Virus record (IMG/VR): IMGVR_UViG_3300047462_000595
Location: 1 to 35,223 of that record
DNA length: 35,223 nucleotides
Source: a virus
Reading direction: 5' to 3' (one strand)
A program made the translations under genes and the position numbers. Every line of letters starts with the position of its first letter. Positions within the stretch are counted from its first letter, which is position 1. The notes beneath the pieces were generated by a model that was not told where the DNA came from, did not search any database, and saw only the letters and a list, made by a program, of their open reading frames with translations. Of this stretch, positions 1-35,223 are shown piece after piece.

Positions 1-483
1 CAAAAGGCGGCTGGACGTGGCATGCAATTGCTCGCGGACGAAGCTTTGCGGGAACAGCCAACCCTCTGATTTTACAGGATCAGCGTGGCGTCCGTCCTTG
101 CGCATTTCGCGCGCCGGGACGCCGCCGCCGCCGAGACCGGCGCGGGTATCGAGTTCCGGCACCTGGCCCGGCAGGGGGCCGAACGCTTCGTCATGCAGGG
201 CCTCCTCGCGCAGCACGTCGCTTGATTCGATGTGGCCGCCGGCGGCCGGGCCGGTGCCTGGATAGCGGCCCCACAGCAGGATTTGCTCCGGCGTGAAACC
301 GAGCACGTCGGCGAACGGCTTCAGGTGATCGAGGCGAAGCCGAATCACGCCGTTCTCGAGCCGCGACAGTTGCTGCTTGGAAATGCCCGACTGTTCCACA
401 AGCTCGGACCGGCTCATGCCGCGCGCCACGCGCGCGTAGTAGAGCCCGGTCCATTGCTTGTTCGGTCGAAGCTTTCGCGGCAT
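1..483 (-). CDS. XRE-family repressor, probably S24/LexA-like (partial)
   Basis: This gene reads leftward from ATG at 483 and stays open for 161 codons to the window edge, so its C-terminus is missing. A helix-turn-helix lies at about residues 19-70 and includes SRSELVEQSGISKQQLSRLE. The following stretch, with VPELDTRAGLGGGG, resembles the linker that precedes an S24/LexA-type autoproteolysis domain. The peptidase domain itself is outside the window, so that part is inferred. An in-frame stop at 493-495 supports the start at 483. The gene is divergent from the gcrA-like gene and is the best candidate for the repressor that keeps the phage or GTA locus silent. It could also be a plain XRE regulator without protease activity. 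Confidence 0.8.
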   Translation of the reverse strand, partial: MPRKLRPNKQWTGLYYARVARGMSRSELVEQSGISKQQLSRLENGVIRLRLDHLKPFADVLGFTPEQILLWGRYPGTGPAAGGHIESSDVLREEALHDEAFGPLPGQVPELDTRAGLGGGGVPAREMRKDGRHADPVKSEGWLFPQSFVREQLHATSSRLL

Positions 484-512
484 GGCCAGATTGTCACCAA
501 TTCGGTTCACAA

Positions 513-522
513 ACGCTAGCGT
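513..522. promoter_or_regulatory. Palindrome in the repressor/gcrA divergent region, candidate operator
   Basis: ACGCTAGCGT is a perfect 10-bp palindrome between the two divergent genes, 13 bases upstream of the -35 element of the gcrA-side promoter. Its position fits an operator for the adjacent XRE regulator. A weaker imperfect palindrome (TTGTCACC / GGTTCACAA) lies at about 491-512. Only the symmetry is seen; binding is inferred. Confidence 0.35.
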
Positions 523-535
523 CTAAAAATGCGAC

Positions 536-564
536 TTGACAGTAACCATTATCGCAACTATAGG
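536..564 (+). promoter_or_regulatory. Strong sigma70-type promoter of the gcrA-like operon
   Basis: TTGACA (536-541) and TATAGG (559-564) are separated by exactly 17 bases. The extended forms CTTGACA and CTATAGG match the usual alphaproteobacterial housekeeping promoter. Transcription would begin near 570, which rules out any translation start inside this element. Confidence 0.75.
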
Positions 565-643
565 AGACAATCTAATCGATGTCACTCAAAAAGAGACCAA
601 AGCAGAGATGCCGGCGATCGAGCACGCCGGCGGCGGAGACATC

Positions 644-1255
644 ATGCGCGCATACCAATGGGATCAGGAACAAATCCGATTGTTGATGACCTGGTGGGCG
701 TCGGGGGCCACCGCGGCTGCGATCGCCGATCGGCTGGGTGGAATTTCGCGTTCGGCGGTGCTCGGAAAAATTCACCGCCTGCGGCGCGCCACCGGAAATC
801 GCAATCAGCAGGTCGCTTCGAAAAAACCGCGCGACGATGCGCAAGTCGGTCACACCGGCGCCCAGCCAGTCGCTCCGGTCGTCACGCCGCCGCGGCGGCG
901 GAGCCGCAAAAAGCCTGACACGTCGCGGAGCGTCCAACCAACACCACGCGGAAAGCGCGGCAAGAGCCTGCTCGAACTTTCCAACGATTGTTGCCGCTGG
1001 CCCCATGGCCGGCCTGGGTCTGCCAGGTTCTTCTTTTGTGGCGCCCCCGGCGCGGATCTGGAGCATGGAATGCCGTACTGCGCCCGCCACGCCCGGCGGG
1101 CGTATCGGACAGGCCGGAGCGTTATCGAAAAAGCCCCGCCGATCGCAGCTGGCCCGAATCAACCGCAGCGTTCGAGTCCGGAGACGAGTCGTTCGCCGTT
1201 CATGGCGATGATCGAACCGCGGCGGCCCGCTTTCTTCAAGTCCAAGGCCGGGTGA
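644..1255 (+). CDS. GcrA-family cell-cycle regulator
   Basis: The 203-residue product has the two-part GcrA layout. The N-terminal DNA-binding part (residues 6-46) includes GISRSAVLGKIHRL. After a basic, Pro/Arg-rich linker, the C-terminal part has CCRWPHG, FFFCGAP and PYCARHARRAY, the usual Cys/Trp/His pattern. In Caulobacter, GcrA works with sigma70 at promoters carrying CcrM-methylated GANTC sites. I chose ATG 644 because GGAG at 635-638 precedes it; ATG 608 is an in-frame alternative, and earlier starts fall before the transcript begins. It lies directly under a strong promoter and next to DUF6362, so it is probably the locus's own activator or a link to the host cell cycle. That role is inferred. 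Confidence 0.85.
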   Translation: MRAYQWDQEQIRLLMTWWASGATAAAIADRLGGISRSAVLGKIHRLRRATGNRNQQVASKKPRDDAQVGHTGAQPVAPVVTPPRRRSRKKPDTSRSVQPTPRGKRGKSLLELSNDCCRWPHGRPGSARFFFCGAPGADLEHGMPYCARHARRAYRTGRSVIEKAPPIAAGPNQPQRSSPETSRSPFMAMIEPRRPAFFKSKAG

Positions 1256-1890
1256 ACGCGATGATTGATCGCGCAAAATCCGCTGCCATCGAAGCCGACC
1301 ATCTTCCCGACGATGGACGTGCGCTGCGTGAACGCGCCGCAAGCGCCGCGCGCGCCGAACTGCGCGGCGAGCGCGCCGGCATCCTCGGCGCGACCGCACA
1401 AATTCCGTTGCTGCCGCTGACGCGAGAGCGGCGCATTCCGGACCGCTGGTCGCTCATTCATGTCATGGAGCGCATGGAGGAGGCATTTCGCGTCCTCGGC
1501 CGCCTGCCGATGGCGACGCGCCCGCGCGGCTATATCAATTCGATGCCGATCCATCTCTACGACCGCGGCGATCTCAACTCGCAACTCGAAACCTGCGAAC
1601 TGGAACGCCTGGCGCAACTGCGCAACCGCGTGCGGATTCCGCCTTCGCCGGCCGAGGTGGCGAGAATGGAAGAATCGCTGCACTGGCCGACGGCGTTCCT
1701 GTCCGGGCCGGAATTCCATCATGTTGCGCGCGCCGTCAACCTCGGCTCGCTGTGGGCTGCGGTCGAGGCCGACGTCGAGCGCGGCTTGCGCCGGATCAAG
1801 GTGACGCGGCGCGCGTTCAATGCCCGCAAGCTACAGGGTCTGCACATCATCACCCGCGGGTTGGTTCGCCGCCGGGTTCCGATCCGCTAG
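1252..1890 (+). CDS. DUF6362 family protein
   Basis: The 212-residue product has features I recognise as DUF6362: RWSLIHVMERMEEAFRVLGR, PRGYINSMPIHLYDRGDLNS, PPSPAEVARMEESLHW and a final ARAVNLGSLW segment. The function of the family is unknown to me. GTG 1252 overlaps the upstream TGA (GTGA) and has AAGG at 1244-1247; ATG 1261 is an equally possible start. The tight coupling to the GcrA-like gene, together with a Trp/Arg-rich helical character, suggests a regulatory or DNA-associated role in the early operon. This is inference from context only. Confidence 0.75.
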   Translation: MNAMIDRAKSAAIEADHLPDDGRALRERAASAARAELRGERAGILGATAQIPLLPLTRERRIPDRWSLIHVMERMEEAFRVLGRLPMATRPRGYINSMPIHLYDRGDLNSQLETCELERLAQLRNRVRIPPSPAEVARMEESLHWPTAFLSGPEFHHVARAVNLGSLWAAVEADVERGLRRIKVTRRAFNARKLQGLHIITRGLVRRRVPIR

Positions 1891-1916
1891 GCGGCGGCGC
1901 CACAGGAATCTTTCTC

Positions 1917-2531
1917 ATGACAGGAGCCTCACGAGCGTCCCGTGCGGCGGGACGGGCGTCCCGCGACCTTGGCCGTCTTGTCGCGGCCTATCGTGACGGA
2001 CTGGATCTCGCCGCTGTCGTAGTGCGCCGTGATGCCGGGGCAGGGACGATATCGGTGGCGCTCAATGAAGAACCACAGGCCCCCACAGCCGACAGCGATA
2101 TCGCGGCGCGCTGGTGGTGCAGGAGGCCGGATGCCGAGCGCATCGCGGCTGCCGCGGCAGCGCGCATGCGGCGGCGGGAGTCACGCGATCGTGCCGCGGA
2201 GCTCGCGGAGCCGGCTTCCGGCCAATCCCGGGCTGCCGTCTCGCCGCAATTGGCTTGCGAAGCGATTGCCGGTGCCGCCAAACGGTTGAACGTCGCGTTG
2301 TGTTCCGACGAGGACGTTGCCGCGCAAGCGGCAAATGCCGTCGCACGCATCGATGCTGAAATCGTAACCTTGCAGCAGGCCGGCGGCATGAAATCCGTCA
2401 ATCGCGCCTACAAGAGCTATCGCCTGGAAACATCCGGGCGCGGCGAGCGAATCCTGCGATACGACGAATGGATGCAGCGCTATCGCGAGAATCTTGTCCG
2501 TCAGGTCGCGTCCACATTGCGCGGCATCTGA
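1917..2531 (+). CDS. Hypothetical protein, third gene of the gcrA-like operon
   Basis: I do not recognise this 204-residue protein. ATG 1917 follows CAGGAATC with reasonable spacing. The sequence is Ala/Arg-rich and mostly helical, with a more conserved-looking C-terminus containing KSYRLETSGRGERILRYDEW followed by a short basic helix. It starts 26 bases after the DUF6362 gene and reads in the same direction, so it is probably co-transcribed. There is no signal peptide or membrane segment. A role in early regulation or packaging is possible but unsupported. Confidence 0.6.
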   Translation: MTGASRASRAAGRASRDLGRLVAAYRDGLDLAAVVVRRDAGAGTISVALNEEPQAPTADSDIAARWWCRRPDAERIAAAAAARMRRRESRDRAAELAEPASGQSRAAVSPQLACEAIAGAAKRLNVALCSDEDVAAQAANAVARIDAEIVTLQQAGGMKSVNRAYKSYRLETSGRGERILRYDEWMQRYRENLVRQVASTLRGI

Positions 2532-2897
2532 GAATCATCGTCGAGTGCCGGCGCGCAAAGGGTGACGGAGCGAGTTTTCGATGATCTCAACACCAAAAAA
2601 TTTTCGGATGCACGATCAACATGTTGTTCGCGATTTCATCAAACACGGCGGAGGCGCGTGCTTGACAGCGCCCTGGATTTTGCGGCATTGACTCGCGTGC
2701 AGGCGGGCTTTGCAAAATTGCGTCCGCAGCGCTTCCACCTTCAAAACGTTTGAACAACTTGCGCCGATGAGCGCCGCCGGGCCGCGTCGCGTTCGAATAA
2801 ATTCGAACGCTGCCGGCGGCCGCTCGGAGCTTCGGTTGCGGCCGCGCGCTGCGGCCGGGCTTCGGGGCGCGCCCCAAAATCGCAAAAGGTGAAACCG
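2532..2897 (+). promoter_or_regulatory. Non-coding leader of the cold-shock gene with a weak promoter candidate
   Basis: I see no convincing gene in these 366 bases. CTTGACA at 2661-2667 is a good -35, but the sequence 17-18 bases downstream (near 2685-2691) is a poor -10. A GACTC site (2690-2694) sits beside it, of interest only because a GcrA-like protein is encoded just upstream. From about 2780 the leader is very GC-rich and self-complementary, ending in GGGGCGCGCCCC (2864-2875) just before the AAAAGG ribosome site at 2884-2889. A structured leader would fit a cold-shock gene; this is inference. Confidence 0.35.
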
Positions 2898-3101
2898 GTG
2901 ACCGTCCAGGGCAAAGTCAAATTCTTCAACGAGACAAAGGGCTACGGCTTTTTCACCCGTGACGACGGGTCCGGCGACGTATTCGTGCACCGGACCGATC
3001 TGCCGGCAGAGGCCGGCCTGCTCTACGAAGGCCAGGCGGTGAGATTCGATGTCGAAAAGACCAAGCGCGGGCTGCGTGCAACCAACATCGTGATCGGCTG
3101 A
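2898..3101 (+). CDS. Cold-shock domain protein, CspA family
   Basis: The 67-residue product is a single cold-shock domain, the normal length for the family. It has both RNA-binding motifs: KGYGFF (RNP1) and DVFVHRTDL (RNP2 region). Such proteins bind single-stranded nucleic acid and act as RNA chaperones or antiterminators. I chose GTG 2898 because AAAAGG ends 8 bases before it; GTG 2889 would overlap that ribosome site. It lies between the early regulatory operon and the terminase gene, a position that would suit an antiterminator or RNA chaperone for late transcription. That role is inferred. Confidence 0.9.
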   Translation: MTVQGKVKFFNETKGYGFFTRDDGSGDVFVHRTDLPAEAGLLYEGQAVRFDVEKTKRGLRATNIVIG

Positions 3102-3219
3102 AATCGCCACGCGCGGATCGCCGCACTTTTTGCCTTACAGCCATCGTTTGTCTTAACAGTTGCCGCCCGGATGGGCGCGAGGAGCGTGAACAACCCAACA
3201 ACCGAACCGACAGGAATGA

Positions 3220-4746
3220 ATGGACAGCAAGACCGGTCCGTCTCGCCCGTCCGTAGCGTCCTTCAAACTTACCTTGCGGCAGCAGGAGGCCGAGCACCTT
3301 CTGCAACAGCCGCAGCGGCATACGCTTCTGGTCGGCGGGTCGCGCTCCGGCAAGACCTCGATCCTTGTGCGCGAAATCGCCAAGCGCGCAAAGCGGGTCG
3401 AGAATTCGCGCCACGCCATCCTGCGTCTGCATGGCAATGCTGCGCGCACCGCGATCGCGCTCGACACGCTGCCGAAGGTCTTTCGGCTCTGCTATCCGGA
3501 GCTGCCGTTCAAGCATCACCGGACCGAGGGCTATTTCTCGCTGGAGAACGGCTCCGAGATCTGGATCGGCGGCCTCGACGACCACGAACGGGTGGAGAAG
3601 ATTCTCGGCCGGGAATACGCGACAATTCTGCTCAACGAGTGCTCGCAGATTCCCTACGCGTCGGTTCTGATCGCGCTCACCAGATTGGCGCAGGTGTCTG
3701 ACGGCCTGACGCAAGCGGCCTATTACGACCTCAATCCGGTCAGCAAGGCGCACTGGACCAACGTTTTGTTCGGCGACAAGCGCGATCCGGTGACGCGGCA
3801 GCCGCTCGATCAGCCGCACGACTATGCGCGGATGTTCCTCAATCCGGCCGACAATGCCGACAACCTGACCAGGCAATATCTCGACAGCCTGGCGCGGCTG
3901 CCGGAACGCCAGCGCAAGCGGTTCTTCGAAGGCGTCTATATCGACGATCTCGACGGCGCGCTGTTCAGCTACGAGGCGATCGCTCGCGCGCGGGTCGCGG
4001 AACTCGCGCCCGCGCGTCGCCGCCGCGTGGTGGTGGCGGTGGATCCTTCGGGGGCCGCGAGCCGCGAAGACCAAGGCTCCGACGAGATCGGTATCGTGGT
4101 TGCGGCGCGCGGCGACGACGGCCACGCCTATGTGCTCGCCGACCGGTCGCTGCGCGATGCGCCCGCGGTGTGGGGCCGTGCCGCGGTGCACGCCTATCAC
4201 GAGTTCAAGGCCGACCAGATCGTTGCCGAGGAGAATTTCGGCGGTGAGATGGTGCGCTTCGTGATCCGCGCCGCCGACGCGAATGCGCCGGTGCGGGTGA
4301 TCTCCGCCTCGCGCGGCAAGGTGCTGCGTGCCGAGCCGGTGTCCGCGCTCTACGAGCAGGGCCTGGTGCACCACGTCGGCCGACTTGCGGTGCTCGAGGA
4401 TCAGCTCTGCGGCTTCACCACCGCGGGCTATCGCGGCGAGGGCAGTCCAGACCATGCCGACGCGCTGGTGTTCGCCATTACCGAGTTGTTGCTCAAGGAG
4501 AATGCGTCGATCCTCGAGTTCTATCGGCTCCAGGCCGAAGGCCGCCGGCAGCCGGACACCGCGACCGATAAGCCGTCCGGCGACTCTTTGGTAAGCTTGC
4601 GCGCCCCGGGCGAAGTCTCGACGGTTCATGGGCGGTCGGGCGCGTCCTACGTGGTCGGCGATCAGCGCCTGATATCGGTTTCGCCGGATGATGCCGCGGC
4701 CCTGATCGCCGCCGGGTTCGAGCGGATCGCGCAGCAGCATCCGTAG
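3220..4746 (+). CDS. Phage terminase large subunit
   Basis: The 508-residue product has an N-terminal packaging ATPase and a C-terminal RNase H-like nuclease. Walker A is GGSRSGKTS at residues 39-47 and Walker B is TILLNE ending at E140. The nuclease begins with VVVAVDPSG, with D275 as the likely first catalytic acid, and ends with DHADALVFA, where D411 or D414 is the likely third acid. The protein packages DNA into proheads through the portal and cuts it. The start has AGGAA upstream. No small subunit is recognisable beside it, which is common in GTA-like clusters. Confidence 0.95.
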   Translation: MDSKTGPSRPSVASFKLTLRQQEAEHLLQQPQRHTLLVGGSRSGKTSILVREIAKRAKRVENSRHAILRLHGNAARTAIALDTLPKVFRLCYPELPFKHHRTEGYFSLENGSEIWIGGLDDHERVEKILGREYATILLNECSQIPYASVLIALTRLAQVSDGLTQAAYYDLNPVSKAHWTNVLFGDKRDPVTRQPLDQPHDYARMFLNPADNADNLTRQYLDSLARLPERQRKRFFEGVYIDDLDGALFSYEAIARARVAELAPARRRRVVVAVDPSGAASREDQGSDEIGIVVAARGDDGHAYVLADRSLRDAPAVWGRAAVHAYHEFKADQIVAEENFGGEMVRFVIRAADANAPVRVISASRGKVLRAEPVSALYEQGLVHHVGRLAVLEDQLCGFTTAGYRGEGSPDHADALVFAITELLLKENASILEFYRLQAEGRRQPDTATDKPSGDSLVSLRAPGEVSTVHGRSGASYVVGDQRLISVSPDDAAALIAAGFERIAQQHP

Positions 4747-5135
4747 CTGCGGCCATGCTCCGCTCAGTCTCGCGAAAGCGGGAAGCCAGTTCCTCGGCGC
4801 AAAAGTCTGGGTCCCCGTTTTCGCGGGAAGAGCGAAATTCGATCGAGCTTGGATATCGTCTTCAAACATGCCGATGCGGAGCGCCATCAGCATCGGCATG
4901 CGACGGCCCGCTTTTCGCGGGCCGGATCGGCCGCTTGTTGTTTGATCCTGCTGTTGCGCCCCACGCCCTGTCGCCGCCTCCACCCGGCACAGGGCTATCG
5001 CCGTCCCGACAGCGGGCAAGCGCCGGTCGCGAGCCCCCTCCCGACCTGCCTCGCACGCGAGACAGGCGGGAGGGGGCCTTGCGAACCATCCGTTCCCACG
5101 TCCGTCGCGCTGGTTGCAAACACGAGATCGAATCG
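4747..5135. repeat. Four GC-rich palindromes between the terminase and portal genes
   Basis: No gene is supported here, although the portal frame is open through the region. Four inverted repeats follow one another: 4771-4789 with 4807-4825 (imperfect 19-base arms), 4867-4877 with 4890-4900 (perfect 11-base arms around CATGCCGATGC), 4904-4911 with 4917-4924 (CGGCCCGC, loop TTTTC), and 5034-5054 with 5057-5076 (about 20-base arms, one bulge and one mismatch). None has a T-tract. They resemble the palindromic intergenic repeats of Rhizobiales and may act in mRNA processing or partial termination. Confidence 0.6.
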
Positions 5136-7229
5136 ATGAGCGAGCAAGTTCGCGGCGCAGGCCACCCATCGTGGCCGCTCTCGCCGTATCAGATCCAGGT
5201 GTCGTATCCGGCTCCGTCGCGAACCTTCTCCGCGAACTGGGAGGGCCAGGGGATCGCACGCGGCAGCGGGGCCGACTGGTTCGGGCCGCTCGATCCGCTC
5301 AAGCCGATCGCGCCGCCCGAGGTTGCCGGTCGGCGTTTCGACTTTCCGCCCGGCTACAACATCGTCACCCGGCCGCGCGCCTACGAGCCGGTCGGCTTTG
5401 CCGAACTGCGGGGCTTCGCCGACGCCTACGATCTGCTCCGCCTCGTGATCGAGACACGCAAGGACCAGATGGAGCGCCAGCGCTGGCGCATCCGGCCGCG
5501 CGCCCCCCAGTGCCCCGGCACGCGGGGCAGCGGCGGATGGGGGCGCAAGAGCGCGGCGGCCGACGCCGACATGAGCGCACGGATCGCAGCGCTCGAGACT
5601 TTTTTCCAGAAACCCGACGGCGTGACGCGCTGGAAGACCTGGCTGCGGTCGCTGCTCGAAGACATGTTCGTGATCGACGCGGCGACGCTGTATTGCCAGC
5701 GCACGCGTTCGGGCGAGCTGTACGCCTTGCAGCAGATCGACGGCGCAACCATCAAGCGCCTGATCGACGACTGGGGCCGTACCCCGCAGCCGTTTGCGGC
5801 GAGCGACGGGTCGGTCATTCATCCGCCGGCCTATCAGCAGGTGCTCAAGGGCCTGCCGGCGGTCGACTATTCCGCGCGCGACATCATTTACCGCCCGCGC
5901 AACGTCCGCGCCCACCGGGTCTATGGCTATTCGCCGGTGCAGCAGGTGCTGATGACCGTCAACATCGCGCTACGCCGCCAACTCTGGCAGCTCGATTATT
6001 TCTCGGAAGGCTCGATACCCGATGCGCTGATCGGCGTGCCGAACTCGTGGACGCCGGACCAGATCAAGCAATTCCAGGATTACTGGGATACCGAGTTTGC
6101 CGGTGATCTCGCCAAACGCCGGCGCGCCAAGTTCGTGCCGGGCGACACCGCCAGCAAGGTGCACCAGACCAAGGAGCCCGAGCACAAGGATGACTTCGAC
6201 GAATGGCTTGCGCGCATCATCTGCTTTGCCTTTTCGGTGCCGCCGCAATGGGCGGTGAAGCTGATGAACCGCGCCACCGCCGACAACCAGTCGGAGCAGG
6301 CGGAGGACGAGGGACTTGAGCCGACCAAGGAGTGGGTGAAGGACCTGATCGACCAGATCCTCGCCGAGGAGTTTTCCTCGCCGGACCTCGAACTCGTCTG
6401 GCTGTCCGAAGAGGACAACGACCTCGGCAAGAACGAAGCTGCGCTGGAAGCCCGCGTCAAGCTCGGCGCCATCACGCTCAACGAACTGCGCGACAGCCTC
6501 GGCCTAGACCCCTACGCCAACCCCGCCGCCGATCGGGCGATGGTGCTGACTGCCGCGGGGTATGTGCCGATTGAGGCGGGTGTGGAGGGGGCGACGACAA
6601 GCACAGGAGGATCGCGCGCGGCCGAACCACGTGCCTCCTCGGAAACGGAAGGCGCGGTTAGGAAGGCCTATGGCGAGTACCCCTCTAACGTCGCACTCGT
6701 TAAAGCAAGTCCTGGTGATCCGAAACATCCGGGCTGGCCTGCCGGAGCGCCAGATGGAAAAGGCGGCCAATTCCGGCCAAAGGACGGCAATGATGCCAAG
6801 TCCAGGGCAACACCCGGAGTAGACCCTTCCAACACATCCCTCAATGAAATACCGTTTCAGAAATACGGTAAAGGGCACCACTGGGTAACGAAGAAAATAT
6901 TCACGAAACGAAATTTCTCGAACGAGGTAAAAGCATTCTTCGACAATGCCCGATCAGGAGCGCTTGCCGATCCAAAGGTGAATCATAATACGGAAGCGCA
7001 TAGGGCATATAACGATGCTGTCAGCAATCTGCTGGACGAATTCCTAAAGAAGAACAGCCTCACCGAGGAACAAATGACCGCGGCGCAAGCCGAGAAGTTT
7101 GTGCAGGAGGTAAAAAATTCCAGCGTGCCAGTTATCCGCAACTTTGTGCTAAAGATAAATCGGGAAGTCCTAAGATATGGGTGGCGCTACGGTCCATGGC
7201 GACGGGGAGGTGGTGGCGATGAAGACTGA
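5136..7229 (+). CDS. Phage portal protein with C-terminal polymorphic-toxin-like domain
   Basis: The 697-residue product is a portal protein up to about residue 490. Portal-like segments include a helix near residue 86, RPRNVRAHRVYGYSPVQQVL, a DEWLARIICFAFSVPPQWAV segment and ITLNELRDSLGLDPY. A low-complexity linker follows, then HPGWPAGAPDGKGGQFRPKD (about 530-550), like linkers I associate with rhizobial toxins that have swappable tips. The last 125 residues are unlike any portal: G580-HHWV with H581/H582, N616, N618, E620, H622 and a helical tail. The His/Asn spacing suggests an HNH-type nuclease, but this is inferred. The toxin part looks more AT-rich than the portal part. The stop codon overlaps the next gene, a probable immunity gene. 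ATG 5136 was chosen because the open frame upstream is palindromic repeat DNA. Confidence 0.85.
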   Translation: MSEQVRGAGHPSWPLSPYQIQVSYPAPSRTFSANWEGQGIARGSGADWFGPLDPLKPIAPPEVAGRRFDFPPGYNIVTRPRAYEPVGFAELRGFADAYDLLRLVIETRKDQMERQRWRIRPRAPQCPGTRGSGGWGRKSAAADADMSARIAALETFFQKPDGVTRWKTWLRSLLEDMFVIDAATLYCQRTRSGELYALQQIDGATIKRLIDDWGRTPQPFAASDGSVIHPPAYQQVLKGLPAVDYSARDIIYRPRNVRAHRVYGYSPVQQVLMTVNIALRRQLWQLDYFSEGSIPDALIGVPNSWTPDQIKQFQDYWDTEFAGDLAKRRRAKFVPGDTASKVHQTKEPEHKDDFDEWLARIICFAFSVPPQWAVKLMNRATADNQSEQAEDEGLEPTKEWVKDLIDQILAEEFSSPDLELVWLSEEDNDLGKNEAALEARVKLGAITLNELRDSLGLDPYANPAADRAMVLTAAGYVPIEAGVEGATTSTGGSRAAEPRASSETEGAVRKAYGEYPSNVALVKASPGDPKHPGWPAGAPDGKGGQFRPKDGNDAKSRATPGVDPSNTSLNEIPFQKYGKGHHWVTKKIFTKRNFSNEVKAFFDNARSGALADPKVNHNTEAHRAYNDAVSNLLDEFLKKNSLTEEQMTAAQAEKFVQEVKNSSVPVIRNFVLKINREVLRYGWRYGPWRRGGGGDED

Positions 7230-7689
7230 ACTGGTAACGCGAGACGATATGGAGTCGATGAGTCCGGAAGAATACGATCGCCGCCAATCCGAGCAGTATG
7301 ACGTCTTTGAAGATCTCGAGGCTCGCGTTGACAAATTGCTTGAACGGTTTGGACGACCAGACTATCTGCCGGGCCAGCCCTATGGGGACTATCAGGTGCA
7401 CGGCGATTACAGCGAGTATCCGCAGGTCGTTGTATTTGTGGAAAGTCTAAAGCTCTTGCAGCCTCCGGTCGTGAACGCCCTTCAAGAACTCGTCAAGGAG
7501 TTTCCGGGGTGGCAAATTGATCTCATGGTTACGTTGCGGGGCCACGACGACTGGCCAAATATGGGTATTTCCATTCGCGAGGGCGAAATTGTGGATGACC
7601 TGCAGCGCCAATTCTTTCCTCCGGAATACCAAAACCTGACCTATGAACACTCTCGACGGGGAAGTGTGTTGGACCGATGGAGCGTGTAA
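7219..7689 (+). CDS. Probable immunity protein for the portal-linked toxin
   Basis: The 156-residue acidic protein begins at ATG 7219, inside the last codons of the portal-toxin gene (11-base overlap). GGGGAGG at 7204-7210 is a strong ribosome site. I do not recognise the family. It has a helical N-terminus, then YGDYQVHGDYSEYPQVVVFV, EFPGWQIDLMV and DDWPNMGISIREGE, an alternating strand/helix pattern without catalytic motifs. Position, overlap, size, acidity and a nearby decayed paralogue linked to a toxin remnant all fit an immunity protein made together with its toxin. Function is inferred from arrangement, not from a known family. Confidence 0.65.
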   Translation: MKTELVTRDDMESMSPEEYDRRQSEQYDVFEDLEARVDKLLERFGRPDYLPGQPYGDYQVHGDYSEYPQVVVFVESLKLLQPPVVNALQELVKEFPGWQIDLMVTLRGHDDWPNMGISIREGEIVDDLQRQFFPPEYQNLTYEHSRRGSVLDRWSV

Positions 7690-7728
7690 TCTCTTGCAAA
7701 AGCGGCCGCCGGTGACACATTGAGGCGT

Positions 7729-7842
7729 TCGGATGATCCGCGAATCTGTGGATTTAATTTGCGGATCATCGGGGGCGGCCATGGTGGCCCCGGCCGTTGG
7801 GCGGGCGATGAGGAGTCAAATGACAACTCACGAAGACGATGA
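7729..7842 (+). pseudogene. Relic 3' end of a second toxin domain
   Basis: In the frame starting at 7729 the sequence reads SDDPRICGFNLRI, which aligns with the end of the intact toxin, NSSVPVIRNFVLKI, sharing S, P, I, F, L and I with several conservative changes. It then ends in a Gly/Arg/Trp-rich tail and GDEE, against GDED in the intact copy. As in the intact pair, the GAT-GAG codons overlap the ATGA start of the following immunity gene. No upstream part of a second toxin is present. The match is short, so this rests on both sequence and position. Confidence 0.6.
7732..7770. repeat. Inverted repeat at the cassette junction
   Basis: GATGATCCGC (7732-7741) and GCGGATCATC (7761-7770) are perfect 10-base inverted arms around a 19-base AT-rich loop. 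The hairpin lies between the intact immunity gene and the relic cassette, overlapping the toxin relic. There is no T-tract, so a terminator is unlikely. It could be chance or a recombination scar. Confidence 0.45.
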
Positions 7843-8232
7843 CCGGAGGGACGCTGAACAGGCCGAGAGGTTTGAGCTTCTTTATAATCGGGTTGAAGAG
7901 TTGCTGAAACGCTTTGACCGGCCAAACTTTCTGTCAGGCAGGCGCTACGGAGACTATTCCGTCAATGGCGATTACGCAGAATGTTCACGACTCGTCGTGT
8001 TCGTTACGAGTTTAAAAATGCTCATGCCGACGGTGGTCCATGCACTTCAACAGCTTCTGGGCGAATTTCCAGGATGGCAGATCGATCTAAGGTGGCGGTA
8101 TGGGATCATCTGAAAGATTGGCCGGAAATGAACGTATCCATTCGATCTCATGAAATTGCTGACGGTCTTCAGCGACAGTATCTTCCAAAGGAGTTTCATG
8201 ACGTGAAGTATGACGGAGCTCGAGTTGGGTGA
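7808..8232 (+). pseudogene. Second immunity-like gene, disrupted by a frameshift
   Basis: This is a paralogue of the gene at 7219. It shares RYGDYSVNGDY, LVVFVTSLKML, VVHALQQLLGEFPGWQIDL and, in another frame, KDWPEMNVSIRSHEIADGLQ. The frame changes at about 8090: one base appears missing after GATCTA, and translation would otherwise stop at 8111-8113. Start ATG 7808 corresponds to the start of the intact copy; ATG 7820 with AGGAG upstream is the alternative. The gene keeps the toxin-immunity overlap with the relic before it, so it looks like the immunity half of an older, displaced cassette. A sequencing error at one base cannot be excluded. Confidence 0.7.
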
Positions 8233-8245
8233 CGTAAGGTTGATG

Positions 8246-8303
8246 CGCCGGCCTATCAGCAGGTTCTGAAAAGCCTGGCGGCGGTCGACTGTTCCGCGCG
8301 CGA
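8246..8303 (+). pseudogene. 58-bp relic of the portal gene
   Basis: These 58 bases match 5824-5881 inside the portal gene with 6 mismatches and no gaps. Translation gives PAYQQVLKSLAAVDCSARD against PAYQQVLKGLPAVDYSARD in the portal (residues 230-248). The similarity stops abruptly on both sides, and the frame ends at a TAG at 8317. It marks the right end of the displaced toxin cassette and shows that the portal gene recombined here. Confidence 0.85.
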
Positions 8304-8331
8304 TGAGGTCCGCCAATAGTGACAGTCTCCC

Positions 8332-8360
8332 TTGCCGGCAGCCGCATTTCCGGTTATATA
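8332..8360 (+). promoter_or_regulatory. Promoter of the VapBC-like pair
   Basis: TTGCCG (8332-8337) and TATATA (8355-8360) are separated by 17 bases, 28 bases before the antitoxin ATG. The -10 is flanked symmetrically by CCGG on both sides (8350-8365), which would suit autoregulation by the antitoxin. Binding is inferred. Confidence 0.5.
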
Positions 8361-8388
8361 TCCGGAGAACTGAGGAATCTGCTTCCGC

Positions 8389-8691
8389 ATGGCCACTAAA
8401 GCCCAAAGAACTGCAACGAAGATGCATCGCCGCCGCGTCGCGGCGCGCGGTCTCATGCGCCTTGAGGTGCAGGCGTCAAAGCAGGATGCGGAATTGATCC
8501 GGGCGCTGGCCGCCGCTCTTCGAACTGGCTCAAACGTAGGCAAGACTGTTCGTTCGACGCTTGCCAGCGCGCTCTCCTCGCACGTGCCGCAAACGGCGTT
8601 TGATGTGTTCGGCTCCGGCCTTTCGGATGAGACTTTTGCCGGCGTGTTCGAGCAGCCTCGCGAAACGCGATGGCGCGATTTGAAGCTGTGA
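8389..8691 (+). CDS. Probable antitoxin of a VapBC-like pair
   Basis: This 100-residue protein has a basic N-terminus (KAQRTATKMHRRRVAARG) followed by LMRLEVQASKQDAELIRALA, which resembles the short strand and helices of small DNA-binding antitoxins. The C-terminus (RETRWRDLKL) would be the toxin-binding tail. Its stop codon overlaps the start of a clear PIN-domain toxin, the normal order for type II toxin-antitoxin pairs. I identify it mainly by context and do not assign an exact fold. Confidence 0.7.
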   Translation: MATKAQRTATKMHRRRVAARGLMRLEVQASKQDAELIRALAAALRTGSNVGKTVRSTLASALSSHVPQTAFDVFGSGLSDETFAGVFEQPRETRWRDLKL

Positions 8692-9101
8692 AGTTCCTGC
8701 TCGATACGAATATTATTTCCGAGATCCGCAAGCGTGACCGGGCCGATGCGCGCGTTGCGCGGTGGGCCGCCAAAATCCCGGCAAAAGATATCGGTACGAG
8801 CGTGTTTGTGCTTGCCGAAATCCGTCGCGGCATTGAGTTGAAGCGACGAAGCGATCGAGAACAGGCGGCAGCACTTGATCGATGGTTCTTGGAGATGCGT
8901 CATGCGCTCGATGACCGCGTCATTCCGGTCGATGAAGCTGTCGCAGATGCCTGGGCCCGCCTTAATCTGCCACATCCTTTGCCGTTTATTGACGGTCTGC
9001 TGGCCGCGACAGCGCAGGTCCATAGCTTGATCGTTGTCACGCGCAATACCCGCGACATGGCGCGGACCGGCGTGCCGCTGCTCGATCCATTTACGGCCTA
9101 A
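8688..9101 (+). CDS. vapC: VapC-type PIN-domain ribonuclease toxin
   Basis: The product is about 137 residues, normal for VapC. It has the PIN acidic residues: KFLLDTNIISEIRK (first Asp), VLAEIRRG (Glu), PFIDGLLAAT and VTRNTRDM. VapC toxins cut tRNA or rRNA in a metal-dependent way. I chose GTG 8688, which overlaps the antitoxin stop as GTGA and gives the usual short N-terminus; ATG 8670 adds six residues. The pair lies in the same accessory gap between portal and protease as the toxin cassettes, so it is a passenger, perhaps one that stabilises the locus. Confidence 0.9.
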   Translation: MKFLLDTNIISEIRKRDRADARVARWAAKIPAKDIGTSVFVLAEIRRGIELKRRSDREQAAALDRWFLEMRHALDDRVIPVDEAVADAWARLNLPHPLPFIDGLLAATAQVHSLIVVTRNTRDMARTGVPLLDPFTA

Positions 9102-9240
9102 AGCGCGTTCCATTCCAGTTTGATTGTTGTTCGCCGACTCGGCAACGCCAAGTCGGGATGCAGCATCGTGTGTCAATTCAGCCTGCTGACCGGATAAGAC
9201 GCCGCGAGCTGCCCACAATGAATTCAACAAGGAGTCCGCG

Positions 9241-10374
9241 ATGGATGACATGAATCTCTTCATTCCCATAACCAAGATCGATGCTGCGCAGCGCCTCGTT
9301 TATGGCGTGGTCACCGCGGAGATGCCGGATGTGGCCGGGGAGGTCTGCGACTACGCCTCGACCAAGCCGCTTTATCAGAGGTGGTCGCAGAAATTTGCCG
9401 ATGCGACCGACGGGCGCAGCTTTGGCAATCTGCGCGCCATGCACAGTCAGGTCGCCGCCGGCAAGCTGGTCGAGATCGCGTTCAACGATGAGGCAAAGCG
9501 GATCGAGATCTGCGGCAAGGTGGTCGACGATGCGGAATGGCAGAAGGTCGAGGAGGGCGTCTATACCGGCTTCTCCCAGGGCGGCCGTTATCTCAAGCGC
9601 TGGCCGGACCCGGACGAGCCCGAGCTGATGCGCTACACCGCCGAGCCGCTCGAGGTGTCGCTGGTCGATCATCCCTGCCTGCCCGAGGCGACCTTCGCCG
9701 TGATCAAGGCCGACGGATCGACCGAGCTGCGCAAGTTCAGGCCCGTCATGCTCCGCGCGGATGGATCCCATCCTCACCCGCAAGCGGGGGAGGGAAGCGA
9801 GGGGGAGTTGCTTCATCGTGGAGCCGGTCATCGGGCCGGCCACGTCGGCCCGGACCCGTTGGCTTCGCGCAATGACGACGCACACGAACTCTCCAAGATC
9901 GGTGCGCGGCACTCCAGGGCCGACAAGGACCGGATCAAACAAACCCACGATCTGTTGGTCGGTCTCGATCCGGAATGCTGTCCGGCCGGAATGATCGCCG
10001 GCGCGCACGTGGAACCGCGGCCGAAACTTCCGGCGGGGAAGGGGACGGACGAGATCTCCGCCGAGGCGGACAACGAAAAACTTGCAAAGATGCTCGAGCG
10101 GTCGGTGGAGAGGTCGCTGGCCAAGGCGCTCGGCGGCCTGTCGAAGCGCATCGACGACTTCGCGGCGCGCTTGAAGAAGATCGAGGACCAGCCGCTGCCG
10201 CTCGGCACCACTTCGGTGCGGGTGGCGGAGAAGACCGAGGACTCGATTTTTCCCCAACCCGATGCGCTGCTCGATCAGCCCGGCGCGCTTGAAGCGCTGG
10301 CCGAAGCCGCCATTCGCAAGGCGCAGGCGAAACCGATGCGTGCCATTCCGGGCTTCCGGCCGCGGCCGGAGTAG
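9241..10374 (+). CDS. Prohead protease, XkdF-like
   Basis: The 377-residue product begins at ATG 9241 behind AAGGAG. Residues 5-150 resemble XkdF-type phage proteases: KIDAAQRLVYGVVTAEMPD, GVYTGFSQGGRYLKRW and RYTAEPLEVSLVDHPCLPEA. It would cleave scaffold and capsid during head maturation, which fits its place before the capsid gene. A central region (about 178-290) is low-complexity and includes a palindromic element in frame (9772-9793). It is followed by a GARHSRADKDRIKQTHDLL segment, and a C-terminal coiled coil may act as scaffold. The catalytic residues cannot be fixed from sequence alone. Confidence 0.75.
   Translation: MDDMNLFIPITKIDAAQRLVYGVVTAEMPDVAGEVCDYASTKPLYQRWSQKFADATDGRSFGNLRAMHSQVAAGKLVEIAFNDEAKRIEICGKVVDDAEWQKVEEGVYTGFSQGGRYLKRWPDPDEPELMRYTAEPLEVSLVDHPCLPEATFAVIKADGSTELRKFRPVMLRADGSHPHPQAGEGSEGELLHRGAGHRAGHVGPDPLASRNDDAHELSKIGARHSRADKDRIKQTHDLLVGLDPECCPAGMIAGAHVEPRPKLPAGKGTDEISAEADNEKLAKMLERSVERSLAKALGGLSKRIDDFAARLKKIEDQPLPLGTTSVRVAEKTEDSIFPQPDALLDQPGALEALAEAAIRKAQAKPMRAIPGFRPRPE
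9772..9793. repeat. Palindromic element in frame inside the protease gene
   Basis: CCTCACCCGC (9772-9781) and GCGGGGGAGG (9784-9793) form a stem with one mismatch and a two-base loop. It is the same type as the hairpins near 5034 and 12127-12265. Here the element is read through and translated in the prohead protease as a Gly/His/Pro-rich stretch. Confidence 0.6.
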
Positions 10375-10396
10375 TCCGGCTTACACCTTCCCGTCA

Positions 10397-10490
10397 TTCC
10401 GGGGCGCGAGCTCACGCTCGCGCACCCGGAATCCATAATCCCGGTTTGTGAGCATGGATTCCGGACTTGCCGCTTTGCGGCAATCCGGAA
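10397..10490. repeat. Two palindromes between the protease and capsid genes
   Basis: GCGCGAGC (10404-10411) pairs with GCTCGCGC (10416-10423), extended by TTCCGGG/CCCGGAA. A second hairpin has arms 10459-10473 and 10477-10490 (TTCCGGACTTGCCGC and its near complement, one bulge). Without a T-tract they are more likely mobile palindromic repeats or mRNA processing sites than terminators. Confidence 0.6.
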
Positions 10491-10544
10491 AGACGGCTGA
10501 CGATTTCACATCTATCCAACCAAACAACCAACGGGAACGACATC

Positions 10545-12119
10545 ATGTATCAGCCCAATCTGCAACACGTTCTGGCCAAGTCGGCGCTGCCGCGCACCGT
10601 GCAGGACTATGACGCCGCGCTGACCAGCGCTGGAAGCTTTCTGCGCGAGATCGAGAAGGCGCACGCCAACCCGCTGCCCGGCGATCCGCTGGCCAAGAGC
10701 ACGTTTTCGGAATCCACGTCGGCGACCTCCGGGCTCACCTATTACGACCTCGAGCTTGGCGCGAAGTTTCTCTATCCGCTGCTCACGCCGCTGCGCAACG
10801 AGACTCCGCGCGTATCCGGCAAGGGCGGCATCCAGGCCAACTGGCGCGCGGTGACCGGGATCAACTCGACCGGGCTGCGCATCGGCGTCTCCGGCGGCAA
10901 TCGCGGCGGCGTTCAGGCGGTGTCGACGCAGGATTACAGCGCCGCCTACAAGGGCATCGGCATCGAGACTTCGGTCGACTTCGAAGCGCAATACGCCGGC
11001 ATGGGGTTCGACGACGTCAAGGCGATCGGCGCCAAGATCGGTCTCGAGGCCTGCATGCTCGGCGAGGAGTTGTTGATTCTCGGCGGCGACACCTCGGTGG
11101 CGCTCGGCACCACGCCGACGCCGTCGCTCGCACCGTCGACCTCCGGCGGCAGCCTCACCAATGCGGCGTCACCTTATAGTGTGATCTGCGTGGCGCTCAC
11201 GCTCGACGCCGTGGTGAACGGCAGCGTCACCGGCGGCATCCAGGGCGCCATCACCCGCAGCAACGCCGACGGCTCCTCCGATACGTTCGGCGGCGGCGCG
11301 GCGAAGCAATCGACGAATGCCACCGCCTCGATCTCCTCGGGCACCACCGGCTCGATCGCCGCCACGGTCGCACCCGTCACCGGCGCGCTCGGCTATGCCT
11401 GGTTCTGGGGCGCGGCCGGTTCGGAAGTGTTGGGCGCCATCACCACCATCAATTCGCTGGTGATCGCCGCGAATGCAGCGGGCACGCAGACCGCGGCCTC
11501 GCTCGGCTCGAGCGACAACTCGACCAACGCGCTGGTGTTCGACGGTCTGCTCTACCAGGCGTTCAAGTCGGGCTCCAATGCCTATGTCAGCTATCTCGCC
11601 ACCGGCACCGCCGGCACCGGCTCGACGCTGACCGGCGACGGCTCAGGCGGCGTGGTCGAGATCGATGCGGCGCTCAAGAACCGCTGGGACAATTACCGTC
11701 TCTCGCCGGACACGATGTGGGTCGGCTCGCAGGTCGCCAACGATCTGTCGAAGAAAATCCTGGCCGGCAATTCGAATGCGGCGCAGCGCTTCGTGTTCGA
11801 AAGCGACCAGGGCGCGCTCGGCGGCGGCGTCATGGTGCGCACCTACCTCAACAAGTTCTCGATGGCCGGGCCGAAGACCATCGACATCCGCGTGCATCCC
11901 AACATGCCCGCGGGCACCGTGCTGATGACCGCGCGCACGCTGCCGTATCCGCTGTCCAACGTCGGCAACGTGATGCAGATCCGCACCCGCCAGGACTACT
12001 ATCAGATCGAATGGCCGCCGCGCGCGCGGCGCTACGAGACCGGCGTCTATGCCGACGAGGTGCTGCAGCACTACTTCCCGCCGTCCATGGCTGTGATCAG
12101 CAATATCGCGGCGGGGTGA
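10545..12119 (+). CDS. Major capsid protein (HK97-type, with inserted domain)
   Basis: The 524-residue product starts at ATG 10545 after GGGAA. Its position directly after the protease and its size fit a major capsid protein. Capsid-like parts are SGLTYYDLELGAKFLYPLLT near the N-terminus and, at the end, DTMWVGSQVANDLSKKIL, AGPKTIDIRVHPNMPAGTVL and a QDYYQIEWPPRARRYETGVY segment. Between them, about residues 205-330 are Ser/Thr/Gly/Ala-rich and contain ALGYAWFWGAAGS. This looks like an inserted beta-rich surface domain. The fold is inferred from context and pattern. Confidence 0.75.
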   Translation: MYQPNLQHVLAKSALPRTVQDYDAALTSAGSFLREIEKAHANPLPGDPLAKSTFSESTSATSGLTYYDLELGAKFLYPLLTPLRNETPRVSGKGGIQANWRAVTGINSTGLRIGVSGGNRGGVQAVSTQDYSAAYKGIGIETSVDFEAQYAGMGFDDVKAIGAKIGLEACMLGEELLILGGDTSVALGTTPTPSLAPSTSGGSLTNAASPYSVICVALTLDAVVNGSVTGGIQGAITRSNADGSSDTFGGGAAKQSTNATASISSGTTGSIAATVAPVTGALGYAWFWGAAGSEVLGAITTINSLVIAANAAGTQTAASLGSSDNSTNALVFDGLLYQAFKSGSNAYVSYLATGTAGTGSTLTGDGSGGVVEIDAALKNRWDNYRLSPDTMWVGSQVANDLSKKILAGNSNAAQRFVFESDQGALGGGVMVRTYLNKFSMAGPKTIDIRVHPNMPAGTVLMTARTLPYPLSNVGNVMQIRTRQDYYQIEWPPRARRYETGVYADEVLQHYFPPSMAVISNIAAG

Positions 12120-12126
12120 AAAAAAC

Positions 12127-12265
12127 CTCTCCCGCTACGGGAGAGAACGGCCGAGAGCGAAGCGAGCGGCCGGGTGAGCGCAGTCGTTGCGTGGTGAATG
12201 TGGCACCCGGTCCTTACCGCCTTGCTCATGGTGCGCGTTCGCCCCTCTCCCGCAAGGGAGAGGGG
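12127..12265. repeat. Cluster of palindromes after the capsid gene
   Basis: CTCTCCCG (12127-12134) pairs with CGGGAGAG (12138-12145). A CGGCC...GGCCG hairpin follows at about 12148-12172. CCCCTCTCCC (12242-12251) pairs perfectly with GGGAGAGGGG (12256-12265) around a GCAA tetraloop. The outer two are the same CTCTCCCGC-type motif. Such structures between a highly expressed capsid gene and its neighbours could protect mRNA 3' ends; this is inference. Confidence 0.6.
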
Positions 12266-12277
12266 ATAACAGAAAAC

Positions 12278-12514
12278 ATGAGGCATCCCATGAGACTGAA
12301 AGCGCCGCCAGGCGTCGGCGATCCGTGCGTCGCGGGCGTCACGATTGCGCCGCGCGACGGCGTCTATGAGGTCGAGGCCGAAATCGGCGCACTGTTGATG
12401 GAATGCTTCGGCTTTATGGATGCGGGCGATGGCAACCCGAAGGGTGCGTCCGTATTCGCCTCAGCGCCCGTGTCCAGGCCGCGTCGCGGCCGGCCTTCAA
12501 CCAAAAAGTCCTGA
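12278..12514 (+). CDS. Small head-region hypothetical protein
   Basis: This 78-residue protein starts at ATG 12278 (or ATG 12290). It has MRLKAPPGVGDPCVAG, then GVYEVEAEIGALLMECFGF, and a basic Pro/Arg/Lys tail ending RPRRGRPSTKKS. It has no membrane segment. Small genes at this site between capsid and connector are common in GTA-like clusters, and this may be a head-decoration or head-completion protein. I do not recognise a named family. Confidence 0.6.
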   Translation: MRHPMRLKAPPGVGDPCVAGVTIAPRDGVYEVEAEIGALLMECFGFMDAGDGNPKGASVFASAPVSRPRRGRPSTKKS

Positions 12515-12530
12515 ACGCAGGTTTTCAGAC

Positions 12531-13361
12531 ATGGCCGCCTCCGATCTCGCCACGCTTGCCGACGTGAAAGCCTGGCTCTCCGGCTCGAGCGGCATCGGGT
12601 CGTCCGACGATGTGTTGCTCGGCCGCCTGATCACCGATGTGAGCGGGGCGATCACGGCGTATCTCGGCCGTTCCTCGCTCGTGCCGCGCACATTCATGGA
12701 GCGGCTGGACGGCAACGACCGCACGCGGCTGTTCCTGCGCCACTATCCGTCGCTCAACATCATCTCGCTTTTGATCGACACTGTCTCCGCGCCAGCCGCC
12801 GATCCATCAGCCGGATCGTCGGCCAAGGGTTATCTGCTCGAGCCGTGGGATGGGCTGCCGCCGGGGCGGCCGCAGGCGCTCGACTTGTTTCACGCCTTCT
12901 ACCGCCGCGGCCGGCAGAACGTCGTGGTCGACTACACCGCGGGCTACGCAGTGCAAAACGAAGCCGCCACGGTGCCTGCTCCGTCCGGTCCTTATAATGT
13001 CGGTGCGGCGGCTCCGTTCGGCCCGTGGGCGAGCGATTCCGGCGTGACTTATGCCAACGGCACACTGCTCGCGGCGGTGAGCGGAACGCCGGGTGCGGGC
13101 CAATATAATGTATCGGGCGGCCTTTATAGCTTCGCGGCCGCCGACGCCGGCGCCAACGTCCTGATTTCGTACGGCTTTATTCCAGCCGCGATCAATAATG
13201 CCTGCATCGAATGGGTGGCCGAGCGCTACCGCTACCGCACCCGCATCGGGCAGAGCGCGCAGACCGTGCAGGGCCAGCAGACCGCTTCATACAGCCTCAA
13301 GGACATGCCGGATTTCGTCCGGGCGTCGCTCGATCCGTATCGCAGCGTGGCGGCGGTCTGA
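12531..13361 (+). CDS. Phage head-tail connector protein with inserted beta domain
   Basis: The 276-residue product starts with ASDLATLADVKAWLSGSSG and has LLGRLITDVSGAITAYLGR, the helical start typical of gp6-like head-tail connectors. It ends with CIEWVAERYRYRTRIGQSAQ and a SLKDMPDFVRASLDPYR segment, also typical. About residues 168-215 are extra and match a segment of the tail tube protein encoded at 15242 (shared pattern D-x-GV-x-YA, GQY, AD-x-GA-x-VLI-x-Y). The stop overlaps the next gene's start (TGATG), so translation is coupled. Confidence 0.85.
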   Translation: MAASDLATLADVKAWLSGSSGIGSSDDVLLGRLITDVSGAITAYLGRSSLVPRTFMERLDGNDRTRLFLRHYPSLNIISLLIDTVSAPAADPSAGSSAKGYLLEPWDGLPPGRPQALDLFHAFYRRGRQNVVVDYTAGYAVQNEAATVPAPSGPYNVGAAAPFGPWASDSGVTYANGTLLAAVSGTPGAGQYNVSGGLYSFAAADAGANVLISYGFIPAAINNACIEWVAERYRYRTRIGQSAQTVQGQQTASYSLKDMPDFVRASLDPYRSVAAV

Positions 13362-13831
13362 TGCTCGAAGTCGGCCTGTTCGACCAGGCGTGCGCGGCGC
13401 TCGCGAACATGCCCGAGCGGATTCGCGGAGCGCTTTCGGCCAGCGCCACTGCGCTCGCGGCCGAACTGCAAGGCAAGATCGCGCAAAAACTCACCGGGGG
13501 TGTGCTCAACACCAAAAGCGGCGCGCTCGCCCGTTCGATCGGGCTGACGATCGACGATACGCCGGCCGGCGTCTCGGTGCGCATCGCCACCGCGGACGTG
13601 AGATACGCTGCGATCCACGAATTCGGAGGCACCATCCCGGCGCACCAGATCATGCCCGACAAGGCCAGGGCGCTCGCGTTCGTGACCGGCGGCAAACAGG
13701 CCTTCGCCGCACGCGTGCAGATACCCGCGGTGACGATGCCGGAACGCTCGTACATGCGCTCGTCGCTGGCCGAGATGGCAGAGTCCATACGCGATGGCTT
13801 GAGCTCCGCCGTCGTCGAGGCAGCGCAATAA
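13361..13831 (+). CDS. HK97 gp10-like head-tail joining protein
   Basis: The 156-residue product has an N-terminal helix region, then VLNTKSGALARSIGLTIDDT, VRYAAIHEFGGTIPAHQI and PERSYMRSSLAEMAESIRDG. This is the recognised pattern of HK97 gp10-like proteins, with the conserved xYAxxxEFGG and the R-S-[FY] segment. These proteins form a ring at the head-tail junction or assist tail assembly. The start overlaps the connector gene's stop by one base. Confidence 0.9.
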   Translation: MLEVGLFDQACAALANMPERIRGALSASATALAAELQGKIAQKLTGGVLNTKSGALARSIGLTIDDTPAGVSVRIATADVRYAAIHEFGGTIPAHQIMPDKARALAFVTGGKQAFAARVQIPAVTMPERSYMRSSLAEMAESIRDGLSSAVVEAAQ

Positions 13832-13844
13832 AGAGACGCGATTG

Positions 13845-13863
13845 CTGGCGGCGCTGCCGCCAG
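13845..13863. repeat. Perfect short hairpin after the gp10-like gene
   Basis: CTGGCGGC (13845-13852) and GCCGCCAG (13856-13863) are perfect arms around GCT. It begins 14 bases after the gp10-like stop codon in a 142-base gap with no supported gene. There is no T-tract, so it is either a weak terminator or an mRNA end-protecting stem. Confidence 0.45.
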
Positions 13864-13973
13864 AATTACAGCGGGTGATGGAGCCTGATCGCAATGCTCG
13901 CGATCCAGGATTGCGTCTGCCGCACCGTGCTTACCAAGCTCGTTCACGCCTTCCCACATCATGAGAGTGCGTC

Positions 13974-14420
13974 ATGCCGGCTGTGACTCGCGAACAGATT
14001 TCCGTTGCCTTCTTCGATCTCATCGCGGGTGCCACCGACTTCACCGCCACGAGCCGCCGTTTTGTGCATTGGGATCAGGTGAACGAAACCCAGATGCCGT
14101 TCTTGACCATGATCAAGACCGGCGAGGTGCGCACCCGGCAGAGCGAAGGTCTGCCGACGCTGACCATCAACGCGCATGTGTTCGTCTATTTGTCCGCCGG
14201 GATGGACCCGGTGGATGTGCCGGACAGCGCCATGAACACAGTGCTCGACGCGATCGATGCCGCGGTGGCGCCGGGCGGTGCCGACGCGCTCAACGGCAAC
14301 CGGCAGACACTCGGCGGCCTGGTGTCGCATTGCTACCCGCTCGGCCCGGTATTCGTCGATACCGGCGATATCGACGGCAAGGCAGTGGCGGCGATCCCAT
14401 TCCAGATTTTGGTGCCTTAG
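13974..14420 (+). CDS. Tail terminator / minor tail protein
   Basis: The 148-residue product starts MPAVTREQISVAFFDLIAG and has FVHWDQVNETQMPFLTMIKT, TINAHVFVYLSAGM and a C-terminal AVAAIPFQILVP. Length, alpha/beta pattern and place just before the tail tube gene match the tail-terminator (gpU-like) slot in GTA-like clusters. The homology is judged by pattern and gene order. The gene is followed by a minus-strand vapBC pair that separates it from the tail tube gene. Confidence 0.75.
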   Translation: MPAVTREQISVAFFDLIAGATDFTATSRRFVHWDQVNETQMPFLTMIKTGEVRTRQSEGLPTLTINAHVFVYLSAGMDPVDVPDSAMNTVLDAIDAAVAPGGADALNGNRQTLGGLVSHCYPLGPVFVDTGDIDGKAVAAIPFQILVP

Positions 14421-14484
14421 CACGTCTCCATCCCGCGCCGTCTGGCAGAGCGGTGCCGGCGGCGTGGTCGGAAATCGAACAGGA

Positions 14485-14886
14485 TCAGGCCCTGCCGATA
14501 TCTGTGTGAGCGAAGTCGCTGCCTTTGAACAGCAGCCGCGCCTTGTGGGTCCTGGCGCATCCATAAGACAGGCAATCGCCAAAATTCAGCTTGGCCCGGC
14601 TCTTTCGTCCCTTGCCGTAGCGCTCGAAAGCAGAGACCGACATGTGGGCGATCTCCTCGGTGATCGGAACAATCGAAATCTCGGCCTCGCGGAGCAGGCG
14701 CATCACCAAAGCGTCTGCCGCAGTGGGCGCCAGGTCGAGCAGCGCTGCCAATCGGATCGACGATTCCAGAATCACATGGGCTGCTGAAATCCGCTCGCGA
14801 TCCGACTCGAGAACTTTCGCCAGCGCTGCCGCATCTGGCTCGGAGGCGAGCATGGCCACGACGGCCGAACTGTCGACGAAGATCAT
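14485..14886 (-). CDS. vapC: VapC-type PIN-domain ribonuclease toxin
   Basis: The 133-residue product has MIFVDSSAVVAMLASE with the first catalytic Asp at residue 5, ILESSIRLAAL with the Glu, LNFGDCLSYGCARTHK with the third acid, and LLFKGSDFAHTDI at the end. This is a complete PIN domain of the MxC/VapC type. The start overlaps the vapB stop (ATGA). It runs against the phage genes and converges with the tail terminator gene, 64 bases away, so it is an inserted passenger. Confidence 0.92.
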   Translation of the reverse strand: MIFVDSSAVVAMLASEPDAAALAKVLESDRERISAAHVILESSIRLAALLDLAPTAADALVMRLLREAEISIVPITEEIAHMSVSAFERYGKGRKSRAKLNFGDCLSYGCARTHKARLLFKGSDFAHTDIGRA

Positions 14887-15119
14887 GTGTCGCCCCAAAG
14901 GTCGTCGACCTCGCGCTTGCTGAGGTTTCGGCCGCGCTTGCCGCGAAGGCGCGACGCTTCGCGGGCAATGTCGGCGATACGATCGGGCAGGGGGCGCGCT
15001 TCCCGCGCCAGCGCGCCTTCCAGGGCCGTGACCACGGCTTTGGTCATCGTCATGCCCTTGCGGGTGGCCAGTTGCCTCGCGAGCCGCGCGGCGCGTTCGT
15101 CCCGGATGTGCAGAGGCAT
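14883..15119 (-). CDS. vapB: VapB-type antitoxin
   Basis: The 78-residue product begins MPLHIRDERAARLARQLATR and has GMTMTKAVVTALEGALARE, the usual PSK/VapB-type transcription-factor start, followed by an Arg-rich helix and a C-terminal toxin-binding part ending REVDDLWGDT. It would neutralise the neighbouring VapC and repress their shared promoter. I chose ATG 15119 because it gives the standard length; an upstream in-frame start at 15197 would run through the operator region. Confidence 0.9.
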   Translation of the reverse strand: MPLHIRDERAARLARQLATRKGMTMTKAVVTALEGALAREARPLPDRIADIAREASRLRGKRGRNLSKREVDDLWGDT

Positions 15120-15131
15120 AAGTCCTCGCGT

Positions 15132-15175
15132 GTATATACGTCTCTGTGTGGGCAGACCTAGCAGATTGTATATAC
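15132..15175 (-). promoter_or_regulatory. Two GTATATAC operator-like palindromes upstream of vapBC
   Basis: The 8-bp palindrome GTATATAC occurs twice, at 15132-15139 and 15168-15175, with centres 36 bases apart. That is between three and three and a half helical turns. Both lie directly upstream of vapB on its coding strand and stand out as AT-rich in a GC-rich region. They are likely VapB or VapBC autoregulatory sites and may also contain the -10. Binding is inferred. Confidence 0.6.
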
Positions 15176-15241
15176 GCCAATCTGGCAAGTCGTTCAACCA
15201 TTGCCGCCAAATTCATCCTTCTCACCAGGAGAACCACACCC

Positions 15242-15991
15242 ATGACCCAATTTGCCTTTGGCTCCGGTACGCTGATCGGCAAGCGCACCGACGTGACCGG
15301 CACGCCGCCTGCGCTGCTTGGCACCTTGCAGGACGTGTCGCTCGATTTCGACCGCAAGATCGAGATGCTGCTCGGTCAGTACAACATGCCGGTCGCGGCC
15401 GGCGGCGGCGAGTTCAAGATCACCGGCAAGGCGAAGTTCGCCCGCCTGCAAGCCACGCAGATCAACAATCTGTTTCTTGGCCAGACGTTGACCGCGAACA
15501 GCATGGTGGAGATGACCACGGGAGAAAGCGAAACGGTTGCGTCCGCCGTGGTCACCGTGACCAACGGGGCCAACCTTGTCGAGGACTTCGGCGTGTTCTA
15601 CGCATCGACTGGCGTGCAGCTCGTGCCGGTCGCAAGCTCGCCGGCGCAGGGCCAGTACATCGCACCGTCCGGCAGCCCCGGCACCTACACTTTCAATTCC
15701 GCGGACAATGGCGCTTCCGTGCTGATCTACTACAGCTACACGGTGACGTCCGGCAACAAGATCAGCCTTGCCAACCAGCTCACCGGTCCGCTGCCGATGT
15801 TCGAGATCTCGTTGAAGGAGACGTTCAACTATTTCGGCACCAGCAAGGACCTGCTGGTCAAGCTCAACGCCTGCGTGGCGCCGAAGTTGTCGCTGCCGTT
15901 CTCGAACCAGAAATTCACCGTCGCCGAGTTCGACTTCCAGGCGATCGCCGATGCATCGAACAACATCGGCACCATCAGCCTGAGTGAATAG
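15242..15991 (+). CDS. Tail tube protein with inserted beta domain
   Basis: The 249-residue product has FGSGTLIGKRTDVTG and ALLGTLQDVSLDFDRKIEML at the start, KITGKAKFARLQATQINNLF next, and a C-terminal LKETFNYFGTSKDLLVKLNA segment. This is the pattern of GTA/siphophage tail tube proteins, which polymerise into the tail. About residues 114-167 are an extra beta-rich domain also found in the connector encoded at 12531. It precedes the chaperone genes, the usual order. Confidence 0.85.
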   Translation: MTQFAFGSGTLIGKRTDVTGTPPALLGTLQDVSLDFDRKIEMLLGQYNMPVAAGGGEFKITGKAKFARLQATQINNLFLGQTLTANSMVEMTTGESETVASAVVTVTNGANLVEDFGVFYASTGVQLVPVASSPAQGQYIAPSGSPGTYTFNSADNGASVLIYYSYTVTSGNKISLANQLTGPLPMFEISLKETFNYFGTSKDLLVKLNACVAPKLSLPFSNQKFTVAEFDFQAIADASNNIGTISLSE

Positions 15992-16001
15992 GGAGCTGCG
16001 C

Positions 16002-16397
16002 GTGAGCCTTGACCGTGACGACACCGTCGATCTGTCGGCCGCGCGGATCGTGCGGCTCGCCGGCCGCGACTTTTATGTGGCGCCGCTGTCGCTGCGCCAG
16101 ATCCTGGCGATCGCCGATTATGTGCCCAAGCTCTCCGGCATCGCTGCGGACAATCTGAGCGGCGAGCGGCTTGCGCCGCTTGCGGAGGTGCTGTGGCACG
16201 GTCTGCGCCGCGCGCATCCGCGGCTAACGCGCGACGAGTTCCTCGATCTGCCGATTCCGATCGGTGAACTGGTTGCGGCGCTGCCGGTGGTGATCGAGCA
16301 GGCCGGCGGCAGAAAGGTCGACGCCGACGCGGGGGAATCGCCGGCGGCGAGCGCTTCGATCAGGTCGACTGGACCGCGCTCGTCGCCGACCTCGTGA
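16002..16397 (+). CDS. Tail assembly chaperone, first frame
   Basis: GTG 16002 has GGGAG 6 bases before it; GTG 15984 is an in-frame alternative overlapping the tail tube stop. The product (131 residues) has DFYVAPLSLRQILAIADYVP and DEFLDLPIPIGELVAALPVV, matching small chaperones encoded between tube and tape-measure genes. These shield the tape measure during tail assembly. After about residue 110 the sequence turns Ser/Ala/Arg-rich and stops at 16397. The -1 frame over the same bases reads well (GERFDQVDWTALVADLV) and continues into the next gene, so a longer frameshift product is likely. Confidence 0.75.
   Translation: MSLDRDDTVDLSAARIVRLAGRDFYVAPLSLRQILAIADYVPKLSGIAADNLSGERLAPLAEVLWHGLRRAHPRLTRDEFLDLPIPIGELVAALPVVIEQAGGRKVDADAGESPAASASIRSTGPRSSPTS
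16331..16337 (+). promoter_or_regulatory. Candidate -1 ribosomal frameshift site in the chaperone gene
   Basis: GGGGGAA lies in the zero frame as G-GGG-GAA. A -1 slip keeps full GGG pairing in the P site and partial pairing in the A site. It is not a canonical slippery heptamer. The downstream GC-rich sequence could form a stimulating structure, which I have not modelled. The site sits just before the point where coding character moves to the -1 frame. Confidence 0.4.
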
Positions 16398-16594
16398 TCG
16401 AGCTGCAATGGACCCGCGAGCAGGTGCTCGACCAGGTCGATCTGCGGTTCCTTGAAGCGTTGCGACGCGCCTGGTCGGAGTGTCCGCCGGCGCGCCGGCT
16501 GCTCGCGGCCTATCTCGGCTACAAGCCGAAACCGCGGCCCTCCAATAATTATCACGAGCTGCTCGCGATGTTTCCGGGCGGCACGATCCGGTAA
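16394..16594 (+). CDS. Tail assembly chaperone, second frame (frameshift extension)
   Basis: The annotated part, from GTG 16394, encodes 66 residues: QWTREQVLDQVDLRFLEALR, then RRLLAAYLGYKPKPRPS and LLAMFPGGTIR. The same frame is open upstream to at least 16337 and reads ERFDQVDWTALVADLV, which looks like real protein, so the natural product is probably the upstream chaperone extended by a -1 shift, as in the G/GT proteins of lambda. Independent initiation at GTG 16394 (GTGA overlap with the previous stop) remains possible and would parallel GTA clusters that have two separate small genes here. Confidence 0.7.
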   Translation: MIELQWTREQVLDQVDLRFLEALRRAWSECPPARRLLAAYLGYKPKPRPSNNYHELLAMFPGGTIR

Positions 16595-16612
16595 GGCGCC
16601 AAGGCGAGGCTC

Positions 16613-17815
16613 ATGGCCGACGACAGCGACGTTGAAATCCGGTTCGGTGCGTCAACCGATGATGCGCTCGCCGGTATTGCGGAGATTCGCGCGGCGCTGG
16701 CCGGACTGGCCGCGCCGGTCGAAGGCCTTGGCGGCAGACTGAACCGATTGGGTGATGCATTTGGTGCAGCGCTGCCGACCGACAAGCTGTCGCAGGCGAG
16801 CAAGAGCTTTGCCGATCTAGGCAGAGCCTCCGAGCAGACAGCATCGCAGATCAAGGGTATCGGGGCCGAGATCAAGCTGCTGCAACTGGGGCTCGCCGAG
16901 AAGAAGGTGCTGTTTAACGCCGAGGTCAGACAGTTTCAGATCACGCAGGACCAGAAGTTCGCGTTGCTCGAAGCTGAGACCGAAAAGGAATATCAGGCGC
17001 AGCTCGCGCTGCTCGAACAGCAATTGCAGCTTGACGGGCTCCAGGAGCGGGACCGTGACAAGATGCTCGGCAGGATCGCGGTGCTTGAGGAAAAGCATCG
17101 CCTCGACATGCTTCGCCTCGACGAACAGTCGATCGCCGCGCAGCAGGCGTTGTGGACCGGATATCTCTCGACCGTGACCAGCGCATTCAATTCGCAGCTT
17201 CGCGGTCTGCTGGAAGGAACCACGACCTGGCACAAGGCGATGATCAAGATCTTCGAGTCTCTGACCATCCAGTTCATCGAGATGGCCGAGAAGATGGTGG
17301 TCAAATGGCTGGCGGCGCAGATCGCGCAGACCACCGCAACCACGACCGGCGCGGCCGCGCGCGCCGCCGCCGAGCAGTCGGCATCGAGCGCCGGTCTGCT
17401 TGCCAACGCAGCCAGCGCCGTGAAGGCGATCATGACCGATGCGGGTCAAGCGTTTGCCGGCGTGTTCGCGTTCCTCGCCCCGACCATGGGACCTGCGGCG
17501 GCCGGTCCGGCCGCGGCGGCGGAGGCGTCGGTGTCGGCGGCGGCGGTTTTCGATGTCGGCACCGATTACGTGGTGCGCGGCGGCCTCGCGCTGATTCATC
17601 CCGGCGAGACCATCATCCCACCGGCCCGCGGCTCCGGACCGTTCAGCGGGTCCGGCATGGGAGCGCAGGTGCACGCGCCGGTCAGCATCAACGTCTCGGC
17701 GCTCGATTCGCAAAGCGTCCGGCGCTTCTTCAACGACAATTCGAGCCACATGCTGCGCGCCATCAACGACGCCGTAAAGCGCGGCGCCCATCTCGGGATG
17801 CGCGCGGCGCGCTGA
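16613..17815 (+). CDS. Tail tape measure protein (short)
   Basis: The 400-residue product starts at ATG 16613 after AAGGCGAGG. Residues about 75-185 are a strong coiled coil rich in Glu, Gln, Lys and Leu. Residues 230-310 are Ala-rich and hydrophobic, and the C-terminus has GLALIHPGETIIPPARGSG and DSQSVRRFFNDNSSHMLRAI, typical of tape measure ends. At about 0.15 nm per helical residue it would set a tail of roughly 60 nm at most. It is short for a siphophage but long for some GTAs. Confidence 0.85.
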   Translation: MADDSDVEIRFGASTDDALAGIAEIRAALAGLAAPVEGLGGRLNRLGDAFGAALPTDKLSQASKSFADLGRASEQTASQIKGIGAEIKLLQLGLAEKKVLFNAEVRQFQITQDQKFALLEAETEKEYQAQLALLEQQLQLDGLQERDRDKMLGRIAVLEEKHRLDMLRLDEQSIAAQQALWTGYLSTVTSAFNSQLRGLLEGTTTWHKAMIKIFESLTIQFIEMAEKMVVKWLAAQIAQTTATTTGAAARAAAEQSASSAGLLANAASAVKAIMTDAGQAFAGVFAFLAPTMGPAAAGPAAAAEASVSAAAVFDVGTDYVVRGGLALIHPGETIIPPARGSGPFSGSGMGAQVHAPVSINVSALDSQSVRRFFNDNSSHMLRAINDAVKRGAHLGMRAAR

Positions 17816-17839
17816 CCAATTCCAAGTGTCGATCCAGCC

Positions 17840-20344
17840 ATGGGTTTCATCAACGGCGTCAACCTTTTGCCGTCGACCGGAGAGTTCACCTACGACACTA
17901 TTCCGTACCTTGGCCGGCGGACGACGGAGGCGGCGCTCACCTCGATCGACCGCTATGCCAATGGCGGGCCGCTGGCAGGAACAGGGTCCGTTACCGATTA
18001 CAGCATCGCGCTCGACAATCTTCAGGCGGAATATCCCGGCTGCACGACCGTTGCCGTCGTGGTTTCGTGGTTCGGCAGCTCGACGGATGTCACCGCCTGC
18101 AAGATTTATCCGTCGACGACCTACATCAACGGAACGTTTCAACAGGCTTCCGGTGCGTCCGACGCCTGGCGATGCTCGAGCCTGACGCAATCCTCCGCCG
18201 GATTGATTGCCATCCCGCAGAGCGGCGGCGCGTTCATCTACGGCGGCACGCCGTCAGATCAATCGCTGGTCCGCTGCATGCGCGATCTCAAGTCGCGCGG
18301 GTTTCGTGTCGTATTCTATCCGCTGATCCTGATGACCGCGGCTGGCGAGCCCTGGCGGGGCAGCATCACCTTCAACGGCACCGACATTTCGAGCGCGGCA
18401 ACGACGGCGATCGATGATTTTCTCGGCAGCGCCGCGGCCTCGCAGTTCACGCGCGATGCCACCAACCTGACCGTCGCCTATTCGGGATCGGCCACCGACT
18501 ACACCTACCGCCGCATGATCCTGCACTACGCCAACCTGTGCGTGGTCGCGGGCGGGATCGACCTGTTCCTCCTCGGCTCCGAGTTTCGCGGCCTGGAAAC
18601 GGTGCGCGGGCCGGCCTGGACCCAAGCCGGTACGACCGGCAGCGACGGCAACGTGACCTGGGACTATCCGTTTGTCGCGGGACTGATGCAGCTTGCCGAC
18701 GACGTGCGCAGTGTGTTCGACGGCGCCGGCTACACCAGGGACCTCGCCAATCTGCACAATCTGATCGCCTATTCGGCCGATTGGTCGGTGTGGATGGGCT
18801 ATCAGCATCCGGGCGAGAACGGCCAATGGCCGCACCTCGATCAGCTATACGGGCATGGCAACATCGATGTTGTCTCGTTCGACAATTATCTCCCGTTATC
18901 AGACTGGACGACCGGCGATGGCGGGCTCGACGCACACAATTGGCTGGCGCCGGCGCCCGGTGGGGCGTGGCCGCCGCAGCCGTCAACATTCAGCGGGCTC
19001 GGCCTGACCGGCCAGCCGACGCTCCACAGCCTCGATTATCTGAAGGCCAACATCGAAGGCGGCCAGTATTTCAGCTGGTTCTACAATGACAGCAGCAATC
19101 TCGGCGTCGGCCTCGATCCGAACGGGACCGATCTGCGGGTATCGCTGCCGCAGGGCGATCGCCTCACGCAATCGCGCAATCAGTATTATCCGAACCAGGA
19201 GTTGCTCGCCAACAAACAGCTGCGCTGGTGGTGGAACAATCCGCACCAGGCGATCTACGATAACGGCGACGGCACCGGCTGGTCGCCGCACGGGCCGTAC
19301 ACCGAGTGGGTGCCGCAGTCCAAATCCATCACGTTTGCGGAGTACGGCTTTCCGGCCTGCGACAAGGGCACCAACCAGCCGAATGTGTCCTACAGTCCGG
19401 CCTCGATCGAGAGTGCGACGCCGTACTGGTCGATCTGGGATCCGAGCGAAAGCGTCGCGGGGGATTACTGGCCGCGCCGCGACGACGAATTGCAGTTGCT
19501 CGCGCTGCAAGCCATCTATGAATACTGGGTGACCGACGGCAACAACCAGACCTCGGCCGCCGGCGTACCCATGATCCAGCCGGCCTTCATGTCGGTGTGG
19601 AACTGGGATGCGCGGCCGTTCCCGACCTTCCCGCAAATGACCAGCGTCTGGGGCGATACCGGCAACTGGCCGGTCGGCAACTGGCTCGATGGCAAGGGGC
19701 CGTTTCTGAGTCTGCCGGTGCCGAGCGATCCGCCCGTGCTCGGCCCGTATCCGAGTTTCCCGGCAGTGCCGACGCTGGGCTGGTCGGTCAAGCTGTCGCC
19801 GGTGTTTTCGACCGGCACCAGCCTGCATGTGTCCGGCCGCGAGGTTCGCGCCGCGAAATATGCGGCTCCGTTGTGGTCGATCGAGCTCAACTACGACCTC
19901 CTGCGCATGGTGTCGCCGAACACCGAGTTGCAGCAGATCGTCGGCTTCTTCGAGCAATGCGCGGGCGAAGCGGCTTCGTTCTATTTCGCGCCGCCGGCGC
20001 TTTCGCCGGTGCATGCTGGCGCACTCGGCACCGGCGACGCGACAACGACGACGTTTCCGATTCTGGTCTCGCTCGGCGCCGCGCTGATCACGCCGGCGAA
20101 TGTCGGAACGGCTTCGGCCGTTTATCTCAACGGTGTCGCGCAGTCGGGCGGTTTCACCATCGACACGACCGTGTTCGCGCCGTCAGTGAGTTTTGCCACG
20201 GCGCCGGCCGCCGGTGTCGCGGTGACCGCCGACTTCACCTGGACTCTGCTCTGTCGCTTCGACGACGACAGCGCCGACACGGAGGAATTCATGGCGGCGC
20301 TTTACGCCTTGCAATCGTTCAAGCTGCGCACGGTTCGCTCATGA
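17840..20344 (+). CDS. GTA TIM-barrel domain fused to a DUF2460 distal tail domain
   Basis: The 834-residue product joins two domains. Residues 1 to about 620 match the GTA TIM-barrel-like domain, with RGFRVVFYPLILMTAAGEPW, DLFLLGSEFRGLETVRGP (E248) and SITFAEYGFPACDKGTNQP (E501); the two Glu residues sit where a glycosidase would have its acids. Residues about 640-834 are a DUF2460 domain: LGWSVKLSPVFSTG, HVSGREVRAAKY and, at the end, ALQSFKLRTVRS. In the Rhodobacter GTA the TIM-barrel domain is at the start of gp15 and DUF2460 is a separate gp12, so this fusion is a different arrangement. It would sit at the tail tip and may loosen the cell surface; activity is inferred. Confidence 0.85.
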   Translation: MGFINGVNLLPSTGEFTYDTIPYLGRRTTEAALTSIDRYANGGPLAGTGSVTDYSIALDNLQAEYPGCTTVAVVVSWFGSSTDVTACKIYPSTTYINGTFQQASGASDAWRCSSLTQSSAGLIAIPQSGGAFIYGGTPSDQSLVRCMRDLKSRGFRVVFYPLILMTAAGEPWRGSITFNGTDISSAATTAIDDFLGSAAASQFTRDATNLTVAYSGSATDYTYRRMILHYANLCVVAGGIDLFLLGSEFRGLETVRGPAWTQAGTTGSDGNVTWDYPFVAGLMQLADDVRSVFDGAGYTRDLANLHNLIAYSADWSVWMGYQHPGENGQWPHLDQLYGHGNIDVVSFDNYLPLSDWTTGDGGLDAHNWLAPAPGGAWPPQPSTFSGLGLTGQPTLHSLDYLKANIEGGQYFSWFYNDSSNLGVGLDPNGTDLRVSLPQGDRLTQSRNQYYPNQELLANKQLRWWWNNPHQAIYDNGDGTGWSPHGPYTEWVPQSKSITFAEYGFPACDKGTNQPNVSYSPASIESATPYWSIWDPSESVAGDYWPRRDDELQLLALQAIYEYWVTDGNNQTSAAGVPMIQPAFMSVWNWDARPFPTFPQMTSVWGDTGNWPVGNWLDGKGPFLSLPVPSDPPVLGPYPSFPAVPTLGWSVKLSPVFSTGTSLHVSGREVRAAKYAAPLWSIELNYDLLRMVSPNTELQQIVGFFEQCAGEAASFYFAPPALSPVHAGALGTGDATTTTFPILVSLGAALITPANVGTASAVYLNGVAQSGGFTIDTTVFAPSVSFATAPAAGVAVTADFTWTLLCRFDDDSADTEEFMAALYALQSFKLRTVRS

Positions 20345-20961
20345 CCACACCGCCTTCGCTGCCGAGCCTCGCCGGCCTTGGCTGGTCGCGGCACAAGAAG
20401 CCGGGATTCTCCACGCGGGTCGCTTCGCACGTGTCGGGACGCGAAGTCCGCGTGGCGCTGATGAGCTATCCGCTTTACGAGTTCGAAGCCGTCTATGGCG
20501 GGCTGGCGTCGGCAGGAACCGCGGCGTTTGAGGGTCTCGGCGCGTCCAGCCTGCAAAGCCTGATGGGGTTTTTTCTCCAGCTTCAGGGCCAGTTTGGCAC
20601 ATTCCTTTATGCCGATCCGGACGACCATGTGGTTGCCGGCCAGGCGTTCGCGACCGGCGACGGCGCGACCACCTCGTTCACGATGATGCGCGCGCTCGGC
20701 GGCTTTCTCGAGCCGGTCGGCTGGGTCACCGCGATCAGCAATGTCTATCTCAACGGTACGCCGCAATCTTCGGGGGGCTACAGCCTGACCGCACCGAATA
20801 CGCTGGTGTTTACGGCGGCGCCGGGCGGCGGAGCGGTGGTCTCGGCCGATTTTTCCTACGCGTTCAACTGCCGCTTCCTCGACGACCAGATGGATTTCGA
20901 GGAATTCATGGCGAACCTCTGGAAGCTCGACAGCATGAAATTCCGCAGCGTGAAGCCGTGA
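20341..20961 (+). CDS. DUF2460 distal tail protein (second copy)
   Basis: The 206-residue product is a complete stand-alone DUF2460 protein, like GTA gp12. It has LGWSRHKKPGFSTRVASHVS, SGREVRVALMSYPLYEFEAV and a C-terminal FMANLWKLDSMKFRSVKP. It is clearly paralogous to the last 200 residues of the preceding protein: same start, same YLNG-containing middle, same end. ATGA overlap with the upstream stop indicates coupling. It would form the ring between tail tube and baseplate hub. Confidence 0.9.
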   Translation: MTTPPSLPSLAGLGWSRHKKPGFSTRVASHVSGREVRVALMSYPLYEFEAVYGGLASAGTAAFEGLGASSLQSLMGFFLQLQGQFGTFLYADPDDHVVAGQAFATGDGATTSFTMMRALGGFLEPVGWVTAISNVYLNGTPQSSGGYSLTAPNTLVFTAAPGGGAVVSADFSYAFNCRFLDDQMDFEEFMANLWKLDSMKFRSVKP

Positions 20962-20968
20962 ACCCGAT

Positions 20969-21844
20969 ATGAAGCCCGCGACATCTGCGCTGATCACCTA
21001 CCTCAACAACGCCCGGGCCAACCCCGACGTGCCGTTGCTGATGGCGGACGCGTTCAGCTTCACGCTGCGTTCGGGACTCGTGCTCTGCTACACCAATGTC
21101 GATGTGACGTTCAGCTATAACGGCAGCACCTATCTCGGCAATTCGGTGCTGATCGACGGCCTGAAATACAAGGCCGCAGTCGGGCTTGAAGTCGACCAGC
21201 AGCAGATCACCATCACGGCGCGCGCGACCGACACGATTACCGGCGGCGCGCCGTTTCTCCAAGCACTGCGCGACGGCTCGTTCGACGGCACCGAGATCGT
21301 GCGCTACCGGGTGTTCTTCTCCGACCGGATCGGCGGCACTTCGATCGGATCGGCGCTGCTGTTCAAGGGCCGCCTCGGGACCATCGATGAAATCGGCCGT
21401 ACCAGCGCCAAACTCACGGTCAATTCCGACCTCGTGCTGCTCGACATCGACATGCCGCGCAACGTCTATCAGCCGACCTGCCTGCATACGCTTTACGATT
21501 CTGGCTGCACGCTGGTGAAGAATGCCTTTGGCACCAGTGGCGTCGCCGGTGCGGGATCGACCGCGTCGGTCGTCAACTGGTCGGGCGCCAGCGTGAACTT
21601 CCAGCAGGGCTCGATCACCTTTACCTCCGGCGTCAATGCCGGCGTCACCGCAACGGTCGGCTCCGTCGCCGCGGGCGCGTCACTGGCGCTTTTGTACCCG
21701 CTGGAAAGCGCGCCGGCACCAGGCGACACCTTCACCGTCTATTATGGCTGCGACCACACGCCCGGCACCTGCCAAACGAAGTTCGGCAACTTGGCCAATT
21801 TTCGGGGTTTTCCCTTCGTCCCGCCGCCGCAGATGGCGGTGTGA
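20969..21844 (+). CDS. Baseplate hub protein, GTA gp13-like, with four-cysteine cluster
   Basis: The 291-residue product matches GTA gp13 / DUF2163-type hub proteins: LITYLNNARANPDVPLLMAD at the start and CQTKFGNLANFRGFPFVPPP at the end. It has four cysteines in the expected pairs, C171 and C180 (PTCLHTLYDSGC) and C261 and C268 (YYGCDHTPGTC). In related phage and GTA hubs these bind an iron-sulfur cluster, as in lambda gpL. The protein would link the distal tail ring to the tip. It is followed by a minus-strand passenger gene. Confidence 0.9.
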   Translation: MKPATSALITYLNNARANPDVPLLMADAFSFTLRSGLVLCYTNVDVTFSYNGSTYLGNSVLIDGLKYKAAVGLEVDQQQITITARATDTITGGAPFLQALRDGSFDGTEIVRYRVFFSDRIGGTSIGSALLFKGRLGTIDEIGRTSAKLTVNSDLVLLDIDMPRNVYQPTCLHTLYDSGCTLVKNAFGTSGVAGAGSTASVVNWSGASVNFQQGSITFTSGVNAGVTATVGSVAAGASLALLYPLESAPAPGDTFTVYYGCDHTPGTCQTKFGNLANFRGFPFVPPPQMAV

Positions 21845-21847
21845 TGC

Positions 21848-22705
21848 TTACAGTGCGCCGATGGCGGCGATCACCGTTGGGTCGGTGAGAGCCATTGTCG
21901 GCACTGAAACGTAGAAATGGATCTCGGTCGGGTTGTGCGCCGCCGCGGCGCTTGCGAAGCGTTTGACTTCCGCCGCGGTGACACAACCGATTTCGCCCCC
22001 CACTGGAATAATCGGCAACAGGTTGCCCTTTTCATCCTTGCGATTGGCATAATCCGAATAGGCATTGATCAGGGCTTGTTCCGGTTTGCCCGTCGGATTT
22101 TTAGGATGACCGATCGGAGCAGCTTCCGGTTGGCATTTGTTGTGTTTGTCCCGGTATTGCCAATAGGTCTGGGGATACAGCACGGTGCACTTGTCGAGAA
22201 ACGACTGCCACGGAATGCCGCGATAGTTGGAAAAGCCGGTTTGGTGTGACGTCAGACCAAGAACGTAGGGCGTCTTACGCTTTTGGAATGCGTCGCTTAT
22301 GCCTGTCGCAAAAGTCTGGGCCTGTTTCGCACGATCGGTGATATTCGGATTATCCCAATCTTTCGGATAGGGCTGGTAATGATTGTCCTTGTCGCTGATG
22401 CCCTCATCCGACTCGATATCGAAGATGTATCCATCGATTCCCTTGCCGATGAGATTGATCACCGTTGCCATTTCGTTCGGCCAATAAGCGGCATCGACAG
22501 GTTTTGCGGCCGGGTCGGCAAACAAATGCGGCCATCGCCACCCATAAACTTTCAGCCCCATCTGCTTTTGAAACTGCGGCAGCATTCCTTCCAGCGAAGC
22601 AGCAGTCGTGCGGACGCAGATGGCTTTGGCGCCGCTATCCTTGATCTGCTGAATGACCCGTGCCGGATCGGAGTCCAGATCCTCAATCCATAATGCCTTA
22701 AGCAT
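21848..22705 (-). CDS. Putative TIM-barrel glycosidase-like passenger protein
   Basis: The 285-residue protein runs against the tail genes and ends 3 bases from the hub gene stop. It has successive strand-like segments expected of a TIM barrel: GAKAICVRTT, LKVYGWRWPHLF, GYIFDIESDEG, PYVLGLTSH, CTVLYPQTYWQ, LLPIIPVGGEIG and EIHFYVSVPTM. Asp-x-Glu in GYIFDIESD is placed like the acids of GH25-type or Rv2525c-like barrels. There is no signal peptide. GC content looks lower than its neighbours, and GGGGGGAC precedes ATG 22705. I do not know its exact family. It looks like a recently gained moron gene. Confidence 0.65.
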   Translation of the reverse strand: MLKALWIEDLDSDPARVIQQIKDSGAKAICVRTTAASLEGMLPQFQKQMGLKVYGWRWPHLFADPAAKPVDAAYWPNEMATVINLIGKGIDGYIFDIESDEGISDKDNHYQPYPKDWDNPNITDRAKQAQTFATGISDAFQKRKTPYVLGLTSHQTGFSNYRGIPWQSFLDKCTVLYPQTYWQYRDKHNKCQPEAAPIGHPKNPTGKPEQALINAYSDYANRKDEKGNLLPIIPVGGEIGCVTAAEVKRFASAAAAHNPTEIHFYVSVPTMALTDPTVIAAIGAL

Positions 22706-22733
22706 GTCGTCCCCCCGCGTCTGCAGCTTGGCG

Positions 22734-22763
22734 ATTAAACAACGCTTCCGTTGAATTCAGCAA
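22734..22763 (-). promoter_or_regulatory. Promoter candidate for the TIM-barrel passenger gene
   Basis: On the minus strand TTGCTG (22758-22763) and TTTAAT (22734-22739) are 18 bases apart, about 30 bases upstream of the gene's ATG. The -10 matches the consensus in 5 of 6 positions; the -35 is weak. A private promoter is expected for a gene opposed to its surroundings. Confidence 0.35.
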
Positions 22764-22791
22764 GAGCCAGGCCGATCGGCGCCGCGCCTCC

Positions 22792-23265
22792 ATGGTCCTG
22801 ACCAACATGACTCAAACCGAAAGCGTGCAGCGCGCGGCGGTCGTTGCCGCGGCGCGTGCCTGGATCGGCACGCCGTATCACCATTGCGCCGATATCAGGG
22901 GCTTGGGTGTCGATTGCGGCATGCTGCTGGTGCGGGTGTTTGTCGATTCCGGGCTGTGTGCGCCGTTCGATCCCCGCCCGTATCCGGCCGACTGGCATCT
23001 GCATCGCAGCGAGGAGCGCTATCTCGGGTTCGTATTCGATCGCGCCAGCGAGGTCGCCGCGCCGGGCGCGGGTGACGTCATGGTGCTGCGCTTCGGCCGC
23101 TGCCACGCGCATGGCGGCGTCGTGACCTGCGCCGATCCGCTTACGCTGGTCCACGCCTATCACCAGGCCGGGTGCGTACTCGAAGAACAAATCGGCCGCA
23201 GCGGCGTGCTGGCCGATCCCGAACGGCAGCCGCGCTTTTTCAGCTACTGGGCGAAGCGCGCATGA
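22792..23265 (+). CDS. NlpC/P60 family peptidase, GTA gp14-like
   Basis: The 157-residue product is a single NlpC/P60 domain: RAWIGTPYHHCADIRGLGVD with catalytic C42 just after (VDCGMLLVRV), then RCHAHGGVVTC with the catalytic His, and LVHAYHQAGCV. It is the tail-tip peptidase that cuts cell-wall peptides during DNA entry, encoded between the gp13- and gp15-like genes as in GTAs. ATG 22792 was taken; ATG 22807 is also possible. Its stop overlaps the next start (ATGA). Confidence 0.9.
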   Translation: MVLTNMTQTESVQRAAVVAAARAWIGTPYHHCADIRGLGVDCGMLLVRVFVDSGLCAPFDPRPYPADWHLHRSEERYLGFVFDRASEVAAPGAGDVMVLRFGRCHAHGGVVTCADPLTLVHAYHQAGCVLEEQIGRSGVLADPERQPRFFSYWAKRA

Positions 23266-25433
23266 GCGGCATTTTCGGCGGCGGCCAACAGCCGACCACG
23301 ACGCCCGACTATACCGGGCTGCAAATCCAGACGGCGGTCAACACGCTGCCGCTGCCGATCGTCTGGGGCTTGTCGAAGCTCGCGCCGAATGTGATCTGGT
23401 ACAACAACTTTCAGACCCATTACGGCAGCAGCGGCGGCGGCAAGGGCGGCCTGTTCGGCGGCGGTGGAGCGAACGAAACCACTTACAGCGCCTCCCTCAT
23501 CATGGCCCTGTGCGAAGGGCCGGTCGCGGGCATCAACCAGATCTGGAAGGGCCAATCGGTCTATACGCTCGGCGGTCTCGGGCTCACGTTATTCACCGGG
23601 ACGGTCCCGCAAAGCCCCTGGAATTATGTCACCTCGTCCTATCCGTCGCAGGCGCTGGGCTACGAAGGCACCGCCTATGTGTGCGCCGCGAACTACAGCC
23701 TCGGCGATACTGCAACGCTGGACAATCACAACTTCGAGGTGAAGGGGTTCCGCTACGGCAGCGGTTACGGCCAGCTTCAGTACAATTCGTCCGACGCTGT
23801 CGGCACCGGCAGCGGATACGGCTTTGTCGATGCCGATCCGGCGCTGATCATTTCGGACTTCCTGACCAATGCCCAATACGGCGTCGGCTTTCCCGGCGGC
23901 AGCATCGATGCCACGACGCTTTACAGCGCGGGCGGCGGCTCCGACGCCTCGTATCAGACCTATTGCCGCGCCATTGGCGTGGCGCTGAGCCCGGCGCTGA
24001 CCGATCAGGAGCAGGCCTCCAGCATTCTGGGGCGCTGGCTGCAATTGACCAACACGGCCGCAGTGTGGTCGGGCGGATTGCTGCGCTTTATTCCCTATGG
24101 CGACGCGGTTGTGACCGGCAACGGTGTCACGTTCACACCGGACGTGACGCCGATCTACAATATCGACGACGATGATTTCAAGATCGAGGACAACGAGGAC
24201 CCGCTTCAGGTCGCGCGCTCCGATCCTTACGAAGCCTACAACGTCTGGCGGCTCGAAATCGGCGAGCGCGATAACGCCTACAATCTGACAACGGTCGAAT
24301 CACGCGATCAGAATGCGATCGAGCTTTACGGCATGCGGATCGGACCGACCGTAACGGCGCACGAGATTTGCGATCAGAACGTCGCCGCGATTTCCGGCCA
24401 GCTGATGTTGCAGCGCGCGGTCTATATCCGCAACACCTACAAGTTCCGGCTGTCTTGGGAATACTGCCTGCTCGATCCGATGGACCTGGTCACGGTAACC
24501 GACGCTGTGCTGGGTCTTGCCAACGCGCCGATCCGGCTGACCGAAATCGAGGAAGACGAGAACGGATTCCTCACCGTAACCGCCGAGGAGTTTCCCTTAG
24601 GCGTAGCGAGCGCCACGCTCTACCCGACTCAGCCGGTCACCAACAATCCGATTGATCGCGGCGTTGCCGCCGATCCGATTAATCCCCCGATCATCTTCGA
24701 GCCACCGGCGACGCTGGTCGGCGCGACGCCGCAGGTCTGGATCGCCGCTTCAGGCGGTGCCTCGGGCGTTGCCGATCCGAACTGGGGCGGCTGCTTCGTG
24801 TGGCTGTCGCTCGACGGCAGTTCCTACAGTCAGATCGGCGCCATCAATGCGCCGTGCCGGCAGGGTGTGCTGACGTCGACGCTCGCAAGCTTCGGCGGAG
24901 CCAATCCCGACACCGGCGACACGCTTGCGGTGAATCTCGCCGAGAGCGGTGGCGTGCTGGCGAGCGGCTCGGCGGCCGATGCCGCGCTCGGCAACACGCT
25001 CTGCCTCGTCGATGCCGAGCTGGTCTCCTACCAGACCGCGACCCTGACCTCGGCCAGTGCGTATTCGCTGACGACGCTCTATCGCGGATTCTACGGAACA
25101 GCGGTGGTGTCGCATTCAGCCGGCGCGCCCTTTGCACGGCTCGACGATGCGGTCTTCCAGTACGACCTGCCGGCGCAATATGTCGGCAGCGTGCTTTATC
25201 TGAAATTCCAGTCGTTCAACGTGTTCGGCGGCGGCGTCGAGGCGCTGTCGGGGTGTGCGACCTACAGCTACGTGCCGACCTGGGCCGGGCAGGATCATCC
25301 GGTTGCGCGGGCGTGGCTGACCGGCGCCGCGATGGATCTGGGCGCCCTCACCGGAACGGTCGGGCCGCAGGACGACTTCGGCACGCCGTTGACCTTGACG
25401 ATCGAGCTCAGCGCCGATCTGGGCACAGCATAG
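23262..25433 (+). CDS. Central tail-tip protein, GTA gp15-like without the TIM-barrel part
   Basis: The 723-residue product starts MSGIFGGGQQPTTTPDYTGL, which is typical for these hub/host-specificity proteins, and continues with LPLPIVWGLSKLAPNVIWY, SASLIMALCEGPVAGINQIW and TYKFRLSWEYCLLDPMDLVT. It is about half the length of Rhodobacter GTA gp15. The missing TIM-barrel part is instead fused to the DUF2460 protein encoded at 17840. The C-terminus after about 480 has fibronectin-like and carbohydrate-binding-like segments. It is the probable tail-tip channel and adaptor. Confidence 0.85.
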   Translation: MSGIFGGGQQPTTTPDYTGLQIQTAVNTLPLPIVWGLSKLAPNVIWYNNFQTHYGSSGGGKGGLFGGGGANETTYSASLIMALCEGPVAGINQIWKGQSVYTLGGLGLTLFTGTVPQSPWNYVTSSYPSQALGYEGTAYVCAANYSLGDTATLDNHNFEVKGFRYGSGYGQLQYNSSDAVGTGSGYGFVDADPALIISDFLTNAQYGVGFPGGSIDATTLYSAGGGSDASYQTYCRAIGVALSPALTDQEQASSILGRWLQLTNTAAVWSGGLLRFIPYGDAVVTGNGVTFTPDVTPIYNIDDDDFKIEDNEDPLQVARSDPYEAYNVWRLEIGERDNAYNLTTVESRDQNAIELYGMRIGPTVTAHEICDQNVAAISGQLMLQRAVYIRNTYKFRLSWEYCLLDPMDLVTVTDAVLGLANAPIRLTEIEEDENGFLTVTAEEFPLGVASATLYPTQPVTNNPIDRGVAADPINPPIIFEPPATLVGATPQVWIAASGGASGVADPNWGGCFVWLSLDGSSYSQIGAINAPCRQGVLTSTLASFGGANPDTGDTLAVNLAESGGVLASGSAADAALGNTLCLVDAELVSYQTATLTSASAYSLTTLYRGFYGTAVVSHSAGAPFARLDDAVFQYDLPAQYVGSVLYLKFQSFNVFGGGVEALSGCATYSYVPTWAGQDHPVARAWLTGAAMDLGALTGTVGPQDDFGTPLTLTIELSADLGTA

Positions 25434-25445
25434 GAACACCAGCCG

Positions 25446-27224
25446 ATGACGACTGCCGTTCAGGTTCAATATCGCCGCGGAACATCGTCGCAGGTCGCGA
25501 CCTTCACCGGCGCCCAAGGCGAAATGGTCGCCGATACCACCAGCAACCGCCTGGTGTTGCAGGACGGCGCGACCGCGGGCGGATGGCCCGTTGCGAAGCT
25601 GGTCGACGTCGGCGGCTCCCTCAACAAATTCCGCAACGGAGCGATGGACGTTTGGCAGCGCGGCGCGGCCCCGATCGGCGTGACCACGTCCGGCGCCTAC
25701 ACCGCCGACGGATGGATCGTGCTGCCGGCCGGCGCGAGCGTCACCGCCCAGCAGGCGGGTGGCCGGGCGCTGACCAAAAACAGCCTTCAGGTCTTCGGCG
25801 CGGCGTCCGTTACCGATCTGATCGTCAAGCAACGCATCGAAAGCAACATCGCCGCGGCCCTGGCCGGCCAGACGGTGACCGTCCAGGCGCAGATCGGCAA
25901 TCTGAACTATCCCGCCTCGACCAGCATCGGCACCGGCTCGTCGTCGAGCGGCGCGACCTGCACCATTGCCAGCGTCACGGTTCCGGCCGGCGCGCTGATC
26001 GTGGTGCTCGTCACCGAGAATGCCGGCACGATCGGCACCACGGCGGACGGCACCAACGGCGCCTATACGGCCGCCAGTTCCGGAAACTTCAACGGCGCCG
26101 CCGATGTCGGCGGGGTGTTCTATTTCCAGAATTCGGCCGCGTTGTCCGGCGCAACCATCACCTACACCAAGCACACCTCCGGCAACTCGGTCGCCATGTC
26201 GGCATTCTACGTCACCGGCATCGCAACCGCCTCGGCGCTCGATGTGAGCGTCACGGCAACCGCCACCGGTTCATCGACCATGCCTAGCGTCGCATCGGGC
26301 ACGCCCGGTGCGCTCAACGAATTGATTGTCGGCGCGATGTTTTGTGTCGGCGCGCCGAGCTATGGGCAGTCGCCGTGCTTTGCGACCCCGCCCAACTCGA
26401 TCGCCATCTCGACCACGCTGACCGCGGCAGGCGGCGTCATGGTCGGCACGCTCGGACAACCCGTCACCTTCGCGCCGACGCTCGGTACCAGCGAAGCCTG
26501 GCTGGCGATCACGGTGGGTTTCAAGGCGGCGCTGCCGGGTTCGGCGATCACGCCGAAGCTGACGGTCAGGCATCCGTCGATTGCCGACAATTGGGCATCG
26601 GCGCTGACGACCGACGTCAATGCGGTCAGCCTGCAATCCTGTCCGGCCGGCGCGTGGACCCAGGTCGCCTATACGTTTTCGGCGAGCATGCTGTCGGGCA
26701 ACGGGCTGGAAATCAGTTTCGACCTTGGCAGCAATTTCGGAACGGCGACCAGCTCCATCCAGCTCACCGAGCTCGACATCCGGGCCACGCCCGGTGTCGC
26801 GACCGGACAGACGGTCGCTCCGCCGCCGCCGGAACTGCGCAGCATCGCGGCCGAGATCGCGCTGTGCCAGCGGTATTTTGCGGCGTCATTCGGCAACGGT
26901 GTCGCACCGGCGGACGGTGCGGCGAACGCCGTGGTCACGGCGGCGTTTTTCATCAGCTCCGCACAGATGGTCAACACCGTCGCGTTTCCTGCTCCGTTTC
27001 GCGCAATCCCGACCATCGGTCTGTTTGCTTCCAATCATGTCGGTTCGCCGACTGCGGGGCAGTGGCAGATCTATATCTCGATGGCCTGGAACAATCTCAC
27101 GGGCACCGTCGTGGTCTCGGGAGATACCTCCGTCAGCGGCTTTGTTCTGGCTGCAAGCTATTCCGGAACGACCGGCCAAGGCGTGTTCATGGCGGGTCAC
27201 TGGACCGCAAGCGCGGAGCTGTGA
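25446..27224 (+). CDS. Tail fibre / receptor-binding protein
   Basis: The 592-residue product begins with VQVQYRRGTSSQVATFTGAQ and TTSNRLVLQDGATAGG, an N-terminal attachment domain seen in many phage fibres (Mtd-N-like). Residues 55-155 and 360-450 look like two halves of one carbohydrate-binding fold, including NKFRNGAMDVWQRG. A Ser/Thr/Ala-rich domain (about 157-360) is inserted between them. After LRSIAAEIALCQRYFAASFG, a common fibre motif, comes a C-terminal beta domain. It probably binds host surface glycan, and the variable inserted domain would affect host range. The ligand is unknown. Confidence 0.8.
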   Translation: MTTAVQVQYRRGTSSQVATFTGAQGEMVADTTSNRLVLQDGATAGGWPVAKLVDVGGSLNKFRNGAMDVWQRGAAPIGVTTSGAYTADGWIVLPAGASVTAQQAGGRALTKNSLQVFGAASVTDLIVKQRIESNIAAALAGQTVTVQAQIGNLNYPASTSIGTGSSSSGATCTIASVTVPAGALIVVLVTENAGTIGTTADGTNGAYTAASSGNFNGAADVGGVFYFQNSAALSGATITYTKHTSGNSVAMSAFYVTGIATASALDVSVTATATGSSTMPSVASGTPGALNELIVGAMFCVGAPSYGQSPCFATPPNSIAISTTLTAAGGVMVGTLGQPVTFAPTLGTSEAWLAITVGFKAALPGSAITPKLTVRHPSIADNWASALTTDVNAVSLQSCPAGAWTQVAYTFSASMLSGNGLEISFDLGSNFGTATSSIQLTELDIRATPGVATGQTVAPPPPELRSIAAEIALCQRYFAASFGNGVAPADGAANAVVTAAFFISSAQMVNTVAFPAPFRAIPTIGLFASNHVGSPTAGQWQIYISMAWNNLTGTVVVSGDTSVSGFVLAASYSGTTGQGVFMAGHWTASAEL

Positions 27225-27318
27225 CCGAGATCGGACTGATCGCCGATCAATAGCCGCGCTGGTCGAACAGGCGGCAGCGGTCCCGATTCCTTAATCGTCC
27301 ACAACTCGGTGAGGGCGA

Positions 27319-27843
27319 ATGATGCGAGCGCTTTTCGCAATAGCGATGCTTTGTCTTGTGAGCCTTGCGAGCCTGATGACGACGGCGCTGCCGGCGCAGG
27401 CCGCACGCCGTGATCACCATCATCACGTCCGGCATCACCAGCACGAGGTGCACCGGCATGGACGCCATCGTCAGGTCGCGGCGCGGCGGTACCGGCAACA
27501 TCGCCATTTTGTGCAAAGCGAACAGGCGCTGCTCGCGCCCGCAGGCGTCTCGTCAGAGCGGCCGCGGGACTGCTACGGCATCCCGTGGTGCGGCTGCTTC
27601 ATGCGCCACCTGCTCGGCGTCGCGAGCACCGCTTACAACCTCGCGGCCAATTGGGCGCATTGGGGACGAAACGCCGGCGGCCCGCAGGTCGGCGCTGTCG
27701 TGGTCTGGCGGCATCATGTCGGCAAGATCGTCGGCGGTCCCGATCGTGCCGGCCATTGGCTCGTTCTGTCGGGCAATGACGGCCATCGCGTGCGCACGCG
27801 CTATCGCTCGGTTGCGGGCGCCATTGCATTCCGGGTCGGCTGA
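27319..27843 (+). CDS. Exported His-rich CHAP-like protein
   Basis: The 174-residue product has a signal peptide (hydrophobic residues 5-26, cleavage likely after PAQA) and then a stretch very rich in His and Arg (HHHHVRHHQHEVHRHGRHR). The rest has IPWCGCFMRHLLGVASTAYN and QVGAVVVWRHHVGKIVGG, then GHWLVLSGNDGHRVRTRYRS. This pattern, with Cys in the first motif and His in the second, fits small CHAP/NlpC-like proteins common in Rhizobiales (TIGR02594-like). It may be a periplasmic peptidoglycan amidase or a structural relative. It begins the lysis and accessory block behind GAGGGCG. Confidence 0.7.
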   Translation: MMRALFAIAMLCLVSLASLMTTALPAQAARRDHHHHVRHHQHEVHRHGRHRQVAARRYRQHRHFVQSEQALLAPAGVSSERPRDCYGIPWCGCFMRHLLGVASTAYNLAANWAHWGRNAGGPQVGAVVVWRHHVGKIVGGPDRAGHWLVLSGNDGHRVRTRYRSVAGAIAFRVG

Positions 27844-27845
27844 CC

Positions 27846-28421
27846 ATGACCCGGCATTTCCGACTGCACCAGCCGGCACGCGCGGCACGCCGGCTCACGC
27901 TCGTCCCGCGCCATCCGGCAAACCGGGCGCATGGCGACCTTCCGCCATTCGCGATGCCGCCGCTGGACGCCGTACGGGCCCGGCGGCGAAGCTTTGGCTG
28001 GATCGTGTTCTCGATCATCAGCACCTCCACGGCGGCGATCATCCTTCTGGGCGCTCTCAGGATGGCATTTGCCGGTACGCCTGGCTGGGCCGACGCCGAT
28101 CCAAAGGTTGCCGAGTGGTTCGCCGGCCTGATGCAGCCGGATCATCCGGCGATTCCGTGTTGCGGACAGGGCGACGCCTATTGGGCCGATGAGGTTGCGA
28201 ACGGTCCGAACGGTGAGCTCATCGCCGTCATCACCGACGAGCGGCCGGACGAGCCGCTGGGCCGCGAGCATGTTCCGCTCGGGACGCGCTACGTCGTGCC
28301 GCCCTTCAAGATCAAATGGGATCGCGGCAACCCGACCGGCCATATCGTGATCTTTCTCGGCTACGCCCCGATAACGGCCGACCGTCAGGTCATTTGCTAC
28401 GTGCAGAACGGAGGCGTGTGA
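27846..28421 (+). CDS. Membrane-anchored protein of unknown function
   Basis: The 191-residue product has a basic N-terminus and one membrane helix at about residues 51-75 (GWIVFSIISTSTAAIILLGA). A periplasmic domain follows, with PCCGQGDAYWADEVANGPNG, ITDERPDEPLG and PPFKIKWDRGNPTGHIVIFL. I recall similar proteins beside rhizobial phage lysis genes but know no function. The Cys-Cys pair and the Asp/Glu-rich motif may bind metal or form a disulfide. It overlaps the endolysin start (TGATG), so it may belong to lysis. Confidence 0.65.
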   Translation: MTRHFRLHQPARAARRLTLVPRHPANRAHGDLPPFAMPPLDAVRARRRSFGWIVFSIISTSTAAIILLGALRMAFAGTPGWADADPKVAEWFAGLMQPDHPAIPCCGQGDAYWADEVANGPNGELIAVITDERPDEPLGREHVPLGTRYVVPPFKIKWDRGNPTGHIVIFLGYAPITADRQVICYVQNGGV

Positions 28422-29014
28422 TGGCCGACACGCCCGCCGGTCTGTTGCGCTTTGCCGCCTGCCTGCCGCTGACGCTCGCGCAGGAATGTCCGTTGCCGGA
28501 CGACTGGAGCAACGCCAGGAATTTTTCAAACGATCCGCACGATCCCGGCGGTGCGACGATGTGCGGGATCACGCAGCGAGAATATGACTCCTGGCGCAAG
28601 GCCAAGGGCGAGCATGTCCGCAGCGTCAAGCTGATCTCGCGCGCCGAAGGCGAAGACATCTACCAAAGCGCGTATTGGCTGCCGTACTGCCCGCAACTCC
28701 CCGCCGGCCCTGATCTTTGTTTGTTCGACGCAGCCGTGAACCAGGGCACGCACCAGGCGATTAGGATTCTCCAGGTCGCGCTTGGCGTCGCCGACGACGG
28801 GGCCTGGGGGCCGCAGACTGAGGCGGCGGTCAAGAGCGGCTTCAACGTCGAAGTCGCGATTCACGCATTCACCGCGCGGCGCGCAGCCGTCTATCGGCAA
28901 ATCGCAAACTATCGGTACTTCGGTGCGGACTGGGAACGCCGCGCCAAACAGATCGGCAACGCGGCGCTGCAAATGGCGTCCAACCAGGAGAAGCAGAATG
29001 GCAACAGCCAATGA
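28421..29014 (+). CDS. Endolysin, glycoside hydrolase family 108
   Basis: The 197-residue product has the GH108 catalytic start, with LTLAQE (E22, the likely catalytic Glu) and NDPHDPGGATMCGITQREYD, then EGEDIYQSAYWLPYCPQLPA. The second half is a peptidoglycan-binding PG_binding_3-type domain: LFDAAVNQGTHQAIRILQVA and DDGAWGPQTEAAV. The stretch between E22 and the NDP motif is longer than usual. No signal peptide is evident, so export would need a holin such as the one encoded at 29215. Confidence 0.88.
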   Translation: MADTPAGLLRFAACLPLTLAQECPLPDDWSNARNFSNDPHDPGGATMCGITQREYDSWRKAKGEHVRSVKLISRAEGEDIYQSAYWLPYCPQLPAGPDLCLFDAAVNQGTHQAIRILQVALGVADDGAWGPQTEAAVKSGFNVEVAIHAFTARRAAVYRQIANYRYFGADWERRAKQIGNAALQMASNQEKQNGNSQ

Positions 29015-29204
29015 TTATCGAGCCGGCGCCGCAGCCGCGCAAACCGTGATCGAAGCCGACATCGATCAGGACGTTCCGTTCTTCTTTCGCGACGAAATCT
29101 CGACCGCAATGGTCGTGCAGATCGCCGGCAGTGTCGCAAAAGCCGTGATCGACGCCGTCGACGCCGAGCGGGCGAAGGCCGGCACCAAAAGCGGCCAGGC
29201 ATAG
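28998..29204 (+). CDS. Small hypothetical protein of the lysis block
   Basis: The 68-residue, acidic, mostly helical protein starts at ATG 28998 inside the endolysin gene (17-base overlap) behind AGGAGAAG. It contains ADIDQDVPFFFRDEISTAMV and VAKAVIDAVDAERAKAG. There is no membrane segment. The overlap on both sides with lysis genes suggests co-translation. No family is recognised. Confidence 0.65.
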   Translation: MATANDYRAGAAAAQTVIEADIDQDVPFFFRDEISTAMVVQIAGSVAKAVIDAVDAERAKAGTKSGQA

Positions 29205-29214
29205 GAGCATGGCG

Positions 29215-29466
29215 ATGTCCTCCGAACAGCCCGCGGTGACCGCGCTCGTCCCCGTCACATCGGCGTGGTCCTCCAAGATCAACTGGACCCAGGCGGTCGC
29301 CATTCTGGCGTCGCTGTTGACGTTCTTCAGCGGCGGCGATTTTGGGCTCTCGGCCGACCAGCAGGCCGCCATCGTCGTGACGATCGGCGTGGTCCAGGGC
29401 CTCGCAACCTGGGTCATGAAGACCTTCTTCACCCCGTCCGTGCACGCATCATCGCTGCCGAAGTGA
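29215..29466 (+). CDS. Holin-like small membrane protein
   Basis: The 83-residue protein has two hydrophobic segments, TQAVAILASLLTFFSGG (about residues 25-41) and AAIVVTIGVVQGLATWVM (about 51-68), separated by a short polar loop. Size, topology and place after the endolysin fit a class II holin. ATG 29215 was chosen because AGGAG at 29203-29207 is 7 bases away; ATG 29209 would be too close. Function is inferred. Confidence 0.65.
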   Translation: MSSEQPAVTALVPVTSAWSSKINWTQAVAILASLLTFFSGGDFGLSADQQAAIVVTIGVVQGLATWVMKTFFTPSVHASSLPK

Positions 29467-29467
29467 T

Positions 29468-30181
29468 ATGCGCCTCGTCATCGTGTGCGGGATGCCCGAA
29501 GAGGCGGCAATCCTCGAGGCTGCGCTTCCGGGCATTCTTGTCCTGAGCGGCACCGCCAAAAACTATCTCGATGCGCTGGTGCCTGCCGACGCCACGCACA
29601 TCGCCTCGGTTGGCCTCGCCGGCGGTCTTTCACCTCAAATAAAAATCGCCGACGTCGATATCGGCGGTCTGTTGATTGACGGGTCCGGCGGCGCCTGGAT
29701 CCCGGACCCGGTCTGGTCGCGGGCGATCCTCAACGCCATCGGTGCTACGACCATCACGGGCGCCGGCGAAAACCTCGAGATGCCGGTCTGGGCGCAACGC
29801 GCCCGGATTTGCACCTGGTACTCGTCGGGGATCATGGACCAGGGCGACACCGCGGCACAGCGAGCCGCGCTGTTCGCCCAGACCGGCGCGTGGGCGATCG
29901 ACGACGAATCCTATTCGGTCGCTTCGCTCGCCGCGCGTCGCGGGATTCGTTTCGCCATCGTGCGCGCATGCAGCGACGATTTCCGCGAAACGCTGCCGCT
30001 TGCCGCGCGCGGCGCGATCATGAACGCCGACGGCAGCGCCAATATCCAATATCTGCTGCACGCGATCGCGGCCGAGCCCGCCTGCCAGACGCTCGACCTT
30101 GCAAAAATCGCGGCCGACTTCGACGCGTCGCTGGCGTCGTTGCAGGCCGCCGCACCGGCTTTGCTGCAATCCCTCAACTGA
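29468..30181 (+). CDS. Nucleoside phosphorylase superfamily protein (MTA/SAH nucleosidase-like)
   Basis: The 237-residue protein starts MRLVIVCGMPEEAAILEAAL, typical of MTA/SAH nucleosidase-type enzymes, and has ASVGLAGGLSPQIKIADVDI, then WAIDDESYSVASLAARRGIR and FAIVRACSDDFRETLPL. The last holds the likely catalytic Asp, and the DDES segment the substrate-ribose-binding Glu. The enzymes split nucleosides such as methylthioadenosine or adenosylhomocysteine. Its place inside a phage lysis block is unusual. It might recycle nucleosides, act on host signalling or defence nucleotides, or be a passenger gene of rhizobial origin (hopanoid-related phosphorylases are similar). The substrate cannot be told. 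Confidence 0.75.
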   Translation: MRLVIVCGMPEEAAILEAALPGILVLSGTAKNYLDALVPADATHIASVGLAGGLSPQIKIADVDIGGLLIDGSGGAWIPDPVWSRAILNAIGATTITGAGENLEMPVWAQRARICTWYSSGIMDQGDTAAQRAALFAQTGAWAIDDESYSVASLAARRGIRFAIVRACSDDFRETLPLAARGAIMNADGSANIQYLLHAIAAEPACQTLDLAKIAADFDASLASLQAAAPALLQSLN

Positions 30182-30193
30182 TGGAGACGTTAA

Positions 30194-30541
30194 ATGCGAA
30201 ACATCATGCGTGCGACCGCGCTCGCCGGCTCGGTCGCGCTCGGAGCCTGCGCGACGACCGGGTCGGGCGGTCTTACCATTGCGGACGTGCAGGGCGCCGC
30301 GGTAGCGGCGTGCTCCTACCTGCCAACCGCGGCCAGCGTCGCCTCGCTGCTCAATGCCAACGGCACGATTACGACCGCAGAGGCGATCGCCGCGATCATC
30401 TGTGCCGCGGTGACCTCGTCGCAGAGCGCGAAACTGAAGGCGGCGCCGGGTCCCGTCACCGTGAAGGTCGTGATCAACGGCAAGCCGGTGACCGTGACCG
30501 GCTCGTTCGTCGCCGCGCTCAACGGAACGCGGGCGCGCTAG
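30194..30541 (+). CDS. Small lipoprotein of the lysis block
   Basis: The 115-residue protein has a lipoprotein signal (MRNIMRATALAGSVALGAC) with lipobox LGAC and Cys 19, then an Ala-rich helix region with two further Cys (AACSYLPTAASVASLLNANG, IAAIICAAV) and a KVVINGKPVTVTGSFVAAL tail. It could be an outer-membrane spanin-like lysis protein or an anchored immunity factor; size and place permit either. No family is recognised. Confidence 0.6.
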   Translation: MRNIMRATALAGSVALGACATTGSGGLTIADVQGAAVAACSYLPTAASVASLLNANGTITTAEAIAAIICAAVTSSQSAKLKAAPGPVTVKVVINGKPVTVTGSFVAALNGTRAR

Positions 30542-30544
30542 GCC

Positions 30545-31303
30545 GTGGGTTTCAAGCTCGGCAAGAAGCCGGCGCGCCGTTGGCAGGCGCCCGGCAACAG
30601 CTTCCGGTTCGCGACCTACGCGGAGCCGGGCGCGCTGCCGCCGCTGCCCGCGGTGTTCGGACACGAGGCCCTGGTCGCATCGTGGCCGATGTTGGCGAAC
30701 GACCGTTATGGCGATTGTGTCTGGGCCGGCGCGGCGCATGAAACCTTGCTGCTGACCGGCGAAGCGGGACAGCAGGCGACCTTCACCGACGCCAATGTGC
30801 TGTCGGATTATGCGGCAGTAACCGGCTTTCGCCCCGAAGATCCGGCGACGGATCAGGGCACCGACATGCAGGCGGCGGCGCGCTATCGGCGCCAAACCGG
30901 CATCATCGACGCCGCCGGCCGGCGTCATCTGGTCGCCGCCTATCTGGCGCTCGAACCGGGCAGACTCTCCGACGTCCTGCTGGCGGCATATCTGTTTGTG
31001 GCCGGCGTCGGTCTGCAATTGCCGGCATCCGCGCTCGATCAGGCCGCGAACGGCGAGATGTGGGACGTGGTTGCGAACTCGCCGACCGAGGGCGGCCATT
31101 ATGTGCCGCTGCTCGGCCGCCGCAGCGACGGCCTCCTGGTCTTTGTCAGTTGGGGCGCAATTCAGCTCGCCACTGAACGCTTCGTGCAGACCTATTGCGA
31201 CGAGGCCGTCGCGTATCTTTCGGGCGAAGATCTCGTGCAGGGCCGATCGCCGGACGGATTCGATTTCGCCACGCTGACCGCCGATCTGGCGCGGCTGACA
31301 TGA
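30545..31303 (+). CDS. Papain-like-fold hypothetical protein
   Basis: GTG 30545 starts a 252-residue protein. It contains WPMLANDRYGDCVWAGAAHE, a GDC-x(6)-H arrangement as in papain-like or C39-like cysteine peptidases, and later NSPTEGGHYVPLLGRRSDGL with a possible catalytic His and VFVSWGAIQLATERFV with an Asn-less third strand. So the fold is probable but catalysis is uncertain. I recall related proteins in rhizobial phages and plasmids with no known function. There is no signal peptide. It lies 4 bases after the lipoprotein gene. Confidence 0.6.
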   Translation: MGFKLGKKPARRWQAPGNSFRFATYAEPGALPPLPAVFGHEALVASWPMLANDRYGDCVWAGAAHETLLLTGEAGQQATFTDANVLSDYAAVTGFRPEDPATDQGTDMQAAARYRRQTGIIDAAGRRHLVAAYLALEPGRLSDVLLAAYLFVAGVGLQLPASALDQAANGEMWDVVANSPTEGGHYVPLLGRRSDGLLVFVSWGAIQLATERFVQTYCDEAVAYLSGEDLVQGRSPDGFDFATLTADLARLT

Positions 31304-31358
31304 AGGTCTCGGCATTCCGGCTGCAAGGCGTCCTGGTTCGCAACACCGACGGTGAGTG

Positions 31359-31688
31359 ATGGCAGGAAAACTCGACGAAATCAGCGAGGCGATCGGACGG
31401 CTCCGTGCGAGTGTGGCCGACATCCAGCGCCGCATGGACCAGAGCCGCCGGCTCCAGGAGGAGCGCCACGCCGACAACACCGCCGCGTTGCGCGATCTGG
31501 CCTTGAAACTCGACCAGCACGCCGCCTCGGTGGAGATGATCAGACCGACCGTGGCGGCGCTGGAACTGTCGCGATCGAAGCTGACGGCGTGGGCGTCGCT
31601 TGGCTTTGCGGCCGTCGTGCTCCTCGGATGGGTCGTGGAGGCTGCCGTCAAGTGGATCGCCGGCCTGCTGTTTTCCCACCTGCAATGA
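31359..31688 (+). CDS. DUF1515-like coiled-coil membrane protein
   Basis: The 109-residue protein has an N-terminal coiled coil (KLDEISEAIGRLRASVADIQ, then MDQSRRLQEERHADNTAALR) and a C-terminal membrane helix (LGFAAVVLLGWVVEAAVKWI). This is the layout of the small rhizobial DUF1515 family, often seen beside phage lysis genes. It may be an i-spanin-like or holin-regulating protein. ATG 31359 was taken; GTG 31356 is in frame. Confidence 0.7.
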   Translation: MAGKLDEISEAIGRLRASVADIQRRMDQSRRLQEERHADNTAALRDLALKLDQHAASVEMIRPTVAALELSRSKLTAWASLGFAAVVLLGWVVEAAVKWIAGLLFSHLQ

Positions 31689-31698
31689 GGCGCCTTAA

Positions 31699-31740
31699 GG
31701 CGATCGGTCGAATTTTATCGAACCGCGCAAGCCGATCGCC
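31699..31740. terminator. Nested inverted repeat at the end of the phage block
   Basis: GGCGATCGG (31699-31707) pairs perfectly with CCGATCGCC (31732-31740). Inside it TCGA (31708-31711) pairs with TCGA (31718-31721). The structure starts 11 bases after the last phage-block stop codon and precedes the diguanylate cyclase gene, so it could end the phage transcript. There is no strong T-tract. Confidence 0.45.
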
Positions 31741-31795
31741 AGCATTGGCTGGGTAGAACTGCGTCATCCGTTCCCGAACGGGTGGGGAACCTGCG

Positions 31796-33043
31796 GTGCC
31801 GATCTTCGCCAGCTCGAATTTCGTGGTCGATCTGCCGACGCTGTGCGCGGTGACGGTGTTCATCACCCTCACCGGCGGGCTGCTGCTGCTGTTCGCATGG
31901 CTGCAAAACCGCAGCGAGCCGGCATTGGCGTTGTGGGGCCTGGGGTACCTGATCGGCTCCGCCGGCGCGGCGCTCCTGGCGCTGGCCGCGGCGATCCCGC
32001 ACGTGTGGTCGGTGGGCGTCGGCAACGCCCTGATCTGTGCCGCCTATGGCGTGCTGTGGGGCGGCGCGCGCGCTTTCGAGGGCCGACGGATTTCTGTTTC
32101 CCTGATTGCTGCCGGAGCGGTCGCATGGATGGCCGCTTACCAGTTCAATTTCGTGCCGTCGGTTCGCGGGCATGTCATTGTGGTGTCGGCAATCGTCTCG
32201 GCCTATGCGCTGCTTGCCGCGAGCGAGGTCTGGTACGCGCGCGACCGCGAATTGATTTCACGCTGGCCGACGCTGGCGTTGCTGATCATGCATTCGGGGT
32301 TCCTGCTGGCGCGGATTCCGATCGCAAGCGCGCTGACGCTCGCGCTGGCCGACGGCGAGGCGCACCGCACCGGCTATTTCATCATGGCGTTCGAGGCGCT
32401 GTTTGCCGCCTACGGTCTTGCGTTCCTGCGCATGAGCATGGCGAAGGAGCGCGTGGAGCTCGAGCAGCGCAAGGCCTCACTCACGGATTCGCTCACGGGC
32501 ATCGGCAATCGTCGCGCGTTCTTCGATCTCGGTGGCCAGTTGCTGGACTACGCTCTCACCGATCGCCGCCCGGCCGCGCTGCTGCTGTTCGATCTCGACC
32601 GCTTCAAGGAGGTCAACGACACCGCCGGACATCAGGCCGGAGATTGCGTGCTGAAGAGCTTTTCCGATCTGGTTGCGGCGGCGCTGCGCCCCACCGATTT
32701 GTTCGCGCGCCTCGGCGGCGAGGAGTTTGCCTGCCTGCTGACCGACGCATCGATGGCGCAGGCGCTGCAAGTCGCGGAGCGGGTGCGGCGCGAGTTCGAG
32801 GCGATGCGGTTCCCCGAGTTCCCGGCTCAGGCCACCGTGAGCATCGGCGTCGCGATGGCAAGCGATACCGGGCGAACCCTCTCGGCTCTGTTGGCAAGGG
32901 CCGACCGGGCGCTCTATCGCGCCAAGGCGGAAGGACGCAACCGCGTCGCGCCGGCGCCGCTGGTTCTCGTTGATGCCGGAAGCGAGGGGTCACGCGCACC
33001 CGCGGATGTCATCCGTCCGGCAGCAGTCGCTGCACCGATCTGA
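31796..33043 (+). CDS. Membrane diguanylate cyclase (GGDEF domain)
   Basis: GTG 31796 has GGGGA seven bases upstream. The 415-residue product has about six membrane helices in residues 10-215 (for example LCAVTVFITLTGGLLLLFAW) and a GGDEF domain at about 230-385. The active motif GGEEF is at residues 307-311, with the inhibitory site RxxD (R298-D301) five residues before it. DSLTGIGNRRAFFDL and LLFDLDRFKEVNDTAGHQAG are intact. It should make cyclic di-GMP from GTP under product inhibition. It is probably a host gene at the right edge of the phage locus. Confidence 0.92.
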   Translation: MPIFASSNFVVDLPTLCAVTVFITLTGGLLLLFAWLQNRSEPALALWGLGYLIGSAGAALLALAAAIPHVWSVGVGNALICAAYGVLWGGARAFEGRRISVSLIAAGAVAWMAAYQFNFVPSVRGHVIVVSAIVSAYALLAASEVWYARDRELISRWPTLALLIMHSGFLLARIPIASALTLALADGEAHRTGYFIMAFEALFAAYGLAFLRMSMAKERVELEQRKASLTDSLTGIGNRRAFFDLGGQLLDYALTDRRPAALLLFDLDRFKEVNDTAGHQAGDCVLKSFSDLVAAALRPTDLFARLGGEEFACLLTDASMAQALQVAERVRREFEAMRFPEFPAQATVSIGVAMASDTGRTLSALLARADRALYRAKAEGRNRVAPAPLVLVDAGSEGSRAPADVIRPAAVAAPI

Positions 33044-33088
33044 CAGCGCTTCCTGGGCTCTTTCCTAATAACGCGGGCAGATAAAGCG

Positions 33089-33110
33089 TGGGCCCGCCAC
33101 GGGCGGCCCA
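33089..33110. terminator. Hairpin after the diguanylate cyclase gene
   Basis: TGGGCCCGCC (33089-33098) pairs with GGCGGCCCA (33102-33110) with one bulge and a three-base loop. It lies 46 bases after the diguanylate cyclase stop and between two convergent genes, a typical place for a terminator. There is no T-tract, so strength is uncertain. Confidence 0.5.
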
Positions 33111-33167
33111 TCTCCCAAGTCGTACCCGGAATATCGAGGCCGGCGTGCCCGCGGGCTCCTCAGTCGA

Positions 33168-35096
33168 TCAAAGACTGACCGTCAGAAATGGGATCAATTC
33201 CAGCAGTATGGCCTGGATGTCCCGGCTCTCCTCGACGCGGAAGACAGCCAGCCGGCCGTGCGTCGCGGCGCGTGGGCAATGCTTCTCGACAACATGATAG
33301 TATTCCCGCTCGTAATCATCGAACAGAATGACAGTTCCAGGCCGCGCAGCAATCAACGAGAGCAGGAAGCAAGCCACCCGAAACCGGCCGTCGATAAGCA
33401 CCACGGTCGGCGACTCTCCGTTCTCCGCGAGCAACTGCCAGGGCGCCACCGCATAGCGCGGCCAGGTGTTGGCGTGGGCCAGGTCGGCGGGACGTCCCCA
33501 TCTCCGGATCGGACCGATATCGACCTCGGCAACCCGCAACCTCTGGCCTGTCTTCCCGAAACGACGATCGAAAGCCGTGCGGACGGCTCCAGCCCATTGC
33601 TGGTCCGAGTCGACCGAATAGACCGACCGGACCCCGAGTTCGCCCGCAAGGATTGTGCTGCCGCCGCAGCCGTACTCAAGATATATCTCGCAGCCATCAA
33701 GGTACTGCTGCAACGCCGCAGTCTCGTCGGGCGGCATAAATGGGCGCTCGGGCACCTCGTCATTGACAGGCTGATAGGATGTCGAGACGCACCACGCCAA
33801 AGTCTGCTGCGTCAGTGCGAAGCCGACCACACGGGTGCGGAAATCCCTGTACGAGCGATAAGCCCCAGCCATCCAGAACAGCGCATTGTGCCCGCCCACC
33901 GAGGGGCGGGTGAAGACAGGGCGGATCTGATCTTCCTGCGCATCCGGCGTGAGAGCCGAAAGCCGGGCCGATCGCGCGGCGACATCGACCTCACCAAAAA
34001 ATATTTGGTAGTGTTGCTTCCCGTCTGCGCTGCTGCGGAGCGTCAGATTGTTGACCGGGCAACGATTCGACGAAAAGGCGATTTGCAACGGATTGTTCGG
34101 GTTGACTGAAATCAAGCCGCTGTAATCGTCCTCGCCCGGATAGAGACAGCTTCCACCACAGGCGAGTTCGAACTCGGTCCATTGATGGCCGTCGAAACGG
34201 GCGTAGTGATAACGCAAGTCGTGACCACCGGCGCCGGATTTCGTTCGCGCGGCGCCGCCGCCCCGCTGAACCGTGAAGACGATGGTCACCGTCCCGTCCG
34301 CTGCGGCGGCGATGTCGGAAACCCATGCGACCGCATCGGCGCATCCATCGAACACTTTCGTCAGCGCCGGGTAACTATAGGCCGGCAGCGCATCGCCCTT
34401 CGGCAATGAACCAAGCCGCACTCCAAATGAGTCGAAGACGCCGCCGTCTTCGATGTAACCGTGATAGACCGAATTGTCGTACGCGCGCGGATGGTCTTCA
34501 ACGATTGCGAAGTGAATGCGGCCGCCAGCCTGGCAATAGACGATATAGGGACGACCCCCATCCAACCCTGTATGCTTTGGATCGTCGTCCGGACCGGGGC
34601 GGGCCCATTGGATCAATCGCCCACCATAACAAAAAGTGGAACCTTGGTCGGACGAGATGACATAGTTAGGGTTCCAGCCGACGCCGCGGTGAAAGTCGAG
34701 TACGACCGAGGAGCCGGGGAGTCGGAAAATGTTGCTGTACGTCGCGCCAGCCCCTGCGTGCACGCGCTTCTCGGCAGAGAGCTGTGTGCCATTGATGTCG
34801 TACGTTCGGTGATGAATGAATGCGTCTTCGCCGTGAGCTTGCCACATGGCGAGCACTTCATCGTCGCCTAAACAGCAAACTGCCGGCGCGTTATGATCGT
34901 CGGGCGGCGTGAAATTGCCGACTCGTCGGCCGCCAGTCGCTCCCGTTCGATGGTCATAAAATGAAAGCCGCAAGTCGCCTGCTGTATCGGCGCCGGCGGT
35001 TACACCAGCAACGCTTCCAAATACCGTAACCTCATTTATGGTTATGCCCCGCTCCCTGTGGAACCAGCAGTACGCGGCGTTCTCCTGCAAGGTCAC
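33168..35096 (-). CDS. BNR/sialidase-like domain fused to a SAM-methyltransferase-like domain
   Basis: The 642-residue product has an N-terminal beta-propeller-like region (about 1-430) resembling BNR_4 repeat proteins: DLRLSFYDHRTGATGGRRVG, YVISSDQGSTFCYGG and ITVNPNN-type turns. A C-terminal domain (about 460-642) has IYLEYGCGGSTILAGELGVR, SVDSDQQWAGAVRTAF and, later, TVVLIDGRFRVACFLLSLI and GTVILFDDYEREYYHVVEKH, a class I methyltransferase-like pattern. Such fusions suggest modification or recognition of surface glycans. GTG 35096 is only the first start codon left. The frame is open through 35113, where an IS3-type end begins, so the original N-terminus was probably cut off. It is not clearly part of the phage. 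Confidence 0.7.
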   Translation of the reverse strand: MTLQENAAYCWFHRERGITINEVTVFGSVAGVTAGADTAGDLRLSFYDHRTGATGGRRVGNFTPPDDHNAPAVCCLGDDEVLAMWQAHGEDAFIHHRTYDINGTQLSAEKRVHAGAGATYSNIFRLPGSSVVLDFHRGVGWNPNYVISSDQGSTFCYGGRLIQWARPGPDDDPKHTGLDGGRPYIVYCQAGGRIHFAIVEDHPRAYDNSVYHGYIEDGGVFDSFGVRLGSLPKGDALPAYSYPALTKVFDGCADAVAWVSDIAAAADGTVTIVFTVQRGGGAARTKSGAGGHDLRYHYARFDGHQWTEFELACGGSCLYPGEDDYSGLISVNPNNPLQIAFSSNRCPVNNLTLRSSADGKQHYQIFFGEVDVAARSARLSALTPDAQEDQIRPVFTRPSVGGHNALFWMAGAYRSYRDFRTRVVGFALTQQTLAWCVSTSYQPVNDEVPERPFMPPDETAALQQYLDGCEIYLEYGCGGSTILAGELGVRSVYSVDSDQQWAGAVRTAFDRRFGKTGQRLRVAEVDIGPIRRWGRPADLAHANTWPRYAVAPWQLLAENGESPTVVLIDGRFRVACFLLSLIAARPGTVILFDDYEREYYHVVEKHCPRAATHGRLAVFRVEESRDIQAILLELIPFLTVSL

Positions 35097-35113
35097 GATC
35101 GGGCTATCGGTCG

Positions 35114-35223
35114 TGACCTGCTCCCCAATTTGCCCTCGCTCATAAGGAGAGTCTGTTCCAGTTTTGCCCCTCGTTGGGGCGTGTTGCGAACTCAGTTGGT
35201 GTGAGGCCGTTGAGGCTCGTGTG
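35114..35223 (-). mobile_element. End of an IS3-family insertion sequence (partial)
   Basis: TGACCTGCTCCCC at 35114-35126 matches the terminal inverted-repeat style of IS3-family elements, and the end of a transposase lies 27 bases inside it. The rest of the element is outside the window. The insertion point lies at the 5' end of the BNR/methyltransferase gene. The target-site duplication cannot be checked from here. Confidence 0.7.
35140..35223 (-). CDS. IS3-family transposase OrfB, C-terminal end (partial)
   Basis: The last 27 residues before a TGA at 35140-35142 begin HTSLNGLTPTEFATR, the well-known C-terminal signature of IS3-family OrfB transposases (rve-type integrase core), and end NWNRLSL. 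The rest runs off the right edge. It is read on the minus strand, towards the BNR/methyltransferase gene. Confidence 0.85.
   Translation of the reverse strand, partial: HTSLNGLTPTEFATRPNEGQNWNRLSL

Follow-up and report, generated by a model that had tools for sequence, protein, structure and literature searches.

A reverse-strand gene for a glycosidase-type barrel protein is probable cargo at a recurrent slot in phages with a gene transfer agent-like tail

INTRODUCTION

The window, by which we mean the whole stretch of DNA that was analyzed, is a linear virus record of 35,223 bases in which a run of forward-strand tail genes is interrupted by a single gene on the opposite strand. This raises the question of what the interrupting gene encodes, how it came to lie there, and whether it serves the lytic program of the phage or something else. 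An earlier note on this DNA had placed the flanking genes in a gene order considered among the most conserved in gene transfer agents (GTAs), and it had proposed that the reverse-strand gene is a passenger encoding a glycan-active TIM barrel. Our preferred reading, which we consider probable, is that it is a cargo gene (a moron) in a recurrent slot, encoding a cytosolic (beta/alpha)8 GH18-like enzyme that would be made in the lysogen and would either serve the host or exclude rivals.

RESULTS

The barrel gene and its insert

The features that frame the locus are as follows:

17840 to 20344, plus strand: N-terminal part (GTA_TIM) of the GTA "megatron" baseplate protein, fused to DUF2460 (PF13547, 9.3e-96; PF09343, 2.7e-30)
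20969 to 21844, plus strand: left flank, baseplate hub protein, gp13-like (PF09931, 3.3e-31; PF09356, 1.7e-25; TIGR02218, 1.5e-29)
21845 to 22806, no strand: complete insert, 962 nt, GC 0.55, from the hub stop to the gp14 start common to relatives (homology breakpoints and GC)
21848 to 22705, minus strand: barrel gene, protein P0001, 285 aa, (beta/alpha)8 glycosidase-type, unnamed family (ORF list, homologues and model)
22711 to 22716, minus strand: GGGGGG, a Shine-Dalgarno-like run 5 nt ahead of the barrel ATG (direct sequence reading)
22807 to 23265, plus strand: right flank, NlpC/P60-type peptidase, gp14-like (TIGR02219, E 1.4e-14)
23262 to 25433, plus strand: C-terminal part of the megatron protein (NF048004, 3.2e-43; phrog_1101, 2.4e-98)

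The position, strand, and flanks that the earlier note gave for this gene were exact: positions 21848 to 22705 of the minus strand form a 285-aa open reading frame (ORF) with an ATG start, set between genes matching TIGR02218 and TIGR02219. The NlpC/P60-like protein scores 54.7 bits against TIGR02219, under the cutoff of 81.9, and the start of its gene at 22807 was assigned from the leader that relatives have in common. No ORF of 285 aa arose when the 962-nt insert was dinucleotide-shuffled 500 times; the longest ORF averaged 125 aa and peaked at 271 aa. This result and the existence of a conserved protein family rule out a spurious antisense ORF, and we conclude that the barrel gene is real.

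The gene is also lower in GC than its surroundings, as had been claimed, with a GC content of 0.542 and a third-position value (GC3) of 0.63, compared with 0.60 to 0.67 and 0.69 to 0.87, respectively, in the 12 further window ORFs that were measured. Four related loci (L023, L025, L027, and L055) each lose homology to the window at 21844, the hub stop codon, and regain it at the start of the peptidase gene, at 22828, 22827, 22807, and 22806, respectively. Across 80 viral loci whose hub genes are related (8 of these loci end ahead of the peptidase gene), a tblastn search (E 1e-4) did not find the barrel, and this rules out a core gene of the phage group. Lower GC, the opposite strand, and the patchy, scattered distribution of relatives thus support acquisition of the gene, and the passenger status proposed for it finds backing here.

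The suggestion that the gene has its own promoter candidate fared less well: a scan of positions 21600 to 23000 returned no sigma-70-type site (shuffle mean, 0.6), though the six-G Shine-Dalgarno-like run is present. Terminator-like sites are more numerous in the same stretch than in its shuffles (six, compared with 1.8 on average). Three of the six lie within the insert on the plus strand and, if real, could hamper the late operon. The stop codons of the barrel and hub genes lie 3 nt apart, and the sole minus-strand terminator-like site past the barrel in this stretch is weak and lies within the hub gene.

The window as a phage

The locus had been framed as part of a GTA. Since the record is viral and carries genes for a terminase, a portal, and a GH108 endolysin, we conclude instead that the window is that of a phage whose GTA-like baseplate protein is split. 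The megatron protein is divided between two ORFs that score 399.7 and 147.8 bits against NF048004, both under the cutoff of 800; its C-terminal part was scanned as ORF 23172-25433, in which the best NF048004 stretch covers model positions 811 to 1169. A second DUF2460-like gene (20341-20961) follows the GTA_TIM-DUF2460 ORF. Scans of a subset of the window's ORFs turned up no integrase.

Several other features of the window merit description. In the region of 4755-7229 and 7177-8113, the portal ORF has a low-GC tail (GC 0.51), which by itself gives a weak AHH-nuclease match (E 0.00092; 19.6 bits against a cutoff of 22.3) with a GHHW motif, and two small ORFs that are alike by eye come after it. 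Judged from their sequences, the tail and small ORFs resemble the toxin and immunity genes of a phage polymorphic toxin system, with the toxin fused to the portal; the MuF genes described in PMC5576092 lie just downstream of the portal gene instead. Between the portal and a protease-like gene lies a PIN-domain protein of VapC type (8670-9101; Pfam E 2.1e-16), preceded by a small ORF (8389-8691) that has no Pfam match. The right arm (29468-35096) carries a phosphorylase-superfamily gene (29468-30181), a GGDEF diguanylate-cyclase domain (31796-33043; E 1.6e-42), and, on the minus strand, a BNR_4 protein (33168-35096), and these are either accessory phage genes or host flank.

The hub-peptidase junction in related loci

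We compared the junction across 88 loci, namely, the window, 80 viral loci (the best 80 of 90 relatives found by a hub gene search of viral contigs), and 7 stretches from host genomes, some of these loci being near-copies of each other. In the host family of G001, 176 of 391 genomes gave a hub-like match, yet identity reached 69 to 82% in just 8, two of them partial, and stretches from 7 of these 8 were retrieved for the gap comparison. The hub-peptidase gap was measurable in 79 of the 88 loci, the other 9 having no usable end, and it was at least 600 nt in 15 and at least 250 nt in 28. At the next two junctions downstream, gaps of at least 600 nt occurred in 1 of 74 loci (gp14-gp15) and 0 of 50 (gp15-fiber), and at two upstream junctions they occurred in 1 of 76 (A-B) and 6 of 46 (Z-A). 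The gp12-gp13 junction has such gaps in 11 of 80 loci, but several of them are in-frame gp12 extensions, and it was rejected as a second slot.

By this comparison, the hub-peptidase junction is a recurrent cargo slot in this phage group and is not rigid. The junction is a small variable locus with two conserved flanks and high turnover, the features by which phage cargo hotspots are recognized. A gp13 tree of 74 rows (68 of them different) requires 11 state changes to account for the 14 rows that bear large cargo, at least 9 of the changes being forced by starred branches (quick method). Under shuffled labels the mean was 13.0 changes, and 35 of 500 shuffles needed no more than 11, so the tie between cargo and lineage is a loose one. 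Turnover is also evident between L024 and L025, which are 97.8% identical over 8.9 kb to the left and 98.2% identical over 2.2 kb to the right, and whose sole large difference within the compared stretch is a toxin-antitoxin pair, along with the opening codons of the peptidase gene. Judged by title and abstract opening, none of the papers listed on phage cargo described this junction.

In L047, L050, L064, and L067, the junction also has palindromic repeats, their arms 13 to 30 nt long, with weaker ones in L051 and L057, and short repeat elements too may land there. With the settings used, none were reported in L046, L102, L133, or the window, and we therefore do not claim a repeat-driven route of insertion. 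At the gp12-gp13 junction, L067 carries reverse-strand genes (4963-7901), two proteins of which were scanned and matched acyltransferase-3 (E 3e-22) and a methyltransferase (E 6.5e-8), and L064 has a like gene (7099-7776); on sequence grounds, these are possibly surface-modifying cargo. A third junction, ahead of the gene-A homologue, holds an antitoxin/PIN-type pair in L024 (4047-4723; PIN E 9.8e-15), and by eye L025 and L056 have a like pair.

Contents of the slot

Cargo with recognizable domains includes toxin-antitoxin and Toll/interleukin-1 receptor (TIR) types. In L024, Pfam identifies a Gp49-like toxin with an HTH_37 antitoxin, a pair for which "HigBA-type" is our own name; L026 (99.5% DNA identity to L024) has the pair with both ORFs intact, L045 (96.6%) has it as a single fused frame, and L050 has an HTH_37 partner. 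L027 encodes a protein matching TIR_2 and CAP12-PCTIR_TIR (PADLOC PDC-S35, 5.6e-40). The toxin-antitoxin, HTH_37, and TIR genes are all on the minus strand, as is the barrel gene. Candidate anti-phage cargo, as judged from domain matches, thus comprises one double-TIR protein with PADLOC matches and the toxin-antitoxin genes.

No function was assigned to the contents of nine other loci with gaps of at least 600 nt (L029, L036, L037, L043, L048, L049, L068, L073, and L102), from which one ORF each was scanned in L036, L049, and L102 and two in L043, the L037 protein being that of L036; several ORFs in these nine loci are on the plus strand. Farther afield, a HicA toxin occupies the junction in L159, a more distant phage; forward-strand genes fill about 2.2 kb of it in one Acinetobacter phage and 2.7 kb in another, an SGNH/GDSL hydrolase gene being among them; and the Brevundimonas phage Polewnik has no cargo there.

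A rare protein family

Against Pfam to an E of 1, P0001 gave only Peripla_BP_6 (E 0.014; 15.6 bits, under the cutoff of 31.7), and it had no PHROG, NCBIfam, or PADLOC match. Plasmid searches found relatives in two Rhizobium phaseoli records and one Nostoc record, and a genome profile scan confirmed 6 of 123 candidates, from a Bradyrhizobiaceae metagenome-assembled genome (MAG), Caulobacter, Rhizobium lusitanum, Pseudoduganella, a Rhizobiales bacterium, and an Acidobacteriota MAG. The Rhizobiales relative is incomplete and was kept out of the eight-member alignment. P0001 is about one-third identical to its relatives over most of its length, and 36 columns are invariant across the eight aligned members. 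Among the invariant residues are D91, D96, and E98, so that the Asp-x-Glu motif noticed earlier is D96-x-E98 and is identical in 8 of 8. The motif occupies the following codons:

22412 to 22435, minus strand: D91-G-Y-x-x-D96-x-E98, at the end of strand 4 (residues 92 to 96), presumed catalytic site

Further searches returned little. With the seed genome excluded, strong matches numbered 0 of 384 genomes in the class of G002, 0 of 198 in its family, 0 of 246 in the family of G003, 0 of 146 in the class of G006, and 0 of 390 in the family of G001, which gave four weak remote matches (E 5e-8 to 8e-7); the family of G004 gave 1 of 194, a 62-position piece (E 5e-17). For many of these genomes, the scans scored just a portion of the first-look candidates. 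Profile comparison with the family was applied to two of the four remote matches (E 1.1e-6 and 8.2e-8), both of which keep the D-x-E and PQxY motifs. Scans of viral contigs gave 1, 33, and 67 pattern matches with no relative confirmed, and a single-sequence scan of genome contigs confirmed 0 of 11 candidates. No barrel was found in 50,697 phage records (E 0.01) queried with P0001 and the proteins of L005 and L022, and two PDB sequence searches returned nothing meaningful (one match at E 1.3 in one, none in the other). Kinship to the window's own GTA_TIM ORF was rejected, as a comparison gave no match. As sampled by these searches, the family is rare, scattered, and unnamed, with members in Alphaproteobacteria, Pseudoduganella, Acidobacteriota, and a Nostoc plasmid.

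Some neighborhoods of the relatives hint at the cell wall. The Nostoc relative lies among genes with PG_binding_1, GHL10, M15, and SH3_3 domains, and one R. phaseoli relative is 1.9 kb away from a Phage_lysozyme/DUF2272/CHAP gene. In R. lusitanum, the two preceding genes match DUF5675 and GDSL lipase, at sub-cutoff scores only. By eye, the relatives in L004, L005, and L009, which come from Caulobacter (L005), the Acidobacteriota MAG, and the Bradyrhizobiaceae MAG, stand alone, with ordinary-looking gene neighbors and no cell-wall context. The Nostoc protein has about 70 additional N-terminal residues that look SH3-like by eye, and a Pfam scan gave no SH3 match for them. Because only some relatives are near cell-wall genes and the SH3 look has no profile support, the peptidoglycan lead is real but thin.

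Predicted fold and active site

AlphaFold2 predicts P0001 to be a barrel of eight beta/alpha units (mean pLDDT, 80.9; pTM, 0.82), in agreement with the barrel pattern that had been read from the sequence. The Caulobacter relative (L005) gives a firmer barrel (pLDDT, 92.1; pTM, 0.89), in which DSSP assigns seven strands of at least 3 residues. Among the PDB matches listed for P0001, the top Foldseek match is Cwp19 (E 2.7e-9), and in structural re-ranking of the matches listed, Cwp19 (Z 17.1; rmsd, 3.7; 243 aligned), GH164 (Z 16.5), and PgaB (Z 16.4; rmsd, 3.8; 245 aligned) are tied. For L005, the leaders among the matches listed are the GH18 chitinase 3co4 (Z 18.2; rmsd, 3.2; 221 aligned), the spore cortex enzyme SleL (4s3j; Z 17.7), and Cwp19 (Z 17.6), all within one Z unit. 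Glycosidases thus occupy the top rows of the re-ranking for both models, among the matches listed. The best viral structural match is an uncharacterized phage protein, A0A6J5L5X0 (E 1.7e-11; 17% identity).

TIM barrels are common, and others score well too: among the L005 Foldseek matches listed, a GH18 enzyme comes first with many non-glycosidase barrels such as pyruvate kinase, and methylenetetrahydrofolate reductase reaches Z 14.8 against the P0001 model. The fold alone therefore does not demonstrate glycosidase activity. Active sites of barrel enzymes lie at the C-terminal ends of the strands, and 20 of the 36 invariant columns fall within the 48 residues around these ends (hypergeometric, 8e-9), a clustering equaled by 3 of 284 circular shifts and not significant when strand residues alone are counted (P 0.19). 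The GH18 motif, DxxDxDxE, also lies at strand 4; D91, D96, and E98 are three of its four acids, and the place of the second acid is I, F, or Y in the aligned members. Endo H, among the L005 fold matches at Z 15.9, has listed mutants (D130N and E132A) with the same D-x-E spacing.

Sequence profiles did not assign the family. Glyco_hydro_18 gave no match for P0001 to an E of 1, or for six relatives and three remote homologues to an E of 5, by HMMER, whose filters discard most weak matches. The GH25 profile PF01183 matched neither P0001 nor six relatives, with the Nostoc relative at E 0.0048 (17.7 bits, under the cutoff of 27); the GHL10 profile PF02638 matched neither P0001 nor the relatives scanned, and P0001 had no Rv2525c-like Pfam match. 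A profile comparison of the family with the GHL10 neighbor in Nostoc (P0003) also gave no match (probability, 0.2%). GH25 and Rv2525c folds are absent among the matches listed for both models, which does not exclude either. The earlier suggestion of a glycan-active enzyme thus stands with respect to a glycosidase-type fold and a conserved D-x-E, but the nearest listed folds are GH18-type, Cwp19, PgaB, and GH164 rather than the proposed GH25 or Rv2525c. In sum, the modeled barrel resembles GH18- and Cwp19-type enzymes by fold; by sequence it does not qualify as GH18, GH25, or GHL10.

The first predicted strand of P0001 starts at residue 2, and there is no in-frame start codon upstream, so translation from this ATG excludes a classical signal peptide, and it cannot be taken for granted that the protein acts on the wall outside the cytoplasm.

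DISCUSSION

What the gene may do

We propose that a cargo gene was acquired horizontally into the hub-NlpC/P60 slot of phages with a GTA-like tail. Its product would be a single-domain cytosolic (beta/alpha)8 protein with a conserved pocket in which D96 and E98 form the presumed catalytic pair. GH18-like retaining chemistry seems the most likely, with E98 acting as the acid/base and D96 steadying the N-acetyl group of the substrate. Our best guess for that substrate is peptidoglycan or a related N-acetyl glycan with GlcNAc or MurNAc, a choice guided by the fold neighbors and by the two relatives close to cell-wall genes. Its orientation, opposite to that of the late operon, makes expression in the lysogen most likely, perhaps from a weak or unrecognized promoter. 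There it may serve the host or exclude rivals, as the TIR and toxin-antitoxin cargo may.

A narrower form of this proposal, which we regard as doubtful, is that the protein is a superinfection-exclusion or anti-phage effector, a cytosolic glycan enzyme that aborts or blocks infection, for instance by acting on a cytosolic precursor or by lysing the cell early once an incoming phage has breached the membrane. The double-TIR protein and the toxin-antitoxin pair that relatives carry in the slot, the HicA toxin in the more distant phage, and the impossibility of a signal peptide would all fit such a role, but P0001 has no PADLOC match, the insert has no partner gene, and by eye the bacterial relatives have no adjoining defense island. 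We have similar doubts about a role for P0001 in metabolism, as a TIM-barrel enzyme, or in binding, rather than as a glycosidase. The good scores of non-glycosidase barrels and the lack of a glycosidase Pfam match would be expected of such a protein; against it, glycosidases top the re-ranking of both models among the matches listed, and D-x-E at strand 4 suits N-acetyl-glycosidases.

Endolysins often lack signal peptides, and a peptidoglycan-cleaving barrel beside the GH108 endolysin and the NlpC/P60 peptidase might reach the wall through the holin at lysis. As an auxiliary lysis or entry enzyme, P0001 would share its activity with two fold neighbors, since Cwp19 cleaves peptidoglycan (PMC6016235) and SleL is, by title, a spore cortex-lytic enzyme. 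We consider this unlikely, given that the gene is on the reverse strand within the late operon, that tblastn did not find it in the 80 viral loci with a related hub gene, and that the window already has an endolysin. Quite unlikely, too, is an extension of our proposal in which the junction in GTA-tailed phages generally receives immunity genes that lysogens express, with the barrel as a new kind of effector, a cytosolic GH18-like N-acetyl-glycosidase that stops superinfecting phage, possibly through attack on a cytosolic glycan or, after such a phage has breached the membrane, on the cell wall. Finally, it is highly improbable that the reverse transcript rather than the protein matters, with barrel mRNA running antisense into the hub and silencing the hub of an infecting relative: the closeness of the two stop codons, the weak terminator-like site inside the hub, and a precedent in Salmonella prophage BTP1, where antisense RNA on other late genes excludes superinfection (PMC7067206), are consistent with it, but an RNA role leaves the one-third identity over most of the protein and the intact D-x-E unexplained.

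The locus offers a fixed, easily located spot for accessory-gene exchange in a phage group, and it draws attention to a protein family, as yet unnamed, whose pocket is strongly conserved. Since the spot is fixed and the genes swapped there include likely immunity and toxin-antitoxin genes, a survey of the junction across phages would be a quick way to new cargo.

Comparison with known systems

The family shares with GH18 (chitinases, endo-N-acetylglucosaminidases, and SleL) a (beta/alpha)8 barrel and a D...D-x-E at strand 4. It differs in having no Pfam match, in the one nonacidic place of the DxxDxDxE motif, in its strand-6 motif, PQxYW, and in sequence identities of 6 to 17% to the fold matches. 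The C-terminal domain of PgaB is likewise a barrel, at 13% identity; PgaB is an exported two-domain protein that acts on poly-GlcNAc. Cwp19 of Clostridioides difficile, a GHL10 lytic transglycosylase, is the top listed fold match of P0001, but identity is 13%, P0001 has no GHL10 Pfam match, and Cwp19 has a signal sequence and cell-wall-binding repeats (PMC6016235).

Compared with RcGTA-type gene transfer agents, the window has homologues of the hub, the NlpC/P60 protein, and the megatron C-terminal part in the same order; unlike them, it has a phage terminase, portal, and endolysin and a split megatron, each part of which falls below the NF048004 cutoff. The slot itself invites comparison with the hot spots of P2-like phages and P4-like satellites described in PMC9122126. 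Theirs lie at gpA/gpQ and ours at hub/peptidase in a GTA-like tail module, where only part of the cargo is recognizably, and putatively, of immunity type; in both, a small, high-turnover locus sits between two conserved genes.
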